Below, piece by piece: positions 1 to 64,000 of a stretch of DNA of 64,000 nucleotides. The stretch lies in contig NZ_PGEP01000001.1 of assembly GCF_002797445.1 (NCBI RefSeq), positions 1,239,001 through 1,303,000 on the forward strand, in the 5' to 3' direction. The stretch's first letter is position 1, and each line of letters begins with the position of its first letter. The notes below the pieces were generated by a model. That model ran no database searches and was not told the origin of the DNA. It worked only from the letters and a program-made list of their open reading frames with translations. The position numbers were made by a program, and so were the translations under genes. Origin of the DNA: Acidovorax sp. 69. Its GTDB lineage: Bacteria > Pseudomonadota > Gammaproteobacteria > Burkholderiales > Burkholderiaceae_C.

Positions 1-1
1 A

Positions 2-424
2 CTGGGCACCATCGAGGTCAACAAAGACCGCTGCACCCTGTGCCTGAGCTGCGTGAGCGCCTGCCCGGCCAGTGCGCTGCAGGACAACCCGCAGCTGCCG
101 CAACTGCGCTTCATAGAGAAGAATTGTGTCCAGTGTGGCCTGTGTGCCACCACCTGCCCCGAAGACGCCATCACGCTGCAGCCCCGCCTGCTGCTGACGC
201 CAGAGCGAGCGCAGTTGCGCGTGCTCAATGAGGCCAAGCCTTGGGCCTGTGTGCGTTGCAGCAAACCTTTTGGCACGGTCAAAGCCATTGAGGCCATGCT
301 GGGCAAGCTGTCGGGCCATCCCATGTTTCAGGGTGAGGCGCTGGAGCGCCTGAAGATGTGCAGCGACTGCCGCGTGATTGACCTGTATTCCTCCCAAAGC
401 GAAACGAAAGTGACCGACCTGTGA
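2..424 (+). CDS. 4Fe-4S ferredoxin-type protein, C-terminal part (5' end outside window)
   Basis: The reading frame is open from the first bases of the window, so the start lies upstream. Two ferredoxin clusters are visible, CTLCLSCVSACP and CVQCGLCATTCP, which bind two [4Fe-4S] centres; a further CVRC and a late CSDC pair follow. This is the layout of a polyferredoxin-type electron carrier. Its stop codon overlaps the start of the TorD-like chaperone by 4 bp, so the two are probably translationally coupled. Together with the downstream fdh genes this suggests an electron-transfer role in formate oxidation, but the partner is inferred from context only. Confidence 0.8.
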   Translation: MGTIEVNKDRCTLCLSCVSACPASALQDNPQLPQLRFIEKNCVQCGLCATTCPEDAITLQPRLLLTPERAQLRVLNEAKPWACVRCSKPFGTVKAIEAMLGKLSGHPMFQGEALERLKMCSDCRVIDLYSSQSETKVTDL

Positions 425-1056
425 GCGCCCAACCTGCTTCTTTGACATCTCCCGGTGGCAGCTCGGCGCTGGACGAGGAAACCGCACGTGCCGAACTCTA
501 TGGCCTGCTCTCGCAGCTGTATTACGCCGCACCGGGTGCTGAGCTGCTGTCCGCGTTGCGCGTGGCGGTGACCGAGGCGCCCGCCGACGGTGGCTTTCTG
601 CAAGAGCCCTGGCAACAGTTGGTGGGCGCCGCCCGTGAACTGAGCGACGGCGCGATTGCGCAAGAGTTCGACCGCCTCTTTGGTGGTGTGGGCAAACCCG
701 AGGTTTTTTTGTACGGTTCGCACTACCTGAGCGGGTTTCTCAACGAGAAGCCGCTGGCCCGCCTGCGCACCGATCTGGACCGGCTGGGACTGGCACGCGA
801 CGAGTCCATGTCAGAAACCGAGGACCACATCGCCTACTTGTGCGAAGTGATGCGCTACCTGATCGCTGGGGACGATGTGGCTGTCTGCAACCTGACGGCG
901 CAGCGCGATTTTTTTGCAACACATCTGCAGCCCTGGGTGCTGTTGCTATGTGATGCCCTGGCGGCCCAACCGCAGGCACGTTTTTATGCTGCTGTGGCCC
1001 TGTTCACGCGGGCTTTTGTGTCAGTAGAAACCCAGGGCTTCGACATGATGGAGTAG
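421..1056 (+). CDS. TorD/DmsD-family molybdoenzyme chaperone
   Basis: A 211-aa, mostly helical acidic protein with a GTG start that overlaps the preceding stop codon (gtga). Composition and motifs (FDRLFGGVG, then LYGSHYLSGFLNEKPLARLR) fit the TorD/DmsD family. These chaperones bind the twin-arginine signal of molybdoenzymes and hold export until the cofactor is inserted. A Tat-signal formate dehydrogenase subunit lies just downstream, so this is most likely its dedicated chaperone. Family assignment is from motif and context; substrate is inferred. Confidence 0.8.
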   Translation: MSAQPASLTSPGGSSALDEETARAELYGLLSQLYYAAPGAELLSALRVAVTEAPADGGFLQEPWQQLVGAARELSDGAIAQEFDRLFGGVGKPEVFLYGSHYLSGFLNEKPLARLRTDLDRLGLARDESMSETEDHIAYLCEVMRYLIAGDDVAVCNLTAQRDFFATHLQPWVLLLCDALAAQPQARFYAAVALFTRAFVSVETQGFDMME

Positions 1057-1130
1057 TCCTTGGAGTCCGCAGAAACCCTGATGCGGGCGCTATAAAAGAT
1101 GAGTGCATTAGTGGGAGGTGTAAAGCTCGA

Positions 1131-1159
1131 TTGCAGGGTTTTACACACTGACATAGACT
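1131..1159 (+). promoter_or_regulatory. candidate sigma70-type promoter for the fdh cluster
   Basis: TTGCAG at 1131-1136 and TAGACT at 1154-1159 are separated by 17 bp. They lie in the 148-bp gap between the chaperone gene and the Tat-signal peptide gene. Both boxes are imperfect, so the call is weak. Confidence 0.3.
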
Positions 1160-1204
1160 CGTATGAATTCCGTTTCATAGCTGCCAGCCATTCTGGAGAC
1201 AAGC

Positions 1205-1414
1205 ATGCAGAACCGCCAGCCCAATTCCTCACGCCGGAGCTTCTTCTCCGGCGCTGCCACTGTAGGGGCTGCAGCCGCAGCCGTTGTGGCACTCCCCCAG
1301 GTTGTTCCCTCCGATGCCACGGTGTCCGAGCCTGCTCGCGTGGTGCCTGAAAAGGGTGGTGGTTACCACCTGTCTGCCCACGTCAAGCAGTACTACAAAA
1401 CCACCCAACTCTGA
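1205..1414 (+). CDS. small Tat-signal protein of formate dehydrogenase loci
   Basis: A 69-aa protein that begins with a twin-arginine signal (SRRSFFSGAATVG followed by an Ala-rich hydrophobic stretch) and ends in a short soluble tail (GGGYHLSAHVKQYYKTTQL). Very short Tat-targeted proteins of this kind are typical immediately upstream of the formate dehydrogenase catalytic subunit in betaproteobacteria; their function is not established. A GGAGA ribosome binding site precedes the ATG. It probably rides the Tat pathway with, or helps export of, the catalytic subunit. Confidence 0.8.
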   Translation: MQNRQPNSSRRSFFSGAATVGAAAAAVVALPQVVPSDATVSEPARVVPEKGGGYHLSAHVKQYYKTTQL

Positions 1415-1428
1415 CAGCGGGGCGCACC

Positions 1429-4395
1429 ATGTTGCTTACCAAGAAGTCTTCCCAGGCTGTGCAGGCGTCGTCGTCTGCCTCGCCTTTTGTTCATAGCCTG
1501 CGCCGTGGCCTGTCACAAGCCCTGCCCACGATGGACCGGCGCTCCTTTCTGCGCCGCTCCGGCCTGGGTGTGGGAGTGGGCATTGCTGCGTCGCAGCTCG
1601 CGCTGGTCAAAAAATCCAACGCTGCCGAAGGTGCCAAGGTCGGCCTCGGCGACAGCAAGATCGAAGTGCGCCGCACCGTGTGCACCCACTGCTCGGTGGG
1701 CTGTGCAGTGGATGCTGTGGTTGAGAACGGTGTGTGGGTGCGCCAGGAGGCGGTGTTTGACTCGCCCATCAACCTGGGCGCCCACTGCGCCAAGGGTGCG
1801 GCTCTGCGCGAGCACGGCCATGGCGAGTACCGACTGCGCTACCCCATGAAGCTCGTCAACGGCAAGTACGAGCGCATCAGCTGGGACACGGCCCTGAACG
1901 AGATCACGGCCAAGATGCAGGAGCTGCGCAAGGCCAGCGGCCCTGACAGCGTGTATTTTGTGGGCTCGTCCAAACACAACAACGAGCAGGCTTACCTGCT
2001 GCGCAAGTTCGTGAGCTTCTGGGGTACCAACAACTGTGACCACCAGGCACGCATCTGCCACTCGACCACTGTGGCGGGCGTGGCCAACACATGGGGCTAC
2101 GGCGCCATGACCAATTCGTACAACGACATGCAAAACAGCAAGGTCGCTTTGTACATCGGCTCCAACGCGGCAGAGGCCCACCCGGTGAGCATGCTGCACA
2201 TGCTGCACGCCAAGGAAACCGGCTGCAAGATGATTGTGGTGGACCCGCGCTTCACCCGCACGGCCGCCAAGGCCGATGAATATGTGCGCATTCGTTCGGG
2301 CACGGACATCCCCTTCCTGTTTGGCCTGCTGTACCACATCTTCAAGAACGGCTGGGAGGACAAGAAGTACATCAACGACCGTGTCTATGGCATGGACAAG
2401 GTCCGCGATGACGTGCTGGCCAAGTGGTCGCCCGACAAGGTGGAAGAGGCCTGCGGCGTCAAGGAAGACCAGATGTACAAGGTCGCCAAGATGCTGCACG
2501 ACAACAACCCCGGCACCATCGTGTGGTGCATGGGGCAGACGCAACACACCATTGGCAACGCCATGGTGCGCGCCTCGTGCATCTTGCAGCTCGCGCTGGG
2601 CAATGTGGGCAAGAGTGGTGGTGGCACCAACATCTTCCGCGGCCACGACAACGTGCAGGGTGCGACCGACGTGGGGCCAAATCCTGACTCGCTGCCTGGC
2701 TACTATGGACTGGCCGAAGGCTCGTGGAAGCACTTCGCGGCGGTGTGGGGTGTGGACTTCGAGTGGATCAAAAAGCAGTACGCCACCCCCGCGATGATGT
2801 CCAAGAACGGCATCACCGTGTCGCGCTGGATCGACGGCGTGCTGGAGAACAATGAACTCATCGACCAGGACTCCAACCTGCGCGGCGTGTTCTTCTGGGG
2901 CCATGCACCCAACTCGCAGACGCGCGGCCTCGAAATGAAGCGGGCCATGGACAAGCTCGATCTGCTGGTGGTGGTGGATCCATACCCATCGGCCACCGCC
3001 GCCATGGCCGCCATGCCTGGCAAGGCCGAAGACCTGAACCCCAACCGCGCGGTGTATCTGCTGCCAGCGGCTACGCAGTTTGAGACCAGTGGTTCGTGCA
3101 CGGCCTCGAACCGTTCACTGCAGTGGCGCGAGAAAGTGATCGAGCCGCTGTGGGAGAGCCGCTCCGATCACATGATCATGCACCAGTTCGCCGAGAAGCT
3201 AGGCTTTGCTGCTGAGCTGTCCAAGAACTACAAGATGCAGAAGGTCAAGGGCATGGACGAGCCCATGGTCGAGGACATCTTGCGTGAAATCAACAAGTCG
3301 GTCTGGACCATTGGCTACACCGGCCAGAGCCCTGAGCGCCTGAAGGCCCACATGAAGAACATGCACCTGTTCGATGTGAAGACCCTCAAGGCCAAGGGCG
3401 GCAAGGACAAGGACACCGGCTACGATTTCACCGGTGACTACTTTGGTCTGCCCTGGCCCTGTTTCGGCACACCAGAACTCAAGCACCCCGGTTCACCCAA
3501 CTTGTACGACACCTCCAAGCATGTGATGGAGGGTGGCGGCAACTTCCGGGCCAACTTTGGGGTGGAGAAGGACGGCGTTAATTTGCTGGCCGAGGATGGA
3601 TCGCACTCAGTGGGCAGCGAGATCACGACGGGCTACCCCGAGTTCGACCATGTGCTGCTCAAGAAGCTGGGCTGGTGGGACGATCTCAGCGATGCCGAGA
3701 AGGCCAAGGCCGAAGGCAAGAACTGGAAAACCGACCCCACGGGCGCGATCATCCGCGTGGCCATGAAACATGGCTGCCACCCGTTTGGCAACGCCAAGGC
3801 ACGCGCCGTGGTCTGGAACTTCCCCGATGCCATTCCGCAGCACCGCGAACCGATCTACGGCACCAGGCCAGAGTTGGTGGCCAAGTACCCCACCCACGAT
3901 GACAAGAAGGCTTTCTGGCGCTTGCCCACGCTCTACAAGAGCATTCAAGACAAGAACGTGGCCGACAAGGTGGCCGAGAAGTTTCCGCTCATCCTCAGCT
4001 CGGGTCGCCTGGTCGAGTACGAGGGGGGTGGTGAGGAGACCCGTTCCAACCCCTGGCTGGCCGAATTGCAGCAGGAGTCGTTCGTCGAGATCAACCCCAA
4101 GACGGCGGCCGATCGCGGCATCCGCAATGGTGAACGCGTGTGGCTGAGTTCGCCCACAGGCGCGCGCCTGAATGTGCAGGCACTCGTCACAGAGCGCGTG
4201 GCGCCCGACACAGTGTGGATGCCCTTCCACTTCTCGGGCCGCTGGCAGGGCGCGGACATGCTGGCGTATTACCCCAAGGGTGCGGCGCCCGTGGTGCGCG
4301 GTGAGGCCGTGAACACGGCCACCACCTATGGCTACGACAGCGTGACCATGATGCAAGAAACCAAGACCACGATCTGCAACGTGGAACGTGCGTGA
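1429..4395 (+). CDS. fdhA: formate dehydrogenase catalytic (alpha) subunit, Cys-dependent, Tat-exported
   Basis: A 988-aa molybdopterin oxidoreductase that oxidises formate to CO2. After the Tat signal (MDRRSFLRRSGLG, with an alternative ATG at 1531) comes the [4Fe-4S] motif C85-x2-C88-x3-C92-x27-C120. The metal ligand lies in ARICHSTTVAG, where Cys210 takes the place of selenocysteine; there is no in-frame TGA. The C-terminal half carries the molybdopterin-dinucleotide binding region (SSGRLVEYEGGGEETRSNPW). The length fits FdnG/FdoG/FDH3-type subunits. The FeS and cytochrome b subunits follow, which indicates a periplasmic, membrane-anchored quinone-reducing enzyme. The 34-residue extension before the twin-arginine motif may be untranslated if the internal ATG is used. 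Confidence 0.95.
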   Translation: MLLTKKSSQAVQASSSASPFVHSLRRGLSQALPTMDRRSFLRRSGLGVGVGIAASQLALVKKSNAAEGAKVGLGDSKIEVRRTVCTHCSVGCAVDAVVENGVWVRQEAVFDSPINLGAHCAKGAALREHGHGEYRLRYPMKLVNGKYERISWDTALNEITAKMQELRKASGPDSVYFVGSSKHNNEQAYLLRKFVSFWGTNNCDHQARICHSTTVAGVANTWGYGAMTNSYNDMQNSKVALYIGSNAAEAHPVSMLHMLHAKETGCKMIVVDPRFTRTAAKADEYVRIRSGTDIPFLFGLLYHIFKNGWEDKKYINDRVYGMDKVRDDVLAKWSPDKVEEACGVKEDQMYKVAKMLHDNNPGTIVWCMGQTQHTIGNAMVRASCILQLALGNVGKSGGGTNIFRGHDNVQGATDVGPNPDSLPGYYGLAEGSWKHFAAVWGVDFEWIKKQYATPAMMSKNGITVSRWIDGVLENNELIDQDSNLRGVFFWGHAPNSQTRGLEMKRAMDKLDLLVVVDPYPSATAAMAAMPGKAEDLNPNRAVYLLPAATQFETSGSCTASNRSLQWREKVIEPLWESRSDHMIMHQFAEKLGFAAELSKNYKMQKVKGMDEPMVEDILREINKSVWTIGYTGQSPERLKAHMKNMHLFDVKTLKAKGGKDKDTGYDFTGDYFGLPWPCFGTPELKHPGSPNLYDTSKHVMEGGGNFRANFGVEKDGVNLLAEDGSHSVGSEITTGYPEFDHVLLKKLGWWDDLSDAEKAKAEGKNWKTDPTGAIIRVAMKHGCHPFGNAKARAVVWNFPDAIPQHREPIYGTRPELVAKYPTHDDKKAFWRLPTLYKSIQDKNVADKVAEKFPLILSSGRLVEYEGGGEETRSNPWLAELQQESFVEINPKTAADRGIRNGERVWLSSPTGARLNVQALVTERVAPDTVWMPFHFSGRWQGADMLAYYPKGAAPVVRGEAVNTATTYGYDSVTMMQETKTTICNVERA

Positions 4396-4424
4396 GCGCG
4401 CGGCACTGACCAGGAGACAGAACA

Positions 4425-5042
4425 ATGGCACGAATGAAATTCATCTGCGATGCAGAGCGCTGTATCGAATGCAACGGCTGCGTCACCGCCTGCAAGAACG
4501 AGCATGAGGTGCCGTGGGGCGTGAACCGCCGCCGCGTGGTCACCCTCAACGACGGTGTTCCTGGCGAAAAGTCCATCTCGGTGGCGTGCATGCATTGCAG
4601 CGATGCGCCCTGTATGGCCGTCTGCCCCGTCAACTGCTTTTATCGCACCGAAGAGGGTGTGGTACTGCATGACAAGGATGTGTGCATTGGTTGTGGCTAC
4701 TGCAGCTATGCCTGCCCCTTTGGCGCACCGCAATTCCCATCGTCGGGCACCTTTGGCGTGCGCGGCAAGATGGACAAATGCACGTTCTGCGCCGGTGGTC
4801 CTGAGGCCCACGGCAGCCAGGCCGAGTTTGACAAATACGGCCGCAACCGCCTGGCTGAGGGCAAGTTGCCCGCCTGTGCCGAAATGTGCTCCACCAAGGC
4901 CCTGCTGGCTGGCGATGGCGATGTGGTGGCGGATATCTTCCGCAACCGCGTAGTGCAGCGTGGCAAGGGTGCCGAAGTGTGGGGTTGGGGCACGGCCTAT
5001 GGTTCGCAACAGGCAGGCCAGCCTGCAGGAGGCAAGTCATGA
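4425..5042 (+). CDS. fdhB: formate dehydrogenase iron-sulfur (beta) subunit
   Basis: A 205-aa protein with four cysteine clusters typical of the DMSO-reductase-family FeS subunit: CIECNGCVTACK, CMHCSDAPCMAVCP, CIGCGYCSYACP and a final CTFC...CAEMC set. These should carry four [4Fe-4S] centres that pass electrons from the catalytic subunit to cytochrome b. It is shorter than FdnH and lacks a C-terminal membrane anchor, as in the FDH3 type. It starts 29 bp after fdhA and its stop overlaps the following lipoprotein gene (atga). Confidence 0.93.
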   Translation: MARMKFICDAERCIECNGCVTACKNEHEVPWGVNRRRVVTLNDGVPGEKSISVACMHCSDAPCMAVCPVNCFYRTEEGVVLHDKDVCIGCGYCSYACPFGAPQFPSSGTFGVRGKMDKCTFCAGGPEAHGSQAEFDKYGRNRLAEGKLPACAEMCSTKALLAGDGDVVADIFRNRVVQRGKGAEVWGWGTAYGSQQAGQPAGGKS

Positions 5043-5281
5043 TGCAGCGCCTTGTTCCCGCAACCCTTGTCGCCGCTGCGGCCCTGATGGTTTTGACCGC
5101 CTGTGGCGAAAAGCCCCAGACCGGTACCGGCATTCGCAGCGATGCCCCTGCCTATGCCGGCACGGGCAGCAACTTCATGCAGCCCGGCTGGAAGGCCGGA
5201 GACAAAGCCGCTTGGGATGCCCAGTTGAAGGCGCGCCAGCAGTACGGCCAGAACGAATACACCCGCACACCGGCGAAGTGA
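5039..5281 (+). CDS. small lipoprotein of the formate dehydrogenase operon
   Basis: An 80-aa product with a type II signal peptide: a hydrophobic stretch, then the lipobox LTAC followed by GEKPQTG. The mature part is about 60 hydrophilic residues (WKAGDKAAWDAQLKARQQYGQNEY). The ATG at 5039 overlaps the fdhB stop, which decides this start over longer upstream frames. No enzymatic motif is visible. Its place between fdhB and fdhC suggests an assembly or membrane-attachment role for the complex, which is inference. Confidence 0.75.
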   Translation: MMQRLVPATLVAAAALMVLTACGEKPQTGTGIRSDAPAYAGTGSNFMQPGWKAGDKAAWDAQLKARQQYGQNEYTRTPAK

Positions 5282-5289
5282 GGTCCACC

Positions 5290-6501
5290 ATGAAACACAT
5301 CATGTGGTCCCTGGCGTTTGTGGCTGGCTTGGCCTGGGGGCCTGCGGGTGCCCAGGCCCCTGCAGCGCCCGACGCCGCAGCGCCTGCGGCAACCGCCGCC
5401 ACTGTTACCACTGGCGGTATCCAGAGCCAGAACATCTTTCAGGTCAAGCCCGATGCAAGCTCTGACCCGAAGTATGCCGAGCAGACCAACGGCGAGCGCA
5501 TGAAGGTGCAGCCCGGCAACAACGCGCCCATGTGGCGCCAGGTGGGGCAGGGCGTGACAGGCTACAGCAGCCTGCCCACAACCCAGGCTCCCGAAGCAGG
5601 CAACCTGATCCAGCCGTTTGTGACGTACCCCGGCTCGCGTTTCACCAACGCGGGCGAGGCCTGGCGCCAGGTGCGCAACCAGTGGATCATTCCCTACGGC
5701 GCGGCGCTGTTTGCTATCGTGCTGTTGGCGTTGGGCATCTTCTATTTCGTCAAGGGCCCCCTGGGGCACGAACACGCTGAAGGTGCGAACGCCCGCCGCA
5801 TCGAACGCTTTACGCCGTTCGAGCGTGCAGCGCACTGGGCCAACGCCTTTGCGTTCATCGCGCTGGCTCTTTCGGGCATCGTCATGGCGTTCGGCAAGTT
5901 CTTTCTCTTGCCTGTGCTCGGCAGCACCTTGTTTGGCTGGCTGACCTACGCGCTCAAGAACGTGCACAACTTCATGGGACCGCTGTTTGCCGTGTCGCTG
6001 CTGGTGATCGTCCTCACCTTCATCAAGGACAACATCGCCAACCGTGCCGACTTCGTGTGGCTTTCCAAGGGCGGTGGCATGTTGGGCGGCGACCATCAAG
6101 TGCCGTCGCACCGCTTCAATGCGGGCGAGAAGGGCTTGTTCTGGTGGGGCATCACCATCCCTGGCATTTTTGTGGTGGCCACGGGCCTGGTGCTCGACAA
6201 GCTCATTCCTGGCTTTGGCGATGTGCGTGGCGACATGCAGATCGCCCACATGATCCATGCCACCCTGGCCATCTGGATGATGGCGCTGATCTGCGGCCAT
6301 ATCTACATGGGCACCGTGGGCATGCGCGGCGCCTACAAGGCCATGCGCACGGGCTATGTGAGCGAGGCATGGGCCAAGGAGCACCACGAACTCTGGCACG
6401 ACGATGTGCAGGCCGGCAAGATCCCCCGACAGCGCAGCGCCAGCCCAACGGCGGTCGATGCTGCTGCTACACCATCAGCGGGCCAGCCCGCGCAGGTATG
6501 A
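5290..6501 (+). CDS. fdhC: formate dehydrogenase cytochrome b (gamma) subunit
   Basis: A 403-aa protein with a signal peptide, a periplasmic N-terminal domain of about 130 residues and then four to five transmembrane helices. His residues in the helices (ERAAHWANAFAF, NVHNFMGPLFAV, HMIHATLAIWMMALICGHIY) are the expected haem b ligands. It anchors the complex and passes electrons to the quinone pool. The start at 5290 follows the lipoprotein stop by 8 bp and begins a proper signal peptide; an upstream in-frame extension has no such property. The stop overlaps the next ATG (atga). Confidence 0.9.
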   Translation: MKHIMWSLAFVAGLAWGPAGAQAPAAPDAAAPAATAATVTTGGIQSQNIFQVKPDASSDPKYAEQTNGERMKVQPGNNAPMWRQVGQGVTGYSSLPTTQAPEAGNLIQPFVTYPGSRFTNAGEAWRQVRNQWIIPYGAALFAIVLLALGIFYFVKGPLGHEHAEGANARRIERFTPFERAAHWANAFAFIALALSGIVMAFGKFFLLPVLGSTLFGWLTYALKNVHNFMGPLFAVSLLVIVLTFIKDNIANRADFVWLSKGGGMLGGDHQVPSHRFNAGEKGLFWWGITIPGIFVVATGLVLDKLIPGFGDVRGDMQIAHMIHATLAIWMMALICGHIYMGTVGMRGAYKAMRTGYVSEAWAKEHHELWHDDVQAGKIPRQRSASPTAVDAAATPSAGQPAQV

Positions 6502-6902
6502 GGTTTCGCACCATGACGCAAATTTTCCGTTCTTCTTTGTTGGCGCTGTGCGCTGTCAGTGTGTGTACGTTGGCCTCGGCCAAACTGCCAGCCCCCTCGC
6601 CCGAGGCGGCCGCCAAGGCTGCGGAAGCCGGTGCCAAGACCGCTTGGGCGGGCAAGGTGGACAACTACAAGCTCTGCCTGTCGCAAGACAAGGTGGCGGC
6701 GCATTACCGCAAGACCACTCCATCGGCGAAACCTGCCACAGCAGGGGGGGCCGCTTGTGCAGACCCCGGTCCCTTCGCCTACACGCCACCCGCAGCCAAA
6801 CCTGCTGAGGCCGCAGGCGCCCATTCGCCACCGGGCACGGCCAGCAGCCCACCCAGCACCCAGGTACCCGCAGCAGTGGCCATCCCCGCGTCCAAGTCCT
6901 GA
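6498..6902 (+). CDS. small exported protein of the fdh operon
   Basis: A 134-aa protein with a signal peptide (FRSSLLALCAVSVCTLASA), a central segment with three cysteines' worth of spacing (NYKLCLSQDKVAAHYRK ... AACADPGPF) and a Pro/Ala-rich tail. The ATG at 6498 overlaps the fdhC stop; an internal ATG at 6513 is also possible. It is the last gene before a terminator. I do not recognise a defined family. Position suggests a periplasmic accessory of formate dehydrogenase. Confidence 0.65.
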   Translation: MRFRTMTQIFRSSLLALCAVSVCTLASAKLPAPSPEAAAKAAEAGAKTAWAGKVDNYKLCLSQDKVAAHYRKTTPSAKPATAGGAACADPGPFAYTPPAAKPAEAAGAHSPPGTASSPPSTQVPAAVAIPASKS

Positions 6903-6936
6903 CCGGCGGCGGTACGGTCTGCGCGCCGGGCTGCAA

Positions 6937-6975
6937 GCCGCGTCCACCTCGGGGTGGCGCGGCTTTTGTTTTTTG
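6937..6975 (+). terminator. rho-independent terminator at the end of the fdh operon
   Basis: GCCGCG-TCCACC and GGTGG-CGCGGC pair around a TCG loop with one unpaired base, and the stem is followed by TTTTGTTTTTT. It lies 34 bp after the last gene of the operon. Confidence 0.75.
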
Positions 6976-7115
6976 GGTGGCTTGCTGCGCCTGCTGGCCT
7001 GTGCATGATGCCCTCCGCAGCGCCTCTTGCGTTTCGCGTCCATCCGTACCTTGGTAGCCATTGCCACCCCCACCGCTGCCCCCTTCACAGCGCGGTAGTG
7101 CGTATATTCACCCCC

Positions 7116-8066
7116 ATGACCAGCCCCCTGCCGTCTTCAAGTTCAACCGCTGCGCCCGCTGTACCCGCGCTGCCGCGCCTCACGCAGGCCCATGCACCCC
7201 TCACCCACCATGTGGAGGTGGTGAACGAACTGGGTGAAAGCGAGCAGGTACAGATCCCTGCCGAGCGCCCCCTCACCATCTATGTGGACAACCGCGAGTT
7301 GGTCACCCTCATGACGCTGGGCGCGCAGCCCGAGTTGCTGGTGCTGGGCTACCTGCGCAACCAGCGCTTGGTCGAATCGGTGTTCGACATCGAATCCATC
7401 ACTGTGGACTGGGAGGTCCACGCCGCCGCCGTGCGCACGCGCCACGGGATTGCACGCATCGAAGAGCGCACCGCCAGCAAGGTGGTCACTACGGGCTGCG
7501 GCCAGGGCAGCGTGTTCGGGGGCCTCATGGACGAGGTGGACCGCATTGCGCTGCCTGAAGCGCAGCTCACGCAGGGCCAGCTTTACGGCATCGTCAACGC
7601 CATTCGCCTCAAGGAGAGCACCTACAAATCTGCCGGCTCGGTACACGGCTGCGCGTTGTTCCAGGGCGAGGAGTTGCTGACTTTTGTGGAGGACGTGGGC
7701 CGCCACAACGCCATCGACACCATCGCAGGGTGGATGTGGATGAACCCCGAAGCCACAGCATCCGACGGCAGTGCCGCCAACGCCCAGGTCGCGATGTCAG
7801 GCGCTGACAAAGTGTTCTACACCACGGGCCGCCTGACCAGCGAGATGGTCATCAAGTCCGCCCAGATGGGCGTGCCCATCGTGGTCTCGCGCAGCGGCAT
7901 GACACAGATGGGGCACGCCGTGGCGCAGCAACTGGGCCTGTGCGCCATAGGGCGGGCGACCAATCGCAGGTTTGTCTGCTACAGCGGCACGCACCGGTTG
8001 GTGCTTCAGCCGGAGTTGGCGCAGCCGGTGGTGGTGGCTGGGGCGAGGGGTGGTGTCGGGGTTTGA
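7116..8066 (+). CDS. fdhD: formate dehydrogenase accessory sulfurtransferase FdhD
   Basis: A 316-aa FdhD-family protein. FdhD delivers sulfur to the Mo-bis-MGD cofactor of formate dehydrogenase, which is needed for activity. The family signatures are VTTGCGQGS (Cys128), GSVHGCALF, EDVGRHNAIDTIAGW, TTGRLTSEMVIKSAQMG and SRSGMT. E. coli FdhD has a CxxC in the active loop; here the first Cys is kept and the second position is Gly. The start at 7116 is the first ATG that gives a sensible N-terminus. It follows the fdh operon after a terminator and so is probably transcribed separately. Confidence 0.93.
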   Translation: MTSPLPSSSSTAAPAVPALPRLTQAHAPLTHHVEVVNELGESEQVQIPAERPLTIYVDNRELVTLMTLGAQPELLVLGYLRNQRLVESVFDIESITVDWEVHAAAVRTRHGIARIEERTASKVVTTGCGQGSVFGGLMDEVDRIALPEAQLTQGQLYGIVNAIRLKESTYKSAGSVHGCALFQGEELLTFVEDVGRHNAIDTIAGWMWMNPEATASDGSAANAQVAMSGADKVFYTTGRLTSEMVIKSAQMGVPIVVSRSGMTQMGHAVAQQLGLCAIGRATNRRFVCYSGTHRLVLQPELAQPVVVAGARGGVGV

Positions 8067-8344
8067 GACGCTGGAGGGCGGGTGACTGTGCCTGACCCGT
8101 TGCTGTGCTTCGGCGCGCCAAGGTGGGCGCTGACTCTGTAGCGTTTATCGGCCTTGGCGATTGAGCCATCAACACACGACCTCGACCACATCGCCGTCAT
8201 ACGCGCCCTAAAACTCCCGAGCCTGGCGCCATGCGTCATGCAGTGCATCTGCAGCAGGCTGAGCAATATTCCCGTCCGTTGATTTTGAAGCAAACCAGAC
8301 CATCAAGGGTTGGTGGGGTGCGTCAGACCTGTTTCAGCGGTGCC

Positions 8345-9948
8345 CTAAGTGGCCGTGCATACGCGGCCTTTGCCAGCCGCCTTGGCTCTGTACATCGCAT
8401 GGTCGGCCTTGTGCAGCAGCGTATCCACATCCGTTGCCGTGCTTGGAAAGTGAGATACGCCAATGCTGGCGGACACCTCGGCCTGATTCCCGCCAATAAG
8501 GTAGGGTTGCGAGACCCGTTCCACCAATTGATTCGCGAACATGCGTGAGTGTTCCAAGTCTGAATGGATCAAGGCCACAGCAAACTCGTCACCGCCAAGC
8601 CGCGCACAAATGTCCGATGCCCTGCACGCCTTGGCGATGCGCTGCGACACCTCGCGCAACAGTTGATCTCCGGCAGCATGTCCCAGCGCGTCGTTCACTG
8701 CCTTGAAGCCGTCCAGATCGATGAAAAGAATGCAAAGCTCTTGGCGGTTGCGGTCGCAGAGGGCCAGATTTTGGACAATGGAATGATGAAAGAGTGTTCG
8801 ATTGGGCAGCCCTGTCAGACTGTCGTGATGGGCGTTGTACTGGGACTTTCGAAGCGTGACCGATGCCTGAAGCAGCGCCTGGCGCATTGCGTTGGCTTCT
8901 TTGAAGTGCAAGGGGGGATATCCAACTCGGCACCGGACACGAGTTCCATGGCGGGCTGCGCCAGGGCCGTGATGGATTTCGCCACCCGCCCTCCAACGAA
9001 CCAGGCCAGCCACAAGCCCAAGCCAAGTGCGCCAGCGGTAGCAAGGATCAGTCGCGTCAACGTATGGCGCAGCCCGGCGGTCAGTTCAGTCTTGGGAATG
9101 CCCAAGGCGACACCCCATTGGGAAACAGGCGATTTGCTGTAGGCCGTCAATACCGGTATGCCGTCCAATGTGATCGAATCCACGCTGCCTTCGTTGGACG
9201 TCTGCATGCGTGCCAGCAGGCTGGGTGACACGGGCTTTCCAAGAAATTTTTCGACCTCGTGTGAGCGCGCCACGACTCTGTGGGTGCTGTCCGTGATGAC
9301 AACCCGCCAAGTCTCGGGAAATGCGTGGGCTTGCAGCAATGCCATGAACTGCTGGTAGGTGAAGATGGCATTGAGAGAATAGGCGATTGAACCATCGATC
9401 CTTACCGGAACACCGACGGTGAAGATTGGCTGGTTGGTGATTGGTCCCAGGAACAGATCGGAAACGCCCGGCTCTCCTGTTTCCAGAATCCGCTCCAGGA
9501 GCTTGGGGTCCGCAACCTTGGGAAGCGAATCACCATACGGGCGGCGCGTCGAAAGAAGAATCTGGCCAGATCTGTCGAGGACCAGAATGCTGTCTGCCCG
9601 CACGTTTGCCAGTGCCTCAAGTGCGCGGCGGTGAAAACCCTCCATGTCACCCGTTGCCAGGCGGTGTGAGGTGCTCAGTGCGAAGAGCGCTGATTGGGTT
9701 GCGGCAAACTCCCGATCCACCGCGAGGACAAAGCCTTGTGCGCGGTTGATGGCATTTTTGGAAAGTTGGCTCTGCTCGCGCTCGTAGTAGCTGACGAACA
9801 AAAAAGCCGCCACCAAGGAGATCGGAAGGACACACACGACAACAAGGAGGGCCAGCGTGGCCCGAATGCTGGGGGCCGCATTCCACTGAATGCCCCAAAA
9901 TCTCCAGGGCCACGGTGTCGAGCGCTGAGTCTGAGGTGAGGATTCCAT
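8345..9948 (-). pseudogene. membrane-bound diguanylate cyclase (GGDEF), frameshifted in a C6 run
   Basis: Reading from the ATG at 9948: an N-terminal helix (ATLALLVVVCVLPISLVAAF), a periplasmic Cache-like sensor of about 240 residues, and a second helix (LILATAGALGLGLWLAWFVGG). A linker and a GGDEF domain follow (DSLTGLPN, FIDLDGFKAVND, RLGGDEFAV, MYRAKAAGKGR). The frame breaks near 8921-8926, where six Cs on the coding strand give ...LDIPPC; a seventh C would restore ...LDIPPLHFKEANAMR and join the domains. If the break is real, the sensor is uncoupled from the cyclase and c-di-GMP synthesis is lost. If it is an assembly error, this is one intact gene of about 534 codons. Confidence 0.85.
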
Positions 9949-10343
9949 GTCGATTTTTGCGTTGTAGTGCGCGAATGGGCGATTTGAATCGAATGCCTGG
10001 ATTGAGCTGCTGGGATTGGGCACCCAGCGTACCCCATGGTAGAGCCAAGGTGGGCAGGGTGCGGAACACTCACCGCGTTGGGGCTCCATTTGTGCATGCG
10101 AGGATGACACAACCCCAAGCGAGTGTTTGGCGTTCAGACAACGCGCGCAGTTGCGCGGTGGCTCAGATTCGTGGGGGTCCTCGACCATCGGCCAGGTGAT
10201 CGAGTGATCGAGTGACGCAAGGGCATCTGCGACGTGTGGCAGTTATGGGCGCCAGGGGCCCCCACCAAAAGGGCGTCCGCCATGCAACCCATCCCGACCG
10301 CGGCCATCCATCGCCCGTCATTCCCCAATGGCATGATGCGCGC
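9949..10343. other. 395-bp divergent intergenic region
   Basis: Lies between the diverging GGDEF gene and the C13 peptidase gene, so it must hold both promoters. The only structure I see is a short tandem repeat, GATCGAGT twice in a row near 10198-10213. No convincing gene or RNA is visible. Confidence 0.5.
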
Positions 10344-11996
10344 ATGAAAGACCTGAACGCCAGCAGCAGCACTTGGGCCGACACTTTGCCCAGCCAATGG
10401 GGCCCTGAACTGGCCCAGGCCGAGATGGAGGTTCCGTTGAGTCGGTCATCGCAAGACCCGCCACTGCAGCACTCGGCCCGGCCCATTGCCACCTCGGAAC
10501 GCCTCTCGATGCTGGGCTGGATGCGCGAGGGTCTGCGTGCTGCGCTGTTCCTGCCGCCCCGCACGGCGGCGGCCACACCAACGCCCTGGCAGCTGCTGGT
10601 GCTGTCACTGGTGGGCGGCGCCCTGCTGGTGGCGGGTGCGCGACTGCAGGTGGAGGGGGCGGCGCAGTTCAATCTGCGTGGGTGGCTCACGCCGATGTGG
10701 AGCAGCCTGGTGTTGCTGTGGTTGGCCTGGTGGGCCATGGCGCCTGCCCAGCGTGCGGGTACTGACCCGGCGGCGGCGTTTTTGCCGCCGGCCGCGGGTG
10801 TGCCTGCACCCACGGGCGGACTGGCCGCGTGGTATGTGTTGACGGCCTGGGCCCCGCTGGCGCCCATGTTGGTGCTGTATGCCCTCATGGCCACGGCCGT
10901 ACACCGGCCCGGCCTGTGGGATGGCTCGGTGGCGGCCGTTGTTTTCTGGGTGGCTTATGGCGTGCTTACGGTATGGGTGCTGGCTGCTTTGCTGGTGGTG
11001 AGTGCACGCTTTATCCGGTCCGGGGTGCGCACCGCAGTGTTTGCCGTGGCCATGGTGGCGGTGATCGGGGTCGGCATGTGGCAGTTCCAGGACCAGCCCT
11101 GGGAGCCGAGTGCCCAGGCCGTCGCCGATGCGTCCGCGCAGTCTGCTGACGGGGAGGCACAGACCCCGGAGCCCGAGCCGCTGGCGTTGACACAAGCGGT
11201 GTTTGAAGACCAGCAAGCGCTGTGGCAGCAGCAGTTGGATGCCTTGGCGCCGGAGCGCCCTGGGGTGGTGGATGTCTATGGGCTGGTGTTTGCCCCATAT
11301 GCCGACGAGAACGTGTTCCGCCGCGAGAGCACCATGGTCAGCGCCCTGCTTCAGGAGCGTTTTGATGCGCAGGGCCGGGTGCTGCACCTTCTCAACCATG
11401 CCGACACCGCTGAGACCCATGCCTGGGCCACGCCCGAGAACCTGCAGCGGGCGATTGCCGCGCTGGCGGCGCGCATGGACCGTGGGCACGATGTACTGGT
11501 GGTGTACCTGACTTCGCACGGCGCACGCGACCACGCGCTGGCGGCCTCGCACTGGCCACTGCAGGTGGCGCCCGCAACCCCTGAGATGCTGCGCGCGGCG
11601 CTGGACGCAGCGGGCATCCGCAATCGGGTGATTGCAGTGTCGGCCTGCTTCTCGGGCGGATGGATCGAACCCCTGGCCACTGACAGCACCCTCATCATGA
11701 CGGCGGCCGATGCCACGCACACCTCATATGGTTGCGGCAGGTTGTCGGAGCTGACCTTCTTCGGCCGCGCCGTGTTCAACGAACAACTGCGGCAGACCCA
11801 TTCGTTCACCGAAGCGTTTGCCAAGGCCGTGCCGCTGATCCAGCAGCGCGAGGTAGAGGCCGGCAAGGCCGATGGATTCTCCAACCCACAGATCCGCGTG
11901 GGCAAGCAGATCACCCCGGTGCTGCAGGCACTGGCGCAGCGCCTGGATGCCGCGGAGGTGGGTGCGGCAACCACCACGGCCAGCGCAAAACCCTGA
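10344..11996 (+). CDS. membrane-anchored C13-family (caspase-like) cysteine peptidase
   Basis: A 550-aa protein. The N-terminal half has about five hydrophobic segments; a C-terminal soluble domain of about 270 residues follows. That domain has the clan CD dyad: His392 in VVYLTSHGARDH and Cys435 in VIAVSACFSGGW, each after a hydrophobic beta strand. A TAADATHTSYGCG segment follows, as in bacterial Peptidase_C13 proteins. The ATG at 10344 is preferred because the upstream frame is low-complexity. The substrate is unknown. A membrane-tethered, probably cytoplasmic or periplasmic protease is the likely state. Confidence 0.82.
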   Translation: MKDLNASSSTWADTLPSQWGPELAQAEMEVPLSRSSQDPPLQHSARPIATSERLSMLGWMREGLRAALFLPPRTAAATPTPWQLLVLSLVGGALLVAGARLQVEGAAQFNLRGWLTPMWSSLVLLWLAWWAMAPAQRAGTDPAAAFLPPAAGVPAPTGGLAAWYVLTAWAPLAPMLVLYALMATAVHRPGLWDGSVAAVVFWVAYGVLTVWVLAALLVVSARFIRSGVRTAVFAVAMVAVIGVGMWQFQDQPWEPSAQAVADASAQSADGEAQTPEPEPLALTQAVFEDQQALWQQQLDALAPERPGVVDVYGLVFAPYADENVFRRESTMVSALLQERFDAQGRVLHLLNHADTAETHAWATPENLQRAIAALAARMDRGHDVLVVYLTSHGARDHALAASHWPLQVAPATPEMLRAALDAAGIRNRVIAVSACFSGGWIEPLATDSTLIMTAADATHTSYGCGRLSELTFFGRAVFNEQLRQTHSFTEAFAKAVPLIQQREVEAGKADGFSNPQIRVGKQITPVLQALAQRLDAAEVGAATTTASAKP

Positions 11997-12050
11997 TCCA
12001 AACACCCCCACGGGGTGCGAACCCGTTCGCTTTGCGCTAAGGTCCAAGCC

Positions 12051-14569
12051 ATGAATCTGTCTTTTCTGCGCCTTGGCTGGCGCACTCTGGCCCGGGACCT
12101 GCGTGCGGGCGAGTTGCGTCTGCTCATCGTGGCGGTCACGTTGGCGGTGGCCGCGCTCACGTCCGTGGGGTTTTTTGCCGACCGCCTGCAAGGCGGACTC
12201 CAGCGCGACGCGTTGCAACTGCTGGGTGGCGATGCCGTGGTGGCCAGTGACAACCCCACGCCCGCCAGTTTCATCGAGCGTGCCAAGGCCCAGGGGCTGC
12301 AATCGGTGACCACGCTCGGTTTCCCGACCATGGGCCGCGCCAGCGATGCGCAGGGCGGTGCCAGCAAGCTGGTGGCCCTCAAGAGCGTGCCGCCCGGATA
12401 CCCTCTGCGCGGCAGCCTCACGGTGGCCGATGCCCCCGGCGCGCTGGAGCAGCCCACGCGTGACATCCCGGCGCCGGGGGACGTGTGGGTGGACGCCCCG
12501 CTGCTCGAATCGCTCAACCTCGCCATGGGCGACAAGCTGCTGCTGGGCGATGCCCAACTGCGCATAGCGCGCATCATCGTCATCGAACCCGACCGGGGTG
12601 CGGGTTTCATGAGTTTTGCACCGCGTGTGATGGTCAACGAACGTGATCTGCCCGCCACAGGCCTGGTGCAGCCCGCCAGCCGCCTGACCTACCGCTTTGC
12701 CGTGGTGGGCCCGGCGCCTGCCGTGAAGGCGTTCAACGAATGGGCGGTGGCCGAGGCCAAGAAGCCCGAGGTGCATGGCGTGCGTGTCGAATCGCTCGAA
12801 AGCGGCCGTCCCGAGATGCGCCAGACGCTGGACCGCGCGCAGAAGTTCTTGAGCCTAGTGGCCCTGCTGGCGGCCCTGTTGTCCGCGGTGGCCGTGGCGC
12901 TGGCTGCGCGCGGCTTTGCGGCCGAGCACCTGGACGCATCGGCCATGCTGCGGGTGCTGGGCCAAAGCCAGCGCACCATCGCCGGCGCCTACACCACGGA
13001 ATTCGCGCTCATTGGCCTGTTTGCCAGCGCGCTGGGCGTGGCGTTGGGCTACGTGGTGCATTACGCCTTTGTGCTGATGCTGGCAGGTTTGGTCGAATCG
13101 GCCCTGCCGCCGCCCAGCCTGTGGCCGGTGGCCTTTGGGCTGGGCATGGGGCTGACCTTGCTGTTCGCCTTCGGCCTGCCACCAGTGCTGCAACTGGCCC
13201 AGGTGCCACCCCTGCGCGTGATCCGGCGCGATGTGGGGGGCTCAAGCCCGCCTCGCTGGCGGTGCTGGGTATTGGCATTGCGGGCTTCGCTGCGCTGTTG
13301 CTGACGGTGAGCAGCGACATCCAGCTGGGCCTGATTGCCGTGGGCGGTTTTGCGGGGGCTGTGGCCCTGTTTGCGGGATTGTCGTGGGTGGCGGTGAAGC
13401 TGCTGCGGCGCAGCGTGAATGAGACCACCGCGCCGCGCTGGCTGGTGCTGGCCACGCGGCAGATCTCGGCGCGCCCGGCCTATGCTGTGGTGCAGGTCAG
13501 CAGCCTGGCCGTGGGTCTGCTGGCCTTGGTGTTGCTGGTGTTGTTGCGCACCGACCTGATCAGCAGCTGGCGCAAGGCCACCCCGCCCGACGCCCCGAAC
13601 CGTTTTGTCATCAACGTGATGCCCGACCAGTCAGCGGCTTTTCAACAGGCGCTCAAGGACAGCGGCGTGGCCCGCTACGACTGGTACCCCATGATCCGGG
13701 GCCGCCTGGTGGCCGTGAATGGCAAACCCGTGAGCCCCGACAACTACACCGATGACCGCGCCAAGCGCCTGGTGGACCGTGAGTTCAACCTGTCCAATGC
13801 GGTCGAAGCACCGCCCCACAACCAGATCGTGGCGGGCCAGTGGAAGCCTGGCGAAGAGGGCGCCATCAGTGTCGAGGAAGGCATTGCCCAAACCCTGGGC
13901 CTGCAGATGGGCGACCGCCTGCAGTTCGATATGGGAGGCGTGCAAGAGGAGGCGCGCATCACCAGTCTGCGCAAGGTGGACTGGGGGTCCATGCGCGCCA
14001 ACTTCTTCGTGATGTACCCCGTGGCGGAGGTCAAGGACGTGCCGGTCACCTACCTGGCCGCGTACAAGGCCCCTGAAACCCATGGTTTCGACAATGCGCT
14101 GGTGCGCCAATTCCCCAACATCACCAACGTGGACATGGGCGCCACCATTGCCCAGGTGCAACGCGTGCTGGAGCAGGTGATCCGCGCGGTGGAGTTCCTG
14201 TTCGCCTTCACGCTGGCTGCTGGCCTGGTGGTGCTGTTTGCTGCCGTCACGGCCACACGCGAAGAGCGTGCGCGGGAGTACGCCATCATGCGTGCCGTGG
14301 GTGCGCGCGCCAGCCTGCTGCGCCAGGTGCAGCGCGCCGAGCTGGTGGGTGTGGGCCTGCTGGCAGGCTTTTTGGCCAGCGCTGTGGCGGTGGGCGTGGG
14401 CTGGGCGCTGGCGCGCTTCGTGTTTGACTTCACCTGGACGGCAGCCCCCTGGGTGCCGCTGGCCGGCGCACTGGCCGGTGCGGTGTTGGCACTGGCGGCC
14501 GGCTGGTGGGGTCTGCGTGAGGTGCTGTTGCGGCCGGTGGTAGAAACGCTGCGCCGCTCTGCGGAGTAG
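12051..14569 (+). pseudogene. YbbP/FtsX-type ABC transporter permease, frameshifted in a G6 run
   Basis: The full-length product would be about 839 aa with two FtsX domains: N-terminal helix (LLIVAVTLAVAALTSVGFFADRLQGGL), a periplasmic MacB-like domain, a helix bundle, then a second copy ending in LREVLLRPVVETLRRSAE. The frame breaks at 13235-13240, in GATGT followed by GGGGG. With a seventh G the protein reads RRDVGGLKPASLAVLGIG and continues without gaps to the stop at 14569. As written the first part stops at 13304. These permeases normally work with a YbbA-type ATPase in lipoprotein or lipid export; no ATPase gene lies next to this one. Confidence 0.87.
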
Positions 14570-14593
14570 GCGTTTTCCTTGTTTTGATATGAA

Positions 14594-14639
14594 TTTGATA
14601 GCTGTAGGCGCTTTTTGAATAAGCGCTACAGCCCGTTTT
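14594..14639. repeat. dispersed hairpin repeat, copy A
   Basis: TTTGATAGCTGTAGGCGCTT, a short spacer, then AAGCGCTACAGCCCGTTTT. GCTGTAG-GCGCTT pairs with AAGCGCTACAGC with one bulged G. Related copies lie at 20395-20440 and 23728-23771. It sits between the permease and the globin gene and may act as a terminator for the former. Confidence 0.75.
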
Positions 14640-14642
14640 GAC

Positions 14643-15074
14643 ATGAATTCTGACGCTGACATGAGAACCGGTGCGGGCGAGCCGGCAATCGCCGCCGCCA
14701 CCCCCTTTGACTGGATGGGTGGCGAGGAGCGGGTGCATGCCCTCACCGAGCGCTTTTACGACCTCATGGACCTGGAGGCAGGCTATGCCGAATTGCGTGC
14801 TGCCCACGGCGACGACCTGGCCAGTGCGCGGCAGAAGCTGTTCTGGTTTCTTTGTGGCTGGCTGGGTGGGCCTGACCACTACCAGAGCCGCTTCGGCCAC
14901 CCGCGCCTGCGCGCCCGCCACATGCCGTTTTCCATCGGTATCAAGGAGCGGGACCAGTGGGTGGCTTGCATGGACCAGGCCATGGGCGAGACGGGGGTGC
15001 CCGAAGCCCTGCGCACGCGCCTGAAAGAGAGCTTTATGGGCACGGCAGACTGGATGCGCAACCGGGGGGTATAG
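14643..15074 (+). CDS. group II truncated haemoglobin
   Basis: A 143-aa globin. FDWMGGEERVHALTERFYDLM, the WFLCGWLGGPDHY segment and the LRARHMPFSI box, with proximal haem ligand His93, are typical of trHbII (TrHbO). A Trp follows at position 107. The family binds O2 or NO and is linked to protection from NO or reactive oxygen. It starts 73 bp after the permease gene, downstream of a hairpin repeat, so it is likely a separate transcript. Confidence 0.88.
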   Translation: MNSDADMRTGAGEPAIAAATPFDWMGGEERVHALTERFYDLMDLEAGYAELRAAHGDDLASARQKLFWFLCGWLGGPDHYQSRFGHPRLRARHMPFSIGIKERDQWVACMDQAMGETGVPEALRTRLKESFMGTADWMRNRGV

Positions 15075-15222
15075 GTTGTGCGGTGAGCCTGTTGCGGGGC
15101 GGTTGCGGTTGCCATGGCCGTCGCGCGCTGACCCTGCGGATTCCCCCTTCGCTTTACCGGTATCGAAGACGGTTGGCGGCCCCGCTAAGATTTGTGCAGT
15201 CAAAACACAAAGGAGGTGGGAT

Positions 15223-15816
15223 ATGTCGGCAACTGTTTGGATCGTTCTGGGCCTGGTCGCTGCGCTGGTGGTGTGGGCGGTGACCGTCTACAACCGGCTG
15301 GTACAGCTGCGCAACCGCATCGCCAACGCCTTCGGGCAGATTGATGTACAGCTCAAGCGCCGGTATGACCTGATCCCCAATCTGGTGGAAGTGGCACGCG
15401 GATACCTCGCGCACGAAGCCGCCACGCTCGAAGCCGTCATCAAGGCCCGGGGCCAGGCCCTGGGGGCCGCTGCTGCCGTGCGGGCCACTCCACAAAGCGC
15501 CGATGCCATGGGGGCTCTGGCAGCGGCGGAAGGTGTGCTGGGTGGCAGCTTGGGGCGCCTGATGGTGGTGGCCGAGGCCTACCCCGACCTGAAGGCCGAT
15601 GCCACCATGCAGTCGCTCTCCGAAGAGCTGACCAGCACCGAAAACCGCCTGGGTTTTGCGCGCCAGGCCTACAACGACCAATCGCTGGAATTCAACGACG
15701 CGGCCACCCAGTTCCCTGACCTCATCGTGGCGCGCCTGCTGGGGTTTGTGCCCGCCCCCATGCTGGCGTCCACGCAGACGGACGCAGAGCGGGTGGCGCC
15801 CTCGGTGAAGTTCTGA
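15223..15816 (+). CDS. lemA: LemA family protein
   Basis: A 197-aa protein with one N-terminal transmembrane helix (VWIVLGLVAALVVWAVTVYNRL), then the LemA signature with RIANAFGQIDVQLKRRYDLIPNLVE divided over helices and the late FARQAYND-QSLEFND box. A strong AGGAGG ribosome binding site at 15211 selects this start. LemA proteins are membrane-attached helical bundles of unknown biochemical role. The M48 protease gene starts 19 bp downstream, a pairing seen widely, which suggests the two act together in envelope quality control. Confidence 0.92.
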   Translation: MSATVWIVLGLVAALVVWAVTVYNRLVQLRNRIANAFGQIDVQLKRRYDLIPNLVEVARGYLAHEAATLEAVIKARGQALGAAAAVRATPQSADAMGALAAAEGVLGGSLGRLMVVAEAYPDLKADATMQSLSEELTSTENRLGFARQAYNDQSLEFNDAATQFPDLIVARLLGFVPAPMLASTQTDAERVAPSVKF

Positions 15817-15835
15817 CCTTTTCTTCCGTGCCCGT

Positions 15836-16927
15836 ATGAAGTTCTGGGACCATCAGCTCAACGCACGCAGCGAAACCCGCCGCCTTTTGCTGGGCTTTGC
15901 GGTCGCGGTCGTGGTTTTGGTGGTGGCAGTGCATGCCGCGCTGGCGCTGGCCTGGCTGCTGATGACGGCGGTGCTGCCGGTCAGGCTGCCTTTTCCGCAG
16001 GGTTTTCTGGCGGCCAATGTGGGGGTGTCGCTGCTGCTGGTGCTCGGCGGCTGGTGGGTGGAGACATCCAATCTGCGCGCAGGCGGCGTCAGGCTGGCCC
16101 AGCGCGTAGGCGCGCGCGAGCTGCGGCCCACGCTGTCGCACGCCGAGCAGCGGCTGTCCAACGTGGTCGATGAGCTGTGTATTGCCGCCCACATGTCCCG
16201 CCCGCAGATCATGGTGATGCCACGCACCGATGCCATCAATGCGTTCGCAGCAGGGTGGGATGAGAGCGACGCCGTGGTGGCCGTGACGCAGGGTGCGCTC
16301 GACTACCTCACGCGCGATGAGATGCAAGGCATGGTGGCCCATGAGCTGAGCCATCTGCATGAGGGCGACACGCGCCTGAAGATGCGCTTGGCGGGCATGG
16401 TGTTCGGGCTGGAGCTGGTCTACCACTTTGGCGACACGATGCGTGAGCGGCGCGGCCTGGCGTGGTGGTTCGGTTCGGCCATCATGGTGGCGGGTTTTGC
16501 GGGGTGGCTCACCGGCCGCATGCTGAAAGCTGCCGTGTCGCGCCAGCGCGAGTACCTGGCCGACGCGCGCGCCGTGCAATGGACACGCAGCCGCGACGGC
16601 CTGGGCGGTGTGCTGCGCAAGGTCATGGCCCAGCGCCGGGACACCCCGGTCGGGTATGCCGAGAACCCCGCCCACACTGGCCTGGCCCATCCGGCCGTGC
16701 AGCACATGCTGCTGGTGGATGTGGACGGTGGCAGCCGCATGGAGCGCTGGCTGGACACCCACCCCACGCTCGACGACCGCGTGCAGCGCGTGTATGGCCG
16801 CCGCATGCAGCCCTTGCCCGCAGTGCCGGTGACGGCAGGGCCCGAGTCTGCGCGGCGTGATACGGGCGTGGCGCCTGGCGCGGTGTCGATCGCCTCGCTG
16901 GTGGACCCGTTTGCGCGCTTCATGTAA
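15836..16927 (+). CDS. M48-family zinc metalloprotease (HtpX-like)
   Basis: A 363-aa integral membrane protease. Two N-terminal helices (about residues 18-45 and 58-75) precede the catalytic domain, with the zinc motif H169-E-L-S-H173 in MVAHELSHLHEGD. Two further hydrophobic segments and the third-ligand region (SRQREYLADARAVQW) follow. HtpX-type enzymes degrade damaged membrane proteins. It forms an operon with lemA. Confidence 0.9.
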   Translation: MKFWDHQLNARSETRRLLLGFAVAVVVLVVAVHAALALAWLLMTAVLPVRLPFPQGFLAANVGVSLLLVLGGWWVETSNLRAGGVRLAQRVGARELRPTLSHAEQRLSNVVDELCIAAHMSRPQIMVMPRTDAINAFAAGWDESDAVVAVTQGALDYLTRDEMQGMVAHELSHLHEGDTRLKMRLAGMVFGLELVYHFGDTMRERRGLAWWFGSAIMVAGFAGWLTGRMLKAAVSRQREYLADARAVQWTRSRDGLGGVLRKVMAQRRDTPVGYAENPAHTGLAHPAVQHMLLVDVDGGSRMERWLDTHPTLDDRVQRVYGRRMQPLPAVPVTAGPESARRDTGVAPGAVSIASLVDPFARFM

Positions 16928-16971
16928 GCCACAGAGCAGACCGCAGGTTTTTTTGCAGGAGACTCATTTCA

Positions 16972-17445
16972 ATGTCACGCGACGCACGATTCCAGGAACA
17001 AGCCCAGGCCCTGGGCTACCGCTTTGATGGTGAGATCAAGATCGGCGGCAACTATGCACCGCTGGTGCGCGATGGCCACCACATCTACCTGAGTGGTCAG
17101 ATCCCCCGCGTGGGCGACACCGTGGTGGTGACAGGTGCGGCAGGGTCGGGCGCCACGCTGGCCGATGCGCAAAAGGCTGCCAAGGTGTGTGCCCTGCGCG
17201 CGCTGGCCTTGCTGCAGCGCACGCTGGGCTCGCTCGACGCCGTGCAGTCCATTTTGCGCATCACCGTGTACGTGCAGTCGGCGCCCACCTTCACCCAGCA
17301 AAGCGAGGTGGCCGATGGGGCTTCTGACCTGCTGTTTGCCGTGCTCGGCCCCGCAGGGGCCCACACCCGCACCTCGGTGGGTGTGCTGCAGCTGCCCAAG
17401 AACGCCACGGTCGAGGTGGACCTGATCGCGTCGGTGGTGCCATGA
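16972..17445 (+). CDS. RidA family protein
   Basis: A 157-aa member of the YjgF/YER057c/UK114 family, of the longer RidA subgroup with GGNYAPLVRDGHHIYLSGQIP and TRTSVGVLQLPKNATVEVD at the C-terminus. RidA enzymes hydrolyse reactive enamine/imine intermediates made by PLP enzymes, although many relatives are uncharacterised. The typical catalytic Arg in the SVGV.LP. box region is present (HTRTSVGV). The stop overlaps the next gene by 4 bp. Confidence 0.88.
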   Translation: MSRDARFQEQAQALGYRFDGEIKIGGNYAPLVRDGHHIYLSGQIPRVGDTVVVTGAAGSGATLADAQKAAKVCALRALALLQRTLGSLDAVQSILRITVYVQSAPTFTQQSEVADGASDLLFAVLGPAGAHTRTSVGVLQLPKNATVEVDLIASVVP

Positions 17446-17855
17446 CGGCACCCGCTGCGGTGCACCAAGGCAGCTGCCTGTGTGGCGGCGTGCGTTACGA
17501 GACCACGGCGCCGTTGCAGGGCGCATCGCACTGCCACTGCTCGATGTGCCGCAAGGCGCATGGCGCGGCGTTTGGCAGCTACGGCAGCGTGTTGCGCGAG
17601 CACCATCGCTTCGTGTCGGGCCAAGGGCTGGTGCGCACTTACCGGTCTTCACCCCAGGTCACGCGCACGTTCTGCTCGGTGTGTGGCTCGCCGCTGCTGT
17701 GGCACAGCGAAGGTGCCCACGCCGACTGGGTGGCCGTGCCGCTGGGCACCCTGGACACCGCCTATGACGCCCCGCCCCAAAAGCACATCCACGTGGCCTC
17801 CAAAGCCGCGTGGGTGGTGATTTGCGATGGCTTTCGGCAAGAGTCCGAAGGATAG
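17442..17855 (+). CDS. GFA (glutathione-dependent formaldehyde-activating) family protein
   Basis: A 137-aa zinc protein with the GFA cysteine pattern: GSCLCGGVRYE, CHCSMCRKAHGAAF and FCSVCGSPLLW. The founding enzyme makes S-hydroxymethylglutathione from formaldehyde and glutathione, but most relatives have no known substrate. The ATG overlaps the ridA stop (atga), so the two are co-translated. A formate dehydrogenase lies 10 kb away, which makes a C1-detoxification link conceivable but unproven. Confidence 0.85.
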   Translation: MTAPAAVHQGSCLCGGVRYETTAPLQGASHCHCSMCRKAHGAAFGSYGSVLREHHRFVSGQGLVRTYRSSPQVTRTFCSVCGSPLLWHSEGAHADWVAVPLGTLDTAYDAPPQKHIHVASKAAWVVICDGFRQESEG

Positions 17856-17866
17856 ATCGGTACCCC

Positions 17867-18100
17867 GTGCAAGCACCGCCGAAGCCCCACCCCCGCTTCC
17901 ATGTTTTTGGCCGCATCGTCGAGGTTCGGCGCGAAGGCGCGCTGTGGCAGGCCTATCGTGTCGGCGCCGATGGCAAACGCACGCCTTCGGCCTTTGTGAT
18001 CCCCGACTTTGTCGAAGAGCATGAGCTGGCGCAGTTTCTCGAAGACCTGTTCCACGAAAGCGCCTCGCCGCACAACGGCGACGTGCACCGCGTCGCTTGA
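17867..18100 (+). CDS. conserved hypothetical protein
   Basis: A 77-aa product from a GTG at 17867, 11 bp after the GFA stop. The sequence reads like a real folded protein (FHVFGRIVEVRREGALWQAY, then a run of acidic helix EEHELAQFLEDLFHE). I see no catalytic motif or membrane segment. A longer ATG start at 17810 would overlap the GFA gene by 46 bp and adds unlikely sequence. Probably the third gene of the ridA-GFA operon. Confidence 0.6.
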   Translation: MQAPPKPHPRFHVFGRIVEVRREGALWQAYRVGADGKRTPSAFVIPDFVEEHELAQFLEDLFHESASPHNGDVHRVA

Positions 18101-18235
18101 GTCGCCGCATGGCGCGCGGGCCACAGCGCGCGGCACGCGGTACGGGTGTTGCGGCCACGCTGCCCAGCTGCCACGTCACACCGTTGTCAAACCCGGCCCA
18201 GACACTCAGGCCCTTGTTTCAATTCGGGACTGTTC

Positions 18236-20302
<2,067 letters not shown>

Positions 20303-20394
20303 GCATCAGTCTCTCGCTGCGGGGAACGTGGCGGTGCGTGCCTTCGCCGCGCCGCCGCAGCATGTTCTGCTGATCGGTTTTGAATTGCTCTGTT

Positions 20395-20440
20395 TTTGAT
20401 AGCTTTAGGCGCTTGTGGTTCAAGCGCTTGCGGCTATTTT
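20395..20440. repeat. dispersed hairpin repeat, copy B
   Basis: TTTGATAGCTTTAGGCGCTT, then CAAGCGCTTGCGGCTATTTT. GCGCTTG pairs with CAAGCGC. It fills the gap between two convergent genes and touches the smr stop codon, which fits a bidirectional terminator. Confidence 0.72.
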
Positions 20441-21381
20441 TATGAATTTTTGCGCAAAACGGGTTGCAGCAGCACCACCAGCGCCCCGGCGCCCCCATCC
20501 ATGGGGCGGGCCTGCACAAAGGCCAGCACCTCGTTCTTTTGCACCAGCCAGCGCTGCACCCGGCCCTTGAGCACGGGGCTTTTGCCGGGCGAGCCCAGCC
20601 CCTTGCCATGCACCACACGCACGCAGCGTATGCCTATTTTGTGGGCGTGGCGGATGAAGTCGCCCAGCGCCTCGCGCGCCTCGTCCACGCGCAGGCCGTG
20701 CAGGTCGAGTTGGCGCTGGATGCTCCAGTGGCCGGACCGAAGGCGGCGCGTCACCTCCACGCCAATGCCGGGGCGGCGAAAGCTCAGTTGGTCATCGGTG
20801 TCGAGCAAGGTGCTCACATCGAAATCGTCGCTGATGGATTCGAGCAGCACCCGCTCTTCGTCCAGCCAGTGCTGCACCGGCAGCGGAGGTGGCTTGTGGC
20901 GGCGCAGGCGCGCCACGTTGGGGTTGCGCAGCGGGGTGACGGGGCCCACGCTGCGGCTGAAGAGGTGGCGCTCGGCCTCGGCCCGGGCTGTGGCCTCGCG
21001 GCGGGCTTTGGCCTCGGCCTCCTGGCGTTCCTGGTCCTCGCGCAGGCGGCGTGCCACGGTGGCCAGGTCCTGCAGCTGGGTGATGCGTTCCCCCGCCCGG
21101 CGCGGGGCAGGTGGCGCGCGGCGCCGGGGCTGTGGCGGCTTTTCTCCGGCGGCAGCAGGGGCGTGGGCATGGCGAATGGGTCGCATCGCGGCCTTGGCCG
21201 CTGTCTTTTTGTCGGCCATTCCAGCACGCCGGGCCGACCTGGGTTCGGTAGGCGCCGCAGGGTCAGCGCCAGGCTCGGTGGCGGCGATGGGGCCTTCTTT
21301 GTCGCGCGCAGCGCGTGCTAGCGCGGCCTGCAGCGCCGTTGCGGGGGGGGGGGGAGGGGGTGCGGGTGTCGGGGCAGTCAC
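20440..21381 (-). CDS. Smr domain protein (putative endonuclease)
   Basis: A 313-aa protein. A low-complexity N-terminal half is rich in Pro, Ala, Arg and Glu and contains a poly-Pro run. The C-terminal Smr domain follows, with [12 protein letters not shown] and [11 protein letters not shown]. Smr domains nick DNA or RNA; stand-alone proteins of this type are often YdaL/SmrA-like. The start lies 39 bases before a G12 (C12 on the coding strand) tract. The gene overlaps radC by 4 bp and is probably co-transcribed with it. Confidence 0.88.
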
Positions 21382-22091
21382 ACCAGTCCCCTTTCTGCCA
21401 TCGATAGCGCCTGGCCGGGCGCCACGATGACATGGTCGAGCACACGCACATCCACCAGCGCCAAGGTGGTTTTGAGGGTCTGCGTCAGCGCTTCGTCGGC
21501 ACGGCTTGGCTCTACGCTGCCGCTGGGGTGGTTGTGGGCCAGCACCACCGCCGCTGCCTGGTGGTGCAGCGCACGTAGCACCACCTCGCGCGGGTACACG
21601 CTGGTCTGCGTGAGCGTGCCGCGAAACAGCTCCTCCATGGCCAGCAGGCGGTTTTGCGCATCGAGGAACAGCACGGCAAACACCTCGTGCCCCTTGGCCG
21701 CCAGGTGCAGCTGCAGGTAGTGCTGGACGGCACCGGGTGAGTCGAACACCTCGCGTTCGCGCAGCTGCTGGGCCAGGGCCCGGCGCGCGAGTTCGAGCAC
21801 GGCCACCAGTTCGGCGCGTTTGGCGGGGCCCAGTCCCTTGATGCGGGTCAGGTCGGCCGCGCTGGTGTGCAGCAGCCCGGCAATGCCGCCGAAGCCGCCA
21901 CTCACTTTGCCGCTGGTGGCATCCAGGCTGGGAGGGTCGAGCAGCTCTTGCGCCATCTGCAGCACGCCTTTGCCCACGATGCCGGTGCGCAGCAAGATGG
22001 CCAGCAGCTCGGCGTCGGCCAGGGCAGCGGGGCCACGCGCCAGCAGCTTCTCGCGGGGCTGGGCATCGGCAGGCAGATTTTTGATGGCCAT
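21378..22091 (-). CDS. radC: RadC-family JAMM protein
   Basis: A 237-aa protein. An N-terminal helix-hairpin-helix region ([39 protein letters not shown]) is followed by the JAB/MPN domain with [14 protein letters not shown], the JAMM zinc site. The historic link to DNA repair is doubtful; the biochemical role is unknown. The ATG at 22091 begins the family-typical [20 protein letters not shown], so the much longer frame upstream is not used. Confidence 0.92.
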
Positions 22092-22211
22092 GGCGCTTGG
22101 GAAACGAAGGTGGAGGGTGGGGCAGAGGGCTGGGAATCGACCCCCAAGCGAACGCCGCTGATAGGGCTTTGCCTGGTTTTCTACAATGCAGGCCAGTTTA
22201 TCGGGACTTTC

Positions 22212-22676
22212 ATGACCACTATCGACACTTCCCTTCCCACCGTTCAGCCCGGCTCCTTCCTCACGCTGCACTACCGCCTGGCTGGCCCAGCGGGGGATGT
22301 GATCAACACTTTCACAGACAAACCCGCCACCCTGTCGCTGGGCACGGGCGAGTTGTCGCCCGCCATGGAGCAGCGCCTGCTGGGCCTGCCCGAGGGCACG
22401 CGCACCACGTTCGAGCTGCCAGCGGGCGAGGCTTTTGGTGAGCGCAATGCCGACATGCAGCAGTGGGTGGCGCGCAAGCTGATGAACGAGCTGGGCGACC
22501 CCGACGAAAAATACAACGTGGGCGATGTGGTGCAGTTCCCTACACCCGATGGGCAAGGCAGCTATGCCGGCGCCGTGATGCAGGTGCGCGACGATGGTGC
22601 GATGCTGTTTGACTTCAACCACCCGTTGGCTGGCCAGCCGGTGACGTTTGAAGTGCAGCTCATCGGAATTCTGTGA
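22212..22676 (+). CDS. fkpB: FKBP-type peptidyl-prolyl isomerase, SlpA type
   Basis: A 154-aa FKBP of the SlyD/SlpA type, with [24 protein letters not shown] at the FKBP N-terminus. It has the inserted IF domain ([24 protein letters not shown]) and no His-rich tail. It catalyses proline isomerisation in the cytoplasm. The pairing with ispH is conserved across proteobacteria; the stop codon overlaps the ispH start. It diverges from radC, with a 120-bp shared promoter gap. Confidence 0.92.
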
Positions 22677-23671
22677 TGCAGGCGCCCCAGGAAATCCTGC
22701 TGGCCGAGCCGCGCGGCTTTTGTGCAGGCGTGGACCGTGCGATCGAGATCGTCGAGCGCGCCATTCAAAAGTTCGGTGCTCCCATCTATGTGCGCCACGA
22801 GATCGTGCACAACACCTATGTGGTGAACGACCTCAAGGCCAAGGGCGCGATCTTTATCGAAGAGCTGTCGGACGTGCCACCCGGCGCCACGCTGGTGTTC
22901 AGCGCCCACGGCGTGAGCAAGGCCGTGCAGCAAGAGGCCGTGGCGCGCGGCTTCAGCATTTTTGACGCTACCTGCCCGCTGGTGACCAAGGTGCACGTCG
23001 AAGTCGCCAAGCTCGCCAAAGAAGGCTACGAGTTCATCATGATTGGCCACAAGGGCCACCCCGAGGTGGAAGGCACCATGGGCCAGCTGGACCACGGCAT
23101 CCACCTGGTGGAAGACGTGGCCGACGTGGCCCATGTGCAGCCCGCGCAGACCGCCAAACTGGCCGTGGTCACGCAGACCACGTTGAGCGTGGACGATGCC
23201 GCCGAAATCTCGGCCGCCGTGCGTGCGCGCTTCCCGAGCGTGCGGGAGCCCAAGCAGCAGGACATCTGCTACGCCACCCAGAACCGGCAGGACGCCGTCA
23301 AGGTGCTGAGCCCGCAGGTGGACGTGGTGATTGTGGTGGGCAGCCCCACCAGTTCCAACAGCAACCGCCTGCGCGAGCTGGCCGCCAAGCTGGGCACCAC
23401 GGCCTACATGGTCGACAGTGCGGACGAGCTGAAGGGCGAATGGTTTGATGGCACCGCCCGCGTGGGCCTGACGGCGGGTGCCTCGGCCCCGGAAATCCTG
23501 GTGCAGCAGGTCATCGACCGCATCAAGGCGCTGGGTGCGGTGTCGGTGCGCACCATGGCGGGCATTGAGGAAACCATCAAGTTCCCGCTGCCCAAGGGGC
23601 TCAAGATGGACGCGTCCACGGGCCTGGAAATCCGCCAGCGCATGCCCGAGACCGGTCCGGCCGCGCATTGA
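22676..23671 (+). CDS. ispH: 4-hydroxy-3-methylbut-2-enyl diphosphate reductase IspH
   Basis: The last enzyme of the MEP pathway. It reduces HMBPP to IPP and DMAPP with a [4Fe-4S] cluster. Family signatures are [17 protein letters not shown] (Cys16), [32 protein letters not shown] and [12 protein letters not shown], which include the three cluster cysteines. The ATG at 22676 overlaps the fkpB stop (tgatg); a GTG one codon earlier is also open. Confidence 0.96.
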
Positions 23672-23727
23672 CGGCGGGGGAAAGGTGCCAGGGCATTGAA
23701 GCGTAGGGGGGTGAATGCTCCTGAATA

Positions 23728-23771
23728 AATAGCTGCTAGCGCTTATTCATCAAGCGCTTGAGGCTGTTTTT
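23728..23771. repeat. dispersed hairpin repeat, copy C
   Basis: AAATAGCTGCTAGCGCTT, then CAAGCGCTTGAGGCTGTTTTT; AGCGCTT pairs with AAGCGCT. It lies between convergent ispH and the CBS-domain gene and ends in a T run, consistent with a terminator. Confidence 0.75.
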
Positions 23772-23796
23772 ACTTGAATATCTGGTGGTGGCTTCT

Positions 23797-24513
23797 TCAT
23801 AGCGGCATGGCTGGCCCGCTCCAGAGATCCAGCGGTGGGTCTGCCGCCACCGCACGCAGGATGTCGGTGCGCGAGATAAACCCCGACAACACCCCTGCGT
23901 CATCGGTGACCGGCAGGCCGGGCAGGCCAGTGTCCAGCAGCACTGCCGCTACACGGCGCAGTTCGGTGTCGGGCGCCACGGTGGGCACGGGGCTCACCAT
24001 CACCTCGGCCACCGGGCGGCGCGCCAGATCGATGGCCTGTTTGACGGCGCCGGGCTCGGGCAGCAGGTCCAGCGGTGCCATGTCGGCCCGCAGCAGCAGC
24101 CCGATCACACGGCCCAGCGCATCCACCACCGGGGCCTGCGCCACCTTGTGCTCGGCCAGCGTTTGCCAGGCATCGTTGACGCGCGCATCCGGCGGCACAC
24201 TGAGGGCGCCGGGTGTCATCACATCGCTGACCTTGGTGAGGGGCTGGCGGGCCACTTGGGGGCCGTGCCCGGTCTGGGCATAGGCGCTCACGGCATCCTG
24301 CATGCGCAGGTTGACGGCAGCGGGCGCTGGCGCGGTGTGGGCTGCGATGGGGTGGGGTGGGGCGTTGAAGACAGGCGTGGGCTCGCCGGACACATCCATC
24401 GCCCGGGTGTGTAGCGCCTGGGGCCGCTGCACGCGCCGCACTGGCGAGATCTGCGACAGGTTCTCCGGGCCACCCCGGTACATCTGCCCCGACGGGCCGA
24501 ACACAAAGAACAT
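23797..24513 (-). CDS. CBS-domain protein
   Basis: A 238-aa protein from ATG 24513 (MFFVFGPSGQMYRG). An N-terminal linker of about 95 residues is rich in Pro and Ala. Two CBS motifs follow: VSDVMTPGALSVPPDARVNDAWQTL...GVIGLLLRADM (in part) and VAEVMVSPVPTVAPDTELRRVAAVLLDTGLPG...GFISRTDILR. CBS pairs bind adenine nucleotides and regulate partner proteins; no catalytic domain is attached here, so the partner is unknown. Confidence 0.85.
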   Translation of the reverse strand: MFFVFGPSGQMYRGGPENLSQISPVRRVQRPQALHTRAMDVSGEPTPVFNAPPHPIAAHTAPAPAAVNLRMQDAVSAYAQTGHGPQVARQPLTKVSDVMTPGALSVPPDARVNDAWQTLAEHKVAQAPVVDALGRVIGLLLRADMAPLDLLPEPGAVKQAIDLARRPVAEVMVSPVPTVAPDTELRRVAAVLLDTGLPGLPVTDDAGVLSGFISRTDILRAVAADPPLDLWSGPAMPL

Positions 24514-24679
24514 GCTTTTCCTCCTGCTGGCAGGCCTGCGAAGGGCGTTCGCGTGGGGCTGCGCTGTCCATGTTATCGGCAGTTGCCCCGTGTGCATGTA
24601 GCCGCCGTTGTATCGGTGTGTTGTGGGCTGCCCCTACACTGCCTTCCTTTTGTCACACCCTGTCCTACGGAGCCCCTGC

Positions 24680-25621
24680 ATGATCGATCGCGCCGCCATT
24701 GCCGCCGCCCGCCGCCAACTGGCCACCCAGCCCGACTTTCTGCGCGCCACGCCCCTGATGCGTGCGTCTGGCCGATCCCTGGGGGTGGACTGCGGCGAGG
24801 TCTGGCTCAAGCTGGAGCACTTGCAGGTGGGCGGCAGCTTCAAGGCGCGCGGCATGCTCTACCGCCTGCTGGCCAACCCGGTGCCCGACAGCGGCGTGAT
24901 CATCGCCTCGGGCGGCAACGCCGGCATTGCTGTGGCAGCCGCCGCCAAGGCGCTGGGTGTGCGCTGCGAGGTGTTTGTGCCCGAGGTCTCTCCCGAGGCG
25001 AAACGCGCCCGGCTGCGCGCTTTGGGCGCTGAGGTGGTGGTCACGGGCGCGGCCTATTCCGAAGCGTTTGACGCCTGCGTGGCGCGCCAGCAAGCCACCG
25101 GCGCATTGCAGGCCCATGCCTACGACCAGCCCGAGGTGGTGGCCGGTGCAGGCACCCTGGCGCTGGAGCTGGAAGAGCAAGCAGGCCGCCTCCCCGACAC
25201 GGTGCTGGTCAGCGTGGGCGGCGGCGGCCTCATCGGCGGCGTGGCGGCATGGGTCGAGAGCCGCGCCCATGTGGTGGCCCTGGAGCCCGAGCGCGCGCCC
25301 ACGCTGCATGCTGCGCGGGCGGCGGGCCAGCCGGTGGATGTGGCGGTGGGTGGCGTGGCCGCCGATTCCCTGGGTGCCAAGCGCATCGGCGCTATTGGCT
25401 GGGAGGTGAGCCAGCGCCATGTGCACGATGCCTTGCTGCTGCCCGATGACGCCATCCGCGCCGCCCAGTTGTGGCTGTGGAAAGAGCTGAAACTGGCCGT
25501 GGAACCCGCTGCCGCCCTGGGCCTGGCAGCGCTGCAAACCGGTGCGTACCGCCCCCAGCCGCAGGAGACCGTGGGCCTGATCCTGTGTGGTGCCAATTTC
25601 GACCCGGCCAGCCTCGGTTGA
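24680..25621 (+). CDS. threonine/serine dehydratase family PLP enzyme
   Basis: A 313-aa fold-type II PLP enzyme. The PLP lysine is Lys55 in VGGSFKARG. Phosphate-binding and cofactor loops are SGGNAGIAVA and SVGGGGLIGG. It is shorter than IlvA and has no regulatory ACT domain, so it resembles catabolic or orphan threonine/serine dehydratases. The substrate is not certain from sequence. Confidence 0.85.
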   Translation: MIDRAAIAAARRQLATQPDFLRATPLMRASGRSLGVDCGEVWLKLEHLQVGGSFKARGMLYRLLANPVPDSGVIIASGGNAGIAVAAAAKALGVRCEVFVPEVSPEAKRARLRALGAEVVVTGAAYSEAFDACVARQQATGALQAHAYDQPEVVAGAGTLALELEEQAGRLPDTVLVSVGGGGLIGGVAAWVESRAHVVALEPERAPTLHAARAAGQPVDVAVGGVAADSLGAKRIGAIGWEVSQRHVHDALLLPDDAIRAAQLWLWKELKLAVEPAAALGLAALQTGAYRPQPQETVGLILCGANFDPASLG

Positions 25622-25908
25622 CTCAGAAGTAGCGTAAGCCACTGACGCAGCCCATGCCATTGCACCTGTAGAGCTGGCTTGGCCGGGCCGCCGGTTGCTT
25701 CCCTTTGGGTTGGGGGGCGCGAAGCGATTCCGTGGGACTGTGATATCCGCATCAGGGCGTGGGCTCAATACAGTGCACGCTGACATCCACTAGCTCAGCA
25801 GTCCCAGACTGCTCGTGCCTTGCGCTTGGAATCGTAACCCTGGAACTTCAGAGAGTGTTACGCTTGGTAGCATTCTCTTGGCCTCCCCCTACTCGGATAG
25901 CTTTTCTA

Positions 25909-28900
25909 ATGCCGCAATTTTGTTTGATAGGGGGCACGCATTTGCGATCAGCGCTGGTGCTGGCTGTCTCCAGTGTGCTGTTCTGGGGCAGCGCTGCTGC
26001 AACGAGTCTGGCCGCCTCTTCAGTGCGCGCACCTGAACGCAACGAAGTCGCGTTGATCGACGTCGCACTGCCCGATAGCCGGAGCCTCGAAGCCGGTATA
26101 GCGCTCGGTGTCAAGGTGGTGCGGTTTGATAGCCGCAGAGACGGTCTGGCGGACATTGCGCATTGGGCTGCTGGCCAGAAGGAACTGGACGCGATCCATG
26201 TCCTTTCTCACGGATCGGCTGGCGTGGTGAATCTGGGCACGGTCCCGTTGACGCGGTCTTCGCTGGAACTGGATCAGACCCGTTCCCAGCTGGCAGCCTT
26301 AGGGGGCGCCTTGAAGAAGGGTGGGGATCTGCTCTTCTACGGCTGCGAGGTGGCCGACGGCGTTGGGCTTGGCGTGCTGCAGGCGATCGCTGACGCCACC
26401 GGCGCAGATGTGGCCGCTTCGACGGACCTGACAGGCGCCGCGAGTCGAGGCGGCAACTGGGTTCTTGAGAGACACATTGGCCACATCGAAGCCCAATCCC
26501 CGCTGAGTGCCAGGGCCATTGCCGACTACGACGGCCTGCTCATTTCCGGTAACGGCACGGCCGACGGCGACTACGATTTTGGCGGCACCCTGAGCGTCGC
26601 CCAGAGCGGCGCCAACGCCGGCTTCAAGAAGCTCAACGACAAACTGCTGGTCAGCAGCTTCCTGATCAAGGACGGCACCCAGCTGTATGCCAACGACGGC
26701 AATGCCAATTCCGACGGTTCCGTCATTACCGCCGTGTTCAAGGCCGAAGGCACGACAGTGGCCAAGACCTTCACCTTCAATGACTTCTCGATGAGTGTCA
26801 CAGACCCCGGGGGCGCGCATGTGCGCTATTTTGACCAGCTCGAAGTCCTGCTCAAGGATAGTGCCGGCAATGCCATAGGGTCGGTCTACAAGATCGCCAA
26901 CGGCGCGACGCCGACCATGGGCACGGGGATTACCAAGCTGAGCACGCTGCTCAATGGCGGCAACGAGTGGTCGGTCAACGGCGTCGCTTCGGTGACGGTC
27001 ACGGCCAGCCTGGTGCTGAACGCCACGCCCGGCAAGCAAGGCGGCTACGGCACTGAAATCAACTTCATGTCCATGAAGATGAGCAACATCACTGCGGTAG
27101 CGAGCAACGTCGCCCCCACCTTTGTTGGAGCCTCCACAGCGCTGAGCGTGGGGCAGAACAGCGGCGACGTCGACGTCAGGAGCTTGCTGCACGCGAGCGA
27201 CAGCGATACCGGCCAGACCCTGACTTGGGCGCAGTTTTCCGCGCCAGGGCATGGCACGCTGAGCTTTAGCGGCACCACCGGTTCCTCGGGCAGCACCGAC
27301 CTCACCCCGGGCGGCACCATTGCTTATGCTCCGACGGCAGGCTACGCTGGCACCGACTCGTTCACGGTGCAGGTCAGCGATGGCACGTCCAACGCCATTC
27401 GCACCATCACCGTCAATATTACGCCGACCACGCCCGGCGCGCCCGACCTGGCGGCAGGCAGCGATAAGGGCAGCAGTTCGACTGACAACCACACCAATGA
27501 GAGCAGCCTGACTTTCTCTGGCACCAGCGCTGCTGGCGACTCCACGAGTTCCGTGCGGGTATTCCTGGATGTCAACAATAACGGCGTATACGACGGCGGC
27601 GACGCTGCGGCGGCAGTCACTGTCAGCAACGGCGCCTGGACCGTCACCGGCTTGTCCACCAGCGGCTTGGCCGACGGCGCCTACAACGTGTATGCGATCA
27701 CCACCTCGGCCATCGGATCCGTCAGCAGCGCCCGTAGTTCCGGCCTGACCATCACCATCGACAAGACCGCTCCAGGCGCGCCGATCAACCAGATCGTGCT
27801 GGGCGCCAGCTCCGACAGCGGCAGCTCCAACGTCGACAACATCACCAGCGTCACCAATCCGGTCATGCGCGTGAACCTTGCGGGCACCAATGCTGTGGCC
27901 AGCGATACGGTTGAACTGCTGCTGGGCGGCGCGTCGCTAGGCACACCTGTGGCCGCTGTGTTCACTGGCACCGACATCGCCAATGGGTTTATCGATCTGG
28001 CTGTTACCAGCGGTGCGCTGGGCGCTGATGGCAATAAGACCTTCACCGCCAGGATCACAGACGTGGCCGGCAATGTGGGCGCAGCTGGTGGGAGCCGCAT
28101 CATCGTGCTCGACACCACCGCTCCGGCTACACCAGCCACACCCGTCCTTGATTCGGCGAGCGACAGCGGCAGCTCGAATTCGGACCGCATTACCAGCAAT
28201 GCCACCCCCGTCATCAATGGCACGGCGGAAAACGGCAGCGTCGTTACCCTGTACGACAGCAACGGCACCACCGTGTTGGGTTCGGCGGTAGCCACTGGTG
28301 GCGCCTGGAGCATCACCACCAGCGCCCTTGCCAATGGCATCCACAACCTGAGCGTCAAGGCGAGCGATGTGGCAGGTAACGTCAGTGCTGCATCCGGGTT
28401 GCTGCCTGTCACCATCGACACGCGGCCATTGGTCTTTACCAGCGCCACTGCAGGCGATGGGCAGGTCACTCTCGTGTGGAGCAGCACGGCGGCCAGCGTC
28501 ATTGGCGTATACACCGTGACAGGCACGCCAGCGGGCACCTGCACTACCAGCACCACATCCTGCGTCGTATCAGGCCTGACCAACGGCACGACCTATCAGT
28601 TCACGGGGACAGTCAGTGGCGGTGGTGGTATCGCCTCTGCCCCGATCAGCGCAACACCGGTACGCACCGAGTACACCGGTCCGGTGCCGGGCGTCCCCGG
28701 CAATGCTGCGGTCGCGATCACTGGTGGCGGCACCCACTGCACGTTGACGTCAGCGGGTTTCAATGCGGTGGTACCACCCAACGCTCCGGTAGACGCTGCC
28801 CAGCCGGTTGGCGTCTTTCGTTTCACCGCCGTGGGCTGCCCGGGCGATACGCTCTCTATCAGCCTGACCTATCCCCAGCCCTTGCCTGCGGGTGTGCGTT

Positions 28901-29187
28901 TCCTCAAATTTGGCCCACCTGCAGCGGGCCAGCCAGCATCATGGTTTGAGCTCCAGGCGGCCGACTATTCGCTGAGCAATGGTGGCCGTACGGTGACCTA
29001 TAGCGTCACCGACAACCAGGCTGGAGATTCGAACACGGCAGCTGGTGTCATTGACGATCCATTTGCGCCCATGGTTTTCCTGGCGGCGGCAGGCGTGACC
29101 GGTGTGCCGGCGCTTTCGCAGTGGGGCCTGATGCTGATGATTCTGGTGGTGGGATTGATGGGGTGGCGCATGCATCGCTTGGGTTGA
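25909..29187 (+). CDS. large secreted DUF4347 / Ig-like repeat protein with IPTL-CTERM-type tail
   Basis: About 1092 aa. An N-terminal hydrophobic segment (SALVLAVSSVLFWGSAAATSLAASS) precedes a DUF4347 domain with His101 in IHVLSHGSAGVV and Cys146 in LFYGCEVADG. Next come a cadherin-like module (about residues 400-510), three bacterial Ig-like modules with the ITIDKTAPGAP linker, and a fibronectin-III-like module. The C-terminus is VPALSQWGLMLMILVVGLMG plus WRMHRLG, an IPTL-CTERM-type sorting tail. This is a cell-surface protein, probably adhesive or self-processing. The ATG at 25909 is chosen because it precedes the hydrophobic segment; an upstream in-frame ATG at 25759 adds improbable sequence. 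Confidence 0.83.
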   Translation: MPQFCLIGGTHLRSALVLAVSSVLFWGSAAATSLAASSVRAPERNEVALIDVALPDSRSLEAGIALGVKVVRFDSRRDGLADIAHWAAGQKELDAIHVLSHGSAGVVNLGTVPLTRSSLELDQTRSQLAALGGALKKGGDLLFYGCEVADGVGLGVLQAIADATGADVAASTDLTGAASRGGNWVLERHIGHIEAQSPLSARAIADYDGLLISGNGTADGDYDFGGTLSVAQSGANAGFKKLNDKLLVSSFLIKDGTQLYANDGNANSDGSVITAVFKAEGTTVAKTFTFNDFSMSVTDPGGAHVRYFDQLEVLLKDSAGNAIGSVYKIANGATPTMGTGITKLSTLLNGGNEWSVNGVASVTVTASLVLNATPGKQGGYGTEINFMSMKMSNITAVASNVAPTFVGASTALSVGQNSGDVDVRSLLHASDSDTGQTLTWAQFSAPGHGTLSFSGTTGSSGSTDLTPGGTIAYAPTAGYAGTDSFTVQVSDGTSNAIRTITVNITPTTPGAPDLAAGSDKGSSSTDNHTNESSLTFSGTSAAGDSTSSVRVFLDVNNNGVYDGGDAAAAVTVSNGAWTVTGLSTSGLADGAYNVYAITTSAIGSVSSARSSGLTITIDKTAPGAPINQIVLGASSDSGSSNVDNITSVTNPVMRVNLAGTNAVASDTVELLLGGASLGTPVAAVFTGTDIANGFIDLAVTSGALGADGNKTFTARITDVAGNVGAAGGSRIIVLDTTAPATPATPVLDSASDSGSSNSDRITSNATPVINGTAENGSVVTLYDSNGTTVLGSAVATGGAWSITTSALANGIHNLSVKASDVAGNVSAASGLLPVTIDTRPLVFTSATAGDGQVTLVWSSTAASVIGVYTVTGTPAGTCTTSTTSCVVSGLTNGTTYQFTGTVSGGGGIASAPISATPVRTEYTGPVPGVPGNAAVAITGGGTHCTLTSAGFNAVVPPNAPVDAAQPVGVFRFTAVGCPGDTLSISLTYPQPLPAGVRFLKFGPPAAGQPASWFELQAADYSLSNGGRTVTYSVTDNQAGDSNTAAGVIDDPFAPMVFLAAAGVTGVPALSQWGLMLMILVVGLMGWRMHRLG

Positions 29188-30874
<1,687 letters not shown>

Positions 30875-30892
30875 CGCAGGCTTCGACACACA

Positions 30893-30985
<93 letters not shown>

Positions 30986-30990
30986 TGCAC

Positions 30991-31030
30991 AAAGGTTTGT
31001 TGCTATTAATTTAGCAGCAAACCTTTTTTG
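30991..31030 (+). terminator. island-supplied terminator for tRNA-Ser
   Basis: AAAGGTTTGTTGCT pairs with AGCAGCAAACCTTT (14 bp with one G-T pair) around an AT-rich 8-nt loop, followed by TTTTTT. It lies 8 bp after the tRNA and just inside the island. The original host terminator is left beyond attR at 48804-48842. Confidence 0.85.
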
Positions 31031-31040
31031 CTTTATGAGT

Positions 31041-31060
31041 CATGTAGCCACCATGTAGCC
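31041..31060. promoter_or_regulatory. candidate integrase arm-type sites, left
   Basis: CATGTAGCC occurs twice, 11 bp apart. The same 20-bp double site is found at 48587-48606 near the other end of the island. Repeated short motifs flanking the att cores are what tyrosine recombinases use as arm sites. Confidence 0.5.
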
Positions 31061-31155
31061 AGCGGTACAGGGTTATGTGGCATGTATCCCGCTCTGCATC
31101 AACCAATGCACTTCGGCAATTTGCCGCGCCGGGGCCATTCGGGGTTTGCTCGGGT

Positions 31156-32124
31156 TCAACGCCCCGCTGCTTGAGGCTGTTCGTATTTCGTATGGGCAGT
31201 CAGCCCTAGCAGCGCCTCGACTTGACCTGCAGCGCGCATGACCTGGTACAGGTCGATCTGATCGAGAGTCGTGTCATCTTGTACATGCGCGGACAAGTAA
31301 CTTTCAGACTTGCTGAGCACTCCGTTACGGGCGCAGACGATGTAGGAGACCGATTCCGCCTCCAGTTCTTTCTGTGAATGCTGGAGGGGTGGGCGCTCAG
31401 GCACGTTCAGGTATCGGTCTTTCCCCAAATGCCCCAGAAACAGGTGGCCCAGTTCGTGCGCCACCGTGGCGAACTGCACGTTGTGTTCATGGTTGCGGTT
31501 GACGGTCATCTGGTAACTGCTGGGCGAATCAACCTCCTTCGCGCGCACCGTCACCCTGATGGAGCCCGCATTGCCATCGCCTGCATCCACTTCATGCCAT
31601 GCGATGTGCTTTTTGACCATTTTCTTGGCGTAGCTTTTCAGGGCGGCGGCGTCCATGGCACCGTGGGCGGCAAATGCGGCAACACCATCGGGGAGTGGGT
31701 CGCCCTCCGTATCGGCCACGTCATACACCAACGCCACTGGTCCAAACGGCCACAGTATGAGTAGTGGCCGTGCCCCGTCCTTCACGATGCGGTTGAACCG
31801 CTCAAACCAGTCCATGCGCGATGCTGCGTACAGCAGTCCGGGCTTTTGAACCTGCAAAAGCATGGCGTTGAACGGCGCAAAGTTGCGCAGCCGAATCACA
31901 AAATGGAGCAGCGCACGGAAGTCTTTTCCAGTGCGGTACAGCTTTGAATCAGACAGCAACTGATCCAGCAGTGTCCTGGCTGCTTCGGTCTCCAAAAGAT
32001 CCATTTGCTCCACGACTTCTCCATTGCGATTGCGAAGTGGGAAATACCGATGGCCCGCATCACCTGTACCAGGAAGGCAAACTTGAGTCCTGATCGTCTT
32101 AAGGAATACGCTTGCCTGTCTCAT
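31156..32124 (-). CDS. ArdC-like protein: ssDNA-binding-type N-terminus with HExxH metallopeptidase
   Basis: A 322-aa protein. Residues 48-145 (LLDQLL..., FAPFNAMLLQVQKP, WFERFNRIVKDGARPLLILWP, VYDVADTEGDPLP) resemble the ArdC/DUF1738-type N-terminal ssDNA-binding domain. Residues 206-262 hold H223-E-L-G-H227 and an ELEAE helix (E253/E257) for the third zinc ligand, as in ArdC and ImmA/IrrE-type peptidases. ArdC is known as a plasmid anti-restriction factor acting against type I systems. Here it is the last gene of an hsd operon. The ATG at 32124 overlaps the previous gene by 26 bp; a longer start is possible but less natural. Confidence 0.7.
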   Translation of the reverse strand: MRQASVFLKTIRTQVCLPGTGDAGHRYFPLRNRNGEVVEQMDLLETEAARTLLDQLLSDSKLYRTGKDFRALLHFVIRLRNFAPFNAMLLQVQKPGLLYAASRMDWFERFNRIVKDGARPLLILWPFGPVALVYDVADTEGDPLPDGVAAFAAHGAMDAAALKSYAKKMVKKHIAWHEVDAGDGNAGSIRVTVRAKEVDSPSSYQMTVNRNHEHNVQFATVAHELGHLFLGHLGKDRYLNVPERPPLQHSQKELEAESVSYIVCARNGVLSKSESYLSAHVQDDTTLDQIDLYQVMRAAGQVEALLGLTAHTKYEQPQAAGR

Positions 32125-32638
32125 CCAGGTGAATGGTTTCTCGTCCGTAGTTAAAGCGCGGCGCATCCATATCTGGCGGCCCAAGCAACAATCGCCCGCC
32201 GCACTCATGTTGAAACCCCCTGCAAACCCCGTCGTCATCAAAATTGAAAGGCAGGGTGTGTACGCTACTGCAGGTCAAGCATCGGCATTCCGTCCCGCGA
32301 GTCTGGGCCAGCCGGATCTGCCCGCGCAGTTCGTTTGCTCGCGTTTGTAGAGCGCAGGCGCGCTGCCCAAAGATTCTTGATACCCAGCGCTTGGTCCTAT
32401 AGCCAGTTGTGGAAAAGGTAGCATTCAGCGCATCCAGTTCCGTCTGCAGTGACTCAATCTCAGGTTGGGCGCCCTCCACGTCACGGGGATTGCGACAGTC
32501 GCTGCACCATCTCATCTCGCGGTGGCCATTGACCGTGGTTCCATCCGCAAAGTGATATGCCAGCGTGATGCGCCGGAACACCAAAAACCCGCGATAGTCG
32601 CAGTCGGTGCAACTGAGGGGGCCGTCGGGCATCGACAT
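32099..32638 (-). CDS. Cys-rich putative zinc-binding protein of the hsd operon
   Basis: A 179-aa protein I do not recognise. Cysteine pairs suggest zinc ribbons: CTDC near the N-terminus, CSDC at about 44-47, CRCLTC at about 118-123 and HECGGRL later. A helical, probably coiled-coil segment (IESLQTELDALNATF) lies between the first two and last two. It sits 96 bp after hsdR on the same strand and overlaps the ArdC-like gene. Nucleic-acid or protein binding is possible, but function is unknown. Confidence 0.65.
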   Translation of the reverse strand: MSMPDGPLSCTDCDYRGFLVFRRITLAYHFADGTTVNGHREMRWCSDCRNPRDVEGAQPEIESLQTELDALNATFSTTGYRTKRWVSRIFGQRACALQTRANELRGQIRLAQTRGTECRCLTCSSVHTLPFNFDDDGVCRGFQHECGGRLLLGPPDMDAPRFNYGRETIHLDETGKRIP

Positions 32639-32734
32639 AGTTTTGCCTTTTCAAATTAATCGATCTAAAAGTAGGGCGTGTCTATATCTTCCCGAGCTTC
32701 CGCGTCGCTCGACGTAGCGCCACACTGCCAACTA

Positions 32735-35700
32735 CTAGATTTCGCCCGAAATTTGATTGCTAACACTCTGCTGCCAAATATGCCGATACACCAGCTGCGC
32801 TATGTCCGCCTTGTCATCCGGCGAGTAAGGAGGCTCGGGTAGCGTTTGATAGATATGGTCCAAAACGAACGTTTCCACCTCGGCCTGGGTCTGCTCTTTT
32901 TCTGTCCAGCGGTCCAGTGGGGTAATGACCGCTAGCACGCCTGCCAACAGATCCTTGCTGGCCTGCTTGATTCGTTCCCGTTCAGTCTTGGACAGACCTT
33001 CCCGGTGCACTAGATCGAACAACGCCAATTGGTCCTCGCTGAGCCCTTCCGCTATCGCCCGACTTTGCTCCGCAGTCAAGTCGCTGACAAGGGCTGTCAG
33101 CTTGGCAAAAGTGTCTTCCACTGTGGCCCGGTCTTTGTCCTGGTTGTAGGCGGAGATGATGTTCTGGTAGACCTTCTCGTAGTTCATTCGCAGCGGGTTG
33201 CGAGCCAGCATCTGCGCCAGTTTTTCTTCAACGATCTGCCGGATATCCTCAATCACCGTGGCCTTGCGCTTCACCTTTTTGGCAAACTCGTCACGGAGCT
33301 TTTCCATGTTGATCTGCGACAGGTCCACAGTCAGCCCACTTGCCTGGTCGCTACCCACTCCTTGGGCTGCAATGGCCGTGTTGACGATGCGGTGCAGTAC
33401 CTTGAGCAATTCGCTTACATCGGCAGTGTCGCGGCGTTCATTCAGTTTCTTGTAGATGGCTTCAAGGTTGTCGTGGCGTTCTGCGTATATCAGCGCCGAG
33501 GGCTCCACCAGCAAAGCCTTGAAGCGGCCGAACACCACGCGACACAAAATTTCGTAACGTCGCTTGGCCTCATCGCTGGTGTAGACAGAATCCACCGCAT
33601 CGGCCAATAACTGGATGCGACCAAACCCTTTGCTGCCCAGCAGGGTGCTGGCATCAAAGCCCAGCCCAAGCAAATGCGCTTCAGTTACAGTAATGGCATC
33701 GGCTAGGGCTGCGACCCGTTCCTCAATCGGAGCCACGATCTCGGCGGGTCCCCCATCGTCGCCAAGGGCATACTGCGCCAACGCTTCGCGCAGGCTTTTG
33801 AGCATGCCGTTGTAGTCCACGATCAGGCCAAAGTCTTTGCCGGGGTACACCCGGTTGGCGCGGGCGATGGCCTGCATCAGCGTGTGCGCCCGCATGGGCT
33901 TATCGATATAGAGCGTGGACAAACACTCCACGTCAAAGCCAGTGAGCCACATGGCACACACCACCGCAATACGGAACGGGTGCTTCGGGTTTTTGAACGC
34001 GGTTTCCACATCCACGCGCTGACCGTCGGCAGTCTCAAACCCCAGCTTCATCACCGAGCGGTGGGGAATGATGTCAAAGTCCCATCGCTTGAAGTCCGCC
34101 ACCTCGTTTTGGGCTTCACTGATGATCAACTCAATGATGGTGTCATCCATCCACGCAGCCTTGGCCAAGAGTCGGTCGCGCTGGGCATGTAGCACCTGGC
34201 GTGCTTCGTTGTCTGCAGTGGAGGCAATCGTTGCCAACTTGGCTTGTGCCCCTGCGCGCACTGCAGCGGCCTTGGCCTTCCACAGTGGCTCGATCAGCTT
34301 GAGCATGCGGGCGCAGGTGATCTTGTCAATGCACACCATCATGGCCTTGCCTGCTTCCCATCGGGTGCTGCAATGCTCAACAAAGTCGGTGGCTATCCGT
34401 TTGAGCCGGTCATCCGCTGTGATGACTTCGTAATCCTTGCCCAACAGCTTTTCGAGCAAGGCGGTTTGATCCGGGTCCAAGTCAGATGCATCCACAGCCG
34501 CCGCAATCTTTTCGTTCAAATCAAGCTTGGCCAGGCCCAGTTTCTCGCCCCGGTTCTCGTAAACCAGCTTTACTGTGGCGCCATCTTCTTCGCTGCGCTT
34601 GAAGTCGTAGCGCGACACATAGTCGCCAAAAATCCGTTTCGTCAGCTGGTCGTGCTTGAACAGTGGCGTGCCGGTGAACCCAATGAAGGCCGCGTTGGGC
34701 AACGCCATGCGCATGGTGCGGGCCAGCTTGCCAGACTGGGTACGGTGCGCTTCGTCGGACACCACAATGATGTCGTCGCGCGCACTGTAGGGCTCATCGG
34801 GCGCCACGTCTTGGTTGAACTTGTGGATCAGGCTGAATACATAGCGGTGGTTTTCAGACAACAGGCGCTGCAGTTCGCGGCCAGAACTGGCCCGTGGGGT
34901 CTGCTCGTCCGCCACGCCACACCCGATGAAGGTCTTGTATATCTGGCTGTCCAAGTCATCCCGGTCGGTCATCAGCACAAAGGTGAAATTGCCCGGCACG
35001 GTTCGCCGCACCTTCTCGGCAAAGAACGCCATGGAATACGACTTGCCGCTCCCCTGGGTGTGCCAAACGACGCCCAGACGGCCAAGGTCGGGGTGGGCGC
35101 GCTCAATAATTTGCAAGTATTTGGGAGACGGCGCCTCGGCAGCGATGGGGTACGCGCTCTGTGGCTCGTTGGCGGCCTGGTCCGATTCGGCGTAGGGCAG
35201 CTCAATCGTGCGGTAAGTCAGGCGCTTAGCCGTAGGGAACTCGCGTTTCAATGCCTCCTGGTGCACCACAGAAGCCACCGCCTGGTTCACCCCCAGCAAC
35301 TGGTGGTTGCGCGCCACCACCTTGCGCACGGCACCCGCCTTGCTGGCGTCAAACAGAATGAAGTTTTCCAGGATGTCGAGCAGGCGGTCCTTGGCCAGCA
35401 TGCCATTCAGCAGCACCTCTGCGGCCACATTGCCCACATCGCTTTCGTGCAGGCGCTTCCATTCGCCAAAATGCTCCCAGGTGCTGGTGATGGAGCCAAA
35501 GCGGGCGTTGTGCCCGTTGCTGACAATCAGGAAGGCGTTGTGGTGGAAGGCATGGGCCACCACGTTCTCGTCCATGTAGTCGCGTAGGTTGCCGTCAAAG
35601 CCAGCGCGGATGTTTTTGTACACCGCCTTCAACTCGATGAACACCAGCGGCAAACCATTCACAAAACACACCAGGTCGGCCCGGCGGTTGTAATTGGGGG

Positions 35701-36139
35701 TGCGCAGGCCAGTGAGCTTGAGTTCGCGCACCACCAGAAAACGGTTGTTGGCAGTGTTGCGAAAGTCCACCACCGCCGCCTGCGCATGGCTCAGCTGGCC
35801 CTGGGCGTTGCGGAAGCTTACCGGCACACCATCGCGGATCAGTGCGTGAAAAGCCCGGTTGTGCTGCAACAGCGAACGTGAAAAGTCGTGGTGGGTGAGC
35901 TTGGTGATGGCCTCTTCAATCGCTGGCGGCGGAAGCTGGGGGTTGAGCAGGCACAGTGCAGCGCGCAGGTCGCGCACCAACACCGCCTCGCGCTCATTGG
36001 CGCGCCCCAAGGTGCCCGTGGGGCCAAAGGTTTCCTGGTTCCAGGCATACACGCTGTCCCAGCCCAGCATCTTCTCCAGTTGCTCCGCAAAAGTGGCCTG
36101 CACCAGGCGGTCTTCGCTGTTGATGTCGGTGTAGGCCAT
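32735..36139 (-). CDS. hsdR: type I restriction enzyme, endonuclease/translocase subunit
   Basis: A 1134-aa HsdR. The N-terminal PD-(D/E)xK nuclease is visible as RADLVCFVNGLPLVFIELKAV. The SF2 motor follows with Walker A VVWHTQGSGKS (Lys366), DEAH at 462-465 (VVSDEAHRT), FIGFTGTPL (motif III) and the helicase C-terminal half (MWLTGFDVECLSTLYIDKP, QAIARANRVYPGKDFGLIVDY). A C-terminal helical domain interacts with HsdM/S in this family. With the hsdM and hsdS genes it cuts unmodified DNA after ATP-driven translocation. All motifs are intact. Confidence 0.96.
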   Translation of the reverse strand: MAYTDINSEDRLVQATFAEQLEKMLGWDSVYAWNQETFGPTGTLGRANEREAVLVRDLRAALCLLNPQLPPPAIEEAITKLTHHDFSRSLLQHNRAFHALIRDGVPVSFRNAQGQLSHAQAAVVDFRNTANNRFLVVRELKLTGLRTPNYNRRADLVCFVNGLPLVFIELKAVYKNIRAGFDGNLRDYMDENVVAHAFHHNAFLIVSNGHNARFGSITSTWEHFGEWKRLHESDVGNVAAEVLLNGMLAKDRLLDILENFILFDASKAGAVRKVVARNHQLLGVNQAVASVVHQEALKREFPTAKRLTYRTIELPYAESDQAANEPQSAYPIAAEAPSPKYLQIIERAHPDLGRLGVVWHTQGSGKSYSMAFFAEKVRRTVPGNFTFVLMTDRDDLDSQIYKTFIGCGVADEQTPRASSGRELQRLLSENHRYVFSLIHKFNQDVAPDEPYSARDDIIVVSDEAHRTQSGKLARTMRMALPNAAFIGFTGTPLFKHDQLTKRIFGDYVSRYDFKRSEEDGATVKLVYENRGEKLGLAKLDLNEKIAAAVDASDLDPDQTALLEKLLGKDYEVITADDRLKRIATDFVEHCSTRWEAGKAMMVCIDKITCARMLKLIEPLWKAKAAAVRAGAQAKLATIASTADNEARQVLHAQRDRLLAKAAWMDDTIIELIISEAQNEVADFKRWDFDIIPHRSVMKLGFETADGQRVDVETAFKNPKHPFRIAVVCAMWLTGFDVECLSTLYIDKPMRAHTLMQAIARANRVYPGKDFGLIVDYNGMLKSLREALAQYALGDDGGPAEIVAPIEERVAALADAITVTEAHLLGLGFDASTLLGSKGFGRIQLLADAVDSVYTSDEAKRRYEILCRVVFGRFKALLVEPSALIYAERHDNLEAIYKKLNERRDTADVSELLKVLHRIVNTAIAAQGVGSDQASGLTVDLSQINMEKLRDEFAKKVKRKATVIEDIRQIVEEKLAQMLARNPLRMNYEKVYQNIISAYNQDKDRATVEDTFAKLTALVSDLTAEQSRAIAEGLSEDQLALFDLVHREGLSKTERERIKQASKDLLAGVLAVITPLDRWTEKEQTQAEVETFVLDHIYQTLPEPPYSPDDKADIAQLVYRHIWQQSVSNQISGEI

Positions 36140-36164
36140 CCCTTGTCCTCCCCAATGTCGTTTG

Positions 36165-37877
36165 TTATTCGAGCTGTTCGGCTGCCAACGCTTCGGCGGG
36201 TGTCATTGACCGCAACTTGACGTTTAGCGCCATGGCAATAGCTTTGGAGCGCTGATGAATAAACCGGTCGTAGTCGTCCGCATTGACTCCATAGCGTTCT
36301 GCATCCTGGATCAGGTGCGTTTTCAGGGTGTCGGCCAGCGCTAGATTGGTCTTGGCAAACTTCTCTGTGTACTCGCTAGGCGCCTTTTTGCCGATACGGT
36401 GCTTGTTGGAATAGCCGTCAATCAGCGTGATGTTGGCGATAAGGTTGGGCTGCTTGTCTTTGTCAAAACTGGCCAGGTACGCTTTAGGAAAAAAGTGGTG
36501 GTAATTGCGGCTGGTTGCAATCTTGAGGTTGCTGTTGTCAAGAATCACCACGCCATTGGTATCAAACGACTTCGGTTGCTGATAGGCCAACAGGCACAAG
36601 ATGGCCTTGCAATAACCATTGCCAGCCGAGAACCAAGTTTCGGCAATTTTCTGGGGTGTTACTGAAAGCTCACTGCTGGAGTAGTTGGGTGCAGTGCCTT
36701 TGACAATGGTGTCCATCTTGTTGAAGTCTTCGCTCAACTTCGACTCGGTGCCCGAGTTGTAGCGCTCCGTCAGCCCAGCCCAGTAGTAAAACTGCTCCAA
36801 CAGTTGCACCTGTTCAATGCTCGGTTTCTTGTTGGCGCTGGCGTGGAAGAAGTACACCAGTGGCACCACCAGCGCTGGGTATGGAACCAGTTGCGACACC
36901 GGCACCCGCAGTTCCGACCGAATGAAGTCAATGGCCATGAAAAGTGACGCCTTCATGGGCTCCCACTTCTCAATAAACGCCTCGCGCCGAATCTTTAGGA
37001 TGTCTTTGCTGCGCACCGCGCGCAGGGTAATGGCCGCGACGCACTGCATGATGATGGACTCAGGCAGCGTCTCGAACTTGGCAGACACCAGGCACTGTTT
37101 GTCGTCATCCGAGCCGTCACGCAGCAGTTCGTACTTTTCAGCCAAATCAAATTTCTTGGCCTCGTCATAGGTCTTGGCCACCATGATCTCGAACACCGTC
37201 AGCGACTTTCCGCCGGTGTTGATGCGAGAGAACACCTCGCACGCCACCTCAATCGGGTAATCCTTGATCGTGATCGTGGAAAAGTCGTAGTTGGTCAGCT
37301 TGTTCTTGTACGTCTCAATCAGCTTGAGAGTGTCGCGGTTGGGGAACTCATCCAGCAAATCGGTCACCTGGCTGGTCAGCACGCGGTGCACCGAAACATA
37401 ACGCTTGCCCTTCTGCTGCTCGGTCACCACGATCTGCTCGTCGTTCTCCGGGTCATGGTCCAGATTGATGAAGATGTCGCGGTAATCCACTTCCTTGCCA
37501 TCCTTGGTGATCCGAATGCCTTTGCGGATGGCATAGAGCGAGGTAATGCGCTGCTGCCCATCCAGGATGTACTGCACGTAGTCGCCCTTGTCGGTATCTG
37601 GCAGCTTGTGGTTGCCGACCTCCTTATAGCTGCGCAGTTCCTCCTTGGTCTTCCAGAAAATGAAAGTACCAATCGGGAAGCCCTTGAGGATGGAGTCAAT
37701 CAGCTTGGCCGATTGCTCCTTCTCCCACACAAACTCGCGCTGGAACATCGGCAGCTTGATCTGCCCGCTGTCGATTTCCACGAAAAGCGCTTCGTACTTT
37801 TTGTTGTGGTTGTCGGGCTGAAGCAGTACCGGCTTGTCGGAGGCGGTGGCAGGCGCTGTGGTGGTGCTGTCGTTCAT
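36165..37877 (-). CDS. DUF262/DUF1524 (GmrSD-type) protein within the hsd operon
   Basis: A 570-aa protein. The N-terminal DUF262 domain has LPMFQREFVWEKEQSAKLIDS and YILDGQQRITSLYAIRKG, the ParB/Srx-like nucleotide-hydrolysing motif. The C-terminal DUF1524 His-Me nuclease is marked by HHFFP at 460-464 followed by ANITLIDGYSNKHRIG. This is the architecture of GmrSD type IV restriction enzymes and of BrxU, which act on modified phage DNA. It lies 19 bp from hsdS and 25 bp from hsdR, all in one direction, so it is part of the type I operon. Confidence 0.88.
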   Translation of the reverse strand: MNDSTTTAPATASDKPVLLQPDNHNKKYEALFVEIDSGQIKLPMFQREFVWEKEQSAKLIDSILKGFPIGTFIFWKTKEELRSYKEVGNHKLPDTDKGDYVQYILDGQQRITSLYAIRKGIRITKDGKEVDYRDIFINLDHDPENDEQIVVTEQQKGKRYVSVHRVLTSQVTDLLDEFPNRDTLKLIETYKNKLTNYDFSTITIKDYPIEVACEVFSRINTGGKSLTVFEIMVAKTYDEAKKFDLAEKYELLRDGSDDDKQCLVSAKFETLPESIIMQCVAAITLRAVRSKDILKIRREAFIEKWEPMKASLFMAIDFIRSELRVPVSQLVPYPALVVPLVYFFHASANKKPSIEQVQLLEQFYYWAGLTERYNSGTESKLSEDFNKMDTIVKGTAPNYSSSELSVTPQKIAETWFSAGNGYCKAILCLLAYQQPKSFDTNGVVILDNSNLKIATSRNYHHFFPKAYLASFDKDKQPNLIANITLIDGYSNKHRIGKKAPSEYTEKFAKTNLALADTLKTHLIQDAERYGVNADDYDRFIHQRSKAIAMALNVKLRSMTPAEALAAEQLE

Positions 37878-37896
37878 TTTTGGGCTGGTGGTGGTT

Positions 37897-38949
37897 CTAC
37901 ACGGAAAGCTCGCCGCTCATCAGGCGTGGCAGCAACAGGTCGCGGGCGGTCCGAAGTTTTTGATTGACCTCTTCGAGTTTGTCCAACTGCGCATGAATTG
38001 ACTCAATCGTTTCATGGAAAGAGCGCAAAAGTGTGACCGGCGGATGGAGTAACGGCCGACTGTAAGCAAAGTCTCGGTTCAGGCCTGGAACAGCCACGTC
38101 GGTGCTGATGAAGTGCATATTCTTCAGCGCGTAGAAAAGGTACAGGCTACTGCTTTCAGGACTCACGAAATAAACAGTGTCGATGGGAAAAAAGCTCTTG
38201 CTTGACCAGTACACGCTACCAACATTGCCCTTACGGCCCAGAATGATTGCGGGGCCTTGGACCAGGGGCGTTTCATGGGTTCCGACGATGCCGCTCGAAC
38301 CATAAACCGGATAGTCGCCTTCAACGCGTATTTCAGCCTTCAACGCTTTGCCGTAGTTCAATGTGATTGAGTCACCCAGCGTCTTGCGCTCCCACCCCTG
38401 CGGCACGCCATCCACGACGGGGGTGTGTTCATAGCCTGGGAAGCGCAGGCGTACGAACCATTCTCGGTAGAGCAGCCGGGCAGACTCTTCGAGCAGGGCC
38501 ATGCGGCGGCAGTTGTTTTCAATCAGGTCGTCGTAGGTGGAGAGGATGTCGACAATGCGAAGTTGCAGGTCATGCGACGGCGCCTTGACCTTGATCTCGT
38601 GGAGAACATTGCGGTCAACCCCTGGTACTGCTGCTTTTTCGCTTTGATAGCCCTTCAGCACATTGCGCAATAAGTAGGCCGAAAACCTTGGATCATTGCC
38701 TTTGAAGTCGATCACATACAAGGCCGTGTTTAACGGCCAGTAGTCTTCTTCAAGGTAGAACACTTCACCAATGGTTCCGTATCGCCCCGTGACGACCCCC
38801 GGCGCCATCGCCTTTGCCTCTTTGTGGCGACCAGTGATTCCCGATGACGAGACAACGGGCACATCACCCTCCTGGCGCGAATGTTCAGGCAAGTCGTGGC
38901 CACGTTTCAGGGTCAATACGTCGCCCAGACGGCAGGTACGCCAACTCAT
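37897..38949 (-). CDS. hsdS: type I restriction enzyme, specificity subunit
   Basis: A 350-aa HsdS with two target recognition domains, the first starting WRTCRLGDVLTLKRG and the second WERKTLGDSITLNYG. Each ends in a conserved helix (LQLRIVDILSTYDDLIENN and IESIHAQLDKLEEVNQKLR). HsdS selects a bipartite recognition site. It is on the short side for the family, but both domains and both helices look complete. The recognition sequence cannot be read from the protein. Confidence 0.93.
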   Translation of the reverse strand: MSWRTCRLGDVLTLKRGHDLPEHSRQEGDVPVVSSSGITGRHKEAKAMAPGVVTGRYGTIGEVFYLEEDYWPLNTALYVIDFKGNDPRFSAYLLRNVLKGYQSEKAAVPGVDRNVLHEIKVKAPSHDLQLRIVDILSTYDDLIENNCRRMALLEESARLLYREWFVRLRFPGYEHTPVVDGVPQGWERKTLGDSITLNYGKALKAEIRVEGDYPVYGSSGIVGTHETPLVQGPAIILGRKGNVGSVYWSSKSFFPIDTVYFVSPESSSLYLFYALKNMHFISTDVAVPGLNRDFAYSRPLLHPPVTLLRSFHETIESIHAQLDKLEEVNQKLRTARDLLLPRLMSGELSV

Positions 38950-39049
38950 TGCGTAAATACCTCTATGCCAAGGTTTTTGAGTGAAAAATGGCTGTATGCC
39001 TTGCGTAGCATGCGCAAGAAGCTACCAAAAACATAGTAATCAGCAATCC

Positions 39050-41182
39050 TCATACCCCCAACTCCTCAAAGTTGGTCTGTATCTTCGCCGCCAAGTCCAC
39101 CGCCTCGCGGTTCAAGTCCGCCAGCTCCAGGTGGATGTCGCGCAAGGTTTGCTCGAAGTCGAAGTCTTCATCCACCTCGGCGGGTGCCACGCCGACAAAG
39201 CGGCCCGGGGTCAGGCTCCAGTCGGCGGCTTCGATGTCGGCACGGGTGACGACCTTGCACAGGCCGGGCACATCCGCCAATTTGGCCTGGGGAAAACGGT
39301 CTTGCAGCCACACGATCTGGCGGTGCAGGTAGGCGCACTCCTTGAGCTGTTCGACCCCTGACTTTCGTTGTTCGTCGAGCTGCTTGATCAGCTTGTTGAC
39401 GGAGCGGCGGTCGTAGAACTCGGCAGCCTCCTCTTGGGTGGCCAGCTCTTGCACCAGCTGTGAGGCGCGGGCAGCCAGTTTGTAGAGCAGGTCAATCTGC
39501 TTGACCAGGCCCCGAAGGGAGTCGGCCAGGGGGTCGAAGGCTTTACGGGCGGCGTGCTGGGCCTTGTTGTTTTGCGGGGGCTTGGCAATGTGCTTGCAGT
39601 ACGCGGCCAGCTCAGTGACCGAAGTTGTGCGATCAGTAGCGTAAGCACTGACAGCACCACTCCATTCCGCCAAAGCGTCGGCAAGCCCTTGGCGTTTTTC
39701 CAGCGGCAGGGCTTCGATGTTCTCCACGCTGTCCATGAATGCCGCAAGAGGGGCGCGGCTGTCTGTTAGTGCGGTCTCAAACGCGGAGAGCGCGGCATCC
39801 ACGGCGCCAGCCTCGGTGCCCAGGCGGGTGATGTAGCTTTGCACCAGCTCTAAAAACCGCTCTTGCTGGCCTCGGTATAGCCAGACGATGGCGGCTAGGT
39901 TGACCTGCTGTTCGGGCGAGAAGTCGTAAATCTTGCGGGTGACTTTGCGGTACACATTACGCGCGTCCAGCATCAGCACTTGGTCTTTGCGCTCGGCAGG
40001 CTTTGAGCGGTCAAAGTGCCACAACTCGCAAGGCACGGTGCGGGTGTAGAAGAAGTTGGAGCGGATGGCGATCATCACGTCCACATCACCCGTTTCCACC
40101 AGTTTGCGGCGCACTTCTTTTTCGCCATGCCCGGCGCTGCTGGCCTGGGACGACATGACAAAGCCTGCCCGACCCTTGGGCGACAGGTAGCTGTGAAAGT
40201 ACGAGATCCACAGGTAGTTGCCGTTGGAAACGTGCTTGTCTTTGTTAACACCAGGCAGGCCAAAAGGCAGGCGGCGGTCAGTCTTCACGGCTTCGGCATC
40301 CACCTTGTCCACATTGAACGGCGGGTTGGCCATCATGAAATCGACATTGCCCCACAGCGGGCGGCCATCTTGCAGGCGGTGAGCGTCTACGTAGAAGGTG
40401 TTGGCTTCCTGAATGTCGCCCTCCAGACCATGCACGGCCAGGTTCATCTTGGCCAGTCGAATGGTGGTGGGGGTCTTTTCCTGGCCATAGAAGGTGACCC
40501 GCTTCATGGTATCCAGGCCTTCGTGCTCGATGAAGTGGCTGCTCTGCACAAACATGCCACCCGAGCCACAGGCCAAATCCGCCACCACGCCGTGGTCTGG
40601 CTCGATCACGCTCACCAACAATTGCACCAAGGAGGGAGGGGTAAAAAACTCGCCATTGTCTTGTGCGCCCTGCATGGCGAACTTCATCAGGAAGTATTCG
40701 TAGATACGGCCAAACACGTCGCCCGTGGCGGTGCGCAGAGCTTCACTGTCAAAGCAGCGCAGCAGGTTTTCAAGCAACTTGTTGTCGAAGCGGTCGTAGT
40801 CTTTGGGCAGGCTGCCCTGCAGCGGGGGAAAGTCGGCCTCGATGGCGTTCATGGCGGCCACCAGGGCAGCGCCCAGGCTGGCGCCAGACGGCAGGTTCAG
40901 CAGAGTGTCATACCGGGCGGCATCGGGCAACATGAGGGCCCGGCGTTTGATGAAGTCAGCCTTGCCCAAAGGGCGCTTGGGCATGGTGCCTGCGGCCTGG
41001 GCGGCTTCAATGGCGTGCAGCGCGGCCTGGTAGCGGTTGGTGGCGTGGCGCAGAAAGATCACGCCCAGCACCGGCATCGAGTACTCGGTGGCGGTTAGGT
41101 TGGAATTGGCGCGGAGTTGGTCGGCGGCTTCCCACAGGCTGGCTTCGGTCTGGGTGATGTTGTGGAATGCGTTGGCGGTCAT
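39050..41182 (-). CDS. hsdM: type I restriction enzyme, adenine methyltransferase subunit
   Basis: A 710-aa N6-adenine methyltransferase. The AdoMet-binding region is VADLACGSGGMFVQS, and the catalytic motif is N286-P-P-F. The N-terminal helical domain starts with SLWEAADQLRANSNLTATEY. The C-terminal region is longer than in EcoKI HsdM and includes a coiled-coil stretch (DRRSVNKLIKQLDEQRKSGVEQL). First gene of the hsd operon; hsdS starts about 100 bp downstream. Confidence 0.95.
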   Translation of the reverse strand: MTANAFHNITQTEASLWEAADQLRANSNLTATEYSMPVLGVIFLRHATNRYQAALHAIEAAQAAGTMPKRPLGKADFIKRRALMLPDAARYDTLLNLPSGASLGAALVAAMNAIEADFPPLQGSLPKDYDRFDNKLLENLLRCFDSEALRTATGDVFGRIYEYFLMKFAMQGAQDNGEFFTPPSLVQLLVSVIEPDHGVVADLACGSGGMFVQSSHFIEHEGLDTMKRVTFYGQEKTPTTIRLAKMNLAVHGLEGDIQEANTFYVDAHRLQDGRPLWGNVDFMMANPPFNVDKVDAEAVKTDRRLPFGLPGVNKDKHVSNGNYLWISYFHSYLSPKGRAGFVMSSQASSAGHGEKEVRRKLVETGDVDVMIAIRSNFFYTRTVPCELWHFDRSKPAERKDQVLMLDARNVYRKVTRKIYDFSPEQQVNLAAIVWLYRGQQERFLELVQSYITRLGTEAGAVDAALSAFETALTDSRAPLAAFMDSVENIEALPLEKRQGLADALAEWSGAVSAYATDRTTSVTELAAYCKHIAKPPQNNKAQHAARKAFDPLADSLRGLVKQIDLLYKLAARASQLVQELATQEEAAEFYDRRSVNKLIKQLDEQRKSGVEQLKECAYLHRQIVWLQDRFPQAKLADVPGLCKVVTRADIEAADWSLTPGRFVGVAPAEVDEDFDFEQTLRDIHLELADLNREAVDLAAKIQTNFEELGV

Positions 41183-41232
41183 GCTTCAATTTTGTTGTGA
41201 GCCGGTGATATTCCATCCGGTCTGCATATTGA

Positions 41233-41475
41233 TTATGTGGGCACCTCGCCTTGAGGTTGGGCGTTGCGGTCCCTCGTACGTTTCAAAAGTGCCCTCAGCG
41301 GCGCATGCATGTGTGAGTACGCTGGATTGTTGAGGACATGCACCAGCCGGACCGCACGTTCTGCGTCGGTCAACTGGCGGCTTGCTCCATATTGGCAATA
41401 CGAGATTGGATGGACGCCATGCTCGCCCCTTTTATCGGCCGCGTTCAGGATCGTCATGAACCACTGGAAATGCAC
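41233..41475 (-). CDS. possible small hypothetical protein
   Basis: An 80-aa frame with a GTG start and no clear ribosome binding site. The amino-acid composition is plausible (LTDAERAVRLVHVLNNPAYSHMHAPLRALL), and it overlaps the upstream small gene by 44 bp. It fills the gap before hsdM. It could equally be a chance frame. Confidence 0.35.
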   Translation of the reverse strand: MHFQWFMTILNAADKRGEHGVHPISYCQYGASRQLTDAERAVRLVHVLNNPAYSHMHAPLRALLKRTRDRNAQPQGEVPT

Positions 41476-41638
41476 TGGGGCGCCGACCCACTAGCGTTAA
41501 CACGGCGGCGTACATTTCTTTTGAGAACATCGGAAACTTGCCTGCATAAGCGTGCAGCTCCTCGTCGGTCATGGAATCAAGGTCTACATGGGCTGTCGCC
41601 TTTTCCATCTTGGCCACCCGATTTTCAAGTTTCGTCAT
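41432..41638 (-). CDS. small hypothetical protein of the island
   Basis: A 68-aa protein with an N-terminal coiled-coil start (TKLENRVAKMEKATAHVDLDSMTDEELHAYAG in two halves). Its ATG overlaps the previous stop by 14 bp in a chain of overlapping genes. The TDEELHAY motif resembles short helical proteins of phage and island gene clusters. Function unknown. Confidence 0.6.
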   Translation of the reverse strand: MTKLENRVAKMEKATAHVDLDSMTDEELHAYAGKFPMFSKEMYAAVLTLVGRRPSAFPVVHDDPERGR

Positions 41639-41837
41639 AGGTCGCCTCGATGTGCTGCAAGCGATCTAGAAACTGCGCCTCGGTCCCGTTGTCTTGGCGT
41701 TGCAGTATTTCGCCATCCCAGAGTCTGGCACTGACGGTGCCGCGCGAAGGCGAAACGAATGTGACCGTGATGCGCGGCGGTTCCACCGGGCGCGTGGCGA
41801 CCTCCAACACTTCGATGCGCCGCTCAAGACTTGCCAT
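41625..41837 (-). CDS. small hypothetical protein of the island
   Basis: A 70-aa protein: a short coiled coil (SLERRIEVLEVATRP) and a beta-rich middle (ITVTFVSPSRGTVSARLW). It overlaps the genes on either side by 14 bp. No known family. It was chosen over a longer overlapping frame because the upstream part of that frame lies inside the real neighbouring gene. Confidence 0.6.
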   Translation of the reverse strand: MASLERRIEVLEVATRPVEPPRITVTFVSPSRGTVSARLWDGEILQRQDNGTEAQFLDRLQHIEATYDET

Positions 41838-42270
41838 GCTTTTTCTCCAATACCTCAATGCGCGCCACCAGCTCGGTGCTCTCGACGATTTTTGCCACGC
41901 CACCGAGCGCAGCGATGATCTGTGCGGCTTGACCCGGTGCAATGTCGCCAAGAGCGGTGGCCTGAACCACGGCATGCGCCTGCTGCGCCAGGTTTCCCTT
42001 GGGCATGTCCAGCGGGGTCGGCAATTCCATAGGCCGCAGGCTCGGCAGCACGCGGTCCAGCAAGATGCGGATGGCCTGCGGGTCGCCCGCCAGTGCCTGC
42101 GTGCGCAGCACATCGATGATCTGATCCAGGTCTTGCGCCAACTTATCACGCAACTCGGCCACCTTGCCGCGCCCGGCGGGGCGGCCAGGAGAGGCCCGAT
42201 TGCCTTTAGCAAAGCGACCGGACGGGCCACGTTCCGCCGTTTTCTTCCCGTCTTTATTCGGTGGGGTCAT
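41824..42270 (-). CDS. DUF5681-like / phage-type protein
   Basis: A 148-aa protein that starts with GPSGRFAKGNRASPGRPAGRG, the basic RF..GN..GRP pattern of DUF5681-type proteins near phage terminase genes. A helical part (AELRDKLAQDLDQIIDVL, ALAGDPQAIRILLDRVLP) and a C-terminal coiled coil follow. Such proteins are thought to be packaging- or replication-associated; the function here is not known. The ATG at 42270 overlaps the preceding gene by 17 bp. Confidence 0.6.
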   Translation of the reverse strand: MTPPNKDGKKTAERGPSGRFAKGNRASPGRPAGRGKVAELRDKLAQDLDQIIDVLRTQALAGDPQAIRILLDRVLPSLRPMELPTPLDMPKGNLAQQAHAVVQATALGDIAPGQAAQIIAALGGVAKIVESTELVARIEVLEKKHGKS

Positions 42271-42601
42271 GTTGTGCTTTCTGTTGAGGCGTTTGCGTCC
42301 CAGCGTCAATCGATGCTTGGCTGACCCGTGCCGTGTCATCCAAATCCAGAGATGCGCTGCGGAACCGGAGGGCCGTCGCGGCGCTGGTGTCGGGGTCAAG
42401 GTCAACCACCCAGTCCAGCAAACGGCCCGTGGTGTGGTGCGCCGATTGGAGTAGCTCAATCAGGGCGGGCTTGTGCTGCCGGATGCCCGCACGAAGCTCA
42501 TCGTTCAGGCGATTGGCAGGCGTCGCCGTCAGCTTGTGGCCGTCGGTTTCCAGGGTCAGGCCAGCGTGGTGCAGCGCCAGGTAGAGGGCGAAGACGGGCA
42601 T
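42254..42601 (-). CDS. TubC N-terminal docking-domain-like protein
   Basis: A 115-aa protein. Residues 5-52 (LALHHAGLTLETDGHKLTA, DELRAGIRQHKPALIELL) match the TubC-N docking fold seen in mobile-element proteins as well as in polyketide/NRPS docking. It overlaps the DUF3987 stop by one base. In islands this small protein typically accompanies the DUF3987/primase genes and may mediate protein contact. Confidence 0.65.
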   Translation of the reverse strand: MPVFALYLALHHAGLTLETDGHKLTATPANRLNDELRAGIRQHKPALIELLQSAHHTTGRLLDWVVDLDPDTSAATALRFRSASLDLDDTARVSQASIDAGTQTPQQKAQHDPTE

Positions 42602-44148
42602 CAGAATTCCTCGCTTTCAGAAACGGCCTGCGAACTATGCGAAGTAAGCGAAGAATCAAGGCTGGCAAGGGTTTCAGGTGTTTTTGAGGCATCGCTAACT
42701 ATGCGAACTTGGCGAACTAACGCCGGGTAGGGGTGGCTTTGTTCGCTTACTTCGCTTTGTTCGTGAAGTCCAACATCTGCCGCAAACCCGCGTGGTTGCT
42801 TGTTGTTCGCATAGTTCACTTTGTTCGCAGCCAATTCGTAGAACTTGGTCGGTCGGCCTGCGCCGCTGCGATTCTCCTGTACGGTAACGAGTGGCGGGTT
42901 GCAGGACAACAGCTCGTCGAGCGCCGCATCAATGCGGTTTTTGTTCACATGGCCCTTGAAACAATCCACCGTGATCTGCTTGCGCGTCACGCGCTGGTGC
43001 GCGGTCAGAAAGTCCACGATCTTTTGGGCCGTTTCGTTTGTCTCGGCAACTTCCACTTCGTCGGCTGCGCTGCCAAAAACGAACTTGATGGAGTCCACGC
43101 TGTAGCGCACCCAGGCCAGCGCCGCATTGATGTGACGCACCTCCACCATGGTGGTCAGGTCGCACAGGGCGAACAGCATGGCCAGGCGCAGCAGCATGGG
43201 GGCACGGCGCTCAATCAATGCTGTGATGCGTTCGCCTGCAGAGTTGTCGTTCAGCTCGCTGTGATACAGCACCTCGTAGCGCTTGCGGGCGTCTGGCGAC
43301 AACTCCACGCGCATCTTGTCCTTGTCGGCCCAGCGCTCGGCCCGGCAGAACTGCAACACCTCCAGCACGCGCGCTGCAAGGGCGTCCACATCCTCCTGGC
43401 GCGCGGCGCGGGGGAAGGCCAGCATCTTGGTGCGTTCAGCCCAAAACATCAAAAAGCGGTTGGCAAAGCCGTTCGTGAGTTCCCTTGATGCCATGAGGCC
43501 CAGCAACTCAGAAGGCGTTACAGCACCCACCAGTGCGATATGCGGGTCAGTCGCCCAAAGGCGGCTGCTCTTGGTCGCTGGTTTCATGCTCACGCCGTCC
43601 CAGCAGTCGCGCAGCGCCGTCGACAACGTATTCCCTTCGCGTTTGCCTTGGTGCAGGATGTTGGCGAACTCGCTTTCGATCACCAGAAGGCGCTTGTCGA
43701 GGATGGCCTCCACTTCGGTTTTGCCCTCGGTGTAGCCATCGTGGATCAGGTACACCAGGCCCTCACGGGATGACAGGCCACCACGGTGCACTTGTGGCGT
43801 GGCGTCCTTGCTCAAGGCCTTGAGGGAGTGTTCGATCCGGCCGATCAGCGATACCGCATCACCCTTGCGGCCACGGCCCGAGCGGCCAATATGCAGCATG
43901 AACATGCGTGCGTGGTGCCAGGTGTTGCCGATGGGCATGTACGGCCCACGTCCCACGGAGCATCCCATGAAGGCGATAAAGTTTGCGGCGATAGCGTAGG
44001 GGTTGGCTTCGGTGGTGTCGCTGCCTGCGCGGGCCACGTCGCCCACCAGGCCATAAAGGCAAGCGGGATCAGGTCGGGGCGCGTTGCGGTGGTTGTCGAG
44101 GCCGTCGTCGTCTGCCGCGTCGGCCAGGATGTTGAAGTCGCTGTTCAT
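42601..44148 (-). CDS. DUF3987 protein (phage/plasmid replication helicase-primase type)
   Basis: A 515-aa protein of the YfjI/DUF3987 family. Features are CSVGRGPYMPIGNTWHHARMF, GRSGRGRKGDA (a Walker-A-like loop), VIESEFANILHQGKREGNTLS and a C-terminal winged-helix-like segment. These proteins accompany primase or toprim genes in islands and prophages and are presumed replication initiators or helicases. It shares one base with the upstream toprim gene, so the two are tightly coupled. Confidence 0.82.
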   Translation of the reverse strand: MNSDFNILADAADDDGLDNHRNAPRPDPACLYGLVGDVARAGSDTTEANPYAIAANFIAFMGCSVGRGPYMPIGNTWHHARMFMLHIGRSGRGRKGDAVSLIGRIEHSLKALSKDATPQVHRGGLSSREGLVYLIHDGYTEGKTEVEAILDKRLLVIESEFANILHQGKREGNTLSTALRDCWDGVSMKPATKSSRLWATDPHIALVGAVTPSELLGLMASRELTNGFANRFLMFWAERTKMLAFPRAARQEDVDALAARVLEVLQFCRAERWADKDKMRVELSPDARKRYEVLYHSELNDNSAGERITALIERRAPMLLRLAMLFALCDLTTMVEVRHINAALAWVRYSVDSIKFVFGSAADEVEVAETNETAQKIVDFLTAHQRVTRKQITVDCFKGHVNKNRIDAALDELLSCNPPLVTVQENRSGAGRPTKFYELAANKVNYANNKQPRGFAADVGLHEQSEVSEQSHPYPALVRQVRIVSDASKTPETLASLDSSLTSHSSQAVSESEEF

Positions 44149-45068
44149 TACTTACCCTCCAGCCACACGTCGGCCCAGTCGGCGCCGGGGCGCGATGGTG
44201 TCAACGTCTTGTTGTTGATTCCGGCCTTGTTGGCACGTTGCGCCAGCGCGGCGGCAGCTTGTTGGCCTGCGGGATCGTTGTCTGCAAAGATCACCAGGCG
44301 GTCGATGCCACGGGGCCAGTGAAAGCCGCTGAGGGCATTGGCACAGTAGGCGGCGACCACGGGCAGGCCCGAGCCCAATGACGCGGCCGCGGCGGTTTCG
44401 ATACCCTCTGCGATGCCCAGTACGCCACCACGAGGAGCGGCCAAGGGAATGCAGGCGCCAGCCAATGACGCTGATGCTGCCGTCAACTTCTTGGGCGTTG
44501 GAACGTCTGCCTTCTTGCCCCCAGCCAGATAGGTACGGTGGATGGCGAGCAGATTTCCGTCGCGCACGATGGGCGCCAGCATGGCCGGGAAGCGTCCCAA
44601 CTCCTGCAGGACCCCGTCATCGTCGGTGTGCCAGTACGCCAAGCCGGAGTGCTGACGGATGCAGGATGGGATAGCCCAGTCGCCCAGGCCGCGCTGCGCT
44701 AGGTAATTTCGAACCGAAGCACCAGCGGGGGCGGATGCCTTCCATAAGCGGGCATTGCGCTCGGCGTTCTTGTTCCACTGGATCCGTTCGTCCGCTTCGC
44801 GCTCGCGGGCGGCCTGTGCAATGTGCTGGCGCATCGCAGCCAGCTCAGCGGGAGACTGGTGCTGGGGTTGGTGGGCGCTCCAGCGGCTGCTGGTGTTTTG
44901 GCGGTAGTCGCCAAAGACGCCCCCCAAACCATCGGAGAACAGTTTGGCCCAACCTGATTTTTTCGGACCAAAACGGCAGAAGCGACCCGGCTCTAGGTGT
45001 TGAGGTGCGTGGCCCAGGCTTGCCTGGATCGCCCCAATAAACTCGACTGTGGAGTTGAGCGCGTTCAT
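44148..45068 (-). CDS. toprim-domain primase-like protein
   Basis: A 306-aa protein. The C-terminal toprim motifs are GVLGIAEGIETAAAA (catalytic Glu) and RLVIFADNDPAGQQAA (DxD). The middle part (RNYLAQRGLGDWAIPSCIRQHSGLAYW split over two strands) matches DUF7146/phage primase proteins. There is no N-terminal zinc finger. It probably primes island replication with the DUF3987 protein. Confidence 0.85.
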   Translation of the reverse strand: MNALNSTVEFIGAIQASLGHAPQHLEPGRFCRFGPKKSGWAKLFSDGLGGVFGDYRQNTSSRWSAHQPQHQSPAELAAMRQHIAQAAREREADERIQWNKNAERNARLWKASAPAGASVRNYLAQRGLGDWAIPSCIRQHSGLAYWHTDDDGVLQELGRFPAMLAPIVRDGNLLAIHRTYLAGGKKADVPTPKKLTAASASLAGACIPLAAPRGGVLGIAEGIETAAAASLGSGLPVVAAYCANALSGFHWPRGIDRLVIFADNDPAGQQAAAALAQRANKAGINNKTLTPSRPGADWADVWLEGK

Positions 45069-45147
45069 GTGCGGGGCTCCTTACGAAACCAGCGAGAAGG
45101 TGCTCCGCACCAGATCCGTAGCAGGAGGTGGTTGATAGCGTCGACCA

Positions 45148-45357
45148 TTACGCTACCCCTAGCACACGGCGCAGTTCCGACACTGGCCAGGCCAGGCGGC
45201 CGTTGATGCGGAGGGGACGGATTGGTCCATCCTCGCGGCAGGCCCAAATGCGAAGCGTCTGTTGTGCTCGGTTCAGGTGTCCTGCAGCCTCGGGTGTCGG
45301 GAGTGCTGAGCGCGTTTCCAGCGCCAGCGGTGTGAGTTGAATAGTCTTTGCTGCCAT
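45148..45357 (-). CDS. small helix-turn-helix (AlpA/excisionase-like) protein
   Basis: A 69-aa protein with LPTPEAAGHLNRAQQTLRIW, then RPLRINGRLAWPVSELRRVL, the pattern of MerR/HTH_17-type excisionases and AlpA regulators. The ATG at 45357 is the natural start. It may act as the directionality factor or transcription activator of the island, near the iteron-like repeats. Confidence 0.68.
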   Translation of the reverse strand: MAAKTIQLTPLALETRSALPTPEAAGHLNRAQQTLRIWACREDGPIRPLRINGRLAWPVSELRRVLGVA

Positions 45358-45401
45358 GTGTGAACCCATTGGGTTGGTGAAACATGGTTCTGGACTATTC
45401 G

Positions 45402-45508
45402 GGCGCAACCCCCTTTGCGGTCAATGGCGCAACCCCCTTTGCGGGGCCAAAAGCCTTATTTCATGCGGGTTTCAAAGCGGTAGGCGCAACCCAAAGCGCA
45501 ACCCCTCG
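45402..45508. repeat. iteron-like GCGCAACCC repeats
   Basis: GGCGCAACCCCCTTTGCGG occurs perfectly at 45402-45420 and 45426-45444. The shorter GCGCAACCC recurs at 45484 and 45496 and the TTTGCGG/TTTCAAAGCGG part also varies. It lies in the only sizeable gap of the replication module, between the HTH gene and the next regulator-like gene. This is a candidate origin or operator cluster. Confidence 0.6.
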
Positions 45509-45511
45509 CCT

Positions 45512-46441
45512 CTATTTGAGGCGCTGCGTGAAGGCGCTGTAGCCCTGCGGCTTGTGCTTTTCGCTCGGCAGTTTCCGTCGAATCAATTGCGTTGAAACGC
45601 CGAAACGTTCGGCGGTCTTTTTGGTGCCGTGCTTGTCCCGAAAAGCCTTCATCTCAGCCAATTTTTCATCTGTCCAGACCTTGACATTGCCCGGCGCAAT
45701 GCTGGCGCGATCAGTCGCCATGGGCGCGGTGTTAACTTGGTGAGGCTTTAACAAATCTCTTACGATGGCTTTGCGCCATTTGTCCTGCGCGTCGTTGTGA
45801 GCGGATTCGGCTTCGCGTGCTTTTTGGCGATACGGGTTCACTGCGGCTAAGTACGCCAAGCGCCGTTTTTCCTGGACTTCTCCCGGCTGGCTTTTGTCTG
45901 TCCAGTCGTTCGCGGCCTCGGCCGCAGTTTCGGCGGTGTCCAATTCCTCGTTTGCTCTAGCGAGCGAAAGCCAAATTTCGGGGTCAGGGCTGGGGGCACG
46001 CAGTTGCGCACTGTGGAGTTCACTGAAAGCTGACGTGATGGACTCACGCAGCTTAGCGTCCAGCTGTCCGCTCAAAAGCAACGGTACGACCTCAGCATTG
46101 AGCACGCCAGTGCCATCCGAGAATCGCTCGCCAAGATGCCAGCCCCAGCCACCCAGCATAAAGGCTGCAAGCTGCCGCGCCGTGAAGGGGAACGGAAGGG
46201 CAGGCGTTGCGAGTGGGTCCGGGCTCTCAAAGCCTTCTTCTAGGTCGCAAACAGGAGTCCAGTTCAAGGCGTCTACTACATCGTTCTTGCGTAGCCAAAC
46301 GCCGTCATCTCGGATGTCGTAGTTCCCGCGCACCGTGCTATCGGGCACATGCCATTTCCCGGTCTTTGTCAGCACTACATCGAGAGTATCGAGCAGTCCC
46401 TCGAAAACAGCGCGCGTGTACTGAGGTTCCTGGGCCGTCAT
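45512..46441 (-). CDS. hypothetical protein with C-terminal helix-turn-helix
   Basis: A 309-aa protein with no family I can name. The middle is helical and charged (WLSLARANEELDTAETAAEAAND, EKRRLAYLAAVNPYRQKAREAE). The C-terminal segment EMKAFRDKHGTKKTAERFGV then STQLIRRKLP is a helix-turn-helix that resembles resolvase/transposase-type domains. A strong CAGGAGG ribosome binding site precedes the ATG. It ends next to the iteron repeats and could bind them. Confidence 0.65.
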   Translation of the reverse strand: MTAQEPQYTRAVFEGLLDTLDVVLTKTGKWHVPDSTVRGNYDIRDDGVWLRKNDVVDALNWTPVCDLEEGFESPDPLATPALPFPFTARQLAAFMLGGWGWHLGERFSDGTGVLNAEVVPLLLSGQLDAKLRESITSAFSELHSAQLRAPSPDPEIWLSLARANEELDTAETAAEAANDWTDKSQPGEVQEKRRLAYLAAVNPYRQKAREAESAHNDAQDKWRKAIVRDLLKPHQVNTAPMATDRASIAPGNVKVWTDEKLAEMKAFRDKHGTKKTAERFGVSTQLIRRKLPSEKHKPQGYSAFTQRLK

Positions 46442-46530
46442 TGTTCGTCCTCCTGAATACTCTCCCGATAGTCCAGAGCCTCAGATGGCCAGCGGGAGGA
46501 ACTGGCTTTCGGCCGGAAGGTGGGGCGAAG

Positions 46531-46866
46531 CTATTGGGCTTGCGCGCTGTCTTGTCGCGTCACGGCCAAATGCAGGCCAGCAGCCCCGAGTACGGCCAAA
46601 AGGGTTTTGATGGTGGGGTTTCCCTTGGGGCCCAGCGCACGGTAAAGGCTCTCGCGGGGCATCCCTGCGCGCTCTGCGACTGCCGCCATTCCTTGGGCCT
46701 CGGCGACATGGCGCAGCGCGGCCAGCAGTGCGACTTGGCCTCCCGGCTCTTCGGCCTCATCCAACGCAGCGGCCAGGTACTCGTTGGCAAATTCGGGGTC
46801 TGCGTTGAGCATCTCCACAACAGCTGCATCATGCGAGCGGCTTGCGGGTGTTTTGGCTGTGTTCAT
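46531..46866 (-). CDS. HigA-type antitoxin of a toxin-antitoxin pair
   Basis: A 111-aa protein. The C-terminal helix-turn-helix (GMAAVAERAGMPRESLYRAL, NPTIKTLLAVLGAAGLHL) matches addiction-module antidotes of the HigA/COG3636 type. The ATG overlaps the toxin stop by 4 bp, the order toxin then antitoxin being typical of higBA. It should neutralise the toxin and repress the operon. Confidence 0.83.
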   Translation of the reverse strand: MNTAKTPASRSHDAAVVEMLNADPEFANEYLAAALDEAEEPGGQVALLAALRHVAEAQGMAAVAERAGMPRESLYRALGPKGNPTIKTLLAVLGAAGLHLAVTRQDSAQAQ

Positions 46867-47192
46867 GTCGTTTTCCTTCGCTGTTGCCAGTCGTGCCAGT
46901 TCGCAAGTGCGGTGGCAATGTCGGCTTGCTGGGTGCGCTTGTCACCACCGGCTAGCAGCAGCACAAGGCGCTTTCCGGCCTGGGCGTAATACACGCGGTA
47001 GCCCGGTCCCCAGTCAATGCGTAACTCCCACACACCCTCGGCAATGGGCTTGCAGTCTCCAAAGTTTCCAGCGGCCATGCGATTTACTCGCACCAGCACA
47101 CGCGCCCGCGCTTGTCGGTCTGCCAAACCTCCCAACCATTGCGAGTAAGGATCTTGCCCGTTGGGGTTCAGATAGGTTTGAACTTCAAACAT
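46863..47192 (-). CDS. RelE/HigB-type toxin
   Basis: A 109-aa protein of the RelE/ParE fold, phage-derived Gp49/HigB-3 type: WLGGLADRQARARVLVRVNRM, GVWELRIDWGPGYRVYYAQ and LLLAGGDKRTQQADIATA. Relatives cleave mRNA at the ribosome. With the antitoxin it would stabilise the island; loss of the pair would expose the host to leftover toxin. Confidence 0.85.
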   Translation of the reverse strand: MFEVQTYLNPNGQDPYSQWLGGLADRQARARVLVRVNRMAAGNFGDCKPIAEGVWELRIDWGPGYRVYYAQAGKRLVLLLAGGDKRTQQADIATALANWHDWQQRRKTT

Positions 47193-47211
47193 GGAGCTTG
47201 TGAATTATACG

Positions 47212-48549
47212 TTACAAAACTGCACGCAGCTTGCTCGGCTCGCTGGCGCTGTCGAACGTCACTCCGGCTTGTTCCAGAATCCATGCCTCGATACGCTCAT
47301 GGTGCATGCGCAGCAGGTCCAGGGGGCGCACGGTGTAGTGCTTCTCTGCCGTAGCGCTCGGCTTGTGGCCCATGATTTGAGCCACCACACCAGCAGGTAT
47401 TTCCAGCCATTCGGTCAAGCTCTTGAAACTGCGGCGAAGGCCATGAATAGTTAGGTCGTCGATTCCCGCCACTGCGCAAGCGTCGTGGTGTGGATTGCGG
47501 GGTATGACGATGCACCCACCAGCGGCCGTAGTGCTGGAAAAAACAAACCCATTGCGGCGAGGTAGTGCGGCCAACAGGCTCCACACGTAAGGCGTCAAAG
47601 GGATGACGCGGGTGCCCTCTACCTTGTCTCGAATGGTCAGTCCGCGCCACTTTGTATTGATGTCATCCCACCGCAGGCCGAGCACTTCGCCAGCCCGCGC
47701 ACCGGTCAGCAGCAGGGTTTGCAGATAGGCGGCAATCACTGGGTTTTGTTGCTGGCGCACGGCGGCAAACCATGTAGGCAGTTGCTCTTTCAATAGCGCG
47801 TCCTGCTTCACCCCGGCTTTACCCAAACTCTCGCGGGCCTTATTTGTCTTGGCGGGGTTGGCGCTGGAGAGCACCGTCGCATATACCGGCTGCTCTGCGC
47901 ACCACCTCAGAAAGGCTTTCAGGCAGCGCCATGCAAGCCGGGCTGCTGCAGGGCGGGTCTGCGCCTCGCGTTCGGCCCATGCTTCAATAACAGGCGCTTT
48001 CAGGTGGCGCAGCGGCATGGCCATGAGCGGGTGCAGTATTCCTGGGGCGGTCACGCCACCGGCGGCCCGGTTGGATGCCACTCCGCCAGGCTTCACCAAC
48101 AAAAGATGTTCCTTGTAGTGACGTTCTCCCCAGCGCGGTTGGCGGGCTTCGAGGTAGACAGCCCACACCTCACCCACGGTCACGGCCTTGGCAGCGGCGG
48201 CGGCTTTCTCTGCGGCCTTTTCTGCCTGTTTCTGGCGTTCAATCTCTCGCGGGTCTTGCCCGTTGTCCAGCACCACAGCAAGGCGACGGGCTTCGGTTCT
48301 GGCCTGTTCAATGCTCCACAGTTTCACATCGCCAATCGTGCGGCGGATGGTTTGGCGGTTCAGCTTGGCCTCGTACACAAAAGACTTGGCGCCCGCAGCG
48401 GTCACACGCACGCGCAGGCCGGGCGCTTCGCTGTCGCGCATGAATGCCTGTTGCTTGCCATCAGGGCAAGCCAAACGCTCGATTGCGCCAGCGGTCAGGT
48501 TGATGCGCTCAGCAAGATCTGGCGCATCGGTCTTCTTGGGGCGTGCCAT
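47212..48549 (-). CDS. int: tyrosine site-specific integrase of the island
   Basis: A 445-aa P4/DUF4102-type integrase. N-terminal arm-binding domain ...GLRVRVTAAGAKSFVYEAKL; core-binding domain around residues 110-220; catalytic domain with TGARAGEVLGLRWDDI (first Arg), HGLRRSFKSL (His-x-x-Arg), MGHKPSATAEKHYTVR (His and nucleophile Tyr). The ATG at 48549 is chosen over upstream codons, which lie in the CATGTAGCC repeat zone. It lies next to attR and reads into the island. Confidence 0.93.
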   Translation of the reverse strand: MARPKKTDAPDLAERINLTAGAIERLACPDGKQQAFMRDSEAPGLRVRVTAAGAKSFVYEAKLNRQTIRRTIGDVKLWSIEQARTEARRLAVVLDNGQDPREIERQKQAEKAAEKAAAAAKAVTVGEVWAVYLEARQPRWGERHYKEHLLLVKPGGVASNRAAGGVTAPGILHPLMAMPLRHLKAPVIEAWAEREAQTRPAAARLAWRCLKAFLRWCAEQPVYATVLSSANPAKTNKARESLGKAGVKQDALLKEQLPTWFAAVRQQQNPVIAAYLQTLLLTGARAGEVLGLRWDDINTKWRGLTIRDKVEGTRVIPLTPYVWSLLAALPRRNGFVFSSTTAAGGCIVIPRNPHHDACAVAGIDDLTIHGLRRSFKSLTEWLEIPAGVVAQIMGHKPSATAEKHYTVRPLDLLRMHHERIEAWILEQAGVTFDSASEPSKLRAVL

Positions 48550-48570
48550 GCTGATTGCTCCGGTCGGTTT

Positions 48571-48606
48571 GGCTACATGGCGATTCCATGTAGCCACCAT
48601 GTAGCC
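48571..48606. promoter_or_regulatory. candidate integrase arm-type sites, right
   Basis: GGCTACATGG (48571-48580) is the inverse of CCATGTAGCC, which follows twice at 48586-48606. The double site is identical to that at 31041-31060 at the left end. CAATCAACACT also occurs twice between here and attR (48632-48642, 48706-48716). The sites sit over the integrase gene's 5' region, so they may also regulate it. Confidence 0.5.
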
Positions 48607-48733
48607 AAAAATCCCCAATTTTGAGGAATATCAATCAACACTAATACTGTTTGCGCATCCAGTTAAATTCCGTAAGTTGTTGATTTGTATTGATTCTAGC
48701 AGTGGCAATCAACACTGTGAAACATAAATTTTG

Positions 48734-48799
<66 letters not shown>

Positions 48800-48803
48800 C
48801 ATG

Positions 48804-48842
48804 ACCCCAAGTGATTGATTCACTTGGGGTTTTTTGTTTTTT
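48804..48842 (+). terminator. rho-independent terminator, original tRNA-Ser terminator
   Basis: ACCCCAAGTG pairs with CACTTGGGGT around ATTGATT, followed by TTTTTTGTTTTTT. It lies just outside attR, where the tRNA gene ended before the island inserted. Confidence 0.9.
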
Positions 48843-49052
48843 GCCCTGTGCGGTATGCCATCTGGTATGCCATGGCGCATTGTTTATTCTTACATCTGTT
48901 TGGGCATTGTTGGAGCCCATAGAACGTCTAAGACCTAGCTGCATTCACCATTGCCCAGCACGCCATGTTGTGGGCTCCCCGTCGCGACTCAAGTAATGAT
49001 GCCGGCCGACTCGGTGTGAGCGCTTTTCGGAATCGACGCCATAGGGCTGCAA

Positions 49053-49856
49053 TCAGTGCCGAACAGTTGCTACCGGCATTAACTCCACTCCGGTCCTTTT
49101 CACCAGCTCCTGATAGCTGATCGGCCGATCCACCATCTCCCCCTCGCGGTTCTCCTGCCAATGCGCCCAGGCTCTTTGGGTGCTCGCGTCGTACACCAGC
49201 TTGTACAGATAGGTCGGTACCTTCACCCCATTGGCGCCAATGCGCGGCCCCGCATCCGTGAACACGGGTCCCGTGATCACAAACACATCCCCCTTGGCCC
49301 GCTTCGCATAGTGCCGCGCGTCCTGCTCGATCTTGTTCCAGGCGCCCCCGTTGTGCTGAGCGTTCTGCGGAACCATGTTCGCCAGACTGAAGCTCTGGGC
49401 CATGGAAGTGGGCGTGGCCATATCTCCAGCAGGCGCCATGTGGCCTCGGGAGTAACCTGAGTTCTTGTAGTCCTCCAACTCCGCCCGCTCGCCACTTGGG
49501 AGCCGCGCGTCCGCGAAGAACCGTTTGGCCCGTTTCTCGTTGGCTCCTTCGAGCAACTGTCGATTCAGCCGCTGGGCTACGAACACCGGCGTCTTGGTGG
49601 TTCCGGAATGCAGTACCGCAAACGATTCATAACAAAGCTCGCGCAGCTGCGGCCGGGGCGTGATGGCGGGGGGCGTGCCGTTCGCAAAGAACTGCGGGCA
49701 CCCTGCAAACGAAGTGGGCTCTGGCGTGAGCAGCGCTGCACTGTCGAACTGCGGAAACCGTGCCCAGGAGAGATTGGGGAGAGCAACACTGGCAAGAGGC
49801 AGGGCCAGCACAGCTGCTAGGTGCACACGGGCTGGCCAAGAGAACAAACGATTCAC
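49053..49856 (-). CDS. secreted DNA/RNA non-specific endonuclease (NUC1 family)
   Basis: A 267-aa protein from a GTG at 49856. A signal-peptide-like segment (LFSWPARVHLAAVLALPLASVA) is followed by the NUC1 fold with SGYSRGHMAPAGDM (general-base His in RGH) and NMVPQNAQHNGGAWNKIE (metal-binding Asn/Glu). The enzyme degrades nucleic acid outside the cytoplasm. The longest frame starts with an ATG at 49994 but puts about 45 odd residues before the signal peptide, so the GTG is preferred. Confidence 0.8.
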   Translation of the reverse strand: MNRLFSWPARVHLAAVLALPLASVALPNLSWARFPQFDSAALLTPEPTSFAGCPQFFANGTPPAITPRPQLRELCYESFAVLHSGTTKTPVFVAQRLNRQLLEGANEKRAKRFFADARLPSGERAELEDYKNSGYSRGHMAPAGDMATPTSMAQSFSLANMVPQNAQHNGGAWNKIEQDARHYAKRAKGDVFVITGPVFTDAGPRIGANGVKVPTYLYKLVYDASTQRAWAHWQENREGEMVDRPISYQELVKRTGVELMPVATVRH

Positions 49857-50174
49857 AGAAAGAGCATTCGGGTCGAACAAAACGGAGCCTGATTGGAGCA
49901 CCGTTCGTCTCTCACCTCGGGCCTGAATGCTCGGATCCCGCAGGGTTTTACAGCTGCTTGCATAGATGGGCCACCAACAGACAGTCCTCCCCAAAGGGAG
50001 CCCGATCTGGCTGGCCGCCCCTGCAGTTCAGTTAACACGCCCCATAGCAGCACCCACACTGCGCGAAGTGCAACCCCCTGGGGAGTCCCGCCACTACTTC
50101 AATCCAACTCAAGCGGTTCGTCTACCATGTTCCATGGCGCTGAATTCGCCAAAGGGCGAGGGATTTTTCATGCG

Positions 50175-50873
50175 TTACGCTGACTCGACAGGTAACGCTA
50201 CCTGCTGTGCCGGATCCTTCGCTCGATTCACAAACAGGTCCAGCGCCGGCACCTTGATGAGTTCCTCCGCCTGCTCAATGGCGCCGCGCAGCCAGGTATC
50301 CCAGTCCCCCTTTTCCAGCGGCACCACAGTGCGCTTGTCCTGCATGTCGGGCGCGCGCTTGGGGTCAGGCCGGTGCATGAGGTTGAGCACTGGCACGTCG
50401 TCGCAGTTCTGCGTGATCATGGTGTAGCTGAGCACCATCTCGCCCGTGGCCGGGTCGGTCCACTCACTCCACAGGCCCGCCAAGCCCCAGGGCTCGCCAT
50501 CGGCGCGCTCAAACTGCCAAGGGATGTGCTTGCCAGTGCCCCAGTAGGGCTCGACGTACAGCTGGGCGGGGATGATGCAGCGCTGCCCCTTGCGCCAAGG
50601 ACCGCCGTAGGTCCATGACTTGGCCATCCCTTCGCGCCGGGCGTTGACGGTGCTCAGGCGTTTGCCGTCCTTGCCGGTGGGGATGTGCGTCTTGGAGTGT
50701 GGCGGGATCATGCCCCACTGTCCCACCACGAGTTCTCGCCCAGCTTCGCCCTTGGCCCGCAGGAACGGTCCCCGGTACAGCGGGCTCATCTTGTCCCGCC
50801 ACTCTTCCTCGGGCACGTCGCCGAAGTGCAGCACCAGCTGCTCACGGCTTGGGACCTCGTAGTAGGTACACAT
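50175..50873 (-). CDS. SOS response-associated peptidase (SRAP, YedK/HMCES family)
   Basis: A 232-aa protein that starts MCTYYEVP; the catalytic Cys2 becomes the N-terminal residue after Met removal and crosslinks to abasic sites in ssDNA. Further family motifs are GQWGMIP, STVNARREG, RCIIPAQLYVEPYW and LMHRPDPKRAPDM. It protects abasic sites at stalled forks. It diverges from umuD across a single LexA box, so it is probably SOS-induced. Confidence 0.93.
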   Translation of the reverse strand: MCTYYEVPSREQLVLHFGDVPEEEWRDKMSPLYRGPFLRAKGEAGRELVVGQWGMIPPHSKTHIPTGKDGKRLSTVNARREGMAKSWTYGGPWRKGQRCIIPAQLYVEPYWGTGKHIPWQFERADGEPWGLAGLWSEWTDPATGEMVLSYTMITQNCDDVPVLNLMHRPDPKRAPDMQDKRTVVPLEKGDWDTWLRGAIEQAEELIKVPALDLFVNRAKDPAQQVALPVESA

Positions 50874-50901
50874 GGCAACATTCTGGCAGCAGGGAGCTAT
50901 A

Positions 50902-50917
50902 CTGTAAATATGTACAG
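50902..50917. promoter_or_regulatory. LexA box between SRAP and umuD
   Basis: CTGTAAATATGTACAG matches the CTGT-N8-ACAG consensus exactly. It lies 29 bp from the SRAP ATG and overlaps the umuD ATG at 50910. A TATACT -10 box at 50898-50903 points towards umuD. Confidence 0.85.
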
Positions 50918-51356
50918 TCTTTGGAATTCCCCGCTCCCTGTGCCGTACGACACGGCGGCGCAGTCGCTGGCCTTGCCCCTGTGCGGGGTGAGCGTGCGTG
51001 CGGGGTTTCCATCGCCTGCCGATGACTTTGTGGTGGAGCGGCTGGACATCATGAAGCTCTTGGTGAAGCATCCCCAGGCTACCTACTTCTGGCGCGTGCG
51101 GGGCGACTCGATGCGGGACGCTGGAATTGAGGACGGCAGCATCATCGCGGTGGACCGGGCGATCAAGCCCAAGCACAACAGCATCGTCGTGGCCATTGTG
51201 GACGGCGAATGCACCGTGAAGTATCTGCACCAGCGCGCCGGCCGCATCAAGCTGCGTGCGGCCAACCCCACCTATCCCGACATCATCCCCCGCGACAGCC
51301 AGACCATTGAGGTGTGGGGTGTGGTGAGTGGGTGCGTGAAGTTGTTTCTCACCTGA
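50910..51356 (+). CDS. umuD: LexA-like translesion accessory protein UmuD
   Basis: A 148-aa S24 peptidase. The self-cleavage site is in RAGFPSPA (Ala31-Gly32). The catalytic dyad is Ser67 in RGDSMRDAGIEDG and Lys104 in DGECTVKYL. RecA-stimulated cleavage yields UmuD', which joins UmuC as DNA polymerase V. The ATG lies inside the LexA box and only about 7 bp from a -10 box, so either the mRNA is leaderless or a GTG at 50940 is the true start. Confidence 0.92.
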   Translation: MYSLWNSPLPVPYDTAAQSLALPLCGVSVRAGFPSPADDFVVERLDIMKLLVKHPQATYFWRVRGDSMRDAGIEDGSIIAVDRAIKPKHNSIVVAIVDGECTVKYLHQRAGRIKLRAANPTYPDIIPRDSQTIEVWGVVSGCVKLFLT

Positions 51357-51376
51357 TCTGATGGACGGAGGCCAGC

Positions 51377-52675
51377 ATGTACGCGCTGGTGGATGGCAAC
51401 AATTTTTACGTGAGCTGCGAGCGGGTGTTCCGTCCCAGCCTGAACAGCCGCCCGGTGGTGGTGCTGAGCAACAACGACGGCTGCGCCATCGCTCGCAGCA
51501 ATGAGGCCAAGGCCCTAGGCATCAAGATGGGGGCGCCGTGGTTCCAGATACGGCACATGGAAGAGACCCACGGCCTGGTGGCCTTGAGCGCCAACTTCAC
51601 CCTGTACGGCGACATGAGCAACCGGATGATGAGCCTGGCGGCGGGCCTGGGCCCCTCGCAGGAGATCTACAGCATCGATGAGTCGTTCATCGGCCTGCAG
51701 GGCATGCGGGGCGACCTGACCACCCGCAGCCACGCCATCCGTGCGCGCATCCACCAATGGGCGGGCATCCCCTGCGGTATCGGCATTGGTCACACTAAGA
51801 CGTTGGCGAAGCTGGCCAACCACATCGCCAAGACGGCCGAGCGCAAACCGGGGAGCTATCCCGCCGAGCTGGCCCAGGTGTGCAACCTGACCGCACTTCC
51901 TGCCCAGGACCTGGACGACGTGCTGGCCAGCACGCTGGTGGAAGAAGTCTGGGGTGTGGGCCGCAAGATCGGCGCGCAGCTGCATCAGTGTGGAGTGCAT
52001 ACCGTCCTGGACCTGGCCCGGCTGGACCCGGCCATGGTACGCAGGCGCTGGAGCGTGGTGCTGGAGCGCACAGTGCGCGAGCTGCAGGGAATGCAGTGCA
52101 TCGAGCTGGATGACGCGCCCGAGCCCAAGAGAGAGATTGCCTGCACGCGCTCGTTCGGCCAGGCGGTGACCGAGCTGCCGCCGCTGGTGGAGGCTGTGAG
52201 CGAGTTCGCCAGCCGTGCGGCCGAGAAGCTGCGCAAGCAAGGCAGTCTGGCCAGCCAGCTGCTGGTGTTCTGCCACACCTCCCCCTTCCGCCCCGGCCCG
52301 CGCTTCAACAAGTCGGTGGTGGTGCCCCTGCGCCGGCCTACGGCCGACACCGGCAAGCTGGTGTGGGCGGCAGCTGCCGGCATGCGCCGCATGTATGAGC
52401 CTGGCTACAAGATGGCCAAGGCCGGGGTGATGTTGCTGGACCTGATGCCCGGAAACGTGCTGCAGGGCGAGCTGGATCTGGAGGATGAAGACCACCGGGA
52501 TCGCACGCAGCTGATGGTGGCGCTGGATGCTCTCAACCAGCGGTATGGCAAGGGCACCGTGCATTCGGGTGCCACGGGCGGCAGCAACAAGGGCAAGGAC
52601 TGGGGGATGAAGCAGGAGAGGCGCACGCCGCAGTACACGACGCGGTGGGAGGATGTGCCGGTAGCGAGGGCCTAA
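51377..52675 (+). CDS. umuC: Y-family DNA polymerase V catalytic subunit UmuC
   Basis: A 432-aa Y-family polymerase. Catalytic acidic residues are in [16 protein letters not shown] and [10 protein letters not shown]. The little-finger region and the UmuC-specific C-terminal extension ([20 protein letters not shown]) are both complete. With UmuD' it bypasses lesions at the cost of mutation. It starts 20 bp after umuD and so shares its SOS control. Confidence 0.95.
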
Positions 52676-52882
52676 GAGTGGGGGAGCTCCCACGCTCGAG
52701 GTCGACTCTGCAGCGGTTGCGGCCGTTCGACGGTGAGGGCCGAGCTTGCGGTCCTCGCTCCAAGGCGGTCATTGAGCCGCGCTGACCTGCAGATACGCGA
52801 ATGACTGGAAGGGGCGGACAACCTCGACATGGAGCGCAAGACGCCCGGCAGCTTCCGTGATCTCTCCTCGGCTACTTTAAAT

Positions 52883-54886
52883 TTAAGTTCCACTCGTTTC
52901 AGGAGACCCACTGGTACTACCGCCGTAATAGAAAAGCTTGTTTTCCGTCGGGTGAGTCTCGCGCTTGACAACACCGACCTTTTCTAAGCGCTCGCCGAAT
53001 TTGGCAACCTTCTGCACGTAGCAGCCAACATCATCGGCAATCTGTCTGGCAAAAACTTGGTCTTCGCGAGCTGCTGAACGTATGGAACCGATGATCTTGG
53101 TCTCTTCTTCGGTGTACTGGAGTCTCGAATCAGCCGATTGTTGGCTGACCAGATCAGCTCTATCTCTCGGACAAAACATCAGCTGTGTCCCTGCAACTAT
53201 GAGTTCGCTTTCCGCATATATCGTGCCGCATTGTGGACACCGGAATGTCGCTTCTGCGGTCACTCCGAAGTACTTCTCAAATCGGGTAAGCGCATCGTCA
53301 TACGCAAAGCGCTGCTGCCTTATCACGTTCTTGTCAGTCGTAAATCCGAGGTTGTTCTCCTCGCACACTCCAAAATCGAAGCAGTACAAGTTCCGCGATG
53401 ACCGCTCCTTTTTCGTTGTGCGTCCTTTCGTCAACAAATGGACTAGAAAGAACATGTTCAACATCGATAGCATTTGCTCGTTCCGAACCAAGATCAGAAA
53501 GTGACTTGCCGCCACGTCAGGCACCTTTGTTTTTTCTGCCTGCGCACGCGTAAGCAACGCGTTCCACATGTCTTCGTGAAACGACGGTATCGCGACGCCA
53601 TCTCTCGCTGCGCCTAGAAGTTGGTTCAGGTACGCGGTCGAGGCGTAGCGGATTCCAAAACTGATGTCGGATTTACGAATCTTGCGCGCACTACCTTGTC
53701 GCGATCGACTCCAACTCTGCTTCAGCACAATGCCAAGAGTTCGCGGGACCCCCATCGCAGACTTGCTCAGGAGGGCGTACGTCTCTCCGGGTTCCTCAAA
53801 GATCTCATCGGGTGGAGGACAGGAGTAGGCAGAAAGACGAGAGCGAACAATCTTTTCAGAGTAATCCGCCAATCCCTCCATTGCATCATTAAGTGAATGG
53901 GATCGTTCGACAAATGCGTCGAGGTCTAGTGAAAGCTCAAACAAGTCACGCTGCAAAATGATGGCACTTCCCAGGGCGTACTTGTCGGTGATGGCGCTCA
54001 GCTTGATAAACACGCCAGCGTGAGAGCCCAACAGCTTCTTCAAGAGAGTAGAAAATCGGCGCTGCAAGTCCGTCGAGAGCGCGGAGAACTCATCTATGAA
54101 TAAGTACGTCGCAGATATCCCGGCCTTCTCTCGTAAATCGCCAAGAATGCGAAGAATGTCGGCAACAGTGAGTCGATAGCTGGTTCGCGTGGTGTACGAG
54201 CGCTCGCTTGCACGCGACTCTGTACGCCCCTCATTCAGCTTTGCTGCGATTGATGGATCACCCTCGCTGAATGTTGCTCCGAGCTCAGCGCCCTTTGTCT
54301 GCGTCGACCCAGACGACTCCTTAAAGTCGACCGCGGAGGAACGATCAATCACTCGCGGTAGGCCTTCGCGCAACAGTCGTGCAATGCCATCAAGGACACC
54401 CCTTACTTCGGCGACTTGGTTGCTCTCGGCTGCCTTGAACAATTTGGAGAAGTATCCTGGCTCTTGAGCCAAAGCAGGCCAGAAACGAGTAAGTTGCTCC
54501 GTAATAGCGTCGCAGACATCACTGACAAAAGCATGCTCAAACGCTACAAAATCTGTATCAGCGACATCCTCGATGTATTGGCACTTACTCAGATCCACAT
54601 AGATGCCTAGCGTCCTTTGTTTGGGAGCGATGTGTTCTGGATGATCGTTCCGCCAGGATTGCATACATCCTACGAATGCTCGGTAAAAGAGCGTCGTCTT
54701 GCCAGTTCCACGTCGGCCGACGATCAGTTGGTCGGTGTCGGACAACACCTCTGGGATGAGGCCAAAGTAATCGACGTAGTACTTTGCGAGAAGACCCAGC
54801 CGCTCTGTATCGTTCAGCGATATGTAGTCGGTGCGGAGCATGGAGTTGAATGCTTCCGTTATCTTGGCGTCGGCGTAGTGAATCAT
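52883..54886 (-). CDS. orphan AAA+ ATPase (ORC/CDC6-like) with zinc ribbon and winged helix
   Basis: A 667-aa protein. Walker A is GRRGTGKTT (Lys63) and Walker B is YLFIDEFSAL (Asp265, Glu266), with sensor-like LSAITDKYAL after it. The region 150-240 between them is a large insert. The C-terminus has C550-PQC553 and C572-PRD (zinc ribbon), then a winged-helix-like segment (about 595-660). This looks like the ORC/CDC6-type ATPases found singly in accessory regions. Function unknown; DNA binding is likely. GC is clearly lower than in umuC next door, which suggests separate acquisition. Confidence 0.72.
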   Translation of the reverse strand: MIHYADAKITEAFNSMLRTDYISLNDTERLGLLAKYYVDYFGLIPEVLSDTDQLIVGRRGTGKTTLFYRAFVGCMQSWRNDHPEHIAPKQRTLGIYVDLSKCQYIEDVADTDFVAFEHAFVSDVCDAITEQLTRFWPALAQEPGYFSKLFKAAESNQVAEVRGVLDGIARLLREGLPRVIDRSSAVDFKESSGSTQTKGAELGATFSEGDPSIAAKLNEGRTESRASERSYTTRTSYRLTVADILRILGDLREKAGISATYLFIDEFSALSTDLQRRFSTLLKKLLGSHAGVFIKLSAITDKYALGSAIILQRDLFELSLDLDAFVERSHSLNDAMEGLADYSEKIVRSRLSAYSCPPPDEIFEEPGETYALLSKSAMGVPRTLGIVLKQSWSRSRQGSARKIRKSDISFGIRYASTAYLNQLLGAARDGVAIPSFHEDMWNALLTRAQAEKTKVPDVAASHFLILVRNEQMLSMLNMFFLVHLLTKGRTTKKERSSRNLYCFDFGVCEENNLGFTTDKNVIRQQRFAYDDALTRFEKYFGVTAEATFRCPQCGTIYAESELIVAGTQLMFCPRDRADLVSQQSADSRLQYTEEETKIIGSIRSAAREDQVFARQIADDVGCYVQKVAKFGERLEKVGVVKRETHPTENKLFYYGGSTSGSPETSGT

Positions 54887-55106
54887 CTGGATTTAAAGTC
54901 AGCGGTCAATTCAACGGAAGCATCACAGCGGAGTGCCTCAGCAAGCAGTGAGCAATTCTCGTTCAATTTCCAACTCCGTTGTTCGGGGCGAGCGCGCATG
55001 AGCTGGATCTGTACCGGTGCTATCCGCTCCACGACGGTAGTGCGCCTCAGTGAGGCGTCATCGCGTGACGCAAACGAGCTTTAACACCGTGAGTAGACAA
55101 AGGCAT

Positions 55107-55367
55107 TTAAATGCTGCTTTCCTGTAGCGCTCGGCCGCATAGGGAGAGGATCACGCTTCGCAGCGGGCGGGCCGCCGTTCGCCAGTCGCGGCCGCCGACC
55201 TGGAGCCAACCGTCCTTCGAAGAGAGCTTTTGAAGCAACAGTGGGTCCTCGCGGCAGACTTCGGCCAATGTCGGGTATTGGCAACCGCCATCGATGGGCG
55301 GCCCCAGCCGCACCGGCAGCAACCAGCCTGAAGTAGCCGTATAGGCCATTTGCTCAGCTGCACTCAT
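55107..55367 (-). CDS. small hypothetical protein
   Basis: An 86-aa frame from an ATG at 55367 (an ATG nine codons upstream is also open). YPTLAEVCREDPLLLQKL and LQVGGRDWRTAARPLRSVI look like genuine protein sequence. No motif or family is recognised. Lies between the ATPase and the lipoprotein cluster. Confidence 0.5.
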   Translation of the reverse strand: MSAAEQMAYTATSGWLLPVRLGPPIDGGCQYPTLAEVCREDPLLLQKLSSKDGWLQVGGRDWRTAARPLRSVILSLCGRALQESSI

Positions 55368-55483
55368 TCGTATCATCCCGTCCAAACAAATCACGTCACT
55401 GGGTGTCCTTGCTTTATGGATGCGACTAGCCCGAGTGCCGCACGCAAGCCGCGTTCACATCTGCTTGGACCAAAAAAGGATCC

Positions 55484-55520
55484 CCCACAAAAAGGGGACC
55501 AGGCCACAGCCCAGTCCCCT
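55484..55520 (-). terminator. rho-independent terminator after the SH3-like gene
   Basis: On the minus strand GGGGAC pairs with GTCCCC, with further pairing towards the loop, and the stem is followed by TTTTT. It is 36 bp after the stop of the exported SH3-like gene at 55556. Confidence 0.75.
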
Positions 55521-55555
55521 TTCACAGTCGTGGCCAACGCCACAGTCGCCAGGCT

Positions 55556-55984
55556 TCACCCCAGCCTGCACAACTCCATGTTCACCTTGACGAGCTCTGA
55601 TTCGTGAACCCACCCGAGGGTCGAGTCCGGACCGAACTCCGTGTCATTGACCCCCTTCAACTGCACCCACTCCTGAAACCGTCCCACCACCCGCAAGGTG
55701 AATCCCTTCATCAGGATCATCTTGGGCTTGGTGTCCTCGTACGGCACAGCCGTGTCAAATACCCGTGTGCCCACAAACACTGTGCGGTTCTTCACCTCCT
55801 TGCTCAGCGGCCGCACGCAGGCTGACGTCTGTGGTTGCGGTGACTGCGCCCATGCGCCTTGCGTCAGTGCCGCGCACAACAGGCTGCCAGCCCACAAAAG
55901 GGCAGGGCGGACGCTCCGCTTTGGTCCCTCTGGCTGTGCTACCAGCCCAAGACCTTGATCCTGGTTATTCTTCGCTGTCTTCAT
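55556..55984 (-). CDS. exported SH3-like domain protein
   Basis: A 142-aa protein. A basic N-terminal region and hydrophobic segment (PALLWAGSLLCAALTQGAWA) form a signal peptide. The mature part (LMKGFTLRVVGRFQEWVQLK, STLGWVHESELV) is typical of a bacterial SH3 fold. Two cysteines could form a disulphide. Probably periplasmic; partner unknown. Confidence 0.65.
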   Translation of the reverse strand: MKTAKNNQDQGLGLVAQPEGPKRSVRPALLWAGSLLCAALTQGAWAQSPQPQTSACVRPLSKEVKNRTVFVGTRVFDTAVPYEDTKPKMILMKGFTLRVVGRFQEWVQLKGVNDTEFGPDSTLGWVHESELVKVNMELCRLG

Positions 55985-56008
55985 TGCCTAAATCCTTTCC
56001 GCGCCATA

Positions 56009-56338
56009 TCAGCGTCCGTGTTTCTGCACACACTCGACCAAAGCCTTCACAAAATCTGCCTGCAGCGTCTGCAGCGGAATCCCCCCTCGGCTCTCCGCAA
56101 ACTCATCCAGGTTCTTGAGGTCGTAGCGCTCGCCCATCTTGTCCACCGCGCACTGACAGGTTTTCTTGCTGCTACCCCCATCGGTACAGCCCTTGACCAT
56201 CATCCTTTCGGTCTTGGAGCCAGAACACCCGGCCAAAGCCAGTGCAGCACCCAAGGTGACAGCTGTGATTGCACTCCTGGGCCCACGGGTCCAGCTTGAT
56301 AGACCCACTACCTCTGCTCTAGTCATCCCTGATCGCAT
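56009..56338 (-). CDS. small lipoprotein
   Basis: A 109-aa protein from ATG 56338 with an upstream GGAGGAG ribosome binding site. The lipobox is LALAGCSGS. The mature part has four cysteines (GCTDGG, CQCAVDKM, CVQKHG) and an acidic helix; it resembles small periplasmic proteins of unknown role. It belongs to a same-strand cluster of small envelope genes. Confidence 0.65.
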   Translation of the reverse strand: MRSGMTRAEVVGLSSWTRGPRSAITAVTLGAALALAGCSGSKTERMMVKGCTDGGSSKKTCQCAVDKMGERYDLKNLDEFAESRGGIPLQTLQADFVKALVECVQKHGR

Positions 56339-56415
56339 ATCTCCTCCTTGTGTAAAAAAGCGCGCATCCAGCCTCCCAGTTGCGCTCATTGCACTGCCTA
56401 CCCGCTCAAATCACC

Positions 56416-56550
56416 TCACCGCTTGCCACTGTTGGCCATCCCAATCAGCAGCCACAGCACGATCACTCCCAGACCGAACCAGAAGCCCAGCGTGTCGAAG
56501 AACAGGTAGACCATCAAACACCCCAGAATCAGTTGGGCTAGAAACGCCAT
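56416..56550 (-). CDS. 44-aa membrane protein
   Basis: A very short gene, ATG at 56550, with an AAGGAG-type ribosome binding site upstream. The product is almost entirely hydrophobic: MAFLAQLILGCLMVYLFFDT, then FWFGLGVIVLWLLIGMANSG and KR at the end, i.e. two short membrane helices. Its stop comes 90 bp before the next gene's stop region. Small hydrophobic proteins like this can modulate larger membrane complexes; no family is recognised. Confidence 0.6.
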   Translation of the reverse strand: MAFLAQLILGCLMVYLFFDTLGFWFGLGVIVLWLLIGMANSGKR

Positions 56551-56571
56551 GGCGCTTGCTCCTTCCCTGCC

Positions 56572-56793
56572 TCAACTGGCCATCACGAACGCCACCATGG
56601 CCACGATCAGCAAGCCCCCGATGAACTTGCCCAGACCCGGCAAGACCACCACCGGCCACACCAGCCCCTGACCCAGGTGGTAGGCAAAACTCCGGTAGGG
56701 CTCATCCCCCCAGTTGTTCGCATAGACCGCATACAGCAGCCCGATCAAGAAATACCCCACCAACACCCAACGACCCCAAGCAACCCGCTTCAT
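56572..56793 (-). CDS. 73-aa membrane protein
   Basis: Two hydrophobic helices, VLVGYFLIGLLYAVYAN and a long C-terminal VVVLPGLGKFIGGLLIVAMV. The ATG is preceded by AGGAGG. It starts 22 bp from the 44-aa membrane protein and is co-directional with it, so the two are probably co-transcribed. Function unknown. Confidence 0.6.
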   Translation of the reverse strand: MKRVAWGRWVLVGYFLIGLLYAVYANNWGDEPYRSFAYHLGQGLVWPVVVLPGLGKFIGGLLIVAMVAFVMAS

Positions 56794-56906
56794 GGCAATT
56801 CCTCCTAAAGTTGAAGCACTAAAAAATCCCTGTTCTCACATGGAGGAGCTTCATAAGTGAAGCAAACTCCGTAGATGCAAAGAAGGCAAAACCGCATCCT
56901 CCTGCG

Positions 56907-57212
56907 GTGTCTGCCAAACCCACGCCCCCGACCCATCTGCCCGACCCAGGCAACGTGCGCGAAGTCCTCGCGTACTGGATTCGGCTACTGCGTGTAGAAA
57001 AAGGCTGGTCCCAAGAGCGTCTGGCTCACGAGTGCGAACTCGACCGCACCTATGTCTCGGCGGTTGAGCGCTGCCGCTGGAACATCGCCCTGGCCAACAT
57101 CGAGCGCCTGGCGCAGGCCCTGGGGGTAGAGCCCTGGACACTGCTCAAACCTCCAGAGCAAGCGATCAAGCCCGCGCGCAAAACCGCCAGAAAGACTCCC
57201 GCCAAAGCGTGA
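56907..57212 (+). CDS. XRE-family transcriptional regulator
   Basis: A 101-aa protein from a GTG. The helix-turn-helix is LRVEKGWSQERLAHECELDR plus TYVSAVERCRWN and LANIERLAQALGVEPW. A Lys/Arg-rich tail follows. It diverges from the small membrane-protein genes. An inverted repeat (CTTCATAAGTGAAG, 56849-56862) and a repeated TGAAGCA lie in the shared gap, so it may repress its neighbours and itself. Confidence 0.8.
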   Translation: MSAKPTPPTHLPDPGNVREVLAYWIRLLRVEKGWSQERLAHECELDRTYVSAVERCRWNIALANIERLAQALGVEPWTLLKPPEQAIKPARKTARKTPAKA

Positions 57213-57244
57213 GCCTGCGGTCGAGAGGGAAGGGACCAGCCCCT

Positions 57245-58129
57245 TCATTGCGAAGTCACCGGCTTACCGTCCCGCGTGAGCGCCCCCTGCTGGTAGACAA
57301 ACTCCACCAGCTTCTGAGCCGCCTTGCGCTGCTCTTCCTCTGGCTCGAACGGCCCTGCAAACCCCAGCATCCGGATGGACAGCCTGGGCGCCTGGTTCCG
57401 CTTCTCCTCGACCACCGCAAACACCCGGTCCGAGCAGGACCCAAACTTCGGCGACACCTGTACCCCCTGGGCGGATACCGCCAGCACCTGGAACAGGGCA
57501 GGGCAGGCGGTCCCCGATCCGCTTTGCAGCAACAGCACATCTTCTCCACCCACCGGGGCGTGGCGCACGATGCCCACAGAGTCCTCCTGGGCTGGTAGAA
57601 CGGGTTGCCCGTTCAAAACAACCGAAGAATCCCCTTCCTGTACAGCCACCACCCCAAACCTGGTCTTGACCTGCATCTCTGGCTCTTCGAGTGCCGACTC
57701 CACCCGGGCAGGGCCCGCATCGATCATTCCCAACCAGGCGGACGGCGACACTCTGAACCCCAGCTCGGTGAGAACCTTCGTGGCCGGTGCCTGACTGTCC
57801 AGCGGCCTGGCGCGTACCCCCTCCACCAGACACGGCATATCCCGCACACACTTCGACAACAGCCGCTGTCCCAGAGGACCCTTCGGATCGAACACAAACG
57901 CCACGAGATCCCCCGTCTCCGGACTGACCTCGAACACCGCCCCCTGCTCACCCCGGCGATCCAGCACCCCTGCGATCTCCAGAAACCCGGAAACCGTCTG
58001 CACCGGCAACTCCGGCGCCTCGGCCTCCTTGCGTTGGCAACCGGCCAGCACGCCGACCACACCCAACGCCACCAACGAACCCGCCACCAGGCTGCGCGTA
58101 AGCTGCACCCTTCTTCCCATGGATTGCAT
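57245..58129 (-). CDS. hypothetical lipoprotein
   Basis: A 294-aa protein. The lipobox is VGVLAGCQRKE after a hydrophobic segment. The mature part has repeated beta-rich segments and four cysteines in two close groups. A GAGGGAG ribosome binding site fits the ATG at 58129. No catalytic motif. It converges with the XRE gene. Confidence 0.65.
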   Translation of the reverse strand: MQSMGRRVQLTRSLVAGSLVALGVVGVLAGCQRKEAEAPELPVQTVSGFLEIAGVLDRRGEQGAVFEVSPETGDLVAFVFDPKGPLGQRLLSKCVRDMPCLVEGVRARPLDSQAPATKVLTELGFRVSPSAWLGMIDAGPARVESALEEPEMQVKTRFGVVAVQEGDSSVVLNGQPVLPAQEDSVGIVRHAPVGGEDVLLLQSGSGTACPALFQVLAVSAQGVQVSPKFGSCSDRVFAVVEEKRNQAPRLSIRMLGFAGPFEPEEEQRKAAQKLVEFVYQQGALTRDGKPVTSQ

Positions 58130-58407
58130 AAAACTCCCTCTCTGTTAGTAAATGATATGTGATGCAAATGCATCAATTGAACGCCAACCAAAGACCATCG
58201 GTTGACCGATTGCTGAACGGGCAGGGATGGGGAAGTGGCTGCGAGATCTTTGCCGCAGCTCAGCCGCTACCGTGTGAGATGTTCCATATGGAGCGAGAAC
58301 ATCCCTGCCCGTGACCAGCTTCCCCCGTGGACCTGCACAAATTCCGTTGCCTTGGTACGATCCCAAGCGCACGCAATGAAGACCCCCAACAAGAACAGAT
58401 CCCCTGA

Positions 58408-58641
58408 GTGAAGAACCTGAGCGCCTCCATCTCGACGAACCCGTCCACCGCCAGGAACTGCTGCGGCTACTGTGGTGCCACCAGCTACCACCGCGTGCTC
58501 GCACGCGATGACGCCGGAGTCATGCGCTACACCGAAGCCCTGCGTTGCACCGGTTGCGGCCGGGAATACGCCAACCTGCAGGTTTGGCGCCAGGGCGACA
58601 CCCAAGAATCCACGACTCCCCCCGTTGCAACTGCCAACTGA
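58408..58641 (+). CDS. small zinc-ribbon protein
   Basis: A 77-aa protein from a GTG. CCGYCGATSYHR and RCTGCGREYANLQVW form a four-Cys ribbon, like a single zinc-binding module that would touch DNA, RNA or protein. It lies 108 bp before the H-NS-like gene. The start has no strong ribosome binding site. Confidence 0.6.
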   Translation: MKNLSASISTNPSTARNCCGYCGATSYHRVLARDDAGVMRYTEALRCTGCGREYANLQVWRQGDTQESTTPPVATAN

Positions 58642-58749
58642 GCATTCCTGGGCTCCGGTTCGCGTAGAGTGCTTCCTGTGCCTAAAGGGTCCTCCTTGGA
58701 CCCAATCACAACACTCCAGCACTCCAGCACTCACTCCCAACGCACCCCC

Positions 58750-59025
58750 ATGTCCAGCTACGCCGAACTCCTCGCCCAGAAAAAACTCCTCGACGAACAA
58801 ATCGCCAACGTCAGGAAGGCCGAGTCCGAGCAGGCCCTCCAAACCGTCCTGCAACTCGTTCAGGAATTCGGCTTCACGGCCCAGCAAGTCTTCCCCTGGA
58901 AGCCCCAGCCCAAGAAGGTCGCCGCCAAGTACCGGGATCCTGCTACCGGTGCCACCTGGTCCGGCCGGGGCAAGCCGCCCCAGTGGATTGCGGGCAAGGA
59001 CCGCACGCCCTTTGCGATTGCCTGA
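58750..59025 (+). CDS. H-NS family nucleoid protein
   Basis: A 91-aa protein. An N-terminal coiled coil for oligomerisation (LLAQKKLLDEQIANVRKAES) is followed by a C-terminal DNA-binding motif YRDPATGATWSGRGKPPQWI, close to the H-NS TWTG.GR.P.W pattern. It binds AT-rich DNA and silences transcription. On a mobile element it may hold down element and cargo genes or support the host H-NS. Confidence 0.88.
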   Translation: MSSYAELLAQKKLLDEQIANVRKAESEQALQTVLQLVQEFGFTAQQVFPWKPQPKKVAAKYRDPATGATWSGRGKPPQWIAGKDRTPFAIA

Positions 59026-59079
59026 GCGGCCCTGAATTAGAGCCTGCCAGTGCGGATGCACTGGCTGAGCTCCCCCGGA

Positions 59080-59793
59080 TCACTGGGAGCACTGGCCCTT
59101 GCCGGGTGACAGTACGATCGCCGAGAGGACGATCCCGCAGTCCAGGTTGCCCTCCAACGTACGCGCCGACCACACTGCACGAAACTCCGACACCCGCATG
59201 GCTGCCTCATGGTGTGGGTTGCCCCCAGGGACCAGACGCTGGTTGTGCCCCAACCCCCAGCCAGGATGCACCTGGGCATCCAGGACGAGGAGTCCGGACG
59301 CGTTCGTGCACACTGCGTTGCCTGATCCGTCCCCCACCGGCCTCCAAGGCCCTTCCACACCGACCACGAGCATCCATTGAGGAGGAGGGCAGGGCCGGCG
59401 AGGAGCTCCTTGCATCTCCCTGGCAATCGACTGCCAGAGCAGCAGTGCCAGACCTCCACCGTGAAGGGCCGCGTGGCACAGCGCCAGCAAGTCCGAATGT
59501 GCCTGTTCCCAGACGAGCTGAGCCTGGAACCCCGGCAAGAGCCGCTGCGCATGGCGTAGTACCCCAGCTGCACTGGTCACTGGGGGCACGGCAACGCGCT
59601 CTCCAGTGAGCAAGGCCACCGCCTGCTGCAGCACCACTGCCCCCGTGCGATGGGGTGGTGCTCGATGCCTCACCAAAATCCCCGGCAACACTTTGGCGCC
59701 TGGTTCTGAATCCGGCTCACTGCGATAGCAAGGCACCGTCTCCATTACGAGGCCCACGACATAGCGCCGAACCAGCCCTTCAGGCACTCGCAT
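59080..59793 (-). CDS. hypothetical protein of the ICE-like module
   Basis: A 237-aa protein from ATG 59793, overlapping the RDF-like gene by 14 bp; a longer start at 59826 overlaps by 47 bp. The region LRHAQRLLPGFQAQLVWEQA suggests helical protein, and AWQP-type compositions are not low complexity. No family is recognised. Co-directional with the following genes. Confidence 0.5.
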   Translation of the reverse strand: MRVPEGLVRRYVVGLVMETVPCYRSEPDSEPGAKVLPGILVRHRAPPHRTGAVVLQQAVALLTGERVAVPPVTSAAGVLRHAQRLLPGFQAQLVWEQAHSDLLALCHAALHGGGLALLLWQSIAREMQGAPRRPCPPPQWMLVVGVEGPWRPVGDGSGNAVCTNASGLLVLDAQVHPGWGLGHNQRLVPGGNPHHEAAMRVSEFRAVWSARTLEGNLDCGIVLSAIVLSPGKGQCSQ

Positions 59794-60754
59794 GGGAAAC
59801 CCCTGGATCACCCGTTGCGGTTGCACGTACCCCCAGTGCTTCCTGCTTGCGATGCAGTTTGCCGCGCAGGGAGATGGGCGCAGGCGCTAGCGCTGCTCCA
59901 CTATCTCCATCCGCACTCGCGTCTGGATAGAACTCCTCGACGACCCCCGCGCCTTCCTCCTCCGACTCCTCGAACTCCCCGAGCGCCAAACCCTGCCGCG
60001 CTGCTTCATCCAGCGCCGCCTGATCCAGCCCCAGCGCAGCCTGCTGCTCCCGCTCCTGCCGTGCCAACGCCACGACCTGGGCCAAGCTGCTTCCCGCTCT
60101 CAGCGTCAGATCCACGTAGTAGATCGGCGTGCGGTGTGACAGCGTCGTGGACTTGCCCCGCAGTCGAAGCTCCAAGGGCAATCCCGCCAGCAATCCACCC
60201 GACACCGCAAACAGATACCGCAGCCGGGCCGACAGCGTCCGGATGCTGTTGAACCCCGTTGTCCGGAACAAAAAGCTGCCCAGTTCATCGCCACTCATGC
60301 CCTCCATACCCGTTTCGGTATTCCCCGCCGCCTCCACCCGCACATGCAGCCGCCCATACGGCTTGCAGTTCCCATCCTGTGCCAAAGCACACACCGCAGG
60401 CGAAGGGCAGGGCAGGGACTGCATCCCTGACAGGGTCACCCGCTTGCAGCTCTCCCCATCCCCCACACACAGAGGCCTACCAGTCGCCCGGTCAAACATG
60501 GTGTAGTTCGCCCGCAGACTCAGATCCGGGTCATCGAACAGCAACCGCACCGGAATGCTGCGCAGCTTGGCCCCCGGCTCCTTGCGCAACTGGGCATCCA
60601 CCGGATGCAGCACCCATCCCTCCTTGTTCTGTACCTGGCTGGTCAGCGTGAACTCATCGTCCTTCTCTGGCAGGCGACGCCCGTTCTTCTCCACCACCCG
60701 CCCAATCGCAATGCGCCCGATCACGGGCGGTGACAAAGCCAAACCTTTGAGCAT
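59780..60754 (-). CDS. RDF-like protein (annotated elsewhere as hydrolase or metal-binding protein)
   Basis: A 324-aa protein from ATG 60754 (MLKGLALSPPVIGRIAIGRV). It has a Cys-containing loop (CVGDGESCKRVTL, SLPCPSPAVCALAQDGNC) and an acidic C-terminal region. It resembles proteins that accompany YqaJ recombinase and DUF932 genes in ICEs and are sometimes called recombination directionality factors. I infer a DNA-processing role; the biochemical function is uncertain. Confidence 0.6.
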   Translation of the reverse strand: MLKGLALSPPVIGRIAIGRVVEKNGRRLPEKDDEFTLTSQVQNKEGWVLHPVDAQLRKEPGAKLRSIPVRLLFDDPDLSLRANYTMFDRATGRPLCVGDGESCKRVTLSGMQSLPCPSPAVCALAQDGNCKPYGRLHVRVEAAGNTETGMEGMSGDELGSFLFRTTGFNSIRTLSARLRYLFAVSGGLLAGLPLELRLRGKSTTLSHRTPIYYVDLTLRAGSSLAQVVALARQEREQQAALGLDQAALDEAARQGLALGEFEESEEEGAGVVEEFYPDASADGDSGAALAPAPISLRGKLHRKQEALGVRATATGDPGVSHASA

Positions 60755-60862
60755 GTGAATCTCCTTGTTGAATGTGATGAATGCACCCCCCAAACAGAAC
60801 GGGCCCCACCGTTGCCGATGAAGCCCGTCCTGGGTAATGCATGGAATAAAAATGAACCCGCC

Positions 60863-61876
60863 TCACGTTTGCACCAGGAACCTCCTGCTCCCAGGCTTAG
60901 GTACCGTGTAGGCCTGCACGATCTCCGGCAACTCCTTGGTCAGCCGCGCTGTGTCCAGCGTGCTGCCATCCTTGCTGCGCTTGAAACTCACTTCCCCGCC
61001 ATCGAACACCGCCCGCGAGGCATCACCCATGCGCTGCTGGATGGATTGCTTGAGCTGCGCCTCCAGCGCCGACTGGGTGGCCAGCACCTGGCGCACTGCA
61101 AGCAGATCCGAGAACACTGCACCCATGGCCAGGTCTTCGCGCAGATCCAGCGTGATTCCGGTATCCCGGGGATACAGCGCCCGCAAAGCCCGGTCTGCCG
61201 AATCCGACCCATCGGCCGGAGGCGCCTGACCCCGCTCCACATAGCCCCAGAACTCCCGTTCCAGGGTGATGAGCTGGGCAATCAACTCCTCATCCCGCTC
61301 GATCCGGAAAATCTGCAGCTCCTGCCCCCCGAGCAGCACCGCGACATCCGCAGCTTGCTTGCCCGTGACAGCCAACTGGTGCTGCACCTGCAACTGCACA
61401 TACTCCGGCACCCCATCCCGCCAGAGCCAGGCCCCCTGAATCCCTGCGGTCTTGCATTCCAGCAACTGGACATCGGGTGCCCCCAGCACTTCCCGGTCGA
61501 TGTTGGCCAGCATCCAGGGGTGCTCGGGATGCTGCAGCACCGCATTGATACGCCGTACCCGGTTGCCTGTACGGCGGGTGTAGTGCGCTGCCACGATGGG
61601 CTCCAGGAGAGATCCCCAGTACATAGGACTCTGATCGTCCGCACCCCCATCGCCTGGTGGGGCCACAGGCGCACGACCGGTCTTCTCCATCCACAGCTCC
61701 AGCTGCGACTGGTAGGGATTGAGCCCGACGGCAGCCGCAGCATCCGAACTGCCAATGCCTCCCTTGCGCACCTGCAACCACTGATCGCGATCCAGGTCCT
61801 GGGTCTTGACCAGCCGAAGGGCAGGGCGGGGTTTGGTGGAGGAAACCCCCACCGGTGAAACAACAGGTTGAACCAT
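60863..61876 (-). CDS. YqaJ-family viral recombinase / exonuclease
   Basis: A 337-aa protein from ATG 61876. The nuclease core has WLQVRKGGIGSSDAAAAVGL, then MYWGSLLEPIVAAHY, ANIDREV and LLECKTAG (E-x-K). This is the lambda-exonuclease fold (YqaJ) that resects DNA ends for single-strand annealing. With a DUF932 protein it is a typical recombination module of ICEs and large phages. A terminator-like hairpin precedes it. Confidence 0.87.
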   Translation of the reverse strand: MVQPVVSPVGVSSTKPRPALRLVKTQDLDRDQWLQVRKGGIGSSDAAAAVGLNPYQSQLELWMEKTGRAPVAPPGDGGADDQSPMYWGSLLEPIVAAHYTRRTGNRVRRINAVLQHPEHPWMLANIDREVLGAPDVQLLECKTAGIQGAWLWRDGVPEYVQLQVQHQLAVTGKQAADVAVLLGGQELQIFRIERDEELIAQLITLEREFWGYVERGQAPPADGSDSADRALRALYPRDTGITLDLREDLAMGAVFSDLLAVRQVLATQSALEAQLKQSIQQRMGDASRAVFDGGEVSFKRSKDGSTLDTARLTKELPEIVQAYTVPKPGSRRFLVQT

Positions 61877-61921
61877 GCTGACTCCTTGAATGTAAAAGTA
61901 ACGAACACCCCCATAGCCCCC

Positions 61922-61959
61922 AAAAAAAAGACCCCGGTCCACTGAAGGAACCGGGGTCT
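61922..61959 (-). terminator. terminator between DUF932 and YqaJ genes
   Basis: On the minus strand AGACCCCGGT pairs with ACCGGGGTCT (10 bp), then TTTTTTT. Clear rho-independent form. Confidence 0.85.
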
Positions 61960-62029
61960 ATGCCGTGAAGGGCGATGACGGTGAATGGATGAAATAAAGC
62001 TGTACGAACTGCAAAGGCTGCAAACCTTG

Positions 62030-63037
62030 TCACGAAGCCAACTGCAATGCCTGTTCCAGCGCCCGCTGCTTGAGAGTGGCACCCTGGCCAAACCAGGCAC
62101 TGTCCAGGCGATACTCCTGACTGCGTGCCCGGCGCTCGTGGTCCACGAACTCGGTGACGGCGCACAGCAGGCCCCAGGCCGTGCCCTTGGCGGCTGCCAA
62201 TTCGGCACCTCGGCCCTGGCCCTCGTACATGGCCTGCACTTTCTTGAGCGCACGCTCATTGGTCAGACCTGCAGACGCATCCGCATGACCATCGGTCTGG
62301 CACAGCACTTTGAGGAAGTAGTTCATGGACTCATGGCTCTTGACCTTGCGCTCGGACAGGGTCTTCATCCTGTACATGAAACCGTCCCATTGCGAGACGG
62401 CAATCCCCAACTGCTTCTTGACCGCCTGTGCATTAAAGCTGGTGCTGTGGGGCACCTTGATTGCACTCGATGTTCCGGACAGGGCAATCGAGAGGGTGTT
62501 GTTGCAGACCACCCGCACCGTTGTCGGTGTGGCCGTGGTGGCCAGCGTCCCGTCGCAGGACGTGGCCAACAGCAGATAGCCATTGACCACATCGTTGCCC
62601 TTCAAAGCAGAAGACTTGCCCGTGCGGGCCAAAGCCCAGAACTTGCGCCCGGCCTTGAGGACCCCGGCGGTCTCCAGTTCATAGCCAGAGACTTCCGTCA
62701 GATCCCGGTAGAACTCCAGCACCTGCTTGGGCTGCACGACCTGGTAGCGGGCACTGACCACTGACAGTGGGGCCTTGGTGTCACTTCGGTACAGCACCTT
62801 CTGGTCGGGGAACTCCATGGGCTCGCCATAGAGGTCTGAGACAGAAGACGCGGTGCCAGAACCGGAACCAGCAACGGACTCCGTAGCCATGTAGCGCACG
62901 GGGGTCTCGCGGATGGTCCAGTCCATGCCCGCTTCACGGGCCCAGACATCGATGGGTTGTTTGGCGGGCAGTTGCTGACCCAGGTTGTGCCAAGGGGTCT
63001 CACCGACATAGGCCATGGTTTGAACGAGATGTGCCAT
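62030..63037 (-). CDS. DUF932 protein
   Basis: A 335-aa protein from ATG 63037 (MAHLVQTMAYVGETPWHNLG), the family-typical start. Further signatures are QQLPAKQPIDVWAREAG and VRVVCNNTLSIAL. DUF932 proteins are found in phages, plasmids and ICEs beside YqaJ recombinases, and their function is not established. A strong CAAGGAG ribosome binding site precedes the ATG. Confidence 0.87.
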   Translation of the reverse strand: MAHLVQTMAYVGETPWHNLGQQLPAKQPIDVWAREAGMDWTIRETPVRYMATESVAGSGSGTASSVSDLYGEPMEFPDQKVLYRSDTKAPLSVVSARYQVVQPKQVLEFYRDLTEVSGYELETAGVLKAGRKFWALARTGKSSALKGNDVVNGYLLLATSCDGTLATTATPTTVRVVCNNTLSIALSGTSSAIKVPHSTSFNAQAVKKQLGIAVSQWDGFMYRMKTLSERKVKSHESMNYFLKVLCQTDGHADASAGLTNERALKKVQAMYEGQGRGAELAAAKGTAWGLLCAVTEFVDHERRARSQEYRLDSAWFGQGATLKQRALEQALQLAS

Positions 63038-63250
63038 TGAAATACTCCTTGAAGAAATGGAAAAAAGAACGAGAAAGCGAAAGAACGAACGAAAGAATGA
63101 CCAGACGAAATCCACCCACCCACGGCTGCGCCACTGCGGACTCCGAAGAGCACACAGCAAAGAGGAGTTGTCGGGCAGGGGAGTGAGAGAGGACGAGAGA
63201 AAGGACGCGCGGGGCCGAGGAGTCAGCAGGACGAGTACCGCCCATGCACC

Positions 63251-63580
63251 TCAGTCACGTGGAGGGCGAAAGGTATGTCCGCACTCTAGACAGCGGTAGT
63301 TGGCGAGGCAGTTCTGATCGACGGCTTCACCGATCTTGCTGCCGACTTCGCAACCGATGGCGCCGCCTACCAAGCCACCGAGGGCGGCACCGGCGAGACC
63401 ACCCAGGACTGACCCTGCAGGACCGGCGAATGCGCCGAAAGTAGCGCCCAGTCGGGCGCCGCGCAGCGCACTCGCTGCGCCGCTGGCAGCGCCTGCGAGT
63501 GCGCCGACAGCGCAGCCGGTGTTGCGACCTAGATCGCGGGACTCCAATCGTGGGGATTGGCATTGGGGACAGGTGAGCAT
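63251..63580 (-). CDS. glycine-zipper protein with zinc-ribbon ends
   Basis: A 109-aa protein. CPQC at the N-terminus and CLECGHTF at the C-terminus could form one split zinc ribbon. Between them lies a Gly/Ala-rich zipper (FAGPAGSVLGGLAGAALGGL) that looks like a membrane-inserting hairpin. The ATG at 63580 has a CAAGGAG ribosome binding site. Unusual: a zinc ribbon and a glycine zipper in one small protein. Function unknown. Confidence 0.65.
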   Translation of the reverse strand: MLTCPQCQSPRLESRDLGRNTGCAVGALAGAASGAASALRGARLGATFGAFAGPAGSVLGGLAGAALGGLVGGAIGCEVGSKIGEAVDQNCLANYRCLECGHTFRPPRD

Positions 63581-64000
63581 GGAAATCTCCTTGAAAGAAC
63601 ATGCGGGTGAAAGAACCAGAGAACCGAGACAGAAAGACAAACCGGCAGCACCAAAGCAAAAGCCCCGGGTGCGTGAACACACGGGGCTGAGGGGGCGCCA
63701 GATCGCAGAACCGAGAGGCAAAAAGGTAGAGAACTCCGACCAGGACGGCATAAGGCCCGGCAGCTCGCAATGAGCTTGCCGGGCTTTATGGGCGTTGAAC
63801 CGCTGCCAAGGGGCAGACGTTGGTCAGGTCACAGGGGTGATATGTGACTGAAGAAATTTAGGATCGAAGGAGAAGCGCTCTCCTCAGGGTCACGTGGTGG
63901 CCTTGAAGGACATTGCCAACGGGTCTCAAGTCACAGTGGGCTGCTCCTGAACGTTTGATGACGGTCCTTCCGTGGTACATACGCATTGCCGCACAGAGCG
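63581..64000. other. 420-bp end of window, no gene found
   Basis: Contains two hairpins: the terminator at 63652-63688 and a second stem, GCCCGGCA-GCTC with GAGC-TTGCCGGGC, at 63752-63787. Nothing coding is convincing. Confidence 0.5.
63652..63688 (-). terminator. terminator-like hairpin before the glycine-zipper gene
   Basis: On the minus strand AGCCCCG pairs with CGGGGCT, followed by TTTTGCTTT. It lies about 70 bp upstream of the gene start. Confidence 0.65.

Follow-up and report, generated by a model that had tools for sequence, protein, structure and literature searches.

An operon on an integrated island

Six co-directional genes lie on the minus strand of the window (the whole stretch of 64,000 nucleotides from Acidovorax sp. 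69 that was analysed) in the order hsdM, hsdS, a GmrSD-like gene, hsdR, a gene for a Cys-rich protein and an ArdC-like gene, as assigned from open reading frame (ORF) calls and profiles (Table 1). A preliminary description had given the same order and positions, which were borne out by the ORF list, Pfam, PADLOC and NCBIfam, and the type I set of hsdM, hsdS and hsdR was open and complete. It had also reported an overlap of the last two genes, created by placing the ArdC-like start at 32124. Close homologues are mostly ca. 285 aa long, their first residue is the one matching the GTG at 32013, and GGAG is found upstream of this codon; the gene was therefore taken as 31156-32013, without overlap and 85 bp beyond the Cys-rich stop. 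The predicted N-terminus of homologue P0008 (327 aa) is longer. Intergenic gaps in the operon were 19-100 bp, and a consensus scan found no minus-strand terminator-like sites in them; over the region, 12 such sites were found versus 12.2 in shuffles, and the scan found no sigma-70-like promoter versus 3.4 in shuffles.

Table 1. Features of the operon and of the island, in window positions.
Feature	Position	Strand	Basis
tRNA-Ser (CGA), insertion site	30893..30982	+	tRNA call
attL, 66-bp direct repeat over the 3' part of tRNA-Ser	30920..30985	+	perfect repeat
Candidate terminator between attL and the ArdC-like stop, 15-bp hairpin and T tail	30991..31026	.	+ strand listing; consensus match only, site count not above shuffles
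ArdC-fold zinc metalloprotease (predicted)	31156..32013	-	285 aa, GTG start; homologue starts, fold, active site
Cys-rich protein	32099..32638	-	179 aa; conserved Cys/His spacing, predicted model
hsdR, type I restriction subunit	32735..36139	-	1134 aa; Pfam HSDR_N, SWI2_SNF2, T1RH-like_C; PADLOC; NCBIfam above cut-off
GmrSD/BrxU-like gene (DUF262/GmrSD_N)	36165..37877	-	570 aa; Pfam E 2e-31, PADLOC, PDB match
hsdS, specificity subunit	37897..38949	-	350 aa; Pfam Methylase_S, PADLOC
hsdM, N6-adenine methyltransferase	39050..41182	-	710 aa; Pfam N6_Mtase E 3e-68, PADLOC, NCBIfam below its cut-off
DUF3987 protein and Toprim primase of the island	42601..45068	-	Pfam
Tyrosine integrase	47212..48618	-	Phage_integrase, Arm-DNA-bind_3
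attR, identical 66-bp copy	48734..48799	+	perfect repeat

The operon lies within an island of 17.8 kb that is integrated at tRNA-Ser and bounded by the 66-bp att repeats, with the ArdC-like gene adjoining attL. Among the 47 same-genus genomes searched for an empty site (the genome itself included), G044, G004, G022 and G040 were checked by coordinates, and in each the matches to the two flanks share exactly 66 bp. The att repeats, the integrase and the empty sites thus identify the operon as cargo of the integrated island.

The GmrSD-like gene contains a DUF262 domain (Pfam PF03235), in which QR, DGQQR and FxxxN motifs, as defined in passages of PMC11411939, were recognised by eye. DUF1524 received no Pfam call at E ≤ 0.1, and a His-Me-finger-like H...N...N stretch was seen by eye only. 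The best PADLOC profiles were PDC-M55C and HEC-05 (the latter over residues 30-555), and the sole PDB sequence match at E ≤ 10 was BrxU (7p9k, E 1e-15). The DUF262, PADLOC and BrxU matches agree with the earlier suggestion of a probable type IV-like gene inside the type I operon. Such embedding is not new, since V. cholerae VPI-2 and C. jejuni RloF provide published examples of GmrSD-like genes in type I operons (passages of PMC11411939). As with the TgvAB, BrxU and RloF genes treated there, which occur within type I or further defence clusters, a DUF262-family gene stands in an hsd operon on an island; unlike the TgvA and TgvB pair of the same passages, the operon in the window has a single GmrSD-like gene.

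The two terminal gene products

Pfam ArdC_N (PF08401) did not match the ArdC-like protein at E ≤ 0.1; the Pfam matches were limited to PF06114, whose 21.7 bits fall short of the cut-off of 22, and to weak ones for PF18818 and Reprolysin_3. PADLOC-DB 2023 holds no dedicated model for the protein, which matched only RT_III-A (E 9e-7) and capP (E 0.0014) in it. A profile comparison by hhalign matched ArdC over the protease core only (93.5%, E 2.4e-7). When the predicted model was used in a structure search, both the N-terminal Rad4-BHD-like domain and the C-terminal metalloprotease domain of ArdC were matched, with an rmsd of 8-9 Å and with low pLDDT in the N-terminal 120 residues (blocks of 35-76). 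The next structural neighbours include PprI (also with ssDNA) and CapP, between which a mycobacterial transcriptional regulator ranks. Metal-ligand motifs are present as HExxH at residues 186-190 and a glutamate helix, ELEAES, at 216-221, and this active site is conserved, though L013 and L087 lack HExxH. The last gene is predicted to encode a stand-alone ArdC-fold protein with an ssDNA-binding N-domain and an IrrE/Spartan-like zinc protease C-domain. The ArdC likeness proposed earlier held for the fold and for the profile over the protease core, and not for Pfam ArdC_N.

The protein resembles ArdC of R388 (PDB 6SNA/6I89) in its two-domain fold, in HExxH with the glutamate helix and in length (285 versus 297 aa), whereas it differs in lacking a Pfam ArdC_N match and in showing profile likeness in the protease half only. 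Its family also differs in being linked to restriction genes and almost absent from plasmids: in the same search, the ArdC-like protein was found in 5 of 72,556 plasmids as compared to 3,096 for R388 ArdC. The best plasmid match had transposase and metabolic neighbours; two of the other four were inspected, both with helicase or methylase neighbours. No match was found in 50,697 phage records. At the class level, 8 of 369 genomes carry the gene (own genome included; one only at E 8.5e-4), and among relatives 2 of 99 (own included), the other being the same-genus G037, whose copy is truncated and matches residues 11-95 only. Polyvalent proteins likewise pair ArdC-N with an MPTase domain in conflict genes (passages of PMC5512222), although they have several domains and belong to phages and conjugative elements; those passages describe no stand-alone restriction-linked form, and their authors consider that one ArdC-N protein was maybe acquired by a host for defence.

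The Cys-rich protein had no Pfam match above cut-off. A profile search gathered 72 proteins at E ≤ 0.001, which fall into two groups by length and identity, and a held-out profile recovered the member at locus L020 (E 8.5e-5) among 4651 ORFs. C10-C13-C45-C48 and C120-C123-H144-C146 are conserved in the family, and the model (pLDDT 83) places small beta regions on either side of a helical hairpin. From the residue spacing, we infer two putative zinc clusters joined by this hairpin. The gene was found in 1 of 369 class genomes (its own), in 2 of 47 genus genomes (its own and G037, where it lies 2 bp after a type III res gene), in 4 of 298 genomes of the genus of L020 (that of L020 included) and, among 18 genomes that carry an ArdC-like gene, in two (those of L004 and L020). 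Four of its seven places adjoin an ArdC-like gene and three do not, and the Cys-rich gene is therefore an optional companion. Nor is it confined to hsd neighbourhoods: three genomes carrying it showed no hsd genes in the stretches read and no ArdC-like match genome-wide.

Restriction partners of ArdC-like genes

Of 4582 candidate proteins, 1998 belong to the ArdC-like family at E ≤ 0.001, which makes it a large one. Loci were taken by two peptide patterns (64 genome and 2 viral loci), plasmid and further genome loci were added, and genes were labelled by profiles and seeds made for this analysis and partly built on the same loci. Rows dropped before counting were L060 and L069 (near-copies of L008 and L068), L001-L003 (the window, or superseded by L082), L070-L077 (short) and L083 and L084 (same as L059 and L046). 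A locus was called linked when a restriction or methylase gene (HsdM/S/R, PglX/DISARM-type methylase, type III Mod/Res or DUF1156) stood in an uninterrupted same-strand run with the ArdC-like gene; the seven loci of the 73 that had no usable ArdC-like ORF (L025, L037, L056, L065, L066, L067 and L082) were scored unlinked.

By this definition, 36 of the 73 loci (window included) were linked; the systems concerned were type I, type III or DISARM/Hma-like, and a reading by eye adds L017, L055, L056 and L082 (40/73). In the remaining 37 loci the same-strand run contained nothing recognised as a restriction gene, and in several of these the flanks were long. Partners named by PADLOC and Pfam were a DpdE/DrmD-like helicase with a DrmMI/type IIG-like methylase (L022), Hachiman HamB (L018), type III Res (L030), type III Mod and Res (L082), Hma (L085) and Mrr (L010 and L020). 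Same-strand linkage to restriction genes was seen in ten phyla, as read from record titles. The ArdC-like gene stood downstream of the system in 28 of the 36 linked loci, upstream in seven and on both sides in one, and packing was tight in places, at -4 bp to hsdM in L007 and at -1 bp in L053, where the ArdC-like gene is split. An N6 methylase was found near the ArdC-like gene in 24 of 65 loci (window left out) versus a baseline of ca. 1% for random points with such a gene within 10 kb (130 matches in 264.7 Mb), the baseline being drawn from one bacterial order, one Pfam family and rounded genome sizes. No common partner gene outside restriction was found, the widest neighbour cluster covering 6 of 64 loci.

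A tree was built from 61 loci, the 66 that had an ORF less those under 200 aa, and labels were assigned by hand from the profile and seed calls. The four labels (27 of the 61 rows unlinked) required 27 changes versus a shuffled mean of 28.7, with values as low in 51 of 200 shuffles; the type I label alone required 13 versus 15.7 (as low in 36 of 500). Partner type is therefore exchanged freely, with weak clustering at most. The preliminary description had suggested that the gene is a built-in control of the hsd nuclease and had named, as evidence against this, Cys-rich and ArdC-like genes found elsewhere without hsd neighbours; taken literally, occurrences of both kinds were found (for the Cys-rich gene, in the stretches read). 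With relatives next to type III and methylase-helicase systems too, a control limited to the hsd nuclease is too narrow a reading. Broken or truncated ArdC-like copies beside open hsd or mod/res genes (L053, L055 and G037/L082; sequencing error is possible in some) indicate that the gene is not an obligatory safety device.

In the open-licence PMC literature, judged from titles, abstract openings and passages, we found no description of an ArdC-like gene as a restriction-operon component or of its linkage across systems. The occurrence of ArdC-like genes beside several restriction system types in unrelated bacteria suggests an undescribed plug-in part.

Proposed role of the ArdC-like protease

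The fold, the conserved metal site, the recurrent same-strand linkage to several restriction types and the frequent change of partner are directly supported. We tentatively propose, as a possibility rather than a probability, that the ArdC-like protein is a plug-in restriction-alleviation protease that targets the motor where self DNA is unmodified. The protease would be part of methylation-dependent restriction systems and movable between them. It may be recruited by ssDNA where DNA is damaged, is recombining or has just entered the cell, and it would then cleave or displace the translocating motor, whether HsdR, Res or a DISARM-like helicase. Self DNA lacking modification so far would then be spared, an alleviation in cis in place of ClpXP, and the Cys-rich zinc protein may serve some members as an optional adaptor or substrate. 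This mechanism is constrained by the ssDNA-binding/protease fold, the conserved active site, the exchange among systems with a methylase and a motor, and the tolerated loss in L053, L055 and L082. The wider claim, that the ArdC-fold family is a transferable module by which type I, type III and DISARM/Hma-like systems switch off their own motors on unmodified self DNA, is doubtful. Against alleviation speak the published finding that the anti-restriction activity of R388 ArdC is independent of protease activity, the broken copies beside open restriction genes (L053, L055, G037/L082), the members without HExxH (L013, L087), the 37 of 73 unlinked loci together with the rarity of the family, and the low N-terminal pLDDT and 8-9 Å rmsd to ArdC.

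The proposed job is analogous to the alleviation of EcoKI by ClpXP, in which HsdR is controlled by proteolysis, although ClpXP is a housekeeping AAA+ protease without a dedicated operon gene (passages of PMC4231737). The RptR-RMS-DarTG-M48 island, as given in passages of PMC12255303, similarly has a metallopeptidase gene lying within a type I operon; there the peptidase is of the M48 kind, not of the ArdC fold, and a repressor, RptR, is present.

The protein may instead be an ssDNA-activated sensor protease that promotes defence, in that infection or damage exposes ssDNA, a repressor or inhibitor is cleaved, and either operon expression rises or an effector is set free. This is slightly less likely than alleviation, even though PprI and CapP follow ArdC among the structural neighbours, PprI is activated by ssDNA (passages of PMC10904395), the active site is conserved, and the gene is found on the defence side, rarely on plasmids and not in the phage records. 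The window protein carries an ArdC-type N-domain and, unlike the ImmA/IrrE regulators IrrE/PprI and CapP, has no recognised adjacent repressor. PprI/CapP-type pairs have an HTH repressor gene alongside, whereas Pfam recognised no helix-turn-helix repressor in the operon genes or the scanned island genes; a non-adjacent island gene (45512-46441) gave a sub-threshold Phage_CP76 regulator match (E 0.086). The lack of a common non-restriction partner also argues against such a sensor.

A role in the strict ArdC sense, shielding island DNA from resident restriction in a new host with hsd adjacency reflecting cargo clustering near att, would fit the fold and the position next to attL on a mobile island. 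It is improbable in view of the near absence from plasmids, the absence from phage records and a linkage in ten phyla that exceeds what one island would lead one to expect. That the gene is a hitch-hiker of defence islands, functionally unconnected to adjacent restriction genes, accords with the 37 loci without a recognised same-strand partner and with the free exchange on the tree, and is very improbable given the tight packing in L007 and L053 and the N6 methylase enrichment. Equally improbable is a Spartan/SprT-like DNA-protein-crosslink protease that would clear stalled restriction or methylase complexes from DNA.

Some restriction systems are independent of ClpXP. How such systems, on arrival, avoid cutting the unmodified host genome is the open question to which restriction alleviation by the ArdC-like protease would speak (for background on the sparing of unmodified host genomes, see passages of PMC4231737). 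If the alleviation reading is true, this control would have a direct candidate in a dedicated protease that accompanies systems of the type I, type III and methylase-helicase kinds, and one fold, that of ArdC, would be found on both sides of the restriction conflict.

Gene neighbours in other loci

A relative of the window's GmrSD-like (DUF262) gene lies close to the ArdC-like gene in three further surveyed loci (L018, L030 and L068), among which the partner systems differ. In L049 and L017, a YgjP/SprT-like peptidase gene immediately precedes the ArdC-like gene, and the restriction clusters of these two loci hold a second metalloprotease besides the ArdC-like protein.

Coordinates of the features discussed
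Feature	Location	Strand	Length
ArdC-like gene	window 31156-32013	-	285 aa
Direct repeat, left	window 31041-31061		21 bp
Direct repeat, right	window 48587-48607		21 bp
ORC-CDC6-like ATPase gene	window 52883-54886	-	667 aa
YgjP/SprT-like peptidase gene	L049:9212-9943
YgjP/SprT-like peptidase gene	L017:1056-1814
ArdC-like N-domain/HsdM ORF	L056:9935-12730		931 aa

Island ends and the region beyond attR

A direct repeat containing tandem CATGTAGCCA was observed immediately internal to both att sites, and its two copies are possible integrase arm sites. The ORC-CDC6-like ATPase gene is located ca. 4 kb past attR in a low-GC patch (0.52).

Other domain arrangements

In L056, a locus from a metagenome-assembled genome, an ArdC-like N-domain is continuous with HsdM in one ORF, and a deletion has probably joined the two. 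The ArdC-like protein P0031 (498 aa) carries a long additional C-terminal part, and P0046 (493 aa) may share this extended architecture. The C-terminal half of the window's ArdC-like protein matched the end of PADLOC RT_III-A (E 9e-7); if RT here denotes reverse transcriptase, a defence reverse transcriptase may be fused to a similar protease domain.
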